Of a stretch of 51,279 bases of DNA, positions 1 through 51,279 are shown one piece after another; the stretch's first letter is position 1, and each line of letters begins with the position of its first letter. The DNA is from a virus. The translations under genes were made by a program, and so were the position numbers. Location: IMG/VR virus record IMGVR_UViG_3300048582_000067, positions 1 to 51,279 of that record; one strand, written 5' to 3'. Below the pieces are notes generated by a model. That model saw nothing but the letters and a program-made list of their open reading frames with translations. It was not told the origin of the DNA and did no database searches.

Positions 1-5
1 TTCTT

Positions 6-128
6 ATGCTTGCTTTTATCTTTGGCGTCATGGTTGGGTTGTACCTGCCGACTGCCTATGAAACTTTCCTTAAGAAACAAATAATTCGCTTTTGTACTTG
101 GATGCGTACTCGCCCAGACCAAAAGTAG
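6..128 (+). CDS. Small membrane protein, possibly 5'-truncated
   Basis: The frame encodes 40 residues from an ATG at 6 to a TAG at 126-128. The first twenty residues are hydrophobic (Leu-Ala-Phe-Ile-Phe-Gly-Val...), and the C-terminus is basic (Lys-Lys, Arg-Thr-Arg). This is the pattern of a single membrane segment with a cytoplasmic tail. The frame is open to the left edge, so the true start may lie outside the window and no ribosome binding site can be checked. It lies directly before the tRNA genes. I do not recognise a family. Confidence 0.5.
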   Translation: MLAFIFGVMVGLYLPTAYETFLKKQIIRFCTWMRTRPDQK

Positions 129-133
129 AACAC

Positions 134-210
134 GCCTCTGACGCCTTTATCTGGATGAGGTCCGCCCTTGTAACGCGGAGAAGCAGGTTCAATTCCTGAC
201 TGAGGCACCA
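134..210 (+). tRNA. tRNA-Thr (anticodon UGU)
   Basis: The 77-base sequence folds as a cloverleaf with a T-arm around GGTTCAATTCC, an encoded CCA at 208-210 and anticodon loop CTTGTAA at 167-173, giving anticodon TGT, which reads ACA (Thr). U33 and A37 are in place. The acceptor stem has one T-T mismatch (139/201) and the anticodon stem closes on a C-C mismatch (166/174), so it is slightly degenerate. Phage tRNAs usually supplement codons that are rare in the host. Confidence 0.82.
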
Positions 211-311
211 ACAGAATAGCCAACGTTCTAGACATTGTGAAGCTACAGGCTTAGTATGTAGTTAGATAGCTAGAAGACCTGCTTGTAGGGAGTTAGACAA
301 GCAATAACTAT

Positions 312-388
312 GGCGAGGTAGAGCAGTCCGGTAGCTCAAGTGGCTCATAACCACTCTGTCGCTGGTTCGAATCCAGCTCTCGCAACCA
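312..388 (+). tRNA. tRNA with CAU anticodon (Met, or lysidine-modified Ile2)
   Basis: A 77-base cloverleaf with T-arm GCTGG/TTCGAAT/CCAGC, anticodon stem AGTGG/CCACT, loop CTCATAA (anticodon CAT at 346-348) and encoded CCA at 386-388. The first acceptor pair is a G-A mismatch (312/384). An unpaired 1-72 position is typical of initiator tRNA, but the three G-C pairs of initiators are missing from the anticodon stem. Elongator Met or an Ile2 tRNA reading AUA are both possible. Confidence 0.85.
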
Positions 389-616
389 AACTACTTGTGG
401 TGCCGTGGCACCGTTAAATGGGGATGATACCGTCGCTGGACTCCCAGCCACAATTCAACAACACCCTTACCGCCTCTAAAGCTCTTGCCGTCCTATACTG
501 CAAGCCGGCCTCTTAAGCGCACCGCATAGGGTTACTACTATACCATTAATTTATTCTCATAGTGTTCAACTATTGTTGTACCTTTAGTTGGCCTGCTGTG
601 CAAGGGAACATGAACT
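389..616. other. Intergenic region before the late operon
   Basis: These 228 bases between the tRNAs and the scaffold gene hold no convincing gene. Two hairpins are visible: GGTGCC/GGCACC at 399-412 with a two-base centre, and GCTGG-ACTC-CCAGC at 435-448. A 32-codon frame at 418-516 has no ribosome binding site. An AT-rich stretch at about 538-592 could contain a promoter for the capsid genes, but I cannot identify clear boxes. Confidence 0.4.
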
Positions 617-1309
617 ATGACAGACAAAAACCAAGACACCGACGACCAAGATCTTGACAAAGATGACGAAGACACCGGTGGCGATGACGACGCCTCTGAG
701 TCCAAAGGCAAACTAAGCAAAGAGCATTCAGAGCTTCTTGAAAAGCTAGTTGCTGAAAAACTCAAAGGTATGAAGTCAAATGTTGATAAAGCTTACAAGC
801 AGGCAGAAACTCTTGCAAAAGAAAATGCCCGTCTCAAGGCTGAACAACAAGAAAACGCTCGTAAGAAGTTGGAAGATGAAGGTAAACACCTAGAGGCTGA
901 GAAGCTTCGCCGTGTTGAACTTGAAGAAACCGTTAAAGTTCTTAACGAACGTCTAGTGGCGTTTACTCGTGATAAAGAAGTAGATCGTGAGATCAGCTCT
1001 CTTCCTTTCAAGAGCGAATACGCTAAAGAAATGGCTTTCAAGTCTATTGTCGAAGAGCTTGTACAAGACGACGACGGTGCTTGGGTGCATAAATCTGGTG
1101 CTAGTCTTAAAGACTACGTCAAAACTTTTGCTAAAGACCCAATCAAAGAATTTCTATTCAAACCAAAAGAGAACCAAGGCGCAGGCCAGGGTGGTTTCAA
1201 AGGCACGGCCCAGGGTGGCAAGCCAAAGGACCTCTCTAAGATGACTTCTGCTGAGCTTCTTGAAGCTGCACAGAAAGGCCTTCTAGGGAACCCGTTCTCC
1301 CCACTTTAA
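617..1309 (+). CDS. Capsid scaffolding protein
   Basis: The 230-residue product begins with a very acidic stretch (Asp/Glu-rich, residues 1-30). It continues as a long charged helical region with Lys/Glu heptads (about 35-125), typical of a coiled-coil scaffold, and ends in a Gly/Gln-rich linker and short helix (about 185-230). It lies directly upstream of the major capsid gene, the usual place for the scaffold that guides procapsid assembly and is removed before DNA packaging. The ATG at 617 follows AAGGGAA at 602-608. The call rests on composition and position, not on a named motif. No protease domain is visible. Confidence 0.75.
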   Translation: MTDKNQDTDDQDLDKDDEDTGGDDDASESKGKLSKEHSELLEKLVAEKLKGMKSNVDKAYKQAETLAKENARLKAEQQENARKKLEDEGKHLEAEKLRRVELEETVKVLNERLVAFTRDKEVDREISSLPFKSEYAKEMAFKSIVEELVQDDDGAWVHKSGASLKDYVKTFAKDPIKEFLFKPKENQGAGQGGFKGTAQGGKPKDLSKMTSAELLEAAQKGLLGNPFSPL

Positions 1310-1321
1310 GGTATACAATAA

Positions 1322-2410
1322 ATGATTACTAATACTGACTTCCAAAACGTAGCTCTTGCTATCTCCGCGTACGCTCAAGAGCGTTGGACTCAAGAGAAAA
1401 CCATTAACTCGACTGGTATTGTCGCAGCTGGTGTTGACATCGACACTAACGGCGAAAGCTTCATCGGTCAAATGCGCTGGTACAAGCCCGTTAACGCGGT
1501 CATCAACAACGCAACCCTAAATACCGCCACTGACGGTTCGTACTCGACTATCGCTACCGATATCGCGAGCTACATCAAGAACCTCCGTACCTACGGTATT
1601 GACCAGGTTAACATGCAGTCGATCATCTCGAAGCAAGACGGTATTGCTGTCTTCTCGAGCCAAGCTGCAATGAGCCGCGTACAAGACGAGAACAACGCTG
1701 TTATGGCTACCCTCAAGGGTGTTGCTGCTGCTGAAGTTGCTCTTGGAGCCGGTATTGTAAACTTCGACTCAGTTCCCGACGTGGACACTGGTATGTTTGT
1801 TGACATCAACGCCGCTGGTGCCTTTGGCGCCGCTGCTACAACCTCTGGCGACGAGCGCCGGCTAGTTGACACCACTGTCACTGGTGCTGCCCGTGGTGAA
1901 CGCCTCTTCCGCGCTGCCGGCATGGCCTTCAAGGACTACGAGCCTGACTACATGTACCTCATCACCAGCCCAGAAACTCTGGCTGACTTCCGCGCTGCTA
2001 ACATTGTTGACGAAGATCGTATTACCGACGGTAACATCGAATTCCAAACACTGTTTGGTGGGAAGTTCCGCCTCGTTCTGACCCGTGCTGCTCAGGGTAA
2101 CCTCTCGGCCTCGGCTAACGTTAACGATCGTTCGGTCAAGACAACCTTCCTTGTCAAGCCCGGCTCGGTTGCTTTCAAGTCGTTCGAGACTCCAGTTCCT
2201 GTTGAGATTGGCCGTCACGCTGCTGCCTATCAGGGCGGTGGTTCGACCCACATCTGGTACCGCTACGGCTTCGTTTCGCACCCGCTCGGCTACGACTGGG
2301 TTGGTGCTACCTCGGCCTTCGCTACCAACACAACCCTCGGCGCAGCTGCTTCGTGGGAACGTAAAGTTGACTACCTAAACCTGGGTATTCTCCCAATCCT
2401 CCACGCTTAA
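1322..2410 (+). CDS. Major capsid protein
   Basis: The 362-residue product follows the scaffold gene by 12 bases and precedes the connector genes, the standard position of the shell protein. It is rich in Ala, Gly and Thr with few Cys, as capsid proteins are. Its codons are strikingly different from neighbours: C-ending and strong codons dominate, suggesting selection for very high expression. No N-terminal delta-domain or cleavage site is obvious, consistent with a separate scaffold. The exact capsid family is not certain from sequence alone; the HK97 fold is expected for tailed phages. Confidence 0.85.
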   Translation: MITNTDFQNVALAISAYAQERWTQEKTINSTGIVAAGVDIDTNGESFIGQMRWYKPVNAVINNATLNTATDGSYSTIATDIASYIKNLRTYGIDQVNMQSIISKQDGIAVFSSQAAMSRVQDENNAVMATLKGVAAAEVALGAGIVNFDSVPDVDTGMFVDINAAGAFGAAATTSGDERRLVDTTVTGAARGERLFRAAGMAFKDYEPDYMYLITSPETLADFRAANIVDEDRITDGNIEFQTLFGGKFRLVLTRAAQGNLSASANVNDRSVKTTFLVKPGSVAFKSFETPVPVEIGRHAAAYQGGGSTHIWYRYGFVSHPLGYDWVGATSAFATNTTLGAAASWERKVDYLNLGILPILHA

Positions 2411-2421
2411 TTAGGTGATGT

Positions 2422-2913
2422 ATGGCTCTTACTCTTTTTGAAACTACTTACCTGACAGATCCTTCTGTATACATTGCAGAGGACTCTACCTGGAGTGAAA
2501 CTTCGTTTGAAGAGCAAGAGCGTGCATTAGTTAATGCTACTAGGCTACTAGATACAATGCTCTGGGCAGGGTCGGCAGTTGCTGCTACCCAGCCCTTAGC
2601 TTGGCCAAGGACAGAGTTTTCTTACTATGATCCTGTGCTAAACTTGGACGTTACTGTACCGGAAGGTACTGTCCCCACTAGGTTAGAAAAAGCAATTGCT
2701 AGGCTAGCTCTACACTTACTAAAGTATCCAGCAGTTGAAAAAGGCTATGAAGCCTCTTTTGACTCTATTACTGTAGGGCCGATTTCGATTACAAACTCTA
2801 ACGCTGCTAGCGACCCTGGACGTGTACCAACTATTCCCTATGAAGTAACTAAATTGGTTGCTCCCTTGACCCGTGATGGCTATACTGCTAACTCGTGGTG
2901 GAGGGCTAACTAA
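2422..2913 (+). CDS. Head-tail connector, DnaT-like putative ssDNA-binding family
   Basis: The 163-residue protein shows the pattern of the phage DnaT-like family found in head-completion modules: an N-terminal helix pair with ATRLLDTMLWAGS (about 39-51) followed by QPLAWPRTEF (about 57-66). It lies just after the capsid gene and overlaps the next gene start (TAATG at 2911-2915). In other siphoviruses this slot encodes the adaptor that docks on the portal, so a structural role is more likely than replication despite the family name. Confidence 0.65.
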   Translation: MALTLFETTYLTDPSVYIAEDSTWSETSFEEQERALVNATRLLDTMLWAGSAVAATQPLAWPRTEFSYYDPVLNLDVTVPEGTVPTRLEKAIARLALHLLKYPAVEKGYEASFDSITVGPISITNSNAASDPGRVPTIPYEVTKLVAPLTRDGYTANSWWRAN

Positions 2914-3248
2914 TGAGTGTAACAAGCGTTATTAGCACAGCTGTAGACACTATTTTTGCAACACTTTCAGATCTAGTTCGATCTGGTACTCTTGAAGGAG
3001 AAACTTCAGAGGGCTACAACTTCCAAACCAACAGTCTAATCTCTACCACTAGCTCAGCAACAATACGCTTTATCGAACTCTCAAACAAGGTTCTTGAAGA
3101 CGGATCTATTGAGAAAGAGCTACTCTTTAAGACTAAAGAATTGGACCCCTCCCTCTATTCCTCCTTAGTTGTTGACAACAAAACCTATAGGTTTCAGTCG
3201 ATCAATATTTACGAAGCGGCTACTATTATTACAGCAAGGAGCACCTAA
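2913..3248 (+). CDS. Putative head closure / head-tail joining protein
   Basis: A 111-residue protein in the connector block, with overlapping start and stop codons on both sides (2913 and 3248). Its beta-rich sequence and position between the adaptor-like and tail-terminator-like genes fit a head-closure (stopper) protein. I see no diagnostic motif, so the assignment is by gene order. Confidence 0.5.
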   Translation: MSVTSVISTAVDTIFATLSDLVRSGTLEGETSEGYNFQTNSLISTTSSATIRFIELSNKVLEDGSIEKELLFKTKELDPSLYSSLVVDNKTYRFQSINIYEAATIITARST

Positions 3249-3643
3249 TGTTTTCTACTGTGATCCAGACCTTTCACGGCTTAGTAGCGCTTAACAACAC
3301 TCTTGCCTCAATCAAGGTTGTTCCTTCTGACTTCAAAGGAACCCTACCTGCTGCACCTTTTCTTAAGCTGCATGTTGTCTTTTCGCCCTCTGCGCTAGTC
3401 TCCTTTAGTGGAGCTAAATCCGTCACGGGGCTACTGAAGATAGCTATTTTTACAAAATCAGGTAGCGGCCAGTTGTCGGCTGCAACAATCTCTAGTTCCC
3501 TAGATAGTATTTTTGAAAAAAAACTTCTAACTAATGACATTCAAACTTATGCAAGCTCACTTCAATTTGTAGGCGCAGATCCGAAAGACCCTTCGTTGTC
3601 TATCTCGGACTATACTGTGCCTTTCAGCTATTACGGAGAATAA
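3248..3643 (+). CDS. Putative tail terminator protein
   Basis: The 131-residue product lies immediately before the tail tube gene, where siphoviruses encode the tail terminator (lambda gpU position), which caps the tube and joins it to the head. The alpha/beta composition and length fit that family, but no signature residues are identifiable. Its start overlaps the stop of the preceding connector gene, so the two are translationally coupled. Confidence 0.5.
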   Translation: MFSTVIQTFHGLVALNNTLASIKVVPSDFKGTLPAAPFLKLHVVFSPSALVSFSGAKSVTGLLKIAIFTKSGSGQLSAATISSSLDSIFEKKLLTNDIQTYASSLQFVGADPKDPSLSISDYTVPFSYYGE

Positions 3644-3647
3644 TCTA

Positions 3648-4211
3648 ATGGCATTTCAAACTTCAATTTCTGCGACCCAGTTCTCTCGGGTCAAGGTTTC
3701 GCGGGAGACTGTTCCAGCTACTCTCAGCGAAGCTAACCTTAAGGCTATTTTCGACGGCACTGCTACTGGTGAGTGGGTTGAACTACCCGACATCCGCGAC
3801 ATGCCTTCGTTTGGTACCCCTTCCAACCTCGTTAAGGTTCCTGTTTATGGCCAGGCTCAGACCCAGGCTATTCAGGCCCAGTCGGATGCCCCTGACCTAG
3901 AGTTCGTAGTTAACTACGTTGCTTCTAAGTGGGCTAAAGATGGCGACACCTTTGCAACAACCGGTACAATCGGTGACGCAGTTGGCGACGGTATTGCTAA
4001 AGTGTTCGAAGTTGCGCTCCTCGGTTCGCTTCCTCCGACCCTTAACACTACCACTTCTGGCCTCGGTGCTGTTCCTAACGCGCTTATCTACTTCGTAGGT
4101 AAAGTTGAATCCGTTCTAATCAACCCTTCGCGGGATGACGCTACCACTGCAAACGTGGCCGTCTCGATTATCTCGGACTTCTATGGTCCCTTCACCCAGA
4201 ACGCAGTCTAA
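3648..4211 (+). CDS. Major tail protein (tail tube)
   Basis: The 187-residue product has the composition of a tube protein (Ala, Val, Thr, Gly-rich, beta-strand pattern). Like the capsid gene, it uses C-ending, highly expressed codons. It is followed by a hairpin (4219-4246) that probably lowers transcription of the downstream tail genes, a common arrangement because the tube protein is needed in hundreds of copies. The tail-chaperone frameshift pair and tape measure follow, which fixes its identity by order. The ATG follows GGAG at 3635-3638. Confidence 0.8.
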   Translation: MAFQTSISATQFSRVKVSRETVPATLSEANLKAIFDGTATGEWVELPDIRDMPSFGTPSNLVKVPVYGQAQTQAIQAQSDAPDLEFVVNYVASKWAKDGDTFATTGTIGDAVGDGIAKVFEVALLGSLPPTLNTTTSGLGAVPNALIYFVGKVESVLINPSRDDATTANVAVSIISDFYGPFTQNAV

Positions 4212-4218
4212 TCTAAGT

Positions 4219-4246
4219 AAAGGCCCAGTCGAAAGGCTGGGTCTTT
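4219..4246 (+). terminator. Hairpin attenuator after the tail tube gene
   Basis: AAAGGCCCAG (4219-4228) pairs with CTGGGTCTTT (4237-4246) over ten base pairs with one G-U pair and an eight-base loop. The T-run is short, so it probably acts as a leaky terminator or mRNA 3'-end stabiliser that sets a high tube-to-tail-protein ratio. Confidence 0.65.
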
Positions 4247-4263
4247 CACCCCAGGATATAAAT

Positions 4264-4497
4264 ATGACAAATAAGCCTTTTTCCATGCCGTTTGTGCTGA
4301 AAGAGACTGTTAAGCATATGCGTAAGTCTATTGACATCTCTACCCAGAAAACCATTGCAAGGCTCCCTGAATTCAAGGACAATTCAGAGCTGGTAGCAGA
4401 GGTCATGACTACGCTGACTAACCTTAATAGGCTCAATAAGCTATTAGATGATATCGAAAATAACAACACAACACTCTTTGGAGATACAGAGAAATGA
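4264..4497 (+). CDS. Small tail-module protein of unknown function
   Basis: The 77-residue helical, charged product starts at the ATG at 4264, preceded by AGGA at 4253-4256. The same frame is open further upstream, but that stretch overlaps the tube gene. The stop (TGA 4495-4497) overlaps the ATG of the tail chaperone gene. Its place between tube and chaperone suggests a tail-assembly helper. Confidence 0.6.
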   Translation: MTNKPFSMPFVLKETVKHMRKSIDISTQKTIARLPEFKDNSELVAEVMTTLTNLNRLNKLLDDIENNNTTLFGDTEK

Positions 4498-4817
4498 AAA
4501 AACTACTAGGTAAGGTCAAAACTATCACCGTTCCGTTTATGGGCGATGAGACTGTCGAAGTCGCGCAGCTAACAGTTGCACAAGTAAAAGATTTCCAAAA
4601 AGAACTAGAAGCCGCTAAGGCAGATGAGGGTGAAGACTCTGGTGTACGTATCCAGCGCGCTATTATCCGTATGGCTGTTGTTGGCGCAAAAGAACTGACT
4701 GACGAAGAGCTTGACAGTTTCCCACTAGTAGAACTTACAAAACTTACACAAAAGATCCTTGAACTTGCTGGTGTAACCGGCGGTGGCGAGGGAAACGACT
4801 TAGCGAAGAAGAGCTAA
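4494..4817 (+). CDS. Tail assembly chaperone (lambda gpG-like), short product
   Basis: This 107-residue acidic helical protein sits between tail tube and tape measure, the position of lambda gpG. Its last codons contain GGGAAAC at 4790-4796, read as G-GGA-AAC in the zero frame, a textbook slippery heptamer. Termination at 4815-4817 gives the short form. In related phages this form coats the tape measure during tail assembly. The start codon overlaps the preceding stop codon. Confidence 0.8.
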   Translation: MKKLLGKVKTITVPFMGDETVEVAQLTVAQVKDFQKELEAAKADEGEDSGVRIQRAIIRMAVVGAKELTDEELDSFPLVELTKLTQKILELAGVTGGGEGNDLAKKS

Positions 4818-5167
4818 ACTACTACGAGTTAGCTTATCTTCTTGGTATTACTAAGTCTGAGCTTATGGAACTTCCGTACGAAGAGCTCATTGGCTGGATG
4901 GAGTACTTCCGTCGTCGGCCACACGGCTGGCGAGAAGATAATCGAGCAGCTATCATAGCTATGTCCTTTGGTGGGGGTAAAGTCCGCCCAGAGGATCTCT
5001 TTGACTCGCTTCGTGTTCTCAAAGAAGAATCGAAAGTACAAGAAGAAACCCATGCCGCCGCTAACTTTGCTCAAAAGTTCTTTGATCGATTTAGCAAGCA
5101 GTTTACTGAAAAGGACCCTTTTAAAGATGATGAAGTTCAGCTTCAACTTGAAGGGTTTAGGGCCTAG
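4494..5167 (+). CDS. Tail assembly chaperone, -1 frameshift product (gpGT-like)
   Basis: A -1 slip on GGGAAAC (4790-4796) continues translation in a second frame from base 4796 to the TAG at 5165-5167, adding about 123 residues. The new part begins Arg-Leu-Ser-Glu-Glu-Glu-Leu-Asn-Tyr-Tyr. It contains ELAYLLGITKSEL and a Trp-Met-Glu-Tyr-Phe segment, typical of the T domains that link the chaperone to the tail tube protein. The second frame is closed upstream at 4760-4762 and has no start with a good ribosome binding site before 4865, so expression by frameshift is the simplest reading. Lambda uses GGGAAAG at the equivalent place. Confidence 0.8.
4790..4796 (+). other. Programmed -1 ribosomal frameshift slippery site
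   Basis: The heptamer GGGAAAC fits X-XXY-YYZ exactly in the zero frame (G, GGA, AAC). After slippage the tRNAs re-pair on GGG and AAA. It lies 18 bases before the zero-frame stop. Confidence 0.8.
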
Positions 5168-5447
5168 TGTCCGAAAGCAATTTGAAAAAGAAAGTCTCCC
5201 AGCCCTTGCAAAGCTAGCTAGCCTAGCCCTCGTAGAGCTAAAAGCTGCGACCCCTGTAGACACAGGAGAAGCTTCTGAGAGTTGGGAGTACTACTTTGCC
5301 GGTAAGAATACAGTGGTGCTAGAGAATAGCGCTGCTCACATAGTCTTTCTTAACGCTGGCTCTTCTGAGCAAGCACCCGCCTATTTTATTGAAAACGTAA
5401 TTCTAAAATACGGTAAACCGATAGGACCTATAGTTACTTACAAATGA
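5127..5447 (+). CDS. HK97 gp10-like neck / tail completion protein
   Basis: The 106-residue product contains LKAATPVDTGEASESWEYYF and later ENSAAHIVFLNAGSSEQAPAYF. This matches the HK97 gp10-like pattern of a helix, then P-x-DTG, then a strand, then an N-x-A-x-Y/F-x-x-x-x-x-G-S segment. The frame is open upstream to 4968 but that part overlaps the chaperone extension; ATG 5127 (or 5130) after AAGGA at 5111-5115 is the better start. This family usually lies before the tail tube gene, so its place here, between chaperones and tape measure, is uncommon. Confidence 0.6.
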   Translation: MMKFSFNLKGLGPSVRKQFEKESLPALAKLASLALVELKAATPVDTGEASESWEYYFAGKNTVVLENSAAHIVFLNAGSSEQAPAYFIENVILKYGKPIGPIVTYK

Positions 5448-5451
5448 TAAG

Positions 5452-5483
5452 AAGCCTTATGGATTACTCCGTAGGGCTTTTTT
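5452..5483 (+). terminator. Rho-independent terminator before the tape measure gene
   Basis: AAGCCTTATGGA (5452-5463) pairs with TCCGTAGGGCTT (5468-5479) over twelve pairs, two of them G-U, around a TTAC loop, followed by a run of T. It should reduce read-through into the tape measure gene. Confidence 0.8.
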
Positions 5484-5501
5484 ATCGTACAGGAGAAAAA
5501 C

Positions 5502-8500
5502 ATGACTGTTCAAGTCAACATGGAAGCCAACTCAGCTCAGGTTGAGTCCACTATTGCTAGGCTTGCTAGACAGTTTAGGTCTACCGAGACTGAGGCTAAA
5601 AAAGTAAGTCAGACTGTAAATGCTATTGGTTCTAAGAAGCTAACTGGTCTAGATAACACAACTAAACAGCTGCAGCAGGTTAACAGCACGCTGCTAAGAA
5701 CGCAATCTACAGTAGACTCTACACTTAAAGGTGTGACCAGCTCTTTGCAAAAAGCAGCTATTACCCTTGGCGCTATTTTTACTTCTGGGCTCTTGACGGC
5801 CTCGCTAGCAAAATCTTCGGACGCGATGACTGTTTTAGAAAACAGAATTGCATTAGTTACAGGTAGAACACGCGAGCTAGCTGATGTGCAAGCTAAACTG
5901 TTTCAAGTAGCTAGAACTACCGGTGGTAGCGTGCAGGGCGCAGCGGAGCTGTTCTCTAAATATGGCCTTGCTCTTCAAGACACTGGTGTTAGTTCTGAAA
6001 AGCTTCTAAAAATGACAGAGCTTACCCAGAAAGCTATTTCAGTGGTTGGCGGTTCTGCAGCTAGCGCTGATGCAGCCATTATCCAGCTAGGGCAAGGTAT
6101 GTCGGCTGGTGCGCTAAGAGGCGAAGAACTCAACTCTGTAATGGAGCAAGCTACCCCGCTGGCAAGGATTTTTGCAAAGCAGCTAGGTATTAGCTACGGT
6201 GAAATTAGGCAGGCAGGCCAAGACGGATTGATTACTTCAGAGGTAATCTCTGCTGCTTTTGATAACTTTGGCGGCGACATCGACGCCGACTTTGCTAAGA
6301 CTACAAGAACGATAAGCTCCTCAATGACTGCCCTTAAAGACGCAGCTATGCGCGCTACAAGTGAATTTGGACGGATTTCCGGTCTTAGTGCTACTATACA
6401 AAATTCAATCGAAAGCCTTACCGACTCTATCAATAATATAAATCCTGAACCGCTAACTACTATCAGTTTACAGTTTAACTACTGGCGCGTTACTTTGAAG
6501 TATCTAGTTAAAGATACTGCGTTAATTGCTGGTGGTATTGTTAATGTATTTGTAGCTATCGCTAAACGTATTGCTGAGTCCTTCCCGTTTATCACTGGAC
6601 CTGTAGTAACTGTATTTACAAACATACTAAACGTTGCAAAGAGCAGGCTACTAGGTGTTGTGCTTGCGGTAAAAAGCTTTGTCAGAGACACTAAGTTGGC
6701 TCTCTCAGCTTTTATTATTGACAACCAAATTGAAAACGCTATCAACAACTTATTTAGGGCTGAGAGCGTTCAAGAGTTTAGACTCGCTCTTGATGATCTT
6801 GCTTACCAAATTAGTAGAGAAGGCCAACGCTGGTACAACATTGCCAACAACTTATCGCGGGTGTACTTCCGCCTCTCTAATGACGTACTAAACCTTGCCT
6901 ATTCTTTTGGGCTTGTAGATCAAAGTCTTATTGTTATTCGTAGAAGCTCGCTAGACACTTTTGGTTTCTTGTTTGAAGTTATTGGTAGAATCGGCAAAGC
7001 TTTTGCAACTGAATTCTTGCTGCTACCTGTCATTGCAGATATTTACTTAGGCTTTCTTAGCCTTAAGTCTTTAGTTGCTGCTTTTGCAAGGGCCGCCGTT
7101 AACGATTTTAATGACCTGAAAGATGCTCTAGGCGAATTTGCAAGTAGCGTCAGAGATTCGCTGTCTGGCTTCTTACCTGAAACTGATGCTTTTGATAAGT
7201 TTCTAGAAATTGTCACTAAGCTGTTCAGGGCAATACAGTCAGTTACTACTACCTCTTTTGAAAAGACTAAAAAGTTCTTAGTAGATAGTATCAAAACTAT
7301 AGAGTACTACTTTTTCTGGTTGTATGACCGTGTAGTAGGCAACTCTTGGTGGCCGGATATGCTGGATGAAATTCTAGCTTATACACAATCAGTGTTGCCA
7401 GCAGTCACTGCTAGATTTGTTCAATTCAGAGACAGCATAGCTTCTGTATTTTCTTCACTATTCAACTCTTCTAAGTCAATAGTCTTAAATGCAGAGGTTT
7501 CTTTTGATCCTACTGATTTAAAGCAAAAGCTAGCTGGCGCAATAAAAGTCGCTGTAGGCGGCTTGCTGTCGCTAGTTACGGCCCTAGACAGTATTTCACC
7601 TGTTCTTGCTGATACTATTACTACTGCTCTTGTGGCAGGTGTTCTAGGCTTCTTACAAGCAGACGCCGGAACAGCTATTAGCACTTTCTTAAAGACTAAC
7701 CTACTCCTAGGTATAGCTGCATTCCTTGCAGAAGCTTCGCTAGAACCTCTTCTAGACAGAAGAATCTTTGAAAGATTTGGTGCTAACCTTGGTGCAAGTC
7801 TTGGCTTAGCGCTTAGCAGCTTTATTAAGCAGCTACCTCAGCTCTTTGAAGCTTTCTCGCAGCTAGCTAACGGTTTTGGAAACGCGCTGCTAGACAGCTT
7901 AGGTATTGTTGGTACTTTTATAAAGACTCTAGGCACCTTCACAGGTACATCAGGTATTCTTAACACAATACTGTTTGGAGTTGGCCTGCAAGTTATCCTA
8001 GGAAACTTTGGTGCTATAAAAGGCGCTTTTGATTTACTTCTAGGTGTATTTTCAGGGGCCGCGCCAGGTAAAGCAGGCTTAATATCTTCTCTACTCTTTG
8101 GTCCCGGTGGTCAGGCAATTGCTGTAATTGCTGCAATAACTACTATAGTCAATCTACTACCTAATATACTAGAAGGAAACTTTAGCGGAATTGCAACCGG
8201 TGTAGGCTTAGTCGCCTTCTTCCTCTTTGGACCGACTGGCACTGCAAAACTTATTCTATCCTCTATTACAAGCTTAGCTACTTTCTTGCTAACTAGATTT
8301 GGTTTTATTAAGGCTGCAGCTGAAGGCGCTTTTGTCTTTAAAAAAGCTGGTATTTTTGATCAAATGAAAGATGCAGTGTCTGGGGTGTTGCCTCAGATAA
8401 AGAGTTTGTCCGGTGCAATATCGGGTATTAGAGCAAACAAAAACTTTGAAGAAGCCCTTTTCAATCTCAAAGAAACTTTCAAAGCAACCATCAGAACTTT

Positions 8501-11500
8501 AGCTGTTAGTTGGACTCAATTCTCTGAGTCGCTAGCTCCCACTCTCTCTAGAGTGACTACAGCACTAGCACCTACGCTAGAAAGACTAAAAGCAGGATTC
8601 CTAGGTGCCTTATCAGGCCTATCAGCTACTTTAGCGCCTGCTTTTGCTAAAGTTCAAGGCTTATTTGCCTCAATGATGTCTAGGCTAAACTCAACTGCTG
8701 CTACAGCAGGGGGTGTCACTGGTGTTGTAGGTAAAGGCCTGTTTGGTAAGTTTGCTAAAGGGGCTGCAGTAGTTGCGGCTTTTACCGCAATCTTCGCAGG
8801 CATAGCTAACGCTGGCACTGAAGGGTTTGACGCTGCATCCTTTGCTACCTCTGCTTTAGAGTATGGCTTAATCGGTCTTGCTCTGTTTGGTGTTGGTGGT
8901 GTAACTGCGCTACTAGGTAAACTAAAGCAGGTCAGCGGCCTTGCGTTAACAGCCCTAAGAACCGGGCTTGTAGCCGGAGCAAGCGCCCTCGGCTCTTTGT
9001 TTGGGGCTTCAATGCTTGCTTCACTAGGCGCTGCGCTCGCTAGCGTAGGGGCAGCAGTTCTTGCTTTTCTACTATCGCCTGTAACCATTGCGGCGGCAGC
9101 TGTTGGTGGGGCTGGCCTGCTAATCTACTGGCTATTTGGAGGCGACTCGGAGCTAGAAAAGCAGTCTTCAAAATTCAGAGCAAAAGTACAGAAAGTTAAG
9201 TCAGAACTAGAAGAGACTTTCTCTTCAGAGAGCGTTCAACGCGCACTTGAAGCTTCTGACTACGAGCTGGATCTGAATGCAGCGCTTGATCTTGCGCCGC
9301 TTGAGGGTCTGTCTGAACGTCAGCTTAAAAATATTGAGATTGCTCAAGCTACTTTTACAAAAGTTGTAGAGAAAAACAACGCAATTCTTCAGCAAAACGG
9401 CGTTCTAGCTAGCAGCGATATGAAGGAGCAAATTGCTGCTTCAAATGCTATTCTGGCAGCGCTAAACGCTCCACCTGCCGTTGCTGAAAACGTTAACGTA
9501 ATGAAAGGTCTTCGCAACGACATTATCGATGCTATACGCCCTTCTGTTACTGATAACGGCAGCGCTGTGCTAGATGGTGCTAAGAGCGGTGCTTTTCCCA
9601 ACGTAGACTTTACGAAGTTGCTTCCAACAGACGCAGACCCTAGAGTTGTTGAGCTTTCACGCTTCCTCAACGCTTTTGATACTGTTGATTTTACTCGTGT
9701 AGATCCTGCAGTAGCTGCTGAGTTTGTTGCTAAGCTAAGTGAATACTTAGTTGCACTTGAAGATGCTAACAAGTCTGGCTTCCTAGGCTTCAAAACTCCA
9801 GGCCTTAGAGCACTAAACGCTGAGGCAGGAGCAAAGATTGACGATGAGTTAGCTCCTGCGCTAGAGGCTCTTGGTGTTAAACTAGGCCTAAGCTTACTTA
9901 GAGCTAACGAAGGTGCTGAGTACGAAAAGCAGATTGAGGAAACACTAGCCGCAGCTACTGCGCTAGGGCTTAAAGGCCTTGACACTGAAAAACTTTCGCA
10001 GCTAGGACCTGAAGTCTTTGCAGCACTACGCACAAAGCTCCTTACGGCAGTACAGAGTGAAGATCTAAAAAGCGTTGCAGCTAGAAAAGTAGGCAATGCA
10101 GATGATGGAACTGGCACACTAGCCACCGGACCTGCAGACCAAGCTTTGCTAGACCAAATAACTGGCCTTCAAACGCTACTAAACGAGGCCGTAGCTACTA
10201 TTGGCACAGTAGTTGTGCAAGAAGCTACAGACTATGTAGCATCTTTTAACGCGCAGCTAGCCCAGATTGGTGCTGGCTTTGAACTGGCACAGCCGCTAGA
10301 TATCGAAAGCTATGCTAAAGGTAGAGATCTTCTTGCTCAAATGGCGGAGGCGCAAGAGCAACTAAACATTGCAAGAGCAAATCTAGACTTTAAAAAAGAG
10401 GCTGAACTGCTACAAGTTCTCGCTGACGGTAATGCAGAGCTACTTGCTACTCTTGGTACTACTGAACAACAACTAGAAGCTATTTCTGGGTCTATTAGTG
10501 GTATGCCAGATATCAACTCCGTTCTTGCGCTCAGCCCTGAACTCATTGCACAAGTTATTGCTTATGCTAATGAAATCAGAAACCTTCTTGCACTACTTAG
10601 AAATGGTAGTTTTGCTTCTCTACCCGGAACTGACTTTAGAGCTAGTCCGCAAGAGAACACTAAAAACCAAATTAAAGAGATAGAAGGAAAGCTAAAGCGG
10701 ATTACAGAAGGTGATACAAGAGCAGCTGGCGGTAAAGCCATTACACCTACAAAAGGTGGCGGCGGTGGCGGTGGCGGTGGTGGCGAAGCTGCTAAGTCGT
10801 GGTGGGAAGAATTCCAAGAAACAATTGATGTTCTTGATCTCTCGCTCGATGTTAACATCCTCGCTGGCCTCGGCCCTGAAACCTTTAGCGGTCTGCTAAA
10901 GGCCTCTGAAAAGTACAAGCAAGCACAAGAGCTGATTAACAGCGCTGCTGCTGGCGAAGTTGAACAACGGCGTAAAGCGCTCAAGCTAATGCAAGAAGCA
11001 AGAGCTGAGGCTATCAACGCGCTCAACGACGGTACCTTTGGCGGGGCTAAGGCGGCTATTGAGAGTGCGGGTGCAGAACTTGATGATGCTATGCTAGGCC
11101 GGCTGAATGCCGCTAGCGCAGCCTACATCACTCAGTTTGCGCTACGCATAGACCAGCTAGAGCAAGAGCGTAACTCTATGGCTCTTGGCTCTGCGGCAGC
11201 TATGCAGGCTACCAACGCTATCTCAGCAATGCAACTCCAGCTAGAAAGCATGACACAGTCTTCCAAGATTATGCGTGATGCTTTCAACCAAGGTCTACAG
11301 TCCTTCTTGAAAGGTCAGTCTACCTTCAAGGAGTTTGCTGAAGGTCTTCTTGACACCTTTACTAACACTATCATCGAAAAGTTTACTACTAGCTTTACAG
11401 ACGGTCTGTTCAACAGCCTTGGCCTTGACAACCTGTTTGGTAGCTTGTTTGGTGGTGCTTCAAAACTAGGCTCCGGCCTAGGTGGCGGTGGAGCAGGACT

Positions 11501-12074
11501 AATGGATCGTGGTTCTATCACCAACCCAATGTACACTAAGTCTACAGACGACATGCTCGGTGGGCTTGGTGGCTTGCTAGGTGGTGGTAAAGGCGGTGGA
11601 GGCGGTGGAGGCGGCGGTGGCGGCGGCCTTATGTCACTCTTTGGTGGCGGTGGAGGTGGAGGCGGCATCTTTGGCTGGATTATGAAGTTCATAATGGGCA
11701 TCTTTGGTGGTGGCTTTGCCGATGGCGGCCAAATCAGCGGTGCTGGCACTGGACGTTCAGACTCTATTCTTGCAAGAGTTTCTAATGGAGAGTACATTGT
11801 AAACGCTGCGTCTACTAAGCAGTTTCTTCCTATTCTCCAAGCCATTAACTCAAACAAGATGCCTGCGTTTGCTAACGGCGGTATGGTTGGACCTTCCAAC
11901 CCTAGCGCTGTTGTTTCCGCAATGAAGGCAGGACCTGGTGGCTCAACCCAGCAGCAGTTCAACATCAACGTAACTGGTGACGTTAGCGCACAAACTCGTA
12001 AAGAGATTGTTGCCATGATGCCAGAGATTTCAGCAGGTGTCAGCATGACCCAAAGAGAAAGAGGTTCAAGATAA
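5502..12074 (+). CDS. Tail tape measure protein
   Basis: This is the largest gene of the window (2190 residues), starting at an ATG behind AGGAG (5491-5495). Residues about 75-260 match the tape-measure domain: segments such as LENRIALVTGRTREL, GAAELFSKYGL and GEELNSVMEQ. Long Ala/Leu-rich hydrophobic stretches (about 330-900 and 1060-1215) can insert in the membrane during DNA entry. Two polyglycine linkers (about residues 1750 and 2030-2060) separate the C-terminal part, which has the usual GFADGG-x-ISGAGTGRSDSILARVSNGEYIVNA motif split over about residues 2078-2110. By the usual scale of about 0.15 nm per residue the tail would be near 330 nm, unusually long; this is an estimate. Confidence 0.95.
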   Translation: MTVQVNMEANSAQVESTIARLARQFRSTETEAKKVSQTVNAIGSKKLTGLDNTTKQLQQVNSTLLRTQSTVDSTLKGVTSSLQKAAITLGAIFTSGLLTASLAKSSDAMTVLENRIALVTGRTRELADVQAKLFQVARTTGGSVQGAAELFSKYGLALQDTGVSSEKLLKMTELTQKAISVVGGSAASADAAIIQLGQGMSAGALRGEELNSVMEQATPLARIFAKQLGISYGEIRQAGQDGLITSEVISAAFDNFGGDIDADFAKTTRTISSSMTALKDAAMRATSEFGRISGLSATIQNSIESLTDSINNINPEPLTTISLQFNYWRVTLKYLVKDTALIAGGIVNVFVAIAKRIAESFPFITGPVVTVFTNILNVAKSRLLGVVLAVKSFVRDTKLALSAFIIDNQIENAINNLFRAESVQEFRLALDDLAYQISREGQRWYNIANNLSRVYFRLSNDVLNLAYSFGLVDQSLIVIRRSSLDTFGFLFEVIGRIGKAFATEFLLLPVIADIYLGFLSLKSLVAAFARAAVNDFNDLKDALGEFASSVRDSLSGFLPETDAFDKFLEIVTKLFRAIQSVTTTSFEKTKKFLVDSIKTIEYYFFWLYDRVVGNSWWPDMLDEILAYTQSVLPAVTARFVQFRDSIASVFSSLFNSSKSIVLNAEVSFDPTDLKQKLAGAIKVAVGGLLSLVTALDSISPVLADTITTALVAGVLGFLQADAGTAISTFLKTNLLLGIAAFLAEASLEPLLDRRIFERFGANLGASLGLALSSFIKQLPQLFEAFSQLANGFGNALLDSLGIVGTFIKTLGTFTGTSGILNTILFGVGLQVILGNFGAIKGAFDLLLGVFSGAAPGKAGLISSLLFGPGGQAIAVIAAITTIVNLLPNILEGNFSGIATGVGLVAFFLFGPTGTAKLILSSITSLATFLLTRFGFIKAAAEGAFVFKKAGIFDQMKDAVSGVLPQIKSLSGAISGIRANKNFEEALFNLKETFKATIRTLAVSWTQFSESLAPTLSRVTTALAPTLERLKAGFLGALSGLSATLAPAFAKVQGLFASMMSRLNSTAATAGGVTGVVGKGLFGKFAKGAAVVAAFTAIFAGIANAGTEGFDAASFATSALEYGLIGLALFGVGGVTALLGKLKQVSGLALTALRTGLVAGASALGSLFGASMLASLGAALASVGAAVLAFLLSPVTIAAAAVGGAGLLIYWLFGGDSELEKQSSKFRAKVQKVKSELEETFSSESVQRALEASDYELDLNAALDLAPLEGLSERQLKNIEIAQATFTKVVEKNNAILQQNGVLASSDMKEQIAASNAILAALNAPPAVAENVNVMKGLRNDIIDAIRPSVTDNGSAVLDGAKSGAFPNVDFTKLLPTDADPRVVELSRFLNAFDTVDFTRVDPAVAAEFVAKLSEYLVALEDANKSGFLGFKTPGLRALNAEAGAKIDDELAPALEALGVKLGLSLLRANEGAEYEKQIEETLAAATALGLKGLDTEKLSQLGPEVFAALRTKLLTAVQSEDLKSVAARKVGNADDGTGTLATGPADQALLDQITGLQTLLNEAVATIGTVVVQEATDYVASFNAQLAQIGAGFELAQPLDIESYAKGRDLLAQMAEAQEQLNIARANLDFKKEAELLQVLADGNAELLATLGTTEQQLEAISGSISGMPDINSVLALSPELIAQVIAYANEIRNLLALLRNGSFASLPGTDFRASPQENTKNQIKEIEGKLKRITEGDTRAAGGKAITPTKGGGGGGGGGGEAAKSWWEEFQETIDVLDLSLDVNILAGLGPETFSGLLKASEKYKQAQELINSAAAGEVEQRRKALKLMQEARAEAINALNDGTFGGAKAAIESAGAELDDAMLGRLNAASAAYITQFALRIDQLEQERNSMALGSAAAMQATNAISAMQLQLESMTQSSKIMRDAFNQGLQSFLKGQSTFKEFAEGLLDTFTNTIIEKFTTSFTDGLFNSLGLDNLFGSLFGGASKLGSGLGGGGAGLMDRGSITNPMYTKSTDDMLGGLGGLLGGGKGGGGGGGGGGGGLMSLFGGGGGGGGIFGWIMKFIMGIFGGGFADGGQISGAGTGRSDSILARVSNGEYIVNAASTKQFLPILQAINSNKMPAFANGGMVGPSNPSAVVSAMKAGPGGSTQQQFNINVTGDVSAQTRKEIVAMMPEISAGVSMTQRERGSR

Positions 12075-12682
12075 TGAGTGTTTACTATTACAGGGGGGTG
12101 GCGATTGCCGCCCCTCTAACCATTGAGAGCAATGAACCTTTCTTTGTATCTGACACACTTAGCCTGCGACAAGAGAGAGTCTTCCAGGGCGCACAGCGCT
12201 GGGAGCTCTCCTTTACGTTGAAATTTAGGGATGATGAAGACACCTACATGTCTAGCATCTTTTCAGCAGATAACAACGCTGAAACAATGACAATGCCGCA
12301 GCTGTTAACCGTTGACAAAAAAGCCTCGCAAGGGGGTGTGCTAACTGTGGCTAGCGGTGCGTCAGTAAACGCTACAGAAGTCTTGGTATCCGCTAGCTCA
12401 GAAGGCTATCTGGTCCCTAAGGGCAGCTTCGTGACCTTTGAAGGCCACACAAAAATATATCTTGTAAGAGAAGACTTCATTGGCGGTGACACAGCAACAC
12501 CTATGCTTGTTTACCCTAACCTTGTAGAGCCGGCTTACATCAGTGACGTTGTAGCCCACCCCGGCTCTGCTGTAAAACCGCAGCTAACTTACTACACATC
12601 AACTGAGACGCTTCGCGGCGTCACTTATGAAGATGGTGTGCTTATTGATCCTGGAACAATTAAACTTATAGAGGCCGTATAA
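12074..12682 (+). CDS. Minor tail protein, distal-tail (Dit) position
   Basis: The 202-residue beta-rich protein follows the tape measure gene with a TAATG overlap (12072-12076). In siphoviruses this slot encodes the distal tail protein that starts the tail-tip complex. The N-terminal half includes a strand-rich RWELSFTLKF segment common in proteins that interact with tube rings. I do not see a defining motif, so the role is inferred from order. Confidence 0.55.
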   Translation: MSVYYYRGVAIAAPLTIESNEPFFVSDTLSLRQERVFQGAQRWELSFTLKFRDDEDTYMSSIFSADNNAETMTMPQLLTVDKKASQGGVLTVASGASVNATEVLVSASSEGYLVPKGSFVTFEGHTKIYLVREDFIGGDTATPMLVYPNLVEPAYISDVVAHPGSAVKPQLTYYTSTETLRGVTYEDGVLIDPGTIKLIEAV

Positions 12683-13251
12683 TGAGAGACGTAACAGAGC
12701 GAGTGCTACTCGCCATTAATAGTAGACGACCTAAATTCTTCATACTTGGTAAGCTAGAGTTTCCAGGCGACACGCTGTTTCTATCTAGCCTCGGTTTTGA
12801 CGTAACTTTTGCAGGCGACCTTTATCCTAAGGGATCCCCTGTTATCAGCTTTGGTCCGCCACGGGCCTCTAGCTCTGTAGATAGACAAATCTATGAGCTT
12901 GTAGTCTCAGACACTGAAGGCGTTGTTAAAGACAAACTTCGTACAAGCGTGGTTGGCTCCTTGCTTTCTGTTTACATCAGCTTCTTTGATGCTACAACTG
13001 GCGAGCCTATTCTCGACGAAGAAGACGTTCTTTTGGCCTACCAAGGCGCGCTAGATTCTGGTGCTGTAGTTGTTAATACAGACAACAAAGTAGCTAAGCT
13101 GATGGCAGCTTCGCCTATGGGTAAGCTAGACGCTATCGGTGCTTATATGGTTTCTAAAGACGGTATGGCGCAAATCAATGCCGCAGACACTTCTTTTAAC
13201 GAGGTTATTGCCGGTAGTAAAGAAGTAAACTTTAAGTGGGGTAAGCGATAA
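12682..13251 (+). CDS. Minor tail protein (tail-tip, DUF2163-like)
   Basis: The 189-residue product overlaps both neighbours by start/stop codons. It has an N-terminal beta domain and a C-terminal segment ADTSFNEVIAGSKEVNFKWG shared by minor tail proteins that precede the central hub gene in many proteobacterial siphoviruses. It probably forms part of the tail-tip ring between the distal tail protein and the hub. Confidence 0.6.
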   Translation: MRDVTERVLLAINSRRPKFFILGKLEFPGDTLFLSSLGFDVTFAGDLYPKGSPVISFGPPRASSSVDRQIYELVVSDTEGVVKDKLRTSVVGSLLSVYISFFDATTGEPILDEEDVLLAYQGALDSGAVVVNTDNKVAKLMAASPMGKLDAIGAYMVSKDGMAQINAADTSFNEVIAGSKEVNFKWGKR

Positions 13252-15983
13252 TGGCTGTATTCTCTACTCTTGCTATCATCGGTACGCTTGCATCGCTTGC
13301 TGTCACAGTTGCCTCTATTGCCTACCAACGTAAAAAAGCGAAGAAGCTAAAAGACGAGCTAGACAAGCGGAAACAGGTTAACTTCTCCTACGACGGCGAA
13401 CCGTTTTATCTGTCTGTAGCTTACGGCCGCTGCAAGATCAACGGTGGTCGAACTATTCACCGTCTGCGTAACTCTTTTGTCTTTGCGCAGCCTAGCCTAC
13501 CGTATCGTGTGCCCACAACAGGCGACTACTATGATACAAACTACTACATTCGTGAAAGAGTACGTCGGGTTAACATTGGCGTCGGTAGTAACTTTAGAGA
13601 CAGAACTCACGAAATTGAAATTAAGTGGGCCGGCTCAGTTGTTCTTACACGGCCTAACGTAAGCCCTCTAGACGTGTTTGCAGACGGCGCAGGTAACAAA
13701 TACTACAAAGGTGATTTGGCACTAACACAAGATACCGGTGGCGGAGTTGATGTTGAAGGCGGTTACACTGATAACTACTATAGAGTTCACGTAGTAGGTC
13801 CTGGGCAAGCTCAGATCTTCTACTGGCCAAACGGCGGTGTCAACTTTGCCGGTTCAATTGGTGCTATCATTAAAAACCTGCTGTCGGGTCTCGGTATTGG
13901 CTCCATGTCAGGTAACCTCGGCGGAGATAAGGCTGAGTTTCTCTACGTACAGCAGGCCTTGTGCTTTGGTGGTATTAACCGCGTAATAGACGTTGAAGTA
14001 GACGATCAAATCTGGAACGAACCCAAGCTACAGTATGGGCAGCGTATCCACGTCTATAAAAACGGTAACGTAGCAGACAGCATGGCTTCAGCTAACGGCA
14101 TCCCCTCTACTAACGTGTTTACAAACACTTGCTATTCCTCCAGCGTATTCCGGCTCAACCGTGACGAGTATCAGTACAATGGCTCACCTAACGTAATCTT
14201 CTACGTTGAAGGTATGAGAGTTTATGATATTGTTGATCTTGGCGGCGGCAGCTACGGGCTTAGCTCTGAGAAGGTTTACAGCAATAATCCCGCGCTAGTT
14301 CTACTCGACTACCTACTTTCAACTAACTATGGCCTAAAGCTCTCGGTTAACCAAGTTAACCTAGAAACCTTCTACAAAGCAAAGGCTATCTGCAACCGCG
14401 TTGTTAGAAACTCGATTCCTGTAGACGGTAAAGTAAATGGTCGTCGCCCTGACATCGAGAATGAAGATGGTAGCGTCACAACGAGCCCAGCTATCCCTAA
14501 TCGTGCTATGCCGCTTTATGAGTGCAATATTGTTCTTGACACAGAGCGAGCTATCCGTGAAAACGTAGAGCTCATCCTAGAGTCCATGCCAGGCTCCGAG
14601 TTGATCTGGTCTGGTGGTGTTTACAAACTCTCGCTGATTGCGCCGCGCACTTCGGAAGAGCTGCAGGACTTGATTGCAGCTAACTTAACTTCCGCGGACA
14701 TCATCAAGGGTCAGGTGGATCTAGCTTGGCCAGACTCTAACTCACGTTACAACCAAGTAGTTGCTCGGTTTAGAAACGAGTTTGAAAACTTTACAGATGA
14801 CACAGTCACTTGGCCGCTGTCTTACTCTCCTGTTTACAATGCTTACTTAGAAGAAGACTCAGGTAAGCTACTGAAAACAGAAGTCTACCTACCCGCCGTT
14901 ACCGACCCTTACCACGCGCTAGCTGTGGCTGAAGAACTTGTCAGAACCTCACGGGCTTCAATGACAGTTAAGTGCACCGTTGGAAAGAAGGGTCTGTTCT
15001 TAGAACCTGGTGACATTGTGACTATAACCTCAGATGTGCTAGGACTTAACGATGAGATACTTCGTGTTAACTCAGTTACTCTATCAAGCAATATGACCGC
15101 GGAGTTAGAGCTAACAGAGTTTGATTTGAACACGCTAGCTTGGAACGTAGATGATAACATTGCATTCCTACCAAAGTTCTTGTTTTCACGCGCAGTGACA
15201 AAACCCGCTGCTGCGCTCTTTACACCAAACCCGCAAGGAGATGTTGTTCCAGGCGTACTGAGCTGGGATCTTGTGCCTGAGATTACTATTAGCGATTATG
15301 TGCTAGAGTACGCAATTACGCCGGAACCAGGTTTTGAGCCTGTATGGCAGATACTAGGTACTAAGAACTCAAGTCCTTATTCGCTCCAGCCACTACCTAC
15401 CGGCTGGTACCGCTTTGCAGTTACAAGCAGAGAGGACTACCGCTATCGTTCTTCACGGGTGGTAGCTACAGGTGCTGACCTTGTAACTATAGACTTTTAC
15501 ATTGTAAATCCTGACGACGTAAAGTATGCAACTATTTACGGTGACAGCGGCGATGAGCTGACTAACAACCAGTCACTTGGTATTCTCGGTATGAGCCATG
15601 TAGCTTACTACCGTTATCTTGTTGATTTTCCAACGCTGCCTGTTAGAGAGAACATTGTGTTTACTCCGCTCTATGGCCCAGGCGCACCTCCGCTTAGTGA
15701 AGTTGAACCACCACCACCAGACCCAGGTCGGACTGAGGCAGGCACTTTCTATCTTACAATCAGCGATTCTATCGCTGGCTGGGTTGGTAGCGTTAACGTC
15801 GACACTGGCGAAGCTGCTACTGAGGGTGTTGACATGGGCTTTGCCGCGGCAGTACCTATTGAGTATGTTGTCGGCGACGTTCTAATTGTTGAAGGTACAG
15901 ATGGCACAGGTGGAGCGCTAGTTAGAAGCTGGACCTACGTTGGTCTAGACACACTAGGTAACGACGCTTTCGAAGAACTTTAA
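13251..15983 (+). CDS. Central tail hub / host-specificity protein (gpJ-like)
   Basis: The 910-residue protein has an N-terminal hydrophobic segment (about 4-24) followed by a basic stretch. Next comes a domain with VNFSYDGEPFYLSVAYGRCKI (split at about 42-62), which in hub proteins packs on the tail tube. The middle holds a long beta-rich hub region (about 360-640). A fibronectin-III-like segment (about 660-750, with SWDLVPEITISDYVLEYAI) and a C-terminal beta domain (about 830-910) probably face the host. Length and position fit the lambda gpJ role: receptor contact and tail tip. No separate tail-fibre gene follows, so receptor specificity may lie in its C-terminus. Confidence 0.75.
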   Translation: MAVFSTLAIIGTLASLAVTVASIAYQRKKAKKLKDELDKRKQVNFSYDGEPFYLSVAYGRCKINGGRTIHRLRNSFVFAQPSLPYRVPTTGDYYDTNYYIRERVRRVNIGVGSNFRDRTHEIEIKWAGSVVLTRPNVSPLDVFADGAGNKYYKGDLALTQDTGGGVDVEGGYTDNYYRVHVVGPGQAQIFYWPNGGVNFAGSIGAIIKNLLSGLGIGSMSGNLGGDKAEFLYVQQALCFGGINRVIDVEVDDQIWNEPKLQYGQRIHVYKNGNVADSMASANGIPSTNVFTNTCYSSSVFRLNRDEYQYNGSPNVIFYVEGMRVYDIVDLGGGSYGLSSEKVYSNNPALVLLDYLLSTNYGLKLSVNQVNLETFYKAKAICNRVVRNSIPVDGKVNGRRPDIENEDGSVTTSPAIPNRAMPLYECNIVLDTERAIRENVELILESMPGSELIWSGGVYKLSLIAPRTSEELQDLIAANLTSADIIKGQVDLAWPDSNSRYNQVVARFRNEFENFTDDTVTWPLSYSPVYNAYLEEDSGKLLKTEVYLPAVTDPYHALAVAEELVRTSRASMTVKCTVGKKGLFLEPGDIVTITSDVLGLNDEILRVNSVTLSSNMTAELELTEFDLNTLAWNVDDNIAFLPKFLFSRAVTKPAAALFTPNPQGDVVPGVLSWDLVPEITISDYVLEYAITPEPGFEPVWQILGTKNSSPYSLQPLPTGWYRFAVTSREDYRYRSSRVVATGADLVTIDFYIVNPDDVKYATIYGDSGDELTNNQSLGILGMSHVAYYRYLVDFPTLPVRENIVFTPLYGPGAPPLSEVEPPPPDPGRTEAGTFYLTISDSIAGWVGSVNVDTGEAATEGVDMGFAAAVPIEYVVGDVLIVEGTDGTGGALVRSWTYVGLDTLGNDAFEEL

Positions 15984-16001
15984 GCTAGATTGGAGCTAGA
16001 T

Positions 16002-16694
16002 ATGAAACTACTAGAAGAGAGCCTAGTCTCCAGCGGTCTTACTAAGACTTGGAGAGCGGGCGCTATTGCGGGGGCTGTGAAGATTATTCTTTACGGCTAC
16101 CAGAAGGGTTACAGCACTGCCGAGATTGCCTTCAATCTCGCGCAGGCTGAGCATGAAACAGCAAGGTGGTTGCAGCCCATTAGAGAGGGTTGCAGCCGTC
16201 ACGGCCCGGCGGGTACTGATGCACAAGCTATTGCAGCTATTGCAGCAGCTATCCGTAAAGGTATCATTAAGTCAAACTACCTTACCAAAACTAACGGCGT
16301 GGCGCACTATGGTCGCGGGTTAATTCAGATTACTTGGCTGGATAATTATCTTAAGTTTCAAAAGCTTACAGGTAAGCCGCTAGTTGCAAACCCCGATCTA
16401 GCGCTAGAGTGGGAAACCTCTCTGTTCATTCTCTATCAAGGTATCAACAAAGGATTATTTAGAAAACATAAGTTTAGTGATTACGTAAAACCGGGTACCG
16501 AACCTACGCTGACAGCTTACGCCAACGCTAGGAACATTATCAACGGTGACACTAAAAAGTATGGAGCAGCAATTGGTTCTAAGGCGCTAGCCTACTACCA
16601 GCTGCTAAAACCCCTTGAGAAGGAACTTCTGGTTGCGCCTCAAAGCGACTACTGGCTAGACACCTTCTTGAGCCGCTTAGGAATCAAGAGATGA
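16002..16694 (+). CDS. Endolysin, glycoside hydrolase 19 type
   Basis: The 230-residue enzyme shows GH19 features: a catalytic Glu in LAQAEHETARW (about 46-56) and the substrate-cleft signature HYGRGLIQITWLDNY (about 103-117). Phage GH19 enzymes cut peptidoglycan glycan strands. There is no signal peptide, so it needs a holin to reach the wall. ATG 16002 follows GGAG at 15992-15995 with a six-base spacing; a TTG at 15990 in the same frame is a poorer start because the binding site would then be inside the gene. The stop overlaps the next ATG (ATGA at 16691-16694). Confidence 0.85.
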   Translation: MKLLEESLVSSGLTKTWRAGAIAGAVKIILYGYQKGYSTAEIAFNLAQAEHETARWLQPIREGCSRHGPAGTDAQAIAAIAAAIRKGIIKSNYLTKTNGVAHYGRGLIQITWLDNYLKFQKLTGKPLVANPDLALEWETSLFILYQGINKGLFRKHKFSDYVKPGTEPTLTAYANARNIINGDTKKYGAAIGSKALAYYQLLKPLEKELLVAPQSDYWLDTFLSRLGIKR

Positions 16695-16873
16695 GGAACA
16701 AAACCTGGAAAAGAGAAACTGCAGTAATGTGCCTACTCTACCTGTTCTACTTAGGGCTGTTTGGCCGGCTTGAGGTTGTTGAAACCCTAGCCTGGCCTGT
16801 ATTTCTCTTTGCAGGTGCAGCGTACGGTATGGACTGGGCAGACAAGAGTACGATTGTGAGGAAAACACCGTAA
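16691..16873 (+). CDS. Small membrane protein of the lysis cassette (possible holin)
   Basis: The 60-residue protein has a basic N-terminus and two hydrophobic segments (about 11-27 and 33-48) separated by a short loop with Gly-Arg-Leu-Glu, ending in a charged tail. Two short membrane helices, position directly after the endolysin and ATGA coupling fit a class II holin or a holin partner. Two other membrane proteins follow, so which one makes the lethal hole is not decided by sequence. Confidence 0.6.
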   Translation: MRNKTWKRETAVMCLLYLFYLGLFGRLEVVETLAWPVFLFAGAAYGMDWADKSTIVRKTP

Positions 16874-17121
16874 TGCTATTCCTAATCCGTAATGCTAAAA
16901 ATCTACTTATCGCTGGGCTAATTGCCGCTTTGGTGGTTGGCTACATCAGCTGGAAAAACTCTATTTACGAAGAAGTTGAGCGAGAGGTTACTCTTGAACA
17001 ACAAGAAAACTATATTGAAACAAGGAAACGAATAGATGAGGCTACTTCTACTACTAAGTCTCCTGATGCTGCCCTTGAGCGCTTGCGCGAACGGCAACTT
17101 CAAAGACAGAAAGGTGAGTGA
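16873..17121 (+). CDS. Inner-membrane spanin (Rz-like)
   Basis: The 82-residue product has one N-terminal membrane helix (about 10-26) and a charged, coiled-coil-like periplasmic part rich in Glu, Gln and Arg. The lipoprotein gene at 17036 starts inside it in another frame, exactly the Rz/Rz1 architecture. The pair links inner and outer membranes and fuses them in the last step of lysis of Gram-negative cells. It overlaps the preceding gene by one base. Confidence 0.8.
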   Translation: MLFLIRNAKNLLIAGLIAALVVGYISWKNSIYEEVEREVTLEQQENYIETRKRIDEATSTTKSPDAALERLRERQLQRQKGE

Positions 17122-17266
17122 GGAAGGTCTTTGCGATGGACTTCAAGCGCCTATTGACCAATTGAATGACTCGCTCTTAGTAGACGGTGGCCCTCGAACT
17201 ATCGTTGCTGGCGAGAAGGTTATAGCAGGCTATGATGCAGGGTGTTCGGTTGGAAAAGTGGATTAA
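17036..17266 (+). CDS. Outer-membrane lipoprotein spanin (Rz1-like)
   Basis: The 76-residue product begins with a classic lipoprotein signal, hydrophobic residues 2-13 and lipobox Leu-Ser-Ala-Cys with Cys17 as the lipidated residue. It starts 86 bases before the end of the inner-membrane spanin gene in a different frame and extends past it. The mature part is short and acidic. The lipobox supports a host with an outer membrane. Confidence 0.82.
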   Translation: MRLLLLLSLLMLPLSACANGNFKDRKVSEEGLCDGLQAPIDQLNDSLLVDGGPRTIVAGEKVIAGYDAGCSVGKVD

Positions 17267-17492
17267 CGAAATCATAGCCGCAGTAGTTGTATCTTTCTTT
17301 GCAACTATTATGTGGTTTGTTAGAACCGTTCTAACCAACGCTAGTCGTATAGATCTTCTTGAGAAAGAGATGGCTGAGCGTGACAAGCGTAGAATCGAAG
17401 ACAGAGAGTTTATCTCCGAGATGAGGCGAGAAATAAGAGATGAGTTGAAAGACCTTCGAGCAGAGATACATCGAGTAGCTCTCAAGGACTAA
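17232..17492 (+). CDS. Small membrane protein with coiled coil (possible holin/antiholin)
   Basis: The 86-residue product has one hydrophobic segment (about 13-32) followed by a highly charged Glu/Arg helix (about 40-86) that looks like a coiled coil. It starts within the lipoprotein spanin gene (two adjacent ATG codons at 17232 and 17235) and ends the late operon. Single-helix proteins with long charged tails occur among phage holins and antiholins; that is the best guess, without a family signature. Confidence 0.55.
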   Translation: MMQGVRLEKWINEIIAAVVVSFFATIMWFVRTVLTNASRIDLLEKEMAERDKRRIEDREFISEMRREIRDELKDLRAEIHRVALKD

Positions 17493-17497
17493 CTCGC

Positions 17498-17546
17498 AAA
17501 AAAAAAAAAAAAGAAACCCCCGTAGCTTGCGCTACAGGGGTTTTTT
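17498..17546. terminator. Bidirectional terminator between the two convergent arms
   Basis: AAACCCC plus GTAGC (17514-17526) pairs with GCTAC plus GGGGTTT (17531-17543) around a TTGC loop with one C-A mismatch. A run of 15 A lies on the left (17498-17512) and six T on the right (17541-17546), so the hairpin can stop polymerase from both directions. It separates the rightward late arm from the leftward arm. Confidence 0.9.
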
Positions 17547-17564
17547 ACGATTTAGGCCGACAGG

Positions 17565-18491
17565 TTAGAACTCAGGCGGGTTGAGCGGTTGTGGTGGGCC
17601 TTGCACAGCTGCAACAGCGGCGGGTGGTTGAAGCTCATCAACTACCGCCCAATTGATCTCGTTCAACGCAGCAGCTGCAAGCGAGTAAGTAGATCTTTTC
17701 CCGTACACACCAGGGCCGAGCTTTGCCTTCTTAGGCTCCGGTAGCACTAGCTCCGGATCTAGACTGCGTAGATAGTGAACTACCTTATTTCGAAAGGTGT
17801 TTCCTGCGTCAAACCAGCAAGACAGCCAGTTCTCAAGGTGAACCTCCTTAGCTGCCGCCCACGAGAACAACTCACCAAGCTCACCCTGCTTTTCAGCTTC
17901 AATGAAGGCCAACGCCAGCTCTGTTGTGTCAGTTGGTAGACCCAGCGCCTCTAGCCGTGCTGTCTTCTTCTCAGCCAGCAAGCCGTCTAGTGCCGGAATA
18001 AGTGCTTCCAACACTTCGATAAGGTAGACCATTAGCAGTTTGAAGCCCTGCTTCTCTCCCGCGGTACGCCGCCGTTCAAAGAAATCCGCCATAGTCCGCT
18101 GAAGAACCTCCGCCAAGAACGTGTGGTGGAGGTTAATCAGTAGGGTCTCACGGGCACGAATCAGACCACCTTTGACAGCAGTACTTGCAATACCCTCTCC
18201 ACTAGCTTTCAACACAAGCAACTGCTCGTTGTAATAGAGCTTCGCGGCCTCAATATCCAGCCTACGTATTACCACACCAGCATCGCGTGCCCGCCGCTCT
18301 GTGTAGGTAACAAAGGACTTCACAGCTAGCTCTACAACAGGCTTGCGCAGCCCTTCTTCACCAAGATAAGTCTGCCATGACCTCGTGATTTGCATGGCAT
18401 TCTCAACGGAGGTAGCAGAGTGAACAAACAAGTCACCGGGGCGGAAGCAGTAAGTAAGCTTGTCGTCTAGTATTTCAGTTAGCCAGCTCAT
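17565..18491 (-). CDS. Unknown protein of the amidoligase cluster
   Basis: The 308-residue product is mostly helical, with Leu/Ala-rich segments, and ends in a Pro-rich tail (PPQPLNPPEF). It begins inside the end of the ATP-grasp gene (17-base overlap), with AAGGA upstream, so the two are coupled. It is the last gene of the leftward arm. I recognise no catalytic motif. It could be a partner, a substrate carrier or the protein that is modified; the sequence does not decide. Confidence 0.7.
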   Translation of the reverse strand: MSWLTEILDDKLTYCFRPGDLFVHSATSVENAMQITRSWQTYLGEEGLRKPVVELAVKSFVTYTERRARDAGVVIRRLDIEAAKLYYNEQLLVLKASGEGIASTAVKGGLIRARETLLINLHHTFLAEVLQRTMADFFERRRTAGEKQGFKLLMVYLIEVLEALIPALDGLLAEKKTARLEALGLPTDTTELALAFIEAEKQGELGELFSWAAAKEVHLENWLSCWFDAGNTFRNKVVHYLRSLDPELVLPEPKKAKLGPGVYGKRSTYSLAAAALNEINWAVVDELQPPAAVAAVQGPPQPLNPPEF

Positions 18492-19281
18492 TTACTTTCC
18501 TTTTGATCATTGCGGCGTAGTCAATGACTGTCTGGCCCTCCAAACCAGGTGCGGTGTTAATTTCAAGGACAAACGCTTCTTGCTTGCGCTCGTTCCAGAT
18601 TACGTCTACTGCACCAAAGTCAAGGTTGACCATGGTCAGAGCCTTAACAGCTTGGTTGACAGCGTCAGCTGGTACTTGGTCTAGGCTATTTCGAGCAAAG
18701 ACAAAGCCGTTAGCAAGATTCCGGATCTGGAAATCAACCTCTACCTGCGACTCTAGCCGCGCTTTCTTTTCTTGAACTGAGAACAGGCCTTGCGTCTTAG
18801 CGACGTGTAGCCGGAACTCCCGCCGTTTAGGGACGTAGAGACAGAGTAGCGTATTATTAGGAATAGCTTCTAGCTCTGCAAGGCTGGTTACCTTCACGAT
18901 ACCCTCACCGCTGTGGCCCGCAAGAACAGTTCGTGCAAAGACAGTTACTGGCTTGTCAGTGTTGAACCAGCCCCGTGCAACTTCTTTGTCAGTAGTGAAC
19001 GGCGGAACGCGGGGCGCAGTTGCTGGATCTTGCAACGTAGCCTCAAAGAACAGCCGCTTGTTGCTAGCTGCACGTAGTAGATCCGGTGGGTTCAGCACAG
19101 TCATACCTGAAGCTAGGAAAGTATTAGGGGCTGTAGTAGCTCCCCAATTAACTAGAATCTTGTCAGGTGCAGGCCGGAACTTAGAGTTCTCCAGCTTGAG
19201 CGTCTTTACCTCCAGTGCCTGCGCAAGCGCAACAGCACTCTTAGACCCTTGCTTATAGGGGTAGACAGCGAGTTTAGTCAT
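18475..19281 (-). CDS. ATP-grasp ligase (RimK/peptide ligase type)
   Basis: The 268-residue protein has the ATP-grasp core. A glycine-rich nucleotide loop AGHSGEGI lies at 121-128, a REFRLHV strand at 154-160 and a metal-binding C-terminal motif FVLEINTAPGLEGQT at 237-251 with Glu240 and Asn242. Such enzymes activate a carboxylate as acyl-phosphate and join it to an amine. The family is known for adding amino acids to protein termini (RimK) or making peptides. Its neighbour is an amidoligase, suggesting successive amide bonds on one target. It starts at ATG 19281 after GGAG. Confidence 0.85.
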   Translation of the reverse strand: MTKLAVYPYKQGSKSAVALAQALEVKTLKLENSKFRPAPDKILVNWGATTAPNTFLASGMTVLNPPDLLRAASNKRLFFEATLQDPATAPRVPPFTTDKEVARGWFNTDKPVTVFARTVLAGHSGEGIVKVTSLAELEAIPNNTLLCLYVPKRREFRLHVAKTQGLFSVQEKKARLESQVEVDFQIRNLANGFVFARNSLDQVPADAVNQAVKALTMVNLDFGAVDVIWNERKQEAFVLEINTAPGLEGQTVIDYAAMIKRKVNELAN

Positions 19282-19284
19282 CAG

Positions 19285-20124
19285 TTAGCTCCAATCAGTT
19301 AGGTACGCCCAGGTTTGAATATTCCGGAGCGAATTGTAAACAGTTTGTTCAAAGTGCGGCTTTGCAAACAAGTGCTTAGCGAAGTTTGGTAGCAGTAGGC
19401 TTACTACTTCTTTCTCTCCATTAGCAGACATGGACGTGATTAGCGTCCGAGGATTCTCAATCTTTTTACTGTTAGTGAACAGTTCCTCTAGCAGGGTAAT
19501 CCAGCGCACAACTGGCTCTGGCGTCAGCGGAGTACGTAGCGCGCGGAGCTCCAGCGTACCAAACTTACTTAGCGAAACTAGGTTCATGGCCGCGTAGCGT
19601 AGGCCTTCGCTGGTGAAGTAATGTGAGGAGAGTGTCTTACGGTTAAGACAGTTTTGGATACCAAAGGAGATATCCTCTGCATCAGACATCCGCAGGCAGA
19701 AGAGGTTACCTGCCCGTTCTTCACCAAGATCCTCAACAAGCAAGTCTTCCAGACAGTAGTAGGCAGCCATGAAGGTAAACAGCTGCCGAAGCGTTAGGTC
19801 TTGGCAGTTAACGTGGACGTGGACTCCTGCGCGCATCGAATCGTTAATCACAGCTTTACCGCTTAGAATTACGCTGTAGAGCTCTGCCAGATTAGCTACA
19901 CTGTCTTTAAGACTGTATGGCCCAGCGCTTACAGCCTCAAACGCCTCACCCCGTAGTGAACCGTCAGCTACGATACGCCAAGCCCCACTGAGCGAACCCG
20001 GCCCTACGTTAGCAGCGATGCCTCGTCCTTCGAACTCTAGCTCTAGCCCCAGGAGCTGAGTCTCCGGGTAACGGCGGTCAAAGTTAAAGTTCTCAGCGAC
20101 CTTAGTATTTAGCCAACTTGTCAT
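19285..20124 (-). CDS. Amidoligase (COOH-NH2 ligase, Amidoligase_2 type)
   Basis: The 279-residue protein has the amidoligase signatures related to glutamine synthetase: GLELEFEG at 26-33, DGSLRGEAFEAVSAGP at 54-69 and AGVHVHVN at 99-106. The acidic residues of the first motif and the histidines of the third bind the metals that hold ATP. The family forms amide bonds between a carboxyl group and an amine. Its start lies 23 bases inside the preceding gene and follows GGAGG. It is one of two different amidoligases in the cluster; the substrate is unknown. Confidence 0.85.
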   Translation of the reverse strand: MTSWLNTKVAENFNFDRRYPETQLLGLELEFEGRGIAANVGPGSLSGAWRIVADGSLRGEAFEAVSAGPYSLKDSVANLAELYSVILSGKAVINDSMRAGVHVHVNCQDLTLRQLFTFMAAYYCLEDLLVEDLGEERAGNLFCLRMSDAEDISFGIQNCLNRKTLSSHYFTSEGLRYAAMNLVSLSKFGTLELRALRTPLTPEPVVRWITLLEELFTNSKKIENPRTLITSMSANGEKEVVSLLLPNFAKHLFAKPHFEQTVYNSLRNIQTWAYLTDWS

Positions 20125-20734
20125 CCCCAGCCTCCAGCGCTAGTTCTTCGGTTAGAAAGTTAAACTTAGGCGCAAGGCCCAGTAGTCCGTTCTTGTTTAC
20201 AGCACCAACTGTGCTGCCGCGATACAGCAGTTTGAAGTGCTGGTTAATAGCAAAGTGTTTAGAGAAGGCTACCGGGATACCGGTTTCCTCAATGAGGTCT
20301 AGCGTTGCGTCTAGCGTAGGGTACTTGTTAAACAGGCAGTCAGTAATGCCTTTACGGAAGTCAACACTCTCTAGCTCGCCCTCACGCACAGGAGAAGAGC
20401 TTCCGTCTTTACCACCAGCACCAATGATAGCTAGCTGGTTGTGCCGCAACCCTTGCTTGTAGTCACGGCGGATAGGCACCCGTGTCAGATACCAAGCCGC
20501 CCGCCCCAGATAGTTGACGTAGCCAAGCTTACCAACTGCAAACTCAAACTCGTCTTCCTTTAGCGCGATAGGCTGCAGCTGCTTATTCTCACCCTGGATC
20601 GTTGCCTCGTTGAACTTAGTCGATCCGTTGTTGAAGATCTTAGTCACTCGAACCAAACCCTGCGCATAGTCTTTGGCTCGAATGTAGCTGTTTGTGAGGC
20701 GGCTAACAGCATACTCAGTGTCGTTGTTAAACAT
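20102..20734 (-). CDS. Unknown protein between the two amidoligases
   Basis: The 210-residue product lies between the two amidoligase genes and overlaps both (8 and 23 bases), so it is almost certainly part of the same pathway. It is beta-rich in the N-terminal half, with a conserved-looking NYLGRAAWYLTRVPIRRDYK segment at about 74-93. No catalytic motif is recognisable. It could be a scaffold or the acceptor protein for the ligases. The ATG at 20734 follows AGAGGA. Confidence 0.7.
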   Translation of the reverse strand: MFNNDTEYAVSRLTNSYIRAKDYAQGLVRVTKIFNNGSTKFNEATIQGENKQLQPIALKEDEFEFAVGKLGYVNYLGRAAWYLTRVPIRRDYKQGLRHNQLAIIGAGGKDGSSSPVREGELESVDFRKGITDCLFNKYPTLDATLDLIEETGIPVAFSKHFAINQHFKLLYRGSTVGAVNKNGLLGLAPKFNFLTEELALEAGDDKLAKY

Positions 20735-21566
20735 AGCAAGTCCTCTTTAGTTTAGTGTAGACAGCCTCACCTAGGTCTACAAGATTGGAGTTGATAATAG
20801 CTGCAGCGGAGGTCACTACAGCGCCGTTGTAGAAGCTTAGCGGCGCGTTAGTCATAGGGTCACGCATAACTGAGCACAGCGCGTTCACAGTGTTATCAAA
20901 CACGAAACCAATCAACTCGTCGCTAGTTAGCCATTGGTTCGATAGAGAGCGGTACTCCATACCGTAGGGCTTAGGCCGGAAAGCGCCAGCCGCCCCGTAG
21001 ATACTCCTTCTTGTATTGTCTTTGTCCCAGGCCAAGCTAGCTGCCCCGAGATAGTAGTCCAGCTCAACAGCCAGAGCAGCGCAGTTCATAATAAAACCAG
21101 GGTCTAGACGATCGAAGCCTGAGCCCCAGCCAGTGTGAACGTGTCCGCCAGCAGAGCGCATGTTAGGGTTGGCCAGCTTAGGCGCTTTGTTTAGTCGCCC
21201 AGTGTAGCCGTTGTAGTCAGGATCACAGCCCAGCTCTAGCGCTTCTGCCGGCGCTCTTGCCATTTCTTCGTCAGAGAACACAGCAACAGGAACTACCGCA
21301 AGGTCGTAACCCTTTGGTAGCATCTTCTTCAGCGTAGACTTAACGCTGTTCACTTTGAAGATGAACTCTCGCTTGTTTTCGCAAGGGTCAACCCCAAACT
21401 CAAGGGCCATACCGTCGACTTGAACCATCCCGTTCTTAACTTTGAAGGGTTCAGTCTTAGTCCCTGGAATCAACCCGTGAGCGCCTACGAATTGGCCTTC
21501 CTTGTTGACAACAAACACTTCAGGGTCGCAACCAATGAAGAAGTCATTGCCGTTAATCTTAACCAA
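20727..21566 (-). CDS. COOH-NH2 ligase, phiEco32-like type 2
   Basis: The 279-residue product contains IGCDPEVFVV (11-20), DGMALEFGVDPC (51-62) and RSAGGHVHTGWG (137-148), the signatures of the phage phiEco32-like amidoligase family. The metal-binding Glu and His residues are present, so it should be active. I chose TTG at 21566, which follows GGAG at 21574-21577 by seven bases; a GTG at 21599 in the same frame lacks a binding site and would overlap the amidotransferase gene more. It belongs to a different amidoligase subfamily from its neighbour at 19285, which suggests two distinct bonds. Confidence 0.82.
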   Translation of the reverse strand: MVKINGNDFFIGCDPEVFVVNKEGQFVGAHGLIPGTKTEPFKVKNGMVQVDGMALEFGVDPCENKREFIFKVNSVKSTLKKMLPKGYDLAVVPVAVFSDEEMARAPAEALELGCDPDYNGYTGRLNKAPKLANPNMRSAGGHVHTGWGSGFDRLDPGFIMNCAALAVELDYYLGAASLAWDKDNTRRSIYGAAGAFRPKPYGMEYRSLSNQWLTSDELIGFVFDNTVNALCSVMRDPMTNAPLSFYNGAVVTSAAAIINSNLVDLGEAVYTKLKRTCYV

Positions 21567-22689
21567 CTTTAGTCTCCATCTCTTTGAAGGTGCTTGCACA
21601 GTTCATGCAAAAGGGCGCGTCTTTCTCTAGCCACTTGACATCACCCTTGAGGTAGTCATCATAGAACAGGTTGTTACTGCAAACAGTGCAGCCGTGCCGT
21701 GTGTTCTTATCAAACTCCGGCTTGCTCAACTCCATCTTCAGCCAGCCAGTCTCAGGTTTGACATGTTGCAGTTGGATAACGTTGTCTCCACCCGCGTTCT
21801 TAAACTGCTGATCAAAGTAGCGAGGCTTGCGGTTGCGGCCTGACCAGACACGCTCACCACCAGAGCCATGGTAGTTGCCACCAGACCAGTTCTGGTACCC
21901 CTGCCCCTGCTGGTAGCTGCTGGGGGGTACTACCACTAAAGGGGGTTCTACAGTCTCCATTGAAAGAACCAGCTCTTTACCACCCAGCTGTATAGTGATG
22001 TGCTGGTCATTAGTAAGCGCAATAGGCTCACCAACCATGGTGATCTTAGCCTTAGCCATGGCAAGCTTTAGCATCCAAGCCTCAGACGCGTAGAATAGCG
22101 TACCGTTCGTAGGCAGCATGTAGTAGAAGAGTGTCCTATCCTTATTCCTGAATAGGTTGTAGGTGTCGGCCTTTTCGTCGTACCAGCTAAGAGCTAGCGC
22201 GCCGCGCAGCTTACCCACTACGTCCTTAAGGCTCATCTCCTTAGATAGAGCGTAGAAGATCTTTTCTGAGTCAGTCTGACCCTTGATATCCGCACCAGTA
22301 GGTAGGCTGTGTAGGCCAGTGTGGATAGTGCCGTTGTGGGCACCAACAATGTGACCATGATGGAAGGGGTGCGCGTTCTCAGCATTAACAAGTCCAACTG
22401 TAGCCGAGCGGTTGTGTCCCATTACAAAGGTGAAGTTATACTTAGTCTCTTCCTCAAACTCGCCTCGGCTGTTAAACAGCTCAGGGAACTTCTTGTAGAG
22501 GTTGTAGGGGATGCCCTCTGTTTTTACCAACGTTGTCTTGTACTTAGTAGTGCCAACGCGAGCGCGCTTGAAGGCAATACCTGTTGAGTCTTCACCTCGC
22601 GTAACGTCGAAGTGCAGTAGCCAGCGGAACACGCTCATCTGCGCGCTACTAAGCCAGGTGTTAGAGACTACTCCAACTAGTCCACACAT
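21559..22689 (-). CDS. Class II glutamine amidotransferase with C-terminal zinc ribbon
   Basis: The 376-residue protein starts Met-Cys-Gly-Leu-Val-Gly, placing the Cys2 nucleophile of class II amidotransferases at the mature N-terminus. Further Ntn-hydrolase motifs are RGEDSTGIA (31-39), GHNRSATVG and AHNGTIHTG. These enzymes release ammonia from glutamine for a partner synthetase. After a Gly/Ser/Tyr-rich linker (about 255-290) comes a zinc-ribbon-like end with CTVC and CMNC pairs (about 333-363), not part of the usual domain. No synthetase domain is fused, so ammonia may go to a separate ligase in the cluster. ATG 22689 follows AGAAGG. Confidence 0.85.
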   Translation of the reverse strand: MCGLVGVVSNTWLSSAQMSVFRWLLHFDVTRGEDSTGIAFKRARVGTTKYKTTLVKTEGIPYNLYKKFPELFNSRGEFEEETKYNFTFVMGHNRSATVGLVNAENAHPFHHGHIVGAHNGTIHTGLHSLPTGADIKGQTDSEKIFYALSKEMSLKDVVGKLRGALALSWYDEKADTYNLFRNKDRTLFYYMLPTNGTLFYASEAWMLKLAMAKAKITMVGEPIALTNDQHITIQLGGKELVLSMETVEPPLVVVPPSSYQQGQGYQNWSGGNYHGSGGERVWSGRNRKPRYFDQQFKNAGGDNVIQLQHVKPETGWLKMELSKPEFDKNTRHGCTVCSNNLFYDDYLKGDVKWLEKDAPFCMNCASTFKEMETKVG

Positions 22690-22693
22690 GTTG

Positions 22694-23284
22694 TTATACC
22701 TTCTTCTTTACAGCCAAAAGTTTCTCTACGTACTCAAGGAAGAAGTCCCTGCAGTCAGTAGACGCGGTAGCATACTCAGGGTGCCACTGCACGCCTGCAA
22801 TCAATCTAGATTCGGAGAACACAGCCTCCACGGTGCCGTCAACAGCATGATGAACTTCCTCGTACTGAGAAGACTCATCTCGTGGAACCGCTTGGTGGTG
22901 CGAGGAAGTAACAGTGAGATACTTGCCTGGACCGATTAGCACTTCATGCTGGCCGTGATTGTGGCCTTCAATGTGCTGAATCAGCGTGCCACCCGTGCTA
23001 ACATGTAGTAGCTGCAGGCCACGGCAGATACCGAGCTGAGGGATACCAGAGAGACGAGCTGCCATGATAGCACTGATCTCAGTTAGGTCTTTACGACTAT
23101 CAAAGCTAGTCTTAGGATCGCGAGTCTCAAAGTACAGACGCGGATTTACGTCTGACCCTCCAGGCACAACAATGAAGTCAGGTGCTAAGAAAGAGTCTTC
23201 TTTCAGCTCTGCGTAGCCGGCACGAACCAGCATGTCAGCAATAGCAAAGGAAGTGGTAGTCAACTGGAATGTCTTCTTAGTCAC
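22694..23284 (-). CDS. Class I glutamine amidotransferase-like hydrolase (peptidase C26 type)
   Basis: The 196-residue protein has the class I triad: nucleophile Cys87 in GICRGLQLL and the His-x-Glu pair in GVQWHPE (His168, Glu170). The early VPGGSDVNP motif (40-48) is typical of gamma-glutamyl-GABA hydrolases (PuuD) and related enzymes. These cleave gamma-glutamyl amides. In this cluster it may trim or reverse gamma-glutamyl bonds made by the amidoligases. It starts at GTG 23284 behind AGGAG. Confidence 0.83.
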   Translation of the reverse strand: MTKKTFQLTTTSFAIADMLVRAGYAELKEDSFLAPDFIVVPGGSDVNPRLYFETRDPKTSFDSRKDLTEISAIMAARLSGIPQLGICRGLQLLHVSTGGTLIQHIEGHNHGQHEVLIGPGKYLTVTSSHHQAVPRDESSQYEEVHHAVDGTVEAVFSESRLIAGVQWHPEYATASTDCRDFFLEYVEKLLAVKKKV

Positions 23285-23287
23285 AGG

Positions 23288-24283
23288 TTAGGCTCCTAGG
23301 TTGTAAGTTTTAGAGAAAGCTTCTAGCTTCCGTAGATCGAGGAATAGGCCACCGCCAACGCTCTTTTGCATGATACTTTTCATCAGTTTAGCCGTGGCAG
23401 CCGCCCAGAGGCTTGCGTCTGGTGCCTTTTCAACGGGGATAACACTCTTCTCACCCACAAAGGTAGGTGTCTCAGACAGTACAGTGGCAAACATAGGCTG
23501 AGTTGCGCGGCTCTGCGGAATCGCAGGATTCCGTCTACTAGTCAATAGAATACCGGCTGAGTTGCTGGGCCAGTTACGCGTCTGAAAGAAACTGTTGTTT
23601 CCAGCTGGCGGCTGAAGCGGCTCGTCTTTGAACGTAGCTTGCACATCCTCAACAGAGTTGACGTTACTTGGTCCAGGAAGATGGTTGGAGACGTTACCGC
23701 TAAACACAAATCGACAGTTAGCGTACTCGTGCAGCCTGACTGGACTGCTACTGTAGACCATCTTATCTTCCGGGCCTCTTTTCAAGTTGATGTTGTAGCT
23801 AACAAAGGTCAAGAGAAGCAACAACGGATGTATATCGTAGCCGTCTTCGATTGCTTTACCAACTGCAAACAGGTTAGTCTTGTACTCGTTAGTTGTCAAG
23901 CGTGAAAGCTGCGCAGCGCCTAGCCAGGCCGCATTGTGATAGTGTGTAGTCTTAATAATGCCGTTCTTCAGTGATGACTCGGCATCCTTAAACGGGAAGG
24001 CATCGCGGAACGCACTACGGTTAAGTAGCCAGTCGTAGAACGCAACAACACCAGGCTGTCTTGCATACTCCGGATTTGTCCTGGTCACTACGTAGTCCGG
24101 ACTCCAGCCAGTGGGCGCGCTACGCAGAAAACCATGGCAGGCACCAACACCTGTGTGGATCCGCTCAAGATTTTCGCTTAGCGCTGTAGCTGCGACTGCC
24201 CAGCCCGAGTTAGGGTCTGTTTTCTTAAACAAGGCGGTGAAGTGCCCTGTTGCATGCAGCTTCAGAAGGTCTTCGAGAGCCAT
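23288..24283 (-). CDS. Unknown protein, first gene of the amidoligase cluster
   Basis: The 331-residue product has no motif I recognise. The N-terminal half is helical with conserved-looking Trp, His and Tyr residues (TTHYHNAAWLGAA). The C-terminal half is Pro/Asn/Ser-rich and probably loosely structured, ending in a Gly-rich segment. It is coupled to the class I amidotransferase gene (3-base gap) and begins after AGAGGA. It is separated from the glutaredoxin gene by a terminator hairpin, so the cluster may have its own promoter near 24284-24316. Confidence 0.65.
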   Translation of the reverse strand: MALEDLLKLHATGHFTALFKKTDPNSGWAVAATALSENLERIHTGVGACHGFLRSAPTGWSPDYVVTRTNPEYARQPGVVAFYDWLLNRSAFRDAFPFKDAESSLKNGIIKTTHYHNAAWLGAAQLSRLTTNEYKTNLFAVGKAIEDGYDIHPLLLLLTFVSYNINLKRGPEDKMVYSSSPVRLHEYANCRFVFSGNVSNHLPGPSNVNSVEDVQATFKDEPLQPPAGNNSFFQTRNWPSNSAGILLTSRRNPAIPQSRATQPMFATVLSETPTFVGEKSVIPVEKAPDASLWAAATAKLMKSIMQKSVGGGLFLDLRKLEAFSKTYNLGA

Positions 24284-24305
24284 AGCTTCCTCTTAGCTTG
24301 TGTGA

Positions 24306-24330
24306 AAAGATAGCCCCTATGTAAGGGGCT
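24306..24330 (-). terminator. Terminator after the glutaredoxin gene (- strand)
   Basis: On the - strand AGCCCCT (24324-24330) pairs with AGGGGCT (24312-24318) over seven pairs around TACAT, followed by ATCTTTT. It overlaps the end of the glutaredoxin gene and separates the nucleotide-metabolism genes from the amidoligase cluster. Confidence 0.75.
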
Positions 24331-24550
24331 TTATAGTCTTTAGGTAGTCATATCCACCGAGGTAGCTCTCTAGCGTGAGCGCTTCCTCCGTGAAGATAGC
24401 AGGTACTGTCTTTACACCTGCTCTCTGTAGAGCGGGAAGCCCCTCTTCAAGAGGGACCTCCACAAACTCTAGGTTGTTGTTCTTCAAGTAGTTCTTTGCC
24501 ATCTTGCAGTATGGGCAAGGCGGGTTCTCTCTTGTTACAACGTAGTACAT
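24317..24550 (-). CDS. Glutaredoxin
   Basis: The 77-residue product has the glutaredoxin fold pattern with active site CPYC (12-15), a cis-proline region VKTVPAIF and a C-terminal GGYDYLK helix start. It reduces disulfides with glutathione or, for NrdH-like members, thioredoxin reductase. Its ATG overlaps the stop of the ribonucleotide reductase gene (TAATG), so it is probably the reductant of that enzyme. Confidence 0.88.
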   Translation of the reverse strand: MYYVVTRENPPCPYCKMAKNYLKNNNLEFVEVPLEEGLPALQRAGVKTVPAIFTEEALTLESYLGGYDYLKTIKPLT

Positions 24551-26418
24551 TAAACCTCACATCCACCAGCTACGCAGGCTAGCGTCTGAGATCCAGTGGT
24601 TTCGTCTTCAAGCTCATAGAGTGGAAGCTTGGAGAAGTCAACTTCAGGCAGCGCCTTGGTCAGCTGTTCATACTGTTCTTTTGTAATCGCTTCGTACGGT
24701 GCTTGCTTGTAAGTGTGGTCTGAATAAGGTAGGAAGCTAACACCAACGATGTAGTCAAAGTTCTTGTAGACCCAAGCACCCACTTCAACCCACTCATCAT
24801 CTTTAACATAGATAGTTACCGATGGGTTGTGTTCTGTATAGCCCTTTGACAGGACCAGCCAGTTCTCAAGCTGCTCAATAGCAGTCTGCCGACCAGCAAT
24901 GATAGCACCTTCAGGAGCTGCTTGCGGGTAGGAGAAGACTACAGAGCGAGGGTTCATTACGTCTACTTCGTTAGGTACGCCTTGGTCAATAAGCAACTGT
25001 GTAAGGGGGTCTTTATGGCTCATGCGAACTCTGCGGATAAAGTACTCCGAGAACCAAGCATGAATACCGCTACCTGAGCTAGTAAGCTGAGACACTGTGC
25101 CTTCAGGTTTAATAGCTGTTGAGGCTGCCGCTGGTGCAATGTTCAATATTGCTGCGAACTCTCTATTGACCTCATTAACATAGTCCTTTAGTTGAGCCAA
25201 GCCGGCTTCATCCATCTCCCGGAATAGCTTCGAGTCCTGAATGCCGGTTGCGGAGACGCCGAGTAGACGCTCTTCTTCTGCATTCTTACGCCACACGTCG
25301 CGTACATACGGGAAGTTGGTTAGAGTAGCTTGTAGGGTACCAAGAATAGCTGCTAGACGCAGCTTGCGTCGAATGTCGTCTAGCGTGTCTGTGTTACGAA
25401 GAACGATCGTCGAAAGGTTGCAAAGTCCACCATTGTAACGGAGTAGGATCTCTGCGCAAGGGTTAGGAAGGAAGTCGTAGCTAGCGTCTCTGCGACCAGT
25501 AGCTTTAGCCTTCTTCTTAGCCCCTTCTTGGTTGTAGATGCCACGCTCACCTGAGCCTGACTTAATAAGGGCTGTCCACTCGTCCATGAAGACAGCAGCA
25601 GACGGCTTAGAGTAGTAGGTTGCCGAGTTGTTAGACAGAGCTAGGTGTGGCTTGTTGACCCACCAGTTGCCTGACTTAGCATCTCGAATCTCATTGTCGT
25701 TTAGATCAGAAAGACTGATAAGAGCAGAGCGACGAACACCGCCAACCACTACTACTTCGCCAATCTTACACATCAACTCGTGGCACTCAAGTGGAGATAG
25801 CTTACGGCCCGCAGCCTTGCGGAACATAGCCTCTGTGAAGTCTAGTAGTTCTTGTAGTGGAGCTGGCCCCGAGGACCGGCCACCCATGGTCTTTAGCTTA
25901 GCACCTTCAGGACGAAGCTTACTGAGGTCAAAAGAGTGAACACGACCCAAGTAAAGATCAGCAATGTGTTTTCGAAGGGCCTTAGCCCAACCTTCTGAAG
26001 AGTCTTCCACAACGATAGTGCGACCAGAGTCCACGAAATTGTCATTAATAATTGGAAGCTTGTTAGTATACTTAGACTCAGCACTAAACCCTAGCCCCGT
26101 TCCTGACATTAAAATATAAAGCGCCTCGTCAAAGACTCGTGGAGAATCAATGGCAACGGCGCTACAGTTGTAACCTCGAAAGTTGTTCTGATCAAGAGCA
26201 GGTCCAGCAGTCCATAGAGCACGCATAGAAGGTAGGACTTCCATGTTGTAAATGGCTGGCTTAAGTTCTTCATCAAGGAGCTTTGCTAGCTCCGGATATT
26301 TACCTTTCCAAAAGTCCACCGTCCGTTGTACTGTTTCCGCCCAGGTCTCTCTGCGACCAAGCTCGGGGCGGTAACGGGAATAACGGGAAAGGTGGATAAA
26401 AGCAGAGTATAGATTCAT
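24550..26418 (-). CDS. nrdJ: Adenosylcobalamin-dependent ribonucleoside-triphosphate reductase (class II)
   Basis: The 622-residue enzyme makes deoxynucleotides for phage replication. It shows Cys85 in GYNCSAVAID, the active-site NPCAEI (Cys321 and Glu323), Cys333 in GLCNLSTI, and a C-terminal redox pair Cys615/Cys620 in ACVAGGCEV. This arrangement, including the five-residue spacing of the last pair, matches monomeric B12-dependent enzymes such as that of Lactobacillus leichmannii. No small subunit gene is visible, as expected. It should work with or without oxygen if the host supplies cobalamin. It is coupled to the glutaredoxin gene and preceded by a copy of the candidate promoter motif at 26463-26487. 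Confidence 0.9.
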   Translation of the reverse strand: MNLYSAFIHLSRYSRYRPELGRRETWAETVQRTVDFWKGKYPELAKLLDEELKPAIYNMEVLPSMRALWTAGPALDQNNFRGYNCSAVAIDSPRVFDEALYILMSGTGLGFSAESKYTNKLPIINDNFVDSGRTIVVEDSSEGWAKALRKHIADLYLGRVHSFDLSKLRPEGAKLKTMGGRSSGPAPLQELLDFTEAMFRKAAGRKLSPLECHELMCKIGEVVVVGGVRRSALISLSDLNDNEIRDAKSGNWWVNKPHLALSNNSATYYSKPSAAVFMDEWTALIKSGSGERGIYNQEGAKKKAKATGRRDASYDFLPNPCAEILLRYNGGLCNLSTIVLRNTDTLDDIRRKLRLAAILGTLQATLTNFPYVRDVWRKNAEEERLLGVSATGIQDSKLFREMDEAGLAQLKDYVNEVNREFAAILNIAPAAASTAIKPEGTVSQLTSSGSGIHAWFSEYFIRRVRMSHKDPLTQLLIDQGVPNEVDVMNPRSVVFSYPQAAPEGAIIAGRQTAIEQLENWLVLSKGYTEHNPSVTIYVKDDEWVEVGAWVYKNFDYIVGVSFLPYSDHTYKQAPYEAITKEQYEQLTKALPEVDFSKLPLYELEDETTGSQTLACVAGGCEV

Positions 26419-26424
26419 AGTTTC

Positions 26425-26739
26425 TTATTTGTTCTTTCTGGCGAGTCGCCTCTTGGGTCTGTGTTCCTGCTTTAACGTCAAGAGGTAGACTGCTGTGTCT
26501 TTAGTAATTGTCGGGTAACGCTCTAGACTGAGCAGCAGCGTCCCCGCTTCTAATTCTTCTTTAGTAATCAAGTGCTTATGTCGATGCTCTATAGACTCGT
26601 AGTTCTCTAACATGACTATTGCCATCTCATCGAACTCAGCATCAGACATAAGCGACTGATCTAGGTGGTAGTAAGCGTAGGCTGCCATGAGATACCACGG
26701 CACTAGCATGTTTTGGTTAGCTTGTGTAATTTGTAGCAT
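26425..26739 (-). CDS. Hypothetical protein
   Basis: The 104-residue protein is helical with Tyr, Met and Glu-rich segments and a very basic C-terminus (KRRLARKNK). It overlaps the preceding gene by 23 bases. Its 3' part carries one copy of the motif proposed as a promoter for the reductase gene. The family is unknown. Confidence 0.6.
   Translation of the reverse strand: MLQITQANQNMLVPWYLMAAYAYYHLDQSLMSDAEFDEMAIVMLENYESIEHRHKHLITKEELEAGTLLLSLERYPTITKDTAVYLLTLKQEHRPKRRLARKNK
26463..26487 (-). promoter_or_regulatory. Candidate promoter/regulatory motif, copy C
   Basis: On the - strand this contains ACCTCTTGACGTTAAAG, identical over 17 bases to copy A at 45628. It ends 44 bases before the reductase ATG, inside the preceding coding gene. 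See the related finding. Confidence 0.45.
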
Positions 26740-27280
26740 CTGTGAACCTCGGCAGAGCTAAACCTGTTGCATAGACGTAGGGGACGCCTCTGAACTGCCT
26801 TCTACCATAGGATCCCACTTCGATACCATTGATCCTGAGATCAAAGCCTTCGTTTGTTACTACAAGCACTGTTTTACTATACGGGGCTAGCTCTTTAAAG
26901 CAAGCCTTAGCTGCTTGGCATAGGCTACTAAGCTCATCACCGTCACAGTCGATACTGATCAGCTCTAGCTTCCGGAAGATGCCGTGATGAAGTGGGCTTA
27001 CTCCTTTATCGTGCGGCCTAAAACACTCAGTTATCGCCTGATAGCGACCCGGCTGGATCTGCTCGTCTTTAATTAGCTGTAAGAAGCTCTGCTCTGCGGA
27101 GCCTACTAGCCATTTATCGTTTCCGGCATAAGTAGCCCTATCGATAGATGCTGTAGCTTTTATACACTCAACGTCTACAGCGGTAGGAACATAGTGAAGA
27201 TATTCAATTTCATGCTCTCTATCATAGTGTTTAACTGCTTGATAGAACAGTCTATTGTCTTGAGCCGTCTTTGAAAGCAT
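26717..27280 (-). CDS. Hypothetical protein
   Basis: The 187-residue protein has alternating alpha/beta character, with a Cys- and Asp-containing middle (LISIDCDGDELSSL). I cannot assign a family. It overlaps both neighbours (29 and 23 bases), which supports it as a real translated gene of the operon. Confidence 0.6.
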   Translation of the reverse strand: MLSKTAQDNRLFYQAVKHYDREHEIEYLHYVPTAVDVECIKATASIDRATYAGNDKWLVGSAEQSFLQLIKDEQIQPGRYQAITECFRPHDKGVSPLHHGIFRKLELISIDCDGDELSSLCQAAKACFKELAPYSKTVLVVTNEGFDLRINGIEVGSYGRRQFRGVPYVYATGLALPRFTDATNYTS

Positions 27281-27497
27281 TTTTAGTTGCCTCTTTCATG
27301 ATGATAAGGTCGCTAAGCTTCAAGTTAAACGCATTCTCAGCGTAGGCTTCAATCGCGCCTAGCAAGTCTGACAGCTCTACTTGAGCCATTATGACGTTGC
27401 GTTGAGCTAGCGCATCTTCAAACTCCTCTACTTCTTCTTTGACTTTAGACCATTGTCCATAAACTCCCTTAGGAATCTTAGCTATGTGATATCCCAT
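27252..27497 (-). CDS. MazG-like nucleotide pyrophosphohydrolase, short form
   Basis: The 81-residue product has the MazG helix pattern: KVKEEVEEFEDAL (Glu-x-x-Glu) followed by AQVELSDLLGAI (Glu-x-x-Asp), the four metal-binding acids of all-alpha NTP pyrophosphatases. Phage MazG proteins hydrolyse NTPs or dNTPs, or lower ppGpp. The start at ATG 27497 follows AAAGGA by four bases; the longer GTG frame at 27515 overlaps the preceding stop. Confidence 0.7.
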   Translation of the reverse strand: MGYHIAKIPKGVYGQWSKVKEEVEEFEDALAQRNVIMAQVELSDLLGAIEAYAENAFNLKLSDLIIMKEATKNAFKDGSRQ

Positions 27498-27508
27498 TTT
27501 GTCCTTTC

Positions 27509-27700
27509 TTAACACCAGACTAAGCGTCTAGCTTGTTCATCTTGTAGTCGCCATAGAACATGTCTTGCCGGATCTTTTAACATAGCTTCCGCATTTGCCA
27601 ACCAATCGCTAGCCCCGCTGTAAGTATGTCCGAATGTTTCACGTAGGTTACAGCACCATTTGCCGTGATACTTAAACCACAGCAGATGCTGCCCGTTCAT
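27509..27700 (-). CDS. Hypothetical protein
   Basis: The 63-residue product is rich in Trp, Cys and His (WCCNLRETFGHTYSG). It overlaps the preceding gene by 29 bases and is part of the run of small coupled genes. No family is recognised. Confidence 0.55.
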   Translation of the reverse strand: MNGQHLLWFKYHGKWCCNLRETFGHTYSGASDWLANAEAMLKDPARHVLWRLQDEQARRLVWC

Positions 27701-28055
27701 TTAACAACTCTCCACGAATACGCCACAACTCAGTAGCCTGACATACATGTCCTTCCTGCCCGAACATATCGGACAGACCAGTAGCCTCTATTAGAAGCGG
27801 CTTGAGGTGAGGATTAAGAACATAGATGTAATTGTCCCAAAGGTGACTGTAGTAGCTAGCTGCGTCTTCCGCATTAAGCGCTCGTCTTCCCTTCGCTTCC
27901 TGGATGGATAGACCAGTCTGACCGCCCTCGAAGATTTTAAAGGCTTGATAACGTTCTTCAATTGTTCGGTTTCCTACTTTAGCATAGAAGGCTGAGAAGC
28001 GACGATCGCCTCTCGATGAACACTCTAGGTAAGGTGCCTCACCGTGTCGGATCAT
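27672..28055 (-). CDS. Hypothetical protein
   Basis: The 127-residue helical protein starts at ATG 28055, which overlaps the preceding TGA (ATGA). It has no obvious motif apart from scattered Cys and His residues. Coupling to both neighbours supports expression. Confidence 0.6.
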   Translation of the reverse strand: MIRHGEAPYLECSSRGDRRFSAFYAKVGNRTIEERYQAFKIFEGGQTGLSIQEAKGRRALNAEDAASYYSHLWDNYIYVLNPHLKPLLIEATGLSDMFGQEGHVCQATELWRIRGELLNERAASAVV

Positions 28056-28237
28056 TCAGCAATACCCTCGTACTTAGCTTTCAGCCGCCTGTACTCCTCC
28101 TGCTCTCGCCGCTCTCTGGCTTCCTTAGTTGCAGCTATTGCTTGTAGCATATCTTCCGCCATACACGCTAGCTCAGGGCAGTACACATCACCGGGAATAC
28201 CGGGCTGCATCTCACCGCCACAACGTGAACATCTCAT
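28052..28237 (-). CDS. Small zinc-ribbon protein
   Basis: Starting at ATG 28237 the product is 61 residues with MRCSRCGGEM (Cys3/Cys6) and a later CPELAC pair, a zinc-ribbon pattern, followed by a charged helix rich in Arg and Glu. The chosen start overlaps the preceding stop (ATGA) and follows CCGGAG; the open frame extends 16 codons upstream but would overlap the neighbour. DNA or RNA binding is possible. Confidence 0.65.
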   Translation of the reverse strand: MRCSRCGGEMQPGIPGDVYCPELACMAEDMLQAIAATKEARERREQEEYRRLKAKYEGIAE

Positions 28238-28422
28238 TCTATTTGCTCCGGTTGAACCCATAGCCGTCTGTAGCGCATTCGCCACTCTTTATTTCGGGTT
28301 ATCACTTCAAAGTCTGCCTCGGCCTTTTCTCTTGTAGACCGTGTTGTGAGGGTTATTGAGCGAGAGGCCTCTGCGTAGCTACCAGGCTCAGTCTCTGCCA
28401 TTAGGTGGTAAATTGTAATCAT
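28234..28422 (-). CDS. Hypothetical protein
   Basis: The 62-residue product begins at ATG 28422, five bases after a strong GGGAGG on the - strand. A second ATG 15 bases upstream is less likely because it precedes that site. The sequence, ITIYHLMAE then STREKAEADFEV, suggests a small beta-alpha fold. No family is recognised. Confidence 0.62.
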   Translation of the reverse strand: MITIYHLMAETEPGSYAEASRSITLTTRSTREKAEADFEVITRNKEWRMRYRRLWVQPEQIE

Positions 28423-28511
28423 CCGTACCTCCCACATCTAGGGCAACGATGACTGAACCAGGTTGGCCACTTATACTCGCACCAGTGGCAGTGTCTTGTT
28501 GTGCTAAACAC
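28419..28511 (-). CDS. Micro-protein with zinc-knuckle cysteines
   Basis: This 30-residue frame starts at GTG 28511 behind GAGG and ends in TGA 28419-28421, which overlaps the ATG of the next gene (ATGA). The product has His-Cys-x-x-Cys near residue 8 and CPRCG near residue 23, a complete set of four metal ligands for a zinc knuckle. It overlaps the phosphoesterase gene by eight bases. Coupling on both sides and the cysteine pattern argue that it is real. Confidence 0.6.
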   Translation of the reverse strand: MFSTTRHCHWCEYKWPTWFSHRCPRCGRYG

Positions 28512-29016
28512 GTCTTCTAACCTCTTCAATGTGTACAGGGGTGTAGCCTGTCTGCTCAACACAGACACAGCGGTGTTTCTCTGTTGGTGCCGCCTTGCGG
28601 TGAATATGGCCGTGCACGTTAATAGCTTTACCTTCCCACTTCTCGTCTAGCGTTTGCGCGTGAAGCGGTAGGTGGGTTAGAATCAGACCATGCTCTTTGA
28701 AGTTACGCCAGAGCATGACTTTCTGGAACCAACCACCGTTTGCAATCCAGGGCACCTGATCGTGATTACCGATGACAAGCCTCTTAGACCCATTCAACCG
28801 GTTCATAACGCTGTTCATACCCTTCAGCATACCCGGCCCCATGGCTACGTCACCCAGGTGGTATACTTTATCTCCGGGTTTGACAACTGAGTTCCAGCGG
28901 TCAATCATGAACTCGTTCATGTCTTCCACACTAGCGAACTCAGGCCGACCACGGTCAAACTTGAGAATGTTTTCGTGGAAGAAGTGTGTGTCGGATGTTA
29001 GCCAGATGTTACTCAT
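28504..29016 (-). CDS. Metallophosphoesterase (calcineurin-like)
   Basis: The 170-residue enzyme has the family motifs in order: SDTHFFHEN (8-16), HLGDVAMG, IGNHD, LTHLPLH and NVHGHIHRK. These residues bind two metal ions. Phage members of this size hydrolyse phosphodiesters or cyclic nucleotides; the substrate is not predictable. The start overlaps the zinc protein gene upstream. Confidence 0.88.
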   Translation of the reverse strand: MSNIWLTSDTHFFHENILKFDRGRPEFASVEDMNEFMIDRWNSVVKPGDKVYHLGDVAMGPGMLKGMNSVMNRLNGSKRLVIGNHDQVPWIANGGWFQKVMLWRNFKEHGLILTHLPLHAQTLDEKWEGKAINVHGHIHRKAAPTEKHRCVCVEQTGYTPVHIEEVRRRV

Positions 29017-29185
29017 GTGGCAAGCACCGAAAGATTGTGCCTGAAGGGCGGCGAGCTAACTGCTGTTCTACTAGACCACACTTACTGCACCTAGCCTCGT
29101 ACAGATCATCATCGTGCCATACCTTGCTATCTAACTCTACTATTTTCAGATTAGACGCGTCACCGCGACAGTAGCCACTACTCAT
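29009..29185 (-). CDS. Small zinc-binding protein
   Basis: The 58-residue product from ATG 29185 to TAA 29009 has Cys6, a CSKC pair at 33-36 and Cys54, suggesting a metal site. The stop overlaps the start of the phosphoesterase gene by eight bases, and its start overlaps the stop of the acetyltransferase gene. No family is recognised, but the pattern is similar to other small ribbon proteins in this operon. Confidence 0.6.
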   Translation of the reverse strand: MSSGYCRGDASNLKIVELDSKVWHDDDLYEARCSKCGLVEQQLARRPSGTIFRCLPHE

Positions 29186-29649
29186 CACAACCTCTTCATA
29201 TAAGATTTCTCAGCTAAGCCGTAGCCCATGGTCTCATAGACCTTACTCGGATCTGTTGTAGAACTCAGCTGGCTGACCATAACTACCATCGTAGCACCCC
29301 GACTGCGCGCCCAGTGCTCAAAAGACCGCACCATTCGAAGTGCAGTCAGCGAGCCCCTGTGCTCAGGTTCTACGTACCAACCAACCTCAAGCGCTATCCG
29401 ATCGAAGCTAAAGACGGTGTCAGTTACAACCCCGCCTAGCGCACCTACTACTTCGCCTTCTTCAGTCGTCATTAGTATAATAAAGGTATTTGAGTCAGGC
29501 ATCCTTGCTTCTTCAATGAAGTTATAGGCTTTAAAAGGGCTGAACTCAAACAGCTTTAGCTCTTCGGAAAAGCGCTTAGCTAGCTTGACGCTTACTGCTT
29601 CAAGGTCTACTGTATGCTTGATGTTGACAAGCTCATAACTGCGTCCCAT
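29185..29649 (-). CDS. GNAT-family acetyltransferase
   Basis: The 154-residue protein has GNAT features: GEVVGALGGV (strand beta4), EVGWYVEPEHRGSLTALRM with the R-x-x-G-x acetyl-CoA loop (HRGS) and a C-terminal YETMGYGLAEKSYMK segment. It should acetylate an amine; the target is unknown. ATG 29649 follows AAGG by six bases and lies within the end of the preceding gene. Confidence 0.8.
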   Translation of the reverse strand: MGRSYELVNIKHTVDLEAVSVKLAKRFSEELKLFEFSPFKAYNFIEEARMPDSNTFIILMTTEEGEVVGALGGVVTDTVFSFDRIALEVGWYVEPEHRGSLTALRMVRSFEHWARSRGATMVVMVSQLSSTTDPSKVYETMGYGLAEKSYMKRL

Positions 29650-29935
29650 GGGCGGCCTTTGCGATTTCAAAGTGGTGGTTTAGCTTTTCACGCCGTTTTT
29701 CAAGGATTTCGGCGATCTCTTCAAAGGTCTCTTTTGACTGCTCTACACCTTCTGGTAGGTCAAGGTCTTCTAGCTCACCTATCACAATTTCGAGATCCAT
29801 AACCTCGTTACGAAGGTTGTCGTAGTTGTCGTATTGTCCGTTCTGAAGGCCATACAGCGCAGCCTTCATAGCTGCCTGCGCAACTTCACTTGCCTCTTCA
29901 GCCAGCTTTAGTAGTAGAAACTGTAGTCGGGTCAT
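29633..29935 (-). CDS. MazG-like nucleotide pyrophosphohydrolase
   Basis: The 100-residue product shows LLLKLAEEASEVAQAAMKA (Glu-Glu-x-x-Glu) and NLRNEVMDLEIVIGEL (Glu-x-x-Asp), the metal-binding helices of MazG-type enzymes. Its start overlaps the primase-helicase stop (ATGA). A second short MazG-like gene lies at 27252, so the phage has two candidate nucleotide-pool hydrolases. Confidence 0.75.
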   Translation of the reverse strand: MTRLQFLLLKLAEEASEVAQAAMKAALYGLQNGQYDNYDNLRNEVMDLEIVIGELEDLDLPEGVEQSKETFEEIAEILEKRREKLNHHFEIAKAAHGTQL

Positions 29936-31629
29936 TTATTCAGTACCTCAAATTCATCTTCATCTTTAGCTAACTCTTCGGTCAGCCGCCCGGTCATCGG
30001 GTTAAAACGATAAGCGCCTGCAGGGCCTGTGTTACCAGTCTTTCTGTCTTTCAACAGATAGATCCGGCTTTTGCTTCTTGCTTCAGGTGTTGCTGCAGTT
30101 TTGTTGCGAGAAATAGCAATAGTCTGAAAACTAATCTGCTTCAGCGAGCCTGAACCCTTCAGATCGTCTTCAGAAATAGGCGCACCAGACTCGAAGGAGT
30201 CCTCACCGCTCTTTACTTTACGCAGGTGCGAAACAACACCAATCCAAACCTTGTGCTTCTTAACCAGCTTCAACAGGCTAGACATGAACTTGTCAATGGC
30301 TGCGTTAGCGTTGTTATCCTCAGTCTCACTTACAGCAATAGTGATGTGATCAAGATAAATGTAAGTGCAGCCGTGTAGAATAAGAAACTCAAGCTTGTCA
30401 ATGAGCGAGTCGTCGGAGACAGACCCTTGGTGATCAATGAAGATAGCGCGGTTAGGCGCGCCAACTGTGGCCGCCCAAGCCGATCGCTCTTCTTCTTCTG
30501 TCAACTCCACGCCGGGCAACCCAACACGTTTGTTGAGGTGCATACCAATGATACCGCCAACAGTCTCACCTACGTCCTCTTCAAGGAAGCAAGCGCCAAT
30601 CTTAGCGTCAGTAGTCTTGACTAGGTGGAGAAAGTCTTCTTTGAGTAGCGTTGACTTGCCGACACCCGTGCCGGCAGCAAACATTGTAATAGTACCGAGG
30701 GCTCTGCCGTAAGTCAGCTCATTAAGCGTAGACAAGAACGGCGGCCAAGGAACATACTCTAGGCTTTGGAACTCTTTATACTTGTCCCAGGTCTCTTCAC
30801 CAAGAACAATACCAGCAGGGCTGTAAGGCTTAGCATCGAAGATGTAAGTCCAGATCTTCTTCGTGCCTTCAGCTAACCCATACTTCTTCAGCGTGTCACA
30901 AGCATCTTTTTCGTTAGAGCTGACGATCTTCACCTTGTCGTTACCAAGGATCTTACCTGCTTCCTGAGCGCCCTTACGACCTGGGTCGTCGTTGTCGAAC
31001 CAGATGATAATCTCTTTGAACTTACGTAGCGCGTCGCGGTTCTTTAGTAGGTAAGCAGTCTGCGTAGAAGAACCCATAGATACGACAGGGTAGATAGTCT
31101 TCCACTTCTGAAGCGATGTCTCAGCAATAGCCATGGCATCTTCTTCGCCTTCAGTGATGATGATCTTGTTACCACCATTCATGAAGTGTTCCATGCCGAA
31201 GATTGTCTTGGTATCTCCAACAGTGAACATGTCCGACTTGTTACTTGGGTTCTTAGTCTTGTAGCCGGTGATAGCACCTGGAACACTAGAGAAGGGGAAG
31301 TAGAACCGTTCAATCTCACCCTTGTCGTCGTAGCTAGCCCGCACACCGTAGAACTCAGCGACTTGCTTTGTGATCAGACGCTCTTTAATACCTCGGACAG
31401 GGAGCACCCAGATGTCTTCCAGTTCCAGCTGGTTCTTTTTGAACTGCCCTCGCCGATAGTTGTCTGCCTTATACTCGACAGCTGAACCATTCTTCTTGCT
31501 GTACTCTTTCTCATAGTCGTAGGAAGCCCCGCAGCTAAAGCAGTGTGCAGGGCCTTCCTCATAAACTTGAACAGCATCACTAGATGCACAGCGTAAGCAA
31601 GGCTGGTTTCTTTGAATTACTCGTCCCAT
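29932..31629 (-). CDS. DNA primase-helicase (T7 gp4-like)
   Basis: The 565-residue protein matches T7 gp4 in length and order. An N-terminal zinc-binding domain (Cys11, Cys14, Cys30, Cys33) comes first, then a TOPRIM primase core (ITEGEEDAM at 159-166, FDNDDPG at 211-217), a linker and a RecA-type helicase domain. The helicase has Walker A AAGTGVGKST (318-327) and Walker B YIYLDH with Asp427. It makes RNA primers and unwinds DNA ahead of the phage polymerase. The start follows AAGGAG. Confidence 0.93.
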   Translation of the reverse strand: MGRVIQRNQPCLRCASSDAVQVYEEGPAHCFSCGASYDYEKEYSKKNGSAVEYKADNYRRGQFKKNQLELEDIWVLPVRGIKERLITKQVAEFYGVRASYDDKGEIERFYFPFSSVPGAITGYKTKNPSNKSDMFTVGDTKTIFGMEHFMNGGNKIIITEGEEDAMAIAETSLQKWKTIYPVVSMGSSTQTAYLLKNRDALRKFKEIIIWFDNDDPGRKGAQEAGKILGNDKVKIVSSNEKDACDTLKKYGLAEGTKKIWTYIFDAKPYSPAGIVLGEETWDKYKEFQSLEYVPWPPFLSTLNELTYGRALGTITMFAAGTGVGKSTLLKEDFLHLVKTTDAKIGACFLEEDVGETVGGIIGMHLNKRVGLPGVELTEEEERSAWAATVGAPNRAIFIDHQGSVSDDSLIDKLEFLILHGCTYIYLDHITIAVSETEDNNANAAIDKFMSSLLKLVKKHKVWIGVVSHLRKVKSGEDSFESGAPISEDDLKGSGSLKQISFQTIAISRNKTAATPEARSKSRIYLLKDRKTGNTGPAGAYRFNPMTGRLTEELAKDEDEFEVLNK

Positions 31630-31638
31630 TGTTCTCCT

Positions 31639-31863
31639 TTAATCATTGCCAAATAGCTCTTCAAAATCGTCCGCCACTACACCAACAGCTGCGGCAGCTT
31701 CCTTGCTGTCGTAAGTCCATGTTAGGCAACAAAGGTCTTTAGGTGTAAATCCGGTATCCCAAATAAGGCTAAACAGCTGTTGGTCTAAGGGTTTTTTATC
31801 TAAGACCAGTATGCTACAGCCACCCCGCTGAGGGTACGGATAGACCCAAACTCTGTAGCTCAT
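31639..31863 (-). CDS. Hypothetical protein
   Basis: The 74-residue product starts at ATG 31863, overlapping the preceding TGA (ATGA); an upstream TTG at 31890 is less likely. It has a YPYPQRGG segment, a LFSLIWDTGF middle and an acidic C-terminus. No family is recognised. It lies just upstream of the primase-helicase gene. Confidence 0.6.
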   Translation of the reverse strand: MSYRVWVYPYPQRGGCSILVLDKKPLDQQLFSLIWDTGFTPKDLCCLTWTYDSKEAAAAVGVVADDFEELFGND

Positions 31864-32258
31864 TTTACCATCCCGTAACGTTCGACCCAACTGCCAATAG
31901 CGTTGTTAATGACCGCGGTAATTGCAGGCGCTTTCTCGGGGAGCTTAGCTAACCCTGTACCAATACCGTCTTCAGGAAACACCACCACTCTGAGTTGCCT
32001 TAGCGCAGCGCTAATAACCGCTACGTCTTCGCTGCAGTTAACAAGCCAGTCAACCATATCTTCATCCGTCAGGTAGCTAGCTGGAAGGTTGTTAGGGGCT
32101 TTCTTAGTAGCCCAACCAATAGTATTAGGCTCGCCACGACAGACTTTAGCTTGACCACCAAGACCTTTTCGTTCGTAGTTATCACCGAAGACAAACAGCC
32201 AATCTGGATGTGCTCTGAGCAGCTCTTTCGTGTAGAGTTTTTCAAACTTGATTGGCAA
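31860..32258 (-). CDS. Conserved phage protein with FGDN-RxGxGGQA motif
   Basis: The 132-residue protein contains FVFGDNYERKGLGGQAKVCR (23-42), followed by GEPNTIGWATK and a later FPEDGIGTGLAKLP. I know this pattern from uncharacterised phage and bacterial proteins. The Gly-rich loops suggest nucleotide binding, as in macro-type folds, but this is not established. It starts at TTG 32258 six bases after AGGAG; the stop overlaps the next gene. Confidence 0.65.
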   Translation of the reverse strand: MPIKFEKLYTKELLRAHPDWLFVFGDNYERKGLGGQAKVCRGEPNTIGWATKKAPNNLPASYLTDEDMVDWLVNCSEDVAVISAALRQLRVVVFPEDGIGTGLAKLPEKAPAITAVINNAIGSWVERYGMVK

Positions 32259-32583
32259 GTAACACTCCTAACATTTTTGCAAGTACCTGGACGGGTACTC
32301 TAGTGTCGTTACTCTTCAGCTTCTTACTTAGCGTAGTCTTTAGCTCTTCTCGCGTCAACCACCAATCGTCGTTGACTGCTAGGATCTCTTCGTCCGCCAC
32401 AACAAACTCTTCGCCACCTTCGTGACTGTCAGTTGGCAGGGTGAAAACGTGGTATTGACCTTGGGTGATATACCCATAGAGGTCTTGCGCCTCTTTGATC
32501 AGCGTTACTGTACCAAACCGTAGTCTGAAAGAGTTCAGGTCAAAGATAGTTACTACGTCGCCTTCTTTAATCTTGTGCTTCAT
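32242..32583 (-). CDS. Hypothetical protein
   Basis: The 113-residue product has an SH3-like beta-barrel look in its first half (EGDVVTIFDLNSFRLRFGTV) and a helical basic second half. It overlaps both neighbours by 17 bases. A nucleic-acid-binding role is possible but not shown. Confidence 0.55.
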   Translation of the reverse strand: MKHKIKEGDVVTIFDLNSFRLRFGTVTLIKEAQDLYGYITQGQYHVFTLPTDSHEGGEEFVVADEEILAVNDDWWLTREELKTTLSKKLKSNDTRVPVQVLAKMLGVLLANQV

Positions 32584-33013
32584 ACTTATACTTCTTTAAA
32601 TAGTACTTGAGCCGCTTACGGTGCTGCTCAGTTACTGGTTCCGTTACCTTCCACGTTACCTTGTCGATGAACCGATTTAGGAACTCGTCATTGTTGGAAG
32701 GGATCTCGCACATAACCTGTGACCAGGTCTCTGCGAAGGACAGCCCACCTAGGGTGAAGTACTGCTCTATGATGATGAAAGCAAAGGCTTCTTTACCCTT
32801 GTCCGTTATCATTGCTTGAAGTGTCTTACTACTTGAGCAGTAGTCTTTCCAGTTAGAGGGCTCTCCTTTATTTTTCTTTCCTCTTCCGGCAAAGTTCTTC
32901 TTGCCGATGTATTTCTGATTTGTTTGTAAATCAACTATGAGATAAACAAAGCCGATCGCTCTAGCAGGCTCTAGCTGTAGACCCTGAGCAATCCAATGGC
33001 CTGTGTTACTCAA
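32567..33013 (-). CDS. GIY-YIG-like endonuclease domain protein (SegE-like)
   Basis: The 148-residue product has FVYLIVDLQTNQKYIGKKNF (23-42), matching the GIY-YIG start (Y-L-I ... Y-I-G) with the lysines that follow in SegE-type phage proteins. It continues with WKDYCSSSKTL and a Glu in the ETW segment. Such proteins are homing or recombination endonucleases, or resident genes derived from them. It starts at TTG 33013 close behind a strong AAGGAGG; the spacing of three bases is short. Confidence 0.65.
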   Translation of the reverse strand: MSNTGHWIAQGLQLEPARAIGFVYLIVDLQTNQKYIGKKNFAGRGKKNKGEPSNWKDYCSSSKTLQAMITDKGKEAFAFIIIEQYFTLGGLSFAETWSQVMCEIPSNNDEFLNRFIDKVTWKVTEPVTEQHRKRLKYYLKKYKYEAQD

Positions 33014-33037
33014 GCGCCTCCTTAGTTAGTTTCATTT

Positions 33038-33196
33038 TTATTCCTTACCTGCGTCTATAGTCACTATAGCCTTAGGGGTGTTTCTGTAAAGAAAGAGCTT
33101 ACGCACATTTCCAAATTCGCCCTCAAAATCACGCACAAACACTTCTGCGTCTGGCGGACCTTTTTGAAGCTTTTCAATTAGTTCAGCTACAGTCAT
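33038..33196 (-). CDS. Small hypothetical protein
   Basis: This 52-residue frame runs from ATG 33196, overlapping the preceding TGA (ATGA), to TAA 33038. The sequence begins MTVAELIEKLQKGPPDAEVF, a pattern I have seen in small conserved phage proteins with a helix followed by beta strands. No function is known. It fills an otherwise empty gap in the operon. Confidence 0.62.
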   Translation of the reverse strand: MTVAELIEKLQKGPPDAEVFVRDFEGEFGNVRKLFLYRNTPKAIVTIDAGKE

Positions 33197-33390
33197 CTAC
33201 CTATACACTCCGGTATGTTCATACTGTGGTTACAGTGCCAGCAGTCAGACCAGCCGCAAGTAGAACAACCTGGCCCGTTGTGCATATCGTTATCATACAC
33301 AAAGTAGTCAAGCTCACCGTCAAACATCACAGGCTCATGGCCTTTAGCGACCATCGCCTCGTACCAACGCTGCTCTTTTGTTTTTGTCAC
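33193..33390 (-). CDS. Hypothetical protein with Cys/His cluster
   Basis: The 65-residue protein is acidic with a C-terminal CSTCGWSDCWHCNHS (residues about 42-56), five Cys/His-type ligands that probably bind zinc. It starts at GTG 33390 overlapping the preceding stop (GTGA). No family is recognised. Confidence 0.6.
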   Translation of the reverse strand: MTKTKEQRWYEAMVAKGHEPVMFDGELDYFVYDNDMHNGPGCSTCGWSDCWHCNHSMNIPECIGR

Positions 33391-33584
33391 AGGATCTGCT
33401 CCAGGACTGTCTTCTCGTAGTAGTCCACAGCCACCGCACGGTCAACAATCGGTGTGCCTAGCAGCTCGCCTTTAAAGTAGACGCCGTATAGTCCTGTCGT
33501 TAACTGCCAGAGTTCAACAGAGTTATGTTGCTTTAGAAAGACGTCCTTGACGGGGTTGACCGTCTTTACCAGTGGTTTTCTCAT
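33387..33584 (-). CDS. Hypothetical protein
   Basis: The 65-residue product has a beta-rich middle (QLTTGLYGVYFKGELLG) and a helical end. ATG 33584 overlaps the preceding TGA and its own stop overlaps the next start, so it is coupled on both sides. No family is recognised. Confidence 0.55.
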   Translation of the reverse strand: MRKPLVKTVNPVKDVFLKQHNSVELWQLTTGLYGVYFKGELLGTPIVDRAVAVDYYEKTVLEQIL

Positions 33585-34066
33585 AGCCTTTTGATTCCGA
33601 TCCCAATTAGGTGGTCAGTTCTTGCGTTGCTGAAGGTGTCCACGATTTTGTAGTTAGACTTAAACATGTTCCCAACAGCGGGTAGGTTAGCCATGTCTGT
33701 AGTTGCAATCATGACGGAGTAGCCAAGATGCTTTGCAAAGGCCTCCTTGATCCGTCGGAAGTTGTCTGAGAAGTACTTATTACCTTCATACAGAAGACCC
33801 CGTCGCACGGTATCATGACTGACTACAACGCCGCAGCAGCCAGGTAGAGCTGCGAAGGAGAAGTCGCCAAGCACCCACTGGCTACGCGGTAGCGTATACA
33901 GCTCTTCAGGTGGATCAATCCTGTGAGTAAACGAAAAAGAACAAGGCCCCCAGAACTGCTCTTTACCCTGTTTTAGCGAGTCTAACGCGTAGCCTCGCTT
34001 CTCATCGTACATGTTGTAGAGAAGACGACCGACGCCCTCTAGCTCAAACACTACTTTAAGTGTCAC
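33581..34066 (-). CDS. Hypothetical protein, weak acetyltransferase-like features
   Basis: The 161-residue product has a C-terminal half resembling the last strands and helices of GNAT proteins (a GYSVMIATTDMANLPAVGN segment, then DHLIGIGIKRL). It lacks a clear acetyl-CoA loop. It starts at GTG 34066, overlapping the exonuclease stop. I would treat the function as open. Confidence 0.55.
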   Translation of the reverse strand: MTLKVVFELEGVGRLLYNMYDEKRGYALDSLKQGKEQFWGPCSFSFTHRIDPPEELYTLPRSQWVLGDFSFAALPGCCGVVVSHDTVRRGLLYEGNKYFSDNFRRIKEAFAKHLGYSVMIATTDMANLPAVGNMFKSNYKIVDTFSNARTDHLIGIGIKRL

Positions 34067-34794
34067 GTTCCAAACCTTTCATAGAACAGAGGAATAGTGA
34101 AGTTTTCGTAGCTCTTACGACGTAGGTACAGCATCTTACCATTAGATAAGAAATAGTTCTCCCACTCGTTTTTGTAGTAGGTCTTGTATAGCTCGACCAC
34201 ACCTAGCGCTAGCGCCTGATAGCTGTCGTAGCCTGAACAAAACGCTTCGCCTTTAACAGGGCCAATTGAAGGTAACCCCGGAATGTTGTCAACTGCATCG
34301 CCCATGACCAGCTGCTTCAGGAAGAAGCGGTTAGCAGCTTCTAGGCTCTGCTCGTATAGCACAGGCGTCCGCGTCTTCAGCAGAATACCGGGGTTCCAGT
34401 GCCGGCCCGGAAGCTGGTCCAGGTCTTTGTCAGAGCTGATGATAACTGCGTCTTCTGTTTGGTTGGCCAGAATACCAATGAGGTCATCAGCTTCTTCGTT
34501 GTCTGCTACAAGGACGTTAGGCAGCCCGTACAGGTAATCCTTGGCTTCGTAGAAGTGCGCAATCTTATCCTTACGCCCCTTTACCCGAGTCGCAGTCTGC
34601 TTATAGGCAGGGTAGATGTCGTCGCGATAGTTCTTACCATCTAGCGGGCCTACTGCAATAATTGCATCGTCGCAGAAAGAGCCATCCATCCACTCGGTTA
34701 TAGCAAAGTTTAGCTTATCTTTAGCTTCCTCTAGGTTCTTAGTCGCCCAGAGACAAGAGTGTAGTAGTACGTCGCCGTCAATCAGTGCTAGCAT
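34063..34794 (-). CDS. 5'-3' exonuclease (T7 gp6-like FEN family)
   Basis: The 243-residue enzyme has the flap-nuclease acids: Asp6 and Asp8 in LIDGDV, NEEADDLIG (99-107), SSDKDLDQLPG (120-130) and the helix-hairpin-helix start GDAVDNIPGLPSIGPVKG (165-182). In T7-like replication this enzyme removes RNA primers and helps degrade host DNA. The start at ATG 34794 lies within the end of the preceding gene. Confidence 0.9.
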   Translation of the reverse strand: MLALIDGDVLLHSCLWATKNLEEAKDKLNFAITEWMDGSFCDDAIIAVGPLDGKNYRDDIYPAYKQTATRVKGRKDKIAHFYEAKDYLYGLPNVLVADNEEADDLIGILANQTEDAVIISSDKDLDQLPGRHWNPGILLKTRTPVLYEQSLEAANRFFLKQLVMGDAVDNIPGLPSIGPVKGEAFCSGYDSYQALALGVVELYKTYYKNEWENYFLSNGKMLYLRRKSYENFTIPLFYERFGT

Positions 34795-35182
34795 TATTCT
34801 CCCAAATTTCCAATCTGAAATCAGTCAGCAGCGAATCCTCTAACTCAGTCAGGTACAAGTCTGCACCGTTAAAGAAGTGGACGCCTGGTTTGAAGTGTTC
34901 ACCTGCTGCTCTATCAATCAGCGAGCAAGTATAGTGCTTAAGGTCTTCGTCATTAATAGTATCAGCAAGGTCTTTTGGTAGCTCGTTCTTACGGGCCAGT
35001 AGATAGTCACAAAGAACTGCATAGCCTGTCTCTGATACCGTCTCTTCACCTAGGCCGTAGATGACCTTTGATACTGCGTGATAGAAGAAGGCAGCAAAGC
35101 GGGGCTGATCCAGTGTCAGGATCTTGTTCAGCTCATTGTCGTATTCTTGCGGAGTGTAGAACTCAGTAATGACCGTTGTCAT
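34778..35182 (-). CDS. Hypothetical protein
   Basis: The 134-residue helical, acidic product starts at ATG 35182; a GTG at 35215 would extend it by eleven residues. It has TPQEYDNELNKIL near the N-terminus and a Leu-rich C-terminus. It overlaps the exonuclease gene by 17 bases. No family is recognised. Confidence 0.58.
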   Translation of the reverse strand: MTTVITEFYTPQEYDNELNKILTLDQPRFAAFFYHAVSKVIYGLGEETVSETGYAVLCDYLLARKNELPKDLADTINDEDLKHYTCSLIDRAAGEHFKPGVHFFNGADLYLTELEDSLLTDFRLEIWENNASTD

Positions 35183-35240
35183 GGTTTTCTCGCGTTGAGG
35201 TGAAAGTAGCTGCACTCGTAAGCGCAGCCACCGAGGCTAC

Positions 35241-35591
35241 TTAGGCTGCAATCTTCGATAGGAGCATGTTAACCCCTACTTCGATTGTGAAATTCTTTTC
35301 TGGGTTGAGGTTAGAGAACGAGTTAGCAGTAAGGTTGTTTCGAACCACATGTCCGAGCGGAGTCCAACCAAACTGATTCTTGTTGGTATTGCGGATCAAA
35401 CCTTGGCTAGGTCCTTTGTTCTTCAGCAGTGCTACAGCAACAAAGCCGTATAGGAAGTCACGATTAGAAGGCTTAGTAATGTTGACCTTTACCGGATCAC
35501 GACCTTTGCCGTAAGAAGTGACAAAGGGGGTGCCAACTACGTGGCGGAGATCGTTACCATTCCAAGATACACGAATTACGTTTTTTGTCAT
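35241..35591 (-). CDS. Hypothetical protein
   Basis: The 116-residue product is basic and beta-rich (KNVIRVSWNGNDLRHVVG, later KNFTIEVGVNMLL). AGGA lies seven bases before ATG 35591. The high content of Asn and Lys would suit nucleic-acid binding, but no family is recognised. Confidence 0.6.
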   Translation of the reverse strand: MTKNVIRVSWNGNDLRHVVGTPFVTSYGKGRDPVKVNITKPSNRDFLYGFVAVALLKNKGPSQGLIRNTNKNQFGWTPLGHVVRNNLTANSFSNLNPEKNFTIEVGVNMLLSKIAA

Positions 35592-35609
35592 AAGATTATC
35601 CTCTCTTAT

Positions 35610-35813
35610 TTAATATTCACTAAAATTTCGAATGCTGTGCGCTGCAAAATAAGCAGCCGCGGTCTTGTGGCTAGGAAAGTAGCAGTAGCGGTCTTCGTAG
35701 TCGCCGTCTGACCACTGCTCCCAAGTGTATTCAACCCAGCCCTCTACTTCATCCCAAGGGTCTTTTTCGAGAAAGAGTCGGTACTCCTCCTCGGTCATTC
35801 CATACTTACTCAT
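35610..35813 (-). CDS. Hypothetical protein
   Basis: The 67-residue acidic protein is rich in Tyr, Trp and Glu (EKDPWDEVEGWVEYTWEQW). Its start overlaps the end of the preceding gene by eight bases. Small acidic Trp-rich proteins are common early phage products that bind host proteins; no target can be named. Confidence 0.58.
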   Translation of the reverse strand: MSKYGMTEEEYRLFLEKDPWDEVEGWVEYTWEQWSDGDYEDRYCYFPSHKTAAAYFAAHSIRNFSEY

Positions 35814-36012
35814 CTTCTACCTTGTAAACCGAATTCATAGTCGCAACATAGACCCCTTCAGAGTCGGCGCTAACCTCGCGAATTCGGCTAGTGTGTAGGA
35901 CCGTCCCGTCTACAAAGCGGCCCTTCTGATCACCGTACATGGTACCCCAGAGAACAGTTCCTACAAGAGGGACAGTGCCTTTCTGTACCTTAATAACTGC
36001 ATCGTGTTTCAT
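35806..36012 (-). CDS. Hypothetical protein
   Basis: The 68-residue product is beta-rich with alternating Val and Thr/Gly residues, resembling a small barrel. ATG 36012 overlaps the preceding TGA (ATGA). No family is recognised. Confidence 0.55.
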   Translation of the reverse strand: MKHDAVIKVQKGTVPLVGTVLWGTMYGDQKGRFVDGTVLHTSRIREVSADSEGVYVATMNSVYKVEDE

Positions 36013-36296
36013 TTCTCAAACTCCTTCTTGAGCCGCTCGTATTCTCTCCGTCTGTACTCAACACGATTACGCTCTTGCGTCTCCCGCAGCGCTAGCTCTT
36101 CGTTAGTCTCTTCTTCTTTCCAGTTGACCGTTATGTCAACGTAATCTTCGCCCCACCGCGAACCAATACCAATATCAATATCATAGTCTGGATTCTCTGC
36201 TTGCAGTGCTTGTAGATTAGCAATGACAGTGCCAATAGGCCCGTCTAGCTGATCCCTAATCTCTTTACTTCTGGTCTTTAGCTGTCTCTTTGTCAC
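36009..36296 (-). CDS. Hypothetical protein
   Basis: The 95-residue product has a LQAENPDYDIDIGIGSRWGEDY-like beta segment (spread over about 29-52) followed by a long Glu/Arg helix. It starts at GTG 36296 and overlaps both neighbours. No family is recognised. Confidence 0.55.
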   Translation of the reverse strand: MTKRQLKTRSKEIRDQLDGPIGTVIANLQALQAENPDYDIDIGIGSRWGEDYVDITVNWKEEETNEELALRETQERNRVEYRRREYERLKKEFEK

Positions 36297-36486
36297 GTGT
36301 TACCCTTTTAAATTCAGATAGCTGTCTTTGCGCAGCTTCAAGCTTATCGCGCATTGCAGACAGCTCTGTTTTAGCCGCTATCGCAACGTCTCGATGAAAT
36401 ATAACGAGCCTCGCAAGTTCCCTCTTACTGTAGGACTGCGGGAACCGTTTCAGCCTTAGCTCTTCTAAGCACTTAGTGAGTCTCAT
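36265..36486 (-). CDS. Hypothetical coiled-coil protein
   Basis: The 73-residue protein is basic at the N-terminus and then predicted to be one long coiled coil (ELSAMRDKLEAAQRQLSEF, about 41-59). It begins 14 bases before the end of the DNA polymerase gene. A regulator or polymerase-associated role is possible only by position. Confidence 0.55.
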   Translation of the reverse strand: MRLTKCLEELRLKRFPQSYSKRELARLVIFHRDVAIAAKTELSAMRDKLEAAQRQLSEFKRVTRDKETAKDQK

Positions 36487-38320
36487 ACCAGTTAGCCCCT
36501 ATGTTGGCATCACCCTCCATAATAGTAACACCAAACTGCTTTGGTGCGTCTCTGAACGCAGCTAGCGCAAGCTCTTTAGCCGCTTCAGCTTGGTCTTCAC
36601 GTACGTAGAACTGGCACTCGTCATGGTACACAATAAGCGGTTGCCAGTCAAAGCCGCCTTCATCAAGGGCTGTCTGAAGCTGGTCAACAGCTGCTGCGAC
36701 AGTAACCTTCTCAAAGGACTGTAGTGCATAGTTCAGCACTAGACGCGCAGCCTCTGCGTAGATAGGCCGGCCATCAAGAGCAATGATATACCCTTTACCT
36801 GTCTTGCTTAGCGAACCATTGAACTGGCGCTCTAGTCGTGTGACTAGCTCGCTTAGTCCAGGAATACGCCGTAGGAACTCGTCTTTGATACGCTGACCAA
36901 CACCTGCATCTCGTTTGCCTGTAGTTATGAGCGCAAGTTTACCAGCACCACCAGCGAAGATAAGCGCATAGAAGAAACGCTTAGCCTTATCTCTAGCGTC
37001 ACCACCCATAGGTCCAAGAATAGACTCAAGGATCCTCTGGTTAAAGCTGTGAATGTCACCAGCGATGATAGCTGCGGTGTAGTCAGGGTTATTCAGATAG
37101 TAGGCTAGCGCTCTGTTCTGGTTGCCCTTTGAGTCAGCACCAACCATAACATAGCCGGGTGGAGCTGTGAACATTGAACGCATCTCAGGCCCCCAAGGCG
37201 AGCTTGCCTTAGGTATATTAGCAATCACCTCATGGCGGGAACGGCCAGTAGGAGTGCCAATAACAAAGCAATCACCATGTAGTCGGCCATCTTTGACTCC
37301 TTCTACCCAACCGGTGATGATAGAGTGTCTAGCGCGTAGCGTGTAGAAGTTGTTTACACCCTCACCGACTTTACCAAGAGGCTCAAGTGAAGCCTCAGTT
37401 AGCTTAGGCGTGGTCTTCACTAGTTGCCCCTTTGGCCCCTTAGTGTAGTTCCACTCGTCTGGCTCCCAACCTAGCTCATAGAGCAAGTCCTTGACAGCCT
37501 CCATAGACCCGATATCCGGCTCTACAACCTCTACCCTACAGTACGCCCCTTGCACAGGACGGCTAGCGTCTTCTTGTCCTTCTTTAGGGTCACAACCAAA
37601 CCACTTAGCGGTTCTTACCGCATAGTCGCCATTGCGAACCCAAGACGGTTCTTTCCACTCCGGATCCTTATCAAGCGCCTTAACCCGAAGCTTTAACATA
37701 GGCTCAATGAACGACTTAATCTCGTCCATTTCAGTTTCAAGCCTAGCAAGAACTTCTTTTGCTTTAGCTGTGTCAAAAGGCCAACCATGGAGTACTGAGC
37801 GGCCAACAAAGCGGCTCATTCCGTGTTCAGCTTTTAACCCAAGCGATAGTAGTTCTGTCTGCTTCCGGCCTTTCAGTTCCTTCAACAGATACTCGTAGAC
37901 CTTGAGGTTCAACTGAACGTCAACAACACAGCGGTATAGCATCTCTGGCGAGAACTGTGTCCAGTCTTCGTGCTCCACCTTAGGGAAACCAAGGAAGTCA
38001 CCCCATTTAGCGAGACTATGCCCGAAGCCAAAACGTTTATAGTCTTGGACTTGGGACATGATCATTGTGTCAACAAGTTTGTGGTGGCGCTTAGGCTTCC
38101 AGCCAAACAGTTTCTCAAGCACAAGAACATCGTACATGAGAATGTTGTGGCCAATTAGCACTGAGCAGCTGTCAAGGAACTCTAGGAACTTCCACGGGTC
38201 AGTAAAGGCAAACTCTTCTTTGGTGGAAATATCCACCGCGGCTCCTACCCAAAATTGAGTAACTTCAGGTAGCAAGCCGTTGGCTTCAATATCAAATACT
38301 ACTTTACGGTTTCTTGTCAT
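36473..38320 (-). CDS. DNA polymerase, family A (T7 gp5-like)
   Basis: The 615-residue replicative polymerase has a 3'-5' exonuclease domain (FDIEANG with Asp10 and Glu12, Asp64, Asp134) and a polymerase domain. Motif A is GADSKGNQNR (Asp396), motif B is RDKAKRFFYALIFAGG (Lys447, Tyr451) and motif C is YHDECQ (Asp567, Glu568). Compared with T7, motif A carries Gln401 in place of the steric-gate Glu480, and motif B has Phe455 in place of Tyr530. Tyr451 matches T7 Tyr526. It is shorter than T7 gp5 (about 704 residues). It works with the gp4-like primase-helicase and the exonuclease of this operon. Confidence 0.93.
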   Translation of the reverse strand: MTRNRKVVFDIEANGLLPEVTQFWVGAAVDISTKEEFAFTDPWKFLEFLDSCSVLIGHNILMYDVLVLEKLFGWKPKRHHKLVDTMIMSQVQDYKRFGFGHSLAKWGDFLGFPKVEHEDWTQFSPEMLYRCVVDVQLNLKVYEYLLKELKGRKQTELLSLGLKAEHGMSRFVGRSVLHGWPFDTAKAKEVLARLETEMDEIKSFIEPMLKLRVKALDKDPEWKEPSWVRNGDYAVRTAKWFGCDPKEGQEDASRPVQGAYCRVEVVEPDIGSMEAVKDLLYELGWEPDEWNYTKGPKGQLVKTTPKLTEASLEPLGKVGEGVNNFYTLRARHSIITGWVEGVKDGRLHGDCFVIGTPTGRSRHEVIANIPKASSPWGPEMRSMFTAPPGYVMVGADSKGNQNRALAYYLNNPDYTAAIIAGDIHSFNQRILESILGPMGGDARDKAKRFFYALIFAGGAGKLALITTGKRDAGVGQRIKDEFLRRIPGLSELVTRLERQFNGSLSKTGKGYIIALDGRPIYAEAARLVLNYALQSFEKVTVAAAVDQLQTALDEGGFDWQPLIVYHDECQFYVREDQAEAAKELALAAFRDAPKQFGVTIMEGDANIGANWYETH

Positions 38321-38522
38321 AGTCCTCTGTTGTTACTTTCATGTGCTCTTCTAGGAGCAACTTAGTGAGCCGCTGTACGGCATCTCTCACTTCTTGTGGT
38401 GACTCAGCGGTGTAATACTCTACGCCGGGATCCTGAAACGGATACTCCTGCATTGCCGCGAGCTCTTCGCAAGCGCAAGGATCTAGCTCGTTGCAACAGT
38501 CACACGTCGGTTGTTCGCTCAT
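38304..38522 (-). CDS. Hypothetical protein with N-terminal cysteine cluster
   Basis: The 72-residue acidic protein begins with TCDCCNELDPCACEE, five cysteines within twelve residues, likely a metal site. The rest is helical and acidic. ATG 38522 overlaps the preceding TGA, and its end overlaps the polymerase start. Confidence 0.58.
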   Translation of the reverse strand: MSEQPTCDCCNELDPCACEELAAMQEYPFQDPGVEYYTAESPQEVRDAVQRLTKLLLEEHMKVTTEDYDKKP

Positions 38523-38716
38523 TCTGGGATGTACTCCACAATTTTAAAGTCAGCTTTTGTCTTCGAACGCTTAGCTTGGTTAACAAAGATCTTGGCAACC
38601 CCAAGGATATAAGGCCCCTCCGGGAAACCAAGCTCTTTTAGTACTGGCCCACGATAGCCAACTCCACCTGTGTATACTTCATCTGCTAGTACGACTACGT
38701 GAGTTTCAATAGACAT
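38519..38716 (-). CDS. Hypothetical protein
   Basis: The 65-residue product has alternating beta and Gly/Pro-rich loop character (TGGVGYRGPVLKELGFPEG) and a basic segment near the C-terminus. It is coupled to the next gene by ATGA. No family is recognised. Confidence 0.55.
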   Translation of the reverse strand: MSIETHVVVLADEVYTGGVGYRGPVLKELGFPEGPYILGVAKIFVNQAKRSKTKADFKIVEYIPE

Positions 38717-38718
38717 TC

Positions 38719-39573
38719 TTAGAGTCCTTCCACTAATTCTGTGATTTCCTTTAAGGAAAATTTCTCTTTTTTCTTGAGCTGCGACAGTATCTCTGCCACT
38801 TGAGCAGGGGTGATACCATAGAAGCCATTCAGTTCTTGCTCTACAACTGCGAGCGAGGTCCAGTCAATTGTCATAGCGTTTTGCATTAGCTTGAAGAGCA
38901 GCGAGCTATGCGTGCGCCACCCTCTGTTAGAGAACTTAGTCATTCGAGCCAGCGCTGAGAGAACAAAGCGACTGTTGCCAGTGTATAGCAGTTCTCTTGT
39001 AGCGATAGCGCGTAGCGAGTCACCACAGAACACGGGTTCTTGCTCGCGGAGTGGTGACAACCGGAAGTAGACCTTACAGTGCTCGTAGTCAAAGGTGTTG
39101 AACACAGCTTCTGGCCGGCCAAGGAACCTGAACGTCAGCTGCAGCCCGTTCTTAAAGGTGATAGCGTTGCTGCTAATGTAAACAATACCGGCGACCTTAG
39201 TTGGGTTGGCCTTGATGTGGTTGTTAGCCCAAGTAATAGCCTCGTCGTCAGACATAGCCTCGTCAGCAGACGACAACCCGCCCAGAACAAGCCCAGGTAC
39301 GGTAAGATCGTCTTTGAAACTGAACTTTAGCTTGTCCAGCACCTTAGTATTGTTATGGAGTGTTGTCAGCACCTGCTGTAGGGCCAGCTCCGTGCTAAAG
39401 AACACGTCAAAGTCTGAAGGCTCTTCGTTAGCGATCGTTGAGGTGATCGCACCCCCTGCAAGATACAGGTTAGGTACGATGTCAGTGTAGAAACGCTTCT
39501 CCCCTATGTAGGTAATGATCGGTTCTAGCACCTTCTTCAGGCGATTATTCAGCTGCGTCTTGAGCGCGGTCAC
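38719..39573 (-). CDS. Nucleotidyltransferase-fold protein
   Basis: The 284-residue protein has LYLAGGAITSTIANEEPSDF (36-55) followed by DVFF. This is the polymerase-beta-type pattern GG-x(9-13)-D-x-D that binds metal and nucleotide. Members add nucleotides to RNA ends, proteins or small molecules. Together with two tRNAs and an RNA ligase it could repair tRNA 3' ends, but that is inference. It starts at GTG 39573 after GAGGA; the remaining two thirds show no further motif. Confidence 0.7.
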   Translation of the reverse strand: MTALKTQLNNRLKKVLEPIITYIGEKRFYTDIVPNLYLAGGAITSTIANEEPSDFDVFFSTELALQQVLTTLHNNTKVLDKLKFSFKDDLTVPGLVLGGLSSADEAMSDDEAITWANNHIKANPTKVAGIVYISSNAITFKNGLQLTFRFLGRPEAVFNTFDYEHCKVYFRLSPLREQEPVFCGDSLRAIATRELLYTGNSRFVLSALARMTKFSNRGWRTHSSLLFKLMQNAMTIDWTSLAVVEQELNGFYGITPAQVAEILSQLKKKEKFSLKEITELVEGL

Positions 39574-39574
39574 T

Positions 39575-39856
39575 TCATTCCTCTTTCAGAAAGTTACGGA
39601 GTCGTTCCAAGTACCAGCCGGATTTGCCTAGCTCTTGTACTGAGTCATCTTTTTTACCTAGCCGTAGCTGGTACTTCCAAGCCTGACCCTTGAGGTGACC
39701 AATGAACTCTTCGCGAGTCATGGTGTACCGCATGATGTCAATGTACTCTAGACTGAGGTTACCCTCTGCGTCTAGGTACTTATAGACTTTGTCAGCCGGG
39801 ATTACTAGTACCCCTTTGTAGTGGCTTGGATTGATTGGGTCTTTTTCTTTCGACAT
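39575..39856 (-). CDS. DUF3310 family protein
   Basis: The 93-residue product has the family pattern: DPINPSHYKG (6-15), YIDIMRYTMTREEFIGHLKG (38-57) and a WKYQLRLGKKDDSVQELGKS segment. The family is common in phages that encode their own nucleotide metabolism, but its activity is unknown to me. It overlaps the preceding gene by 65 bases. Confidence 0.8.
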   Translation of the reverse strand: MSKEKDPINPSHYKGVLVIPADKVYKYLDAEGNLSLEYIDIMRYTMTREEFIGHLKGQAWKYQLRLGKKDDSVQELGKSGWYLERLRNFLKEE

Positions 39857-40085
39857 TGTTTACCACTCTCAGTATGAATTCATTTAGATCTTCAGGCGTC
39901 GTAGCTTCGAACTCTAGCCCTGTTGCAAGGTGAGTCACTCTAGCCACCATGGTGTCTGTCCAGCCCCTACTTGCAGAGCTATTGAAGAATTTCATGGCCT
40001 TCTGCGCATCACGGGTAGTTCTGTTTGGTCCTACTCTCCCATCATTGTGTAACTTAAAGAGAAACTTTCCTCTTGCTTTTCCCAT
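39792..40085 (-). CDS. Hypothetical protein
   Basis: The 97-residue basic product (KARGKFLFKLHNDGRVGPNR) is coupled to the preceding gene by TAATG at its start. Its last 65 bases overlap the DUF3310 gene. No family is recognised; the basic N-terminus suggests nucleic-acid contact. Confidence 0.55.
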   Translation of the reverse strand: MGKARGKFLFKLHNDGRVGPNRTTRDAQKAMKFFNSSASRGWTDTMVARVTHLATGLEFEATTPEDLNEFILRVVNNVERKRPNQSKPLQRGTSNPG

Positions 40086-40525
40086 TACTGGAAGTATCCT
40101 AAGCTAGTGTTGAGTGCGTCTTCTAGTGTGTGGTGTATCTCTGTGCTGTATACTCTAATGAAGGGGTGGTTAAACCCTGGCTCAAGAACAGTGATCACAG
40201 GCACGTTAAACTGTTTAGCAATGACCAGCTCCATTACAGAGCCCCAAGCCTTGCCGTTACCCCTAGCCGCTAGGTTACAAAGAATCAGGTCGCTAGAAAA
40301 GATGTCTTCAGTATCCATCGCAACAATACGGCGGGCTAAGTTCTCTGAGTAAGGTTCGTCATGAAACTTCTTTCGTCTACACGGATCAAGCACACCAATA
40401 GGCTGCTCAATCTCCGGATTAGTGAAGTAAGCTTGTTCGTAGAAAGAGGTAGCGCTTTCGCGCCACCCCCCTGCCTCTTCAGCAGTTAAGCCCTCCATAG
40501 CGCCACATAAATAGACGTTAGCCAT
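40085..40525 (-). CDS. Nucleoside 2-deoxyribosyltransferase-like protein
   Basis: The 146-residue protein shows the Rossmann-like pattern of this family: VYLCGAMEGL at the N-terminus, a DTEDIFSSDLILCNLAARGNGKAWGSVME stretch (split over about 75-103) with the Asp and Glu of the active site, and IAKQFNVPVITVLEP. These enzymes break or exchange the N-glycosidic bond of deoxynucleosides and recycle bases. It probably supports the dNTP supply with the reductase. Confidence 0.75.
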   Translation of the reverse strand: MANVYLCGAMEGLTAEEAGGWRESATSFYEQAYFTNPEIEQPIGVLDPCRRKKFHDEPYSENLARRIVAMDTEDIFSSDLILCNLAARGNGKAWGSVMELVIAKQFNVPVITVLEPGFNHPFIRVYSTEIHHTLEDALNTSLGYFQ

Positions 40526-40901
40526 TTAAGTCCTTCTCCAGATATTTAATAGCTCGTTTGAGTGCATCAACGTTGTCTTTTAAAAAGCCAAGGCCTCTAT
40601 TACATTGATTACAAAGGATACCTCTGACTTTTCCAGATTTGTGGCAATGGTCTACTACGCCGTTTAGCCTATTGGACACGCCTCTTGTGGCCTGATAGCT
40701 CTCTTGTAGCTCCATTTCGCAAATAGGGCAAAGCCTACCTTGAAGCTCAATTAGCTGATCTTTCTCCGGTTTTGTAATCCCATAGTTGCTTTTTAGGTTA
40801 GAGCAAGCATGGCAAAAACCGTAATTAATCATGTAACCGCTGATACCAAGCCTAGGCTTAGGGGGCTCATTCAAGCACCCTTCGCTTTTGCATTTTGGCA
40901 T
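40518..40901 (-). CDS. Endonuclease VII-like Holliday junction resolvase
   Basis: The 127-residue protein has the recombination endonuclease VII signature: zinc ligands in GRLCPICE (about 56-63), VDHCHKSGKVRGILCNQCNR (about 88-107) with the catalytic Asp-His, and the following LGFLKDN segment. A further Cys pair lies at the N-terminus. It cuts branched DNA before packaging, the role of T7 gp3 or T4 gp49. TAATG couples it to the ssDNA-binding protein gene. Confidence 0.88.
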   Translation of the reverse strand: MPKCKSEGCLNEPPKPRLGISGYMINYGFCHACSNLKSNYGITKPEKDQLIELQGRLCPICEMELQESYQATRGVSNRLNGVVDHCHKSGKVRGILCNQCNRGLGFLKDNVDALKRAIKYLEKDLNG

Positions 40902-41416
40902 TAGTACGGATCCTTCTCGTCATCCTTGTCAGCAGCTTCTGGCTCAATGATCTCGAAGTCATCAGAAAGCTCGAATTCATCTTCATCTTTGGTAGGCACG
41001 TACTTGACCAACTTCTTGACCTGAATACCCTTCAGTCGGCGAGTCTTCTCACCGTCTTTGTTCTCAGTCACGTTGAACGATACGTTACCAATAGAGCCGT
41101 TCCCTACAGTGTTAGGGTCGAGCAGCTCGCCATTCATCAGCATTACACCGATTGGCTTGTTAGGCTTCGCTTTACCATCGCCGTCTTCTTTGCCAAAAGC
41201 ATAGGTCGAGAGCGAGGTCTTGTAGTGGATCTTACCGTCTTCACCTTCAAACGGAGTCATCTTGAAGCCAAAGTTCTCGGCCCAAGCGGCAGCCTCCTTC
41301 TTATCAGAAGTTGAGATCTGCACGGACCATTTGAAAGGCCCTGTCCCCTTATACTGCTTAGGACGTTCTGGATCGCAGGCAACCCAAGCAAGAGTGACAT
41401 TATTTAGAATAGCCAT
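40901..41416 (-). CDS. Single-stranded DNA-binding protein (T7 gp2.5-like)
   Basis: The 171-residue protein has an OB-fold-like beta pattern (KWSVQIST..., GNVSFNVTENKDGEKTRRLKG) and ends in a very acidic tail (DEDEFELSDDFEIIEPEAAD) finishing in an aromatic residue, as in gp2.5-type proteins that contact polymerase and helicase through the tail. Position before endonuclease VII repeats the T7 order. AAGGA lies about ten bases before ATG 41416 in a purine-rich leader. Confidence 0.78.
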   Translation of the reverse strand: MAILNNVTLAWVACDPERPKQYKGTGPFKWSVQISTSDKKEAAAWAENFGFKMTPFEGEDGKIHYKTSLSTYAFGKEDGDGKAKPNKPIGVMLMNGELLDPNTVGNGSIGNVSFNVTENKDGEKTRRLKGIQVKKLVKYVPTKDEDEFELSDDFEIIEPEAADKDDEKDPY

Positions 41417-41482
41417 AAGTTTGTTTTCCTTTTTTTTTTCTTTTTGGTTGGGGCGTTTGCCCTAGTGTTTTTCTATTTGTTT
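41417..41482 (-). promoter_or_regulatory. A-rich leader of the ssDNA-binding protein gene
   Basis: On the - strand the 66 bases before the gene hold a small hairpin GGGC-AAAC-GCCC (41451-41462) and then a nearly pure A/G stretch with AAGGA next to the start codon. Such leaders favour strong ribosome loading. Confidence 0.4.
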
Positions 41483-41650
41483 TCAGTTAGTTTGTTCAAT
41501 AGCTTCTACTTCAAAGCTACTTTCATGCTTATCAATAAAGGTAGAATCACTCTGTGAGAGTTGATAAACAATATCAATTGCATGGTCTTCGTTATCAGCT
41601 TCAATTGTAAAGCCAGACGCTCGTCGTACGTAAATATCAAACTTAGCCAC
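41483..41650 (-). CDS. Small hypothetical protein, paralogue of the 42508 gene
   Basis: The 55-residue product starts at GTG 41650, seven bases after AAGGAG, inside the end of the preceding gene. It reads MAKFDIYVRRASGFTIEADN and continues with a helix and ESSFEVEA. The layout strongly resembles the product of the gene at 42508, suggesting duplication. The fold is probably beta-beta-alpha-beta. Function unknown. Confidence 0.65.
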   Translation of the reverse strand: MAKFDIYVRRASGFTIEADNEDHAIDIVYQLSQSDSTFIDKHESSFEVEAIEQTN

Positions 41651-42089
41651 TAGCTAGCTCCTTAAACGAGATATCTTCCGGTACCTCATACAGCTTCCAA
41701 GACGCAATCTTACGAGTCATTTGGTTATCGTCCATACCTAGGAAAGCATGACCGTAGTTATATAGCATCTCAAAAGGTTCAAAGGCGTCAGGAAACTCTA
41801 CGTAGTACTCGTTGTCAGCCCAATGTTTCTCGAAGGCCTCTGTCATAATAGCTCGAAGTCTATCGAATACGCTAACACTATCATAGATATTACCTACATA
41901 GTAATCAGCTTCTCCGTTAGGTCCTTTTTCCCATGCGCTCTTTTGAAAGTAAGGCATAATAGCTAGCAGCCAGTCTAGCTCCGCTTTATCTTCAACAGCT
42001 AAGTTGATGAATTCGGTAGAGTTACTATCACCATCATTTTCCCAAGAGTCAACTACAAGCAGCCAACCTTTTCCAATGTTGTAAGTCAC
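41643..42089 (-). CDS. Hypothetical protein
   Basis: The 148-residue acidic protein is Trp/Tyr-rich and alpha/beta. It lies between the two paralogous small genes, with GTGA coupling at its start and an eight-base overlap at its end. No family is recognised. Confidence 0.58.
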   Translation of the reverse strand: MTYNIGKGWLLVVDSWENDGDSNSTEFINLAVEDKAELDWLLAIMPYFQKSAWEKGPNGEADYYVGNIYDSVSVFDRLRAIMTEAFEKHWADNEYYVEFPDAFEPFEMLYNYGHAFLGMDDNQMTRKIASWKLYEVPEDISFKELASG

Positions 42090-42511
42090 AGTACAGCTCC
42101 AAACACCTTTTCAAAGGCAGGCTTAGTCTCTGGGTACGTGGCAATTGCGTCTTCAACAGTTGAGAAAGCTGAGAGCCGAAGCGCCCAGTTATGAGTTGAT
42201 GGTGCTTCAATCACAGTTGAAAAGTCAAAGTTAGTCGGGTAGAAGATCTTTCGGTCCTCTTTGCAGGTGACGCAGACTGTACGACCCTTGAGGTAGAAAG
42301 AGTGACGCTTACCTGCCTTTAGCTCTAACACACGCAGACCCACTAGCCCAAGATACTTCTGGTTCATTGCTACTAGGGTCTCAAAGTCAAACGGCGAAAA
42401 GCCAGACTTCTTTCTGATTTCAGACTGGAGGTAATGCGGGTTCACACTAACTTCTGGCGACGCAGACATGTGCGTGTTAACTGCGTGGATAATCTTTTGG
42501 TTAAGCTTCAT
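42086..42511 (-). CDS. Hypothetical protein
   Basis: The 141-residue product has a possible winged-helix N-terminal half (NPHYLQSEIRKKSGFSPFDF) and a CVTC pair (about 80-83). A DNA-binding or regulatory role is possible. ATGA couples it to the preceding gene. Confidence 0.55.
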   Translation of the reverse strand: MKLNQKIIHAVNTHMSASPEVSVNPHYLQSEIRKKSGFSPFDFETLVAMNQKYLGLVGLRVLELKAGKRHSFYLKGRTVCVTCKEDRKIFYPTNFDFSTVIEAPSTHNWALRLSAFSTVEDAIATYPETKPAFEKVFGAVL

Positions 42512-42684
42512 TTTAGCTCCTCATTATTTTGTAAAACTTCTGTTGCTTCGAATTCGCAACTAACTCTGTAGTTATGCCGCTGCTCTAAGCTCATAGTGAA
42601 GAAGATATCTAGTGCTTCTTCTTCAGTCTCAGCATCAACCTGCAGAGAATACTCCATAACCCCAAACACACTATATTTAGCCAA
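42508..42684 (-). CDS. Small hypothetical protein, paralogue of the 41483 gene
   Basis: The 58-residue frame starts at TTG 42684 five bases after GGAG (42690-42693) and ends in a TGA that overlaps the next ATG. It reads MAKYSVFGVMEYSLQVDAET, then EEEALDIFF and CEFEATEV, parallel to the product of the 41483 gene. The two lie about one kilobase apart in the same orientation. Confidence 0.65.
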   Translation of the reverse strand: MAKYSVFGVMEYSLQVDAETEEEALDIFFTMSLEQRHNYRVSCEFEATEVLQNNEELK

Positions 42685-42693
42685 GTGTACTCC

Positions 42694-44868
42694 TTAACAA
42701 AAACAGTAATCAGAAGCCAGAATAGACTCGATCGAAAGCTTACCTCGTGGTGGTAGCTCTTTCTCAGCGCCTAGCTGGCGTAGTATGTGTAGTAGCGGGT
42801 CTACTTCGTAGAGCTCAACAAACTTGCGTCGAACCCTAATGAACAGATCACTCATGTTACCTGCGGTAGTTCCCCAAGAGTCGTGTATGGCAGCAATGTC
42901 ATAGTCGGCAGAGCTAACCACCATAGTCATGTGCACAGCATCTAAGCTATGGACAGTGTTAGGCGAGGCCCCTAGCCGTTGTGACTCCTTGTCTAGCGTA
43001 GCTTCTTCCCAGTTTTCAACAACAACGTTCAGCTTGTCTTCACCGTAGGCTAGTAGCGTCCGGTAAGTAGTTGGCTGGCGGTAGTTCTGAGTGACAGGGA
43101 AGTTAGTAATAGGCGACAGCCAGTGCATGTACTGATGAGCTTCGTTGTAGCGGTTAGCGATCGACTCAAACAGTGCAAGCAGTCGGCCTGGACCGGATAA
43201 GTCTTCGTGGCAGGCTCTGTGTATGTCTTTACCTAACAGAGAGGCCCACAGCTTTTCTTGCCGCCCTAGATAAGCGTTTATAGTCCGAGTATCATCCCAG
43301 ACTTGCTGACCCATACCGAAGGGAACAGCGCCATAAGCAAAGGTCATTGTCCCTCGCTTACAGATCTTTCTACGCACCTTTAAGTCCTTGATTCTATTCC
43401 AAAAGACAGGGTACAAGGCCTCCCTTAGCACTCTATTGTTGTTACGCCAAGTTTGGACCTCGGTGTACGCGAGCGCTTTCCTCTCAGAACCTGGTGGTGC
43501 CTCCTCGTATTCGCGCTGTAGTTGCTCTGTGGTATCCAGAACGTAGTCCAGCTGGTCGTAGACAGCAGCCGGCACTAGCATCTCTTTAGCCTCAAGACGC
43601 CCCCAGACCTTTTCTGCGACTAGCGCATACAGGTCTCCAGGTAAGTCACTAGGCACAAGGTTAACATAGGGCGCTAGCTCTTCGTCTTTAGCCATAGCTA
43701 CGAGGTGTTGCGAGCCGTTGTTTGAGCCATCGATGAACAAGGGTAGATGGCTAACAAAGTCTTCTTGGGCGTTACCTGCTTCACACCAGTCTCTTAACAG
43801 CTTGATTTCATTACAAAAAGCTAAGAAGCTGAAAGGCTTATCTGCCTTAGTCCACCCAAGGTTTGTAGTAGGATTGGTTGCATAGTCGATAAACAGATCG
43901 TAGTTCTGAAGACAGAACTCGACTCGATCGTCCAGCGACACTTTGTCGTTACCCCAAGTATTAGAGCCATGCAGTAACAGCCAGTAAAAGCCTTCTTCAC
44001 CTATTGGTTGCCCGTTAGCGAACAGTAGCAGTCCTTTGGCATTGTCAGAGCCTTGCTCGTGTAGGAAGGCAGTGTTGGGGTAGATACGACCTCTGAAGTC
44101 TACGTTGTAGAGGTGGTAGAAGAGCTTGTCTAGGTTCTTCTTAGCTAGCTTAACAATCGAGGTGACCTCAATTATGAAGCTCTCTCGCTTCTCATAGTCA
44201 GGCTCAGTCACTGCTTTTAGTGGGTTGTCTTCCGGTGGTTGGGTCAGGAAGTATTCGATTACCTCTAGCACAGGCTTGTTGATCATCCAAGGTGTTGAGC
44301 CTAGTTTGTTCAGAGCTTTAAAGACAAGAGGTTGTCGCTCGGGGTGCATCTGCTTGTTAATTTCAGGTGCAGACTTCTTAATTATAGAGTAGCCTAGAGG
44401 GTGAATAGGCCCCACCCACGGTGTTGGTGGATCGTTGGCGGGAAAGAGATCAATCTCTTCCTCTAGCTCAGCAATCTCATCCCAAAGTTCAAACAGCACT
44501 TTCTTGTTCTTTGCTGCAATATTATAGCTTCTATACTTTGATTTCCTACCCTTTTTGTCAACCTTTTCAAGGGTATAACCGAGTAGCCCTGTCTCAAAGA
44601 AAGAAACAAGTATGAACCAGCCAACCTGGCAGGCAGCAATTGAAGACCGTTGTTGCTTAAGCTTCTGTCTTACTCTCCGTCCTACTGTAACAGCGAGGTC
44701 AACTAGGGTAGCCTTTCGTTCTAACCCTTTAACAATATGGGCAAAGGAGTAAAGAATTACTCTTCTGCCATCTTCATTCTTTAGAAAAAAAGTGTACTGG
44801 TTACGGTCTGCTCTTAATGTTTTTTTTCTAAACTCAAAATCAGACACTAACTTTTCTAAATGACTCAA
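42694..44868 (-). CDS. Single-subunit DNA-directed RNA polymerase (T7-like)
   Basis: The 724-residue enzyme carries all catalytic motifs of T7-type polymerases: Asp380 in FIDGSNNGSQHL, Lys504 and Tyr512 in CKRGTMTFAYGA, and His662-Asp663 in AIHDSWGT. It ends in SDYCFC, the counterpart of the T7 C-terminal FAFA. The N-terminal part before motif A is about 157 residues shorter than in T7 (Asp537), so promoter recognition elements must differ. The start is TTG 44868, directly after the preceding TGA. It should transcribe phage genes from its own promoters; a candidate motif lies 13 bases upstream. Confidence 0.93.
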   Translation of the reverse strand: MSHLEKLVSDFEFRKKTLRADRNQYTFFLKNEDGRRVILYSFAHIVKGLERKATLVDLAVTVGRRVRQKLKQQRSSIAACQVGWFILVSFFETGLLGYTLEKVDKKGRKSKYRSYNIAAKNKKVLFELWDEIAELEEEIDLFPANDPPTPWVGPIHPLGYSIIKKSAPEINKQMHPERQPLVFKALNKLGSTPWMINKPVLEVIEYFLTQPPEDNPLKAVTEPDYEKRESFIIEVTSIVKLAKKNLDKLFYHLYNVDFRGRIYPNTAFLHEQGSDNAKGLLLFANGQPIGEEGFYWLLLHGSNTWGNDKVSLDDRVEFCLQNYDLFIDYATNPTTNLGWTKADKPFSFLAFCNEIKLLRDWCEAGNAQEDFVSHLPLFIDGSNNGSQHLVAMAKDEELAPYVNLVPSDLPGDLYALVAEKVWGRLEAKEMLVPAAVYDQLDYVLDTTEQLQREYEEAPPGSERKALAYTEVQTWRNNNRVLREALYPVFWNRIKDLKVRRKICKRGTMTFAYGAVPFGMGQQVWDDTRTINAYLGRQEKLWASLLGKDIHRACHEDLSGPGRLLALFESIANRYNEAHQYMHWLSPITNFPVTQNYRQPTTYRTLLAYGEDKLNVVVENWEEATLDKESQRLGASPNTVHSLDAVHMTMVVSSADYDIAAIHDSWGTTAGNMSDLFIRVRRKFVELYEVDPLLHILRQLGAEKELPPRGKLSIESILASDYCFC

Positions 44869-45027
44869 TCAGCCACCTTTCCTTTCTGCTTTAGCGTTAA
44901 GAGGTGCCTTGTCTTTGTTTTCAACGACTTCTTCAATTTCAGGGTCTACCAAAGCATTATCTAAATACGTGTGGCCAAACTTTTTGTTCAGCTCTTCTAC
45001 TAGTGTTGAAAACGAATTGTCTTTCAT
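44869..45027 (-). CDS. Small charged hypothetical protein
   Basis: The 52-residue frame from ATG 45027 (ATGA overlap) to TGA 44869 encodes a Lys/Glu-rich, probably disordered protein. It fills the gap before the RNA polymerase gene and contains a copy of the candidate promoter motif in its 3' third. No family is recognised. Confidence 0.55.
   Translation of the reverse strand: MKDNSFSTLVEELNKKFGHTYLDNALVDPEIEEVVENKDKAPLNAKAERKGG
44882..44906 (-). promoter_or_regulatory. Candidate promoter/regulatory motif, copy B
   Basis: On the - strand it reads CACCTCTTAACGCTAAAG followed by CAGAAAG, matching copy A at 22 of 25 positions. It ends 13 bases before the RNA polymerase start codon. Confidence 0.45.
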
Positions 45028-45248
45028 TCTTCCCGCCCCCATTCCTTCAGCATTTGTACTTCAAAGAGTAGATGCTCTAGATCAAATCTAGAAACAACTA
45101 AGTAGTCTGTAAATTCATCTCTACCCGCTGTAACTGATTTAGACCAAATTAGTTTTCTAAGCCGCCGCTCTAAAATCGAAGTTCGCCAGTTTATGATGTG
45201 TTTTAACTGCTTGATTTTGAACTTGTAATCAGCGCCTCTCCCAAACAT
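45024..45248 (-). CDS. Hypothetical protein
   Basis: The 74-residue basic product (KFKIKQLKHIINWRTSILERR) starts at ATG 45248 after GAGG with five-base spacing, within the end of the preceding gene. A helix-turn-helix-like look cannot be confirmed. ATGA couples it to the next gene. Confidence 0.58.
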   Translation of the reverse strand: MFGRGADYKFKIKQLKHIINWRTSILERRLRKLIWSKSVTAGRDEFTDYLVVSRFDLEHLLFEVQMLKEWGREE

Positions 45249-45612
45249 AAGCACCTCGCTCTTCATCAATATCACAGTAGCCAGCCATACCGTAACGTGT
45301 ATCTGGTAGCTCGTAGATCCAAGCAGTCACTACCTCACCGTTGTCCAGCAGAATAGGTCTTTGATACCGCGTGTAGAAAGACCCATTGCTCTCTAGCCAG
45401 TCAAGGTTTTGCACAGTGCCGGCATCATCTACAGCAAACACTTCACCTAGAATAGGATGGCCGTCTGCGTTTCGTACAGCGCCAGGACAGCCTAGGTGAT
45501 ACAGCGTGTAGTTGTCAACAGTCACTCCTTGGTCTACGAATTGAGCTTTGGCAAGCAGCCGGTTGTTTCCATGACCACGTTTGAGTGTGCCATAAACAAA
45601 AAAGTAGTCCAT
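45229..45612 (-). CDS. Gamma-glutamylcyclotransferase-like protein
   Basis: The 127-residue product has FFVYGTLKRGHGN (4-16), the YGTLxxG signature, and the catalytic Glu74 in NLDWLESNGSFYTRY. Enzymes of this family remove gamma-glutamyl groups as 5-oxoproline, including the deprotection step of butirosin synthesis (BtrG). The start at ATG 45612 follows AGGAG. It is the first gene of the leftward block, distant from the amidoligase cluster but of matching chemistry. Confidence 0.82.
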   Translation of the reverse strand: MDYFFVYGTLKRGHGNNRLLAKAQFVDQGVTVDNYTLYHLGCPGAVRNADGHPILGEVFAVDDAGTVQNLDWLESNGSFYTRYQRPILLDNGEVVTAWIYELPDTRYGMAGYCDIDEERGAYVWERR

Positions 45613-45627
45613 TTCGCTCCTTTTTCT

Positions 45628-45652
45628 CACCTCTTGACGTTAAAGAAGAAAG
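45628..45652 (+). promoter_or_regulatory. Candidate promoter/regulatory motif, copy A
   Basis: The + strand reads CACCTCTTGACGTTAAAG followed by AAGAAAG and ends ten bases before ATG 45663. It lies in the divergent gap between the two arms. A TTGACG and a TATACA 18 bases apart could also be a sigma-70 promoter, but the other copies lack the second box. Confidence 0.45.
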
Positions 45653-45662
45653 TGAGATATAC

Positions 45663-45887
45663 ATGAATTATTCCGATTATTTTGAAAATAAAGTCGCAGC
45701 ATTAGTCAATGACTCTATCTCCATTGTTGTTTGTGTTACGAACAAGCAGGGGATCGACACTATTCAAGAAAACTTTACAGTGCCTAAGTACAAGGTGGAA
45801 GCTATCCTCCTAGAGTACGATTATTACAAGGCCGAGCTAGGGGGTAACACAGTTACTATTTACGTCTATGATCAAGAAGAGATTTAA
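45663..45887 (+). CDS. Hypothetical protein
   Basis: The 74-residue acidic alpha/beta protein starts at ATG 45663; the frame extends upstream into the divergent gap but without a binding site. Only a weak AAGTGAG precedes it. Its end overlaps the next gene by 20 bases. It is the first gene of the terminase island. Confidence 0.6.
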   Translation: MNYSDYFENKVAALVNDSISIVVCVTNKQGIDTIQENFTVPKYKVEAILLEYDYYKAELGGNTVTIYVYDQEEI

Positions 45888-46368
45888 CAAGAAACGGCCC
45901 TCCTGGAACAACTCCGCAAAAGAGTTTACCGGCTACAAGAAAGGGTACGAGCCTAAAGAGAAAGACTTTAGGCCACCACCTGTATTTTATAAAGTAAACG
46001 AGGAAGCTATCAAGATGTTAAAAGAAGACGTTATCTCAGGCCCTAGACTCTCGTCTGGCATGAAGGCTCACCGAGCTGCCACAGACAAACTACGCGAACT
46101 AGACTTCGACCCTATTGACGCCCTACTAACCCAGATGGAAGAGATCGATGGACTGCTAGCTAAAGAGCTGTCAGCCAAGGCTCCGCGCATCATGGTTATC
46201 AACAACCTAGTTAACTGCAAGACAAGGATCCTAGAGACCCTGCTGCCCTACCGCTATGGTAAAGCCCCCGTGCTTACTGTTGAGAACTCTGATGTCAGAG
46301 AACCCATTCGTATTATTCTCACCACAGACAAAGAGGAATCCGCCAATGGCGATGAAACCAAAGAGTAA
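45868..46368 (+). CDS. Possible small terminase subunit
   Basis: The 166-residue product has a very basic N-terminus (KKRFNKKRP), a helical middle with FDPIDALLTQMEEIDGLLA and a C-terminal KTRILETLLPYRYGKAP segment like those of some small terminase subunits, then an acidic tail. It lies on the same strand and about 0.5 kb upstream of the large terminase gene. The assignment is by position and general features and needs a profile search. Confidence 0.5.
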   Translation: MIKKRFNKKRPSWNNSAKEFTGYKKGYEPKEKDFRPPPVFYKVNEEAIKMLKEDVISGPRLSSGMKAHRAATDKLRELDFDPIDALLTQMEEIDGLLAKELSAKAPRIMVINNLVNCKTRILETLLPYRYGKAPVLTVENSDVREPIRIILTTDKEESANGDETKE

Positions 46369-46471
46369 ACCTAGCTTTGAAGAGCTGTTTGAGGAACTTC
46401 GCAAACGACCCGGTGGTGACGCTGTGGTCGAGCGTCTCAAGGCTTTTCTTGCTAGACCCGAGGGTCCTTGA
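46346..46471 (+). CDS. Small hypothetical protein
   Basis: The 41-residue product starts at ATG 46346 after AGAGGA and overlaps the preceding gene. It is a short charged helix (SFEELFEELRKRPGG). The frame is open further upstream but lies within the previous gene. Its last 20 bases overlap the convergent membrane-protein gene. Confidence 0.5.
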   Translation: MAMKPKSKPSFEELFEELRKRPGGDAVVERLKAFLARPEGP

Positions 46472-46640
46472 CCTTATCCCCGTACAGTCGATGTATAATG
46501 ACTAGAAATACACCGAACAGACTAAAGAACATAGTCTTTGCTAGCGCTTGCGTTAGCGGGGCATTAGGCGGCATTTGCGTAAAGATGTACACAAAGGAAA
46601 CAATTAGGTTTACTAGTACATACGATTCAAACAGGTCCAT
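46452..46640 (-). CDS. Small membrane protein
   Basis: The 62-residue product has two hydrophobic segments (about 5-22 and 34-51) and a charged C-terminus. ATG 46640 follows AAAGGA with six-base spacing. It is coupled to the HU-like gene (14-base overlap). Holin-like topology is possible, but it is far from the lysis cassette. Confidence 0.6.
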   Translation of the reverse strand: MDLFESYVLVNLIVSFVYIFTQMPPNAPLTQALAKTMFFSLFGVFLVIIHRLYGDKVKDPRV

Positions 46641-46908
46641 CGTTGATCCTTTTCTCTAGCCCTTTTGCAGGCCAGTATTTTACAGTTACAGTACCTTGCG
46701 CGTGTCTTTCAGGCGAAATCCAAGTCATTCCCGGTAGTTGTTTTGTGTGTCTGAAAAAAGTGCCAAAGCGGTGAAGCTTTACAGGAACACCCTGCTCTAA
46801 CGCCACTTTCATTTCTTCAAATATAACCTTCAGTGCAGTCTTAATCACGCTCCTTTTTAGGTGTGGGTATTCTGCAACCAAAATATTTTCGAGGTCTTTT
46901 AGTACCAT
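46627..46908 (-). CDS. HU/IHF-like DNA-binding protein
   Basis: The 93-residue product fits the HU family: two N-terminal helices, EEMKVALEQGVPVKLHRFGT (about 31-50) with the G-x-x-v-x-l-x-x-F-G-T core, the arm region, and a C-terminal VTVKYWPAKGLEKRIN. It would bend DNA, for example in packaging or replication. The start is the CAT at 46906-46908, which shares its bases with the terminase ATG. A longer open frame runs through the terminase gene but is a shadow. Confidence 0.75.
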   Translation of the reverse strand: MVLKDLENILVAEYPHLKRSVIKTALKVIFEEMKVALEQGVPVKLHRFGTFFRHTKQLPGMTWISPERHAQGTVTVKYWPAKGLEKRINDGPV

Positions 46909-48262
46909 GTCAACTATTACTCTCCACAGAGCGCAGTCAGAAGTGATTAGCCATCTTTTTAAACGGCTAAAACCTGGAACACCAGAGTGGCAAATGCGCT
47001 TTGCTGTTGTTGTTGGTTCTCGTGGTCTTGGTAAGTCTTTCGTCTCAGGCTCCGCTGCAACTCTTGCAGTAGATGAGCTAGAGCAGTTAGACACAAGTGT
47101 ACCAAACAAGAACATTGCTCTTCTTTGCGGTACCCATACGCAGGTTACCGATATTTACTGGCCTATGCTGGCGTACCAGTTCGGGCTTGAGTCCCGTTGC
47201 TGGAAGCACTCTCGTGCTCACGGCAAGTTTACCTTTGCTAACGGTACTGAGATCCGCTGCTGGTCAGCTGACGCGTACGAGCGTATGCGTGGTTCCGGCC
47301 AGTATCTTGTCATCGCTGACGAACTTCCTTCTTGGTCTGTTCCTGGCGGCTCCGTCAAGGATGCTTGGGAGTCTGTACTTGAGCCATGTCTAGTAACTCG
47401 TTGGTCACCAAAGCAAGCCGCTGCAGTGAAAGCACTGTCTCCTGGCCGAGCGCTTCTGCCTTCAACACCAATGGGTAAAGACTATTTCTACGATCTAGCC
47501 CAGCGTGAGCATATTGACGACCGCTGGAAAACATTTTCCTACACGTATCGGGACTCTCCGCTGCTTTCTCAAGAAGAGATCGAACGTGCTCGTAAGCACG
47601 CAGACCCGCTAAAATTTGCTCGTGAATATGAGGCAAGCTTTGAGGAGTCAGGCTTGACTCTCTTCCACACCTTCTCTCGTAAGCTACACGTTGATCCTGA
47701 TCTTCCATACTTTGATGACTCCGAGACTGTTCATTGCGCGATCGACTTTAACATCATGCTTAACTGCACAACGTTTCATGCGGTTAGAGGCGGTCAGCTT
47801 CATGCTCTTGACGAGTCAAAAGGGACGGCTAATACAGAAGAGCTGGCCCGTCTTATCCGCTCCAAATTCCCTCGAAACAAGATCATCTGCTACCCAGATC
47901 CGGCGGGGAAAGCTAGGAAGACCTCCGCAGCGGTAGGCGTAACAGATTTCAGTATACTTCGAGAGGCGGGGTTCACCGTACTCGCGAAGGATAAAGCCCC
48001 TGCCATAGTAGATAGCGTCGCAGCAGTGAACAGAAAACTCCTCAACGCTGCCGGCGACGTCGATTTCTTGGTTCATCCTCGTTGTAATGGCTTGATCTCC
48101 TCTTTGGAACGCACTAGCTGGCTAGAGAACCGACCAGAGACAGCTACTATCGATAAGACACAGGGCGTAGAACACTACACTGACGGTGTACGCTATCTTG
48201 TAGACTACCTCTGGCCGTTGAACAACTCAAAGCCAGTAATCGTTTCTTCGATGCACTTCTAA
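46907..48262 (+). CDS. Terminase large subunit
   Basis: The 451-residue packaging motor has Walker A GSRGLGKS (37-44), Walker B YLVIADE (133-139) and a C-terminal RNase H-like nuclease with Asp280 in CAIDFN and Asp331 in CYPDPAG. It drives ATP-dependent DNA entry into the capsid and cuts the concatemer. The ATG lies within CATG shared with the HU-like start, with GAGG twelve bases upstream. Its stop TAA overlaps the TAG of the convergent gene by two bases. The structural genes are far away, on the other side of the - strand block. Confidence 0.92.
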   Translation: MSTITLHRAQSEVISHLFKRLKPGTPEWQMRFAVVVGSRGLGKSFVSGSAATLAVDELEQLDTSVPNKNIALLCGTHTQVTDIYWPMLAYQFGLESRCWKHSRAHGKFTFANGTEIRCWSADAYERMRGSGQYLVIADELPSWSVPGGSVKDAWESVLEPCLVTRWSPKQAAAVKALSPGRALLPSTPMGKDYFYDLAQREHIDDRWKTFSYTYRDSPLLSQEEIERARKHADPLKFAREYEASFEESGLTLFHTFSRKLHVDPDLPYFDDSETVHCAIDFNIMLNCTTFHAVRGGQLHALDESKGTANTEELARLIRSKFPRNKIICYPDPAGKARKTSAAVGVTDFSILREAGFTVLAKDKAPAIVDSVAAVNRKLLNAAGDVDFLVHPRCNGLISSLERTSWLENRPETATIDKTQGVEHYTDGVRYLVDYLWPLNNSKPVIVSSMHF

Positions 48263-48678
48263 AAGTTGATGTACTGTTCGTCGAACTTAGCCCAGCTCCA
48301 AGCGTACTCTGCGCGCTTGATAGCGTCTTTGACTGAAGGGTGACGAAGAGCCATGCGTAGCTGCCAGAAACAACTATACAGGGCGTCTACTTCCTCTGGT
48401 ATTTCCATGTTAGGAAAGTAGTCCTTCAGCTTGTCTCGGTTCCTGTGACTAGCAACAGGGGTATAGAGATACCACCAGTCGTCAGGCGAGTAGTTGATCA
48501 ACTTACCTGTTTTCCAGTCCTGTAGCAGCCCGTTAGTTATCGTAGCGTCACCATGGGCAACTACTGCGTCGTAGTAAAAGTTTCCATTCTCAATAAAAGG
48601 CAAAGGCCGGAGTCTATCCTCTTTGCCTTTTTTCTCAATTCGGCTAAGAGGTTTGTAGTTAGGAAGTTCTTCATCCAT
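48259..48678 (-). CDS. Hypothetical protein
   Basis: The 139-residue product starts at ATG 48678, six bases after AGGA, overlapping the RNA ligase stop (TGATG). It contains several Trp/Tyr-rich helices (SPDDWWYLYTPVASHRNRDK). Its stop overlaps the terminase stop. No family is recognised. Confidence 0.6.
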   Translation of the reverse strand: MDEELPNYKPLSRIEKKGKEDRLRPLPFIENGNFYYDAVVAHGDATITNGLLQDWKTGKLINYSPDDWWYLYTPVASHRNRDKLKDYFPNMEIPEEVDALYSCFWQLRMALRHPSVKDAIKRAEYAWSWAKFDEQYINF

Positions 48679-49769
48679 CACTGTTCCTGCTTCAATAGGT
48701 AACGATTAGAGATAGCCTTGAAGCTAGTCTCTGGATCTCGGTTGGACTTGTAGACAGCCCCCTCTGCAATTTTGTGGTGTATAGACGGAAGACTGTCAGC
48801 GTGCTCCAGTGCAGACTTAACTGAGACAGGGGTAAACGTCTGTTCGTAGAGGACAGGTACATGCTCTAGACCTAGCTGCGCACACAACTTACGGCGGTCT
48901 ACCGGTAGCAGCTTCTTACGCGTCTTGACGTTTACGACATCGTAAACAAACCAGCGGAACTTGCTAAACCCTTCTCTGTTCTCCTGAATACCTGGACCCA
49001 TTAGCTCACCTTGGAAGGCATAGCCGTCGGCCTGGGTAACTGCGCTCTCCACTTGGAGGGCCATTTTAACAAAGTGGTTATCAGGATTCTTTACTACCTG
49101 TTTCTTATTTACTGGGTAACCAAACCACGCCTTTATTTTTTCAAAGAGAGTTAGTGTGACTGGCTCGTAAACAGGTAGCTCTAGATTTCGGCTACAGACT
49201 CGTAGCTTACCGTCAAGATAGAAGATAGTACATGACGAACCATCTAGCTTTAGTGTTACCTCCCACGTATCTTCTGTAGGTAGCTTGTGATGGCAGTTCT
49301 GAACGCGCTCTTGGTCGGTCTTCGGGAACAGGTCCGTTGGAAAGTGTTTAGTGTTGAAGCCTGTGGTGTTTGTTTTCTCGGGTAGCTCCCACTTCTGGAT
49401 ACCTAGCTGCTGCGTGTAGTCGTCGCCTTGCTTAATGTCGCCAATCTTTGTGAGATCTAGAACCTTTTCCATCCAGACTAAAAGGCCCTGGCTCAGCTGG
49501 CCGCGAAGCCTTACAGTTCGTAGACGCTCGCCCTTTACGCCGTTGTACTCTTTAGGCTCCTTACCCTCTCTTGTAAGAAAAGGCGCAACTGCGGTTGGAA
49601 TCCAAGAGTCAATCTCAAAGTACAGTCCAAAAGCACCAACCGTCCAACCCTCTGACTTTGCTACTACAACCTCCCAACCGTCTACAACCGCAACCTCGAT
49701 GTTGTCTGCGCCTGGTATTGGCCTAATCTCTGAGACAAGCCGTACTGTTGCTAGCTTACGTTCCGACAT
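48678..49769 (-). CDS. RNA ligase (DRB0094-type)
   Basis: The 363-residue protein has an N-terminal OB-like domain (RPIPGADNIEVAVVDGWEVV, 16-35) and a nucleotidyltransferase core. Motif I KLDGSS gives the adenylated Lys174, Arg194 is in VCSRN, Glu254-255 in FQGELMG, motif IV in EGAVYKS (336-342) and motif V in FKAISNRYLLK (350-360). This layout is that of the Deinococcus DRB0094-type ligases, which seal RNA nicks. In phages such enzymes repair tRNAs cut by host anticodon nucleases. AGGAG precedes the start. Confidence 0.88.
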   Translation of the reverse strand: MSERKLATVRLVSEIRPIPGADNIEVAVVDGWEVVVAKSEGWTVGAFGLYFEIDSWIPTAVAPFLTREGKEPKEYNGVKGERLRTVRLRGQLSQGLLVWMEKVLDLTKIGDIKQGDDYTQQLGIQKWELPEKTNTTGFNTKHFPTDLFPKTDQERVQNCHHKLPTEDTWEVTLKLDGSSCTIFYLDGKLRVCSRNLELPVYEPVTLTLFEKIKAWFGYPVNKKQVVKNPDNHFVKMALQVESAVTQADGYAFQGELMGPGIQENREGFSKFRWFVYDVVNVKTRKKLLPVDRRKLCAQLGLEHVPVLYEQTFTPVSVKSALEHADSLPSIHHKIAEGAVYKSNRDPETSFKAISNRYLLKQEQ

Positions 49770-49995
49770 GGTGGGCTCCTGTGTCTTTTTTCAACGCGTG
49801 GTATGTCAAGCCTGCAATCCTGACTTTGTTAGTGCTAGAGTGGCAGTCTAGTAGCATGTAGTAGTAGTGTAGCTTCAGCACGGGTGACTGGGTCTTTACA
49901 ATTGAGACCCGTCCGTAGTAGTTTGCAAGGTTTAGCTCAATCCTTTCAACAACAGGATACTGGAACTCTGCTTGGTATGGATCTTTTGTAGTCAT
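49756..49995 (-). CDS. Hypothetical protein
   Basis: The 79-residue product is beta-rich with Tyr and Val alternation (YPVVERIELNLANYYGRV). It overlaps the RNA ligase start by 14 bases and is coupled to the preceding gene. No family is recognised. Confidence 0.55.
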   Translation of the reverse strand: MTTKDPYQAEFQYPVVERIELNLANYYGRVSIVKTQSPVLKLHYYYMLLDCHSSTNKVRIAGLTYHALKKDTGAHHVGT

Positions 49996-50360
49996 GCTAG
50001 TTTACCCCAGAGAGCGCGGAACCAAGGCCACGGCGGTAGTAGCGGTAGCACGCGTGTGTGAATAGCGTTGGGCCGCCAGTAGCGGTAGGTGCTGTCAATG
50101 TAGCCTTTACCTCGCACGTAGAGAATCGTGTGGCGAGGAGCGACGGTGTTCTTCTCAGACCAAGTCAGCCAGAAGACAGCGCGCAGTGTTAGCGTCCACC
50201 AGACAAGCTTCCAGACGGAGCCGGCTTCAAGCAGCGCTACCGTCCAAGCGAAGTCAGTGCAGTTACCCTCATAGGGTGCTCGCTCGATGTTCTTCCACCC
50301 TAGTAGGAAGACGATAGTTTTCTTGTACTTATACTTTCTTAGAAACTCGTCTACTCTCAT
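49992..50360 (-). CDS. Putative cysteine-peptidase-like (papain-fold) protein
   Basis: The 122-residue product contains NCTDFAWTVALLEAG (33-47), with a Cys at the start of a helix, and then RHTILYVRGKGYIDSTYRYW (76-95), a His at a strand followed by Asp. This Cys-His-Asp order is that of papain-like and transglutaminase-like folds. A Trp-rich hydrophobic stretch separates the two. The function is inferred from motif order only. Confidence 0.5.
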   Translation of the reverse strand: MRVDEFLRKYKYKKTIVFLLGWKNIERAPYEGNCTDFAWTVALLEAGSVWKLVWWTLTLRAVFWLTWSEKNTVAPRHTILYVRGKGYIDSTYRYWRPNAIHTRVLPLLPPWPWFRALWGKLA

Positions 50361-50378
50361 GTTGCACCTCTTGTTTAT

Positions 50379-50984
50379 TCACCAGTCAACATCTATGTGC
50401 TCGTTTGCACCGATACATTGAAACTTAGTCCCCTCTAGAGTTAACGCACTAGTCTCGTGCCAGTGCCCAAAGAACCAGCGCTGAGGTTGCCACTGCTCAA
50501 ACATTCGCTGAAGCCGCTCAGCTGTCTTGTTCAGGTGTAGAGCTTGTTGCCCCAGCCGGTTCTTCAGAAACATGTGATAGGCGACTAGCGTTGGTGCGTC
50601 ATGGGTTAGAACCGTGTGAGGCCGTTGTTCAAGGTAAGCAGCTTCCAACGCACGCAACTCGCCAACTGAGTGTTGTTCGTCTCTCCACCAGCTCAGCCCT
50701 TCTGTTCTGTGAGCCTGATCAATAGACCAAGCACCGCCAAGAACGAAGGTCCCGTGGGTGTAAGGGCCAGAGGCAATGTGCCGTTTTAGCTCTTTGGCTA
50801 TTGCTGGATTGTCGTGGTTGCCTCTGTAGAACCTATGGTACGGCTCTCGCTCGTCAAGGGTTAGTAGCTGTCCTAGAGGAACAAAACCAAGCCCGAAGTC
50901 ACCCACCTGGATAGACTGCGCATGCCCCTTGATAGTCTCCCGGTAGTAATCCAGGTCTCCGTGTATGTCACCAATTAGTCTCAA
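50379..50984 (-). CDS. Metallophosphoesterase (calcineurin-like)
   Basis: The 201-residue enzyme has LIGDIHGD (3-10), VGDFG, RGNHDN, LTHDAPT and FFGHWHE, the complete metal-binding set. It is distinct from the one at 28504. Phage members often dephosphorylate nucleic acids or proteins, or act near RNA ligases as end-healing enzymes. It starts at TTG 50984, overlapping the preceding TGA (TTGA). Confidence 0.87.
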   Translation of the reverse strand: MRLIGDIHGDLDYYRETIKGHAQSIQVGDFGLGFVPLGQLLTLDEREPYHRFYRGNHDNPAIAKELKRHIASGPYTHGTFVLGGAWSIDQAHRTEGLSWWRDEQHSVGELRALEAAYLEQRPHTVLTHDAPTLVAYHMFLKNRLGQQALHLNKTAERLQRMFEQWQPQRWFFGHWHETSALTLEGTKFQCIGANEHIDVDW

Positions 50985-51250
50985 GTTATGCCTAATACCT
51001 TTCTTATTTTATAGAGCCGGCGCTGAAGTGGTGTTGCTGGTCTTAGAGAAACAACAGGCTTACGTAGTGGCGTAGGCTGCCAGGGCGGAGTGTTTATCTT
51101 ATGTAGACTAACAATATAGCTAACTAGCGCCTTATCTTTCACATTGACTAAACCCCAATGTACACGGTGAAGAGCTGCGCCCGCGAAGCAACGCGTGTGG
51201 GGGTAAACGCGATGAGTATCTTCGTCAGGACTAAAGCCTAATTCGCTCAC
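50981..51250 (-). CDS. Hypothetical protein
   Basis: The 89-residue basic protein starts at GTG 51250, overlapping the preceding stop (GTGA). Its C-terminus, KIRKVLGIT, resembles the end of the next upstream gene. No family is recognised. Confidence 0.55.
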   Translation of the reverse strand: MSELGFSPDEDTHRVYPHTRCFAGAALHRVHWGLVNVKDKALVSYIVSLHKINTPPWQPTPLRKPVVSLRPATPLQRRLYKIRKVLGIT

Positions 51251-51279
51251 TTTACACCTAACACTTTTCTTACTTCTTG
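51247..51279 (-). CDS. 3' end of a gene cut by the window edge
   Basis: The last eleven codons read in the - frame end QEVRKVLGVK and stop at TGA 51247-51249, overlapping the next GTG. The rest lies outside the window. Confidence 0.5.
   Translation of the reverse strand, partial: QEVRKVLGVK

What the first reader, a model, noticed from the sequence alone, without database searches (positions are those of the whole stretch)
17565..24283. Eight-gene phage peptide-ligase cluster with two amidoligases, an ATP-grasp enzyme and two amidotransferases
The block encodes, in transcription order, an unknown protein, a C26-type hydrolase, a class II amidotransferase with an added zinc ribbon, a phiEco32-type amidoligase, an unknown protein, a second-type amidoligase, an ATP-grasp ligase and another unknown protein. 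Genes overlap or abut, with hairpins on both sides. The families are known to make and break amide bonds, and combinations of ATP-grasp and amidoligases have been proposed to make peptides or tag proteins or cell walls. The full set, with three unknown proteins that could be carrier or target, suggests a dedicated pathway with no known product.
Basis: partly seen in the sequence, partly recalled or inferred. Interest (0 to 1): 0.9.

Follow-up and report, generated by a model that had tools for sequence, protein, structure and literature searches.

The report
Known phage peptide-ligase cassette, product unknown
This virus of bacteria carries a set of seven co-inherited genes, already known from other phages, that appears to build and trim a glutamate-containing peptide early in infection, but nobody has yet shown what it makes; two of the seven proteins are of unknown function and turn out to be fixed parts of the set.

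Summary
Eight leftward ORFs lie at 24283-17565, and the enzyme families and catalytic residues are as described. This is not a newly found pathway: it is the phage cassette published as the 'peptidoglycan modification cassette' (phiEco32, LUZ24, PA11, CW02, RIO-1, HP1; PMC5498523), whose product I found demonstrated nowhere. Around 51 viral homologues of the phiEco32-type ligase, the class II amidotransferase, g5, the second amidoligase and the ATP-grasp enzyme occur in 51/51. g1 is found in 46 and C26 in 45, usually in the same order. So two of the 'unknown' proteins are core parts. g1 has a near-invariant Cys-Arg-His set and no known fold. g5 is confidently predicted as a mostly beta, weakly SH3/Tudor-like protein with an Arg-rich loop. 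The third unknown, g8, is lineage-specific (10 loci). Nearly every cassette has C26 or this cyclotransferase, both gamma-glutamyl-bond-cleaving families, which points to gamma-glutamyl chemistry. Best reading: an early-expressed cytoplasmic pathway with three ligases and gamma-glutamyl trimming. The most likely target is a cell-wall precursor; a soluble peptide or a protein remains possible. New member of a known kind.

The parts
23288..24283 (-). g1, 331 aa, core protein of unknown function; C49 79/79, R128 82/82, H201 77/81, E133 77/82 in relatives
   Evidence: ORF; homologues in 46/51 viral contigs; residues; structural matches to CVT22, CW02, RIO-1 proteins, no PDB match
22694..23284 (-). 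g2, 196 aa, peptidase C26 / class I glutaminase-fold hydrolase; triad Cys87, His168, Glu170
   Evidence: PF07722 2.4e-27; nearest solved structures include gamma-glutamyl-GABA hydrolase PuuD; triad 81-82/82
21559..22689 (-). g3, 376 aa, class II glutamine amidotransferase domain with C-terminal zinc ribbon; Cys2, Arg94, Asn119-Gly120, Asp140
   Evidence: PF13522 2.7e-18, phrog_4736 4e-59; residues; zinc ribbon
20727..21566 (-). g4, phiEco32-type COOH-NH2 ligase, 279 aa if read from TTG 21566 (ORF opens at GTG 21599, 290 aa)
   Evidence: PF14395 2.6e-6, phrog_3815 2.4e-76; start site; D25, E27, D62, E67, H153, H155, R208, K210, E215 invariant or nearly so
20102..20734 (-). g5, 210 aa, core protein of unknown function, predicted mostly beta protein with Arg-rich loop (R85, P87, R89, G95)
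   Evidence: phrog_11055 4e-19; 51/51 contigs; AlphaFold2 pLDDT 89.9; weak Tudor/SH3-like matches, best E 0.02
19285..20124 (-). g6, 279 aa, Amidoligase_2 (gamma-glutamylcysteine-ligase-like); ExExE 28-32, E63, H102, H104, R137, E192, R194
   Evidence: PF12224 5.9e-11, phrog_7469 7.9e-51; residues
18475..19281 (-). g7, 268 aa, ATP-grasp ligase; K75, E155, K172, D226, E240, N242
   Evidence: phrog_2599 3.1e-67; MptN/RimK-like NCBIfam hits 1e-7, below cut-off; residues
17565..18491 (-). g8, 308 aa, lineage-specific unknown protein directly after g7
   Evidence: homologues in 10 loci (window included), always after g7, about 24% identity; none in 50,697 phage records
17514..17543 (-). terminator-like hairpin closing the leftward operon; overlaps a weaker rightward one
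45229..45630 (-). gamma-glutamyl cyclotransferase (GGCT/AIG2-like), probable eighth enzyme of the pathway, unlinked
   Evidence: PF06094 5.4e-23, phrog_2520; in 22/51 cassette loci close by; E80 36/36

Best explanation
The cluster is a copy of the conserved phage amidoligase cassette. Shown by sequence: seven genes (g1-g7) inherited together, all seven without an obvious membrane anchor, with three ATP-dependent ligases whose active-site residues are intact, a glutamine/gamma-glutamyl-binding class II amidotransferase domain, and a gamma-glutamyl-cleaving enzyme (C26, the cyclotransferase, or both). Inferred: early in infection the two glutamine-synthetase/GCS-like ligases (g4, g6) and the ATP-grasp enzyme (g7) join glutamate or related amino acids stepwise to a cytoplasmic acceptor. 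g3 supplies ammonia or removes a gamma-glutamyl group, and g2/GGCT remove a gamma-glutamyl unit to finish or recycle the product. g5 acts as an adaptor that binds an acidic substrate or the acceptor, and g1 as a Cys-dependent enzyme. The acceptor is most probably a peptidoglycan precursor on the cytoplasmic side, so that newly made wall is altered; this last step is a hypothesis.
For: Co-inheritance: g3, g5, g6, g7 in 51/51, g1 in 46, g2 in 45 of 51 viral contigs with enough flank; 42 have all seven. Same order in TC6, PA11, GP100, Klyazma, Pecta, CVT22, CW02 and Phriendly records. Catalytic residues kept. 50/51 contigs have C26 or GGCT, and those without C26 usually have GGCT: Fisher p 0.07 on contigs, 0.003 with isolates, relatedness not corrected. 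g2 resembles PuuD-type gamma-glutamyl hydrolases. In Bacillus-type genomes the g4 family is fused to an ATP-grasp domain next to a MurF-like ligase. No protein of the core has a clear transmembrane segment. In HP1 the homologous genes are expressed immediately after infection (PMC7082346).
Against: No product, substrate or phenotype has been measured for any cassette in the papers I could read. The wall target rests on enzyme-family analogy and on one bacterial neighbourhood, which also holds a PEP mutase, so it may concern another metabolite. Contigs are related, so counts are not independent. Loci were collected through g4, so they do not show that g1 or g5 never occur alone. GGCT is far from the cassette in this genome.
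Confidence: 0.4

Rival explanations
1. The cassette makes a soluble gamma-glutamyl peptide or gamma-glutamyl-polyamine, using glutamate as a protecting or carrier group that C26 or GGCT later removes, as in the Puu/Spu polyamine pathway or butirosin side-chain assembly (the last from memory).
For: Nearest solved or curated relatives of g2 are gamma-glutamyl-GABA hydrolase PuuD and gamma-glutamyl-CDP-amidate hydrolase. C26 and GGCT tend to stand in for each other. The class II amidotransferase also shows weak similarity to EgtC, to my knowledge a gamma-glutamyl hydrolase in ergothioneine synthesis.
Against: No transporter, carrier protein or polyamine gene was found in the cassette; the benefit of a soluble product to the phage is unknown.
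Confidence: 0.25
2. The ligases tag a host or phage protein (for example RNA polymerase or a ribosomal protein) with glutamate or peptide residues, with g5 as target-binding adaptor.
For: g7 is closest to RimK/MptN-type alpha-L-glutamate ligases. g5 is predicted to be weakly Tudor/SH3-like, a fold that often binds proteins or RNA. Early expression in HP1.
Against: Three different ligases plus gamma-glutamyl hydrolases are more than a single tag needs; PDB matches of g5 are not significant.
Confidence: 0.2
3. The cassette hypermodifies phage DNA or a nucleotide precursor.
For: In several relatives the cassette lies beside replication genes; amino-acid modified phage DNA is known in general.
Against: No dedicated base-hydroxymethylating enzyme or other hypermodification gene was recognised in the early region of the window, and the cassette here lies between the ribonucleotide reductase and lysis genes.
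Confidence: 0.07

Closest known systems
'Peptidoglycan modification cassette' of HP1/RIO-1, phiEco32, LUZ24, PA11, CW02 (PMC5498523)
   Same: Two amidoligases, ATP-grasp, class II amidotransferase, GGCT, plus homologues of g5 and of g1 (HP1 gp38 matches g1, E 1e-20; phiEco32 gp85 and LUZ24 gp17 match g5).
   Different: Here GGCT is unlinked, C26 is present, g8 is added at the end, and the block sits next to the lysis genes instead of primase/helicase.
Paundecimvirus PA11/TC6 (Zobellviridae)
   Same: Same order g1-C26-GAT-II-ligase-g5-amidoligase-ATP-grasp.
   Different: g4 only about 51% identical; the gene after ATP-grasp (PA11 gp009, TC6_047) is not related to g8; small extra genes inserted.
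PuuD / C26 gamma-glutamyl hydrolases
   Same: Cys-His-Glu triad and GGxDxxPxxY signature in g2.
   Different: Shorter, part of a ligase cassette; substrate unknown.
Bacillus COOH-NH2 ligase + YheC/D ATP-grasp fusion (L137)
   Same: Same ligase family coupled to ATP-grasp.
   Different: Fused protein, other ATP-grasp family, chromosomal, no g1/g5/g6 found at the locus.

Membership tests
phage amidoligase ('peptidoglycan modification') cassette | phiEco32-type ligase, second amidoligase, ATP-grasp and glutamine amidotransferase encoded together | tested here: met
   definition in PMC5498523
phage amidoligase ('peptidoglycan modification') cassette | gamma-glutamyl cyclotransferase present | tested here: met
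   45229-45630, unlinked
phage amidoligase ('peptidoglycan modification') cassette | actually modifies peptidoglycan | not testable with these tools
   no biochemical data found in papers read
peptidase C26 / class I glutaminase fold | Cys-His-Glu triad | tested here: met
   C87 81/82, H168 81/82, E170 82/82
class II glutamine amidotransferase | N-terminal Cys and Arg/Asn-Gly/Asp glutamine-binding residues | tested here: met
   C2 98/98, R94 99/99, N119-G120 99/99, D140 99/99
COOH-NH2 ligase type 2 (PF14395) | score above Pfam cut-off and conserved acidic/His residues | tested here: met
   27.3 vs 25 bits
Amidoligase_2 (PF12224) | score above cut-off, ExExE and HxH | tested here: met
   43.2 vs 22 bits
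RimK-type ATP-grasp | score above Pfam/NCBIfam cut-off | tested here: not met
   16.3 vs 21 bits; 31.4 vs 143 bits; ATP-grasp-like by phrog_2599 and residues only
known anti-phage defence system component | match to PADLOC model | tested here: not met
   no match for any of the eight

The most novel reading that the evidence does not exclude
The cassette is a gamma-glutamyl 'protect, extend, deprotect' peptide assembly line, with g5 as substrate adaptor and g1 as a Cys-dependent enzyme of a new fold, making a compound or conjugate not known from cells.
Probability: 0.2. Interest if true: 0.75.

Novelty: new member of a known kind. Interest (0 to 1): 0.42.

Why it matters
Hundreds of phage records carry this ligase family (317 of 50,697 match g4), including phages of Pseudomonas, E. 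coli and Klebsiella, and in one phage (HP1) the cassette genes are switched on first. The product is still undemonstrated in the papers I could read. Fixing the core set, including two uncharacterised proteins and the C26/GGCT choice, narrows the chemistry towards gamma-glutamyl peptides and says which genes to test.

Tried and rejected
Sequence and structure searches of g1 and g8 against PDB gave nothing usable: the g1 model has mean pLDDT 66.6, and the designed-PPR hits are probably spurious. g5 matches in PDB (tandem Tudor/SH3-like) are below significance. g8 is not detectably related to g1, g5, PA11 gp009, TC6_047 or LUZ24 gp14/15. Profiles of g1 and g5 were too divergent to scan with, and single-protein scans returned only contigs already held, so occurrence of g1 or g5 without the cassette remains untested beyond the phage tblastn. 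Defence-system membership rejected. The original Iyer 2009 and Hardies 2013 papers are not held; their claims are cited through papers that quote them. The cassette-like contigs found in genome contigs (L131-L136) are contigs of metagenome-assembled genomes and may be misbinned phages; not used for host inference.

Full report
What is there. The window is a whole IMG/VR virus record of 51,279 bases. Rightward genes (scaffold, long structural-type ORFs, endolysin and small lysis-type genes) run from 617 to 17,492; nearly all others run leftward. The eight ORFs of the finding are real, overlapping or abutting, most with good ribosome-binding sites. They end at a strong terminator-like hairpin (17543-17514) that faces the lysis genes. 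Upstream are a glutaredoxin-like gene and a ribonucleotide reductase. The phiEco32-type ligase most likely starts at TTG 21566, coupled to the stop of the amidotransferase gene.

What the proteins are. g2 is a C26 hydrolase with the full Cys-His-Glu triad and the GGxDxxPxxY signature; g3 a class II amidotransferase domain with zinc ribbon; g4 a COOH-NH2 ligase type 2; g6 an Amidoligase_2; g7 an ATP-grasp protein recognised by a phage family but below the RimK cut-offs. The catalytic positions expected from these folds are kept in about 80-108 relatives.

The set is inherited as a unit. I collected loci by the g4 protein in phage records and viral contigs and searched their ORFs with iterated profiles. 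In 51 viral contigs with at least 6 kb before and 4.5 kb after g4, g3, g5, g6 and g7 are present in all, g1 in 46, g2 in 45, all seven in 42. The order g1-g2-g3-g4-g5-g6-g7 dominates, the main exception being g7 moved upstream. The contigs are related, and some nearly identical, so these are not independent counts. The same order is seen in annotated isolates of Pseudomonas, Klebsiella, Erwinia, Citrobacter, Salinivibrio and Vibrio. In one contig (L034) g5 and g6 are duplicated together.

The unknown proteins. g5 is core (51/51), predicted with high confidence (pLDDT 89.9), mostly beta, with weak resemblance to tandem Tudor/SH3-like folds and a conserved Arg-Pro-Arg-Gly loop. phiEco32 gp85 and LUZ24 gp17 are its homologues. 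g1 is core: Cys49 79/79, Arg128 82/82, His201 77/81. Its model is poor (pLDDT 66.6) and matches no solved fold, but it matches predicted structures of CVT22, CW02 and RIO-1 proteins. phiEco32 and LUZ24 have, in the g1 position, two proteins each with a short C-[FY]-G motif near the N-terminus. The motif C-[FYHW]-[GA] was found in 61 of 86 g1 hits but in 39 of 576 other ORFs of similar size. I take these as probable distant g1 relatives; profile scores alone do not show it. g8 occurs only in the ten loci closest to the window, always after g7, at about 24% identity: a real but lineage-specific gene.

How it probably works. Fifty of 51 cassettes have C26 or GGCT, and those without C26 usually have GGCT (Fisher p 0.07; 0.003 with isolates; not corrected for relatedness). 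Both families act on gamma-glutamyl bonds. The class II amidotransferase keeps the full L-glutamine/gamma-glutamyl binding set. With two GCS/GS-like ligases and one glutamate-ligase-like ATP-grasp enzyme, the simplest scheme is stepwise ligation of glutamate-type units to a cytoplasmic acceptor followed by gamma-glutamyl trimming. No core protein has a clear membrane segment, so a wall target would have to be a cytoplasmic precursor. In Bacillus-type genomes the g4 family is fused to ATP-grasp beside a MurF-like ligase, which mildly favours wall-type or polymer substrates. HP1 expresses its homologous genes immediately (PMC7082346), which fits host takeover or exclusion of rivals. Target and product are inferred, not shown.

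What is known. A 2017 paper describes this cassette in HP1 and lists RIO-1, phiEco32, 7-11, PA11, tf, MR299-2, LUZ24, PaP3 and CW02, with the hypothesis of wall modification against superinfection (PMC5498523). OM43 phage work repeats it (PMC10580990). UFV-P2 and TC6 papers list the genes (PMC3890496, PMC6209634). The window is therefore a new member of a known kind.

Noticed in passing
window 42694-44868 (-): Single-subunit phage RNA polymerase (phrog_414, 3.6e-129; also N4-like phrog_2166), whereas PA11-like relatives of the cassette are annotated with a sigma factor instead.
   Followed up: no
window 48678-49769 (-): RNA ligase (phrog_968, 1e-90), with a metallo-phosphoesterase upstream at 50379-50984, possibly an RNA repair pair.
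   Followed up: no
L034 8188-9638 and 11180-12591: A g5-g6 pair is present twice in opposite orientation (72% and 89% identical), which suggests that g5 and g6 work as a pair.
   Followed up: partly
L137 6309-16700: Bacillus-type cluster: spermidine-synthase-like, COOH-NH2 ligase/ATP-grasp fusion, MurF-like ligase, PEP mutase and further genes; looks like an uncharacterised, perhaps phosphonate-linked, biosynthetic cluster.
   Followed up: partly
window 26717-27280 (-): Protein matching a phage family annotated histidyl tRNA synthetase (phrog_4806, 4e-38), only 187 aa.
   Followed up: no
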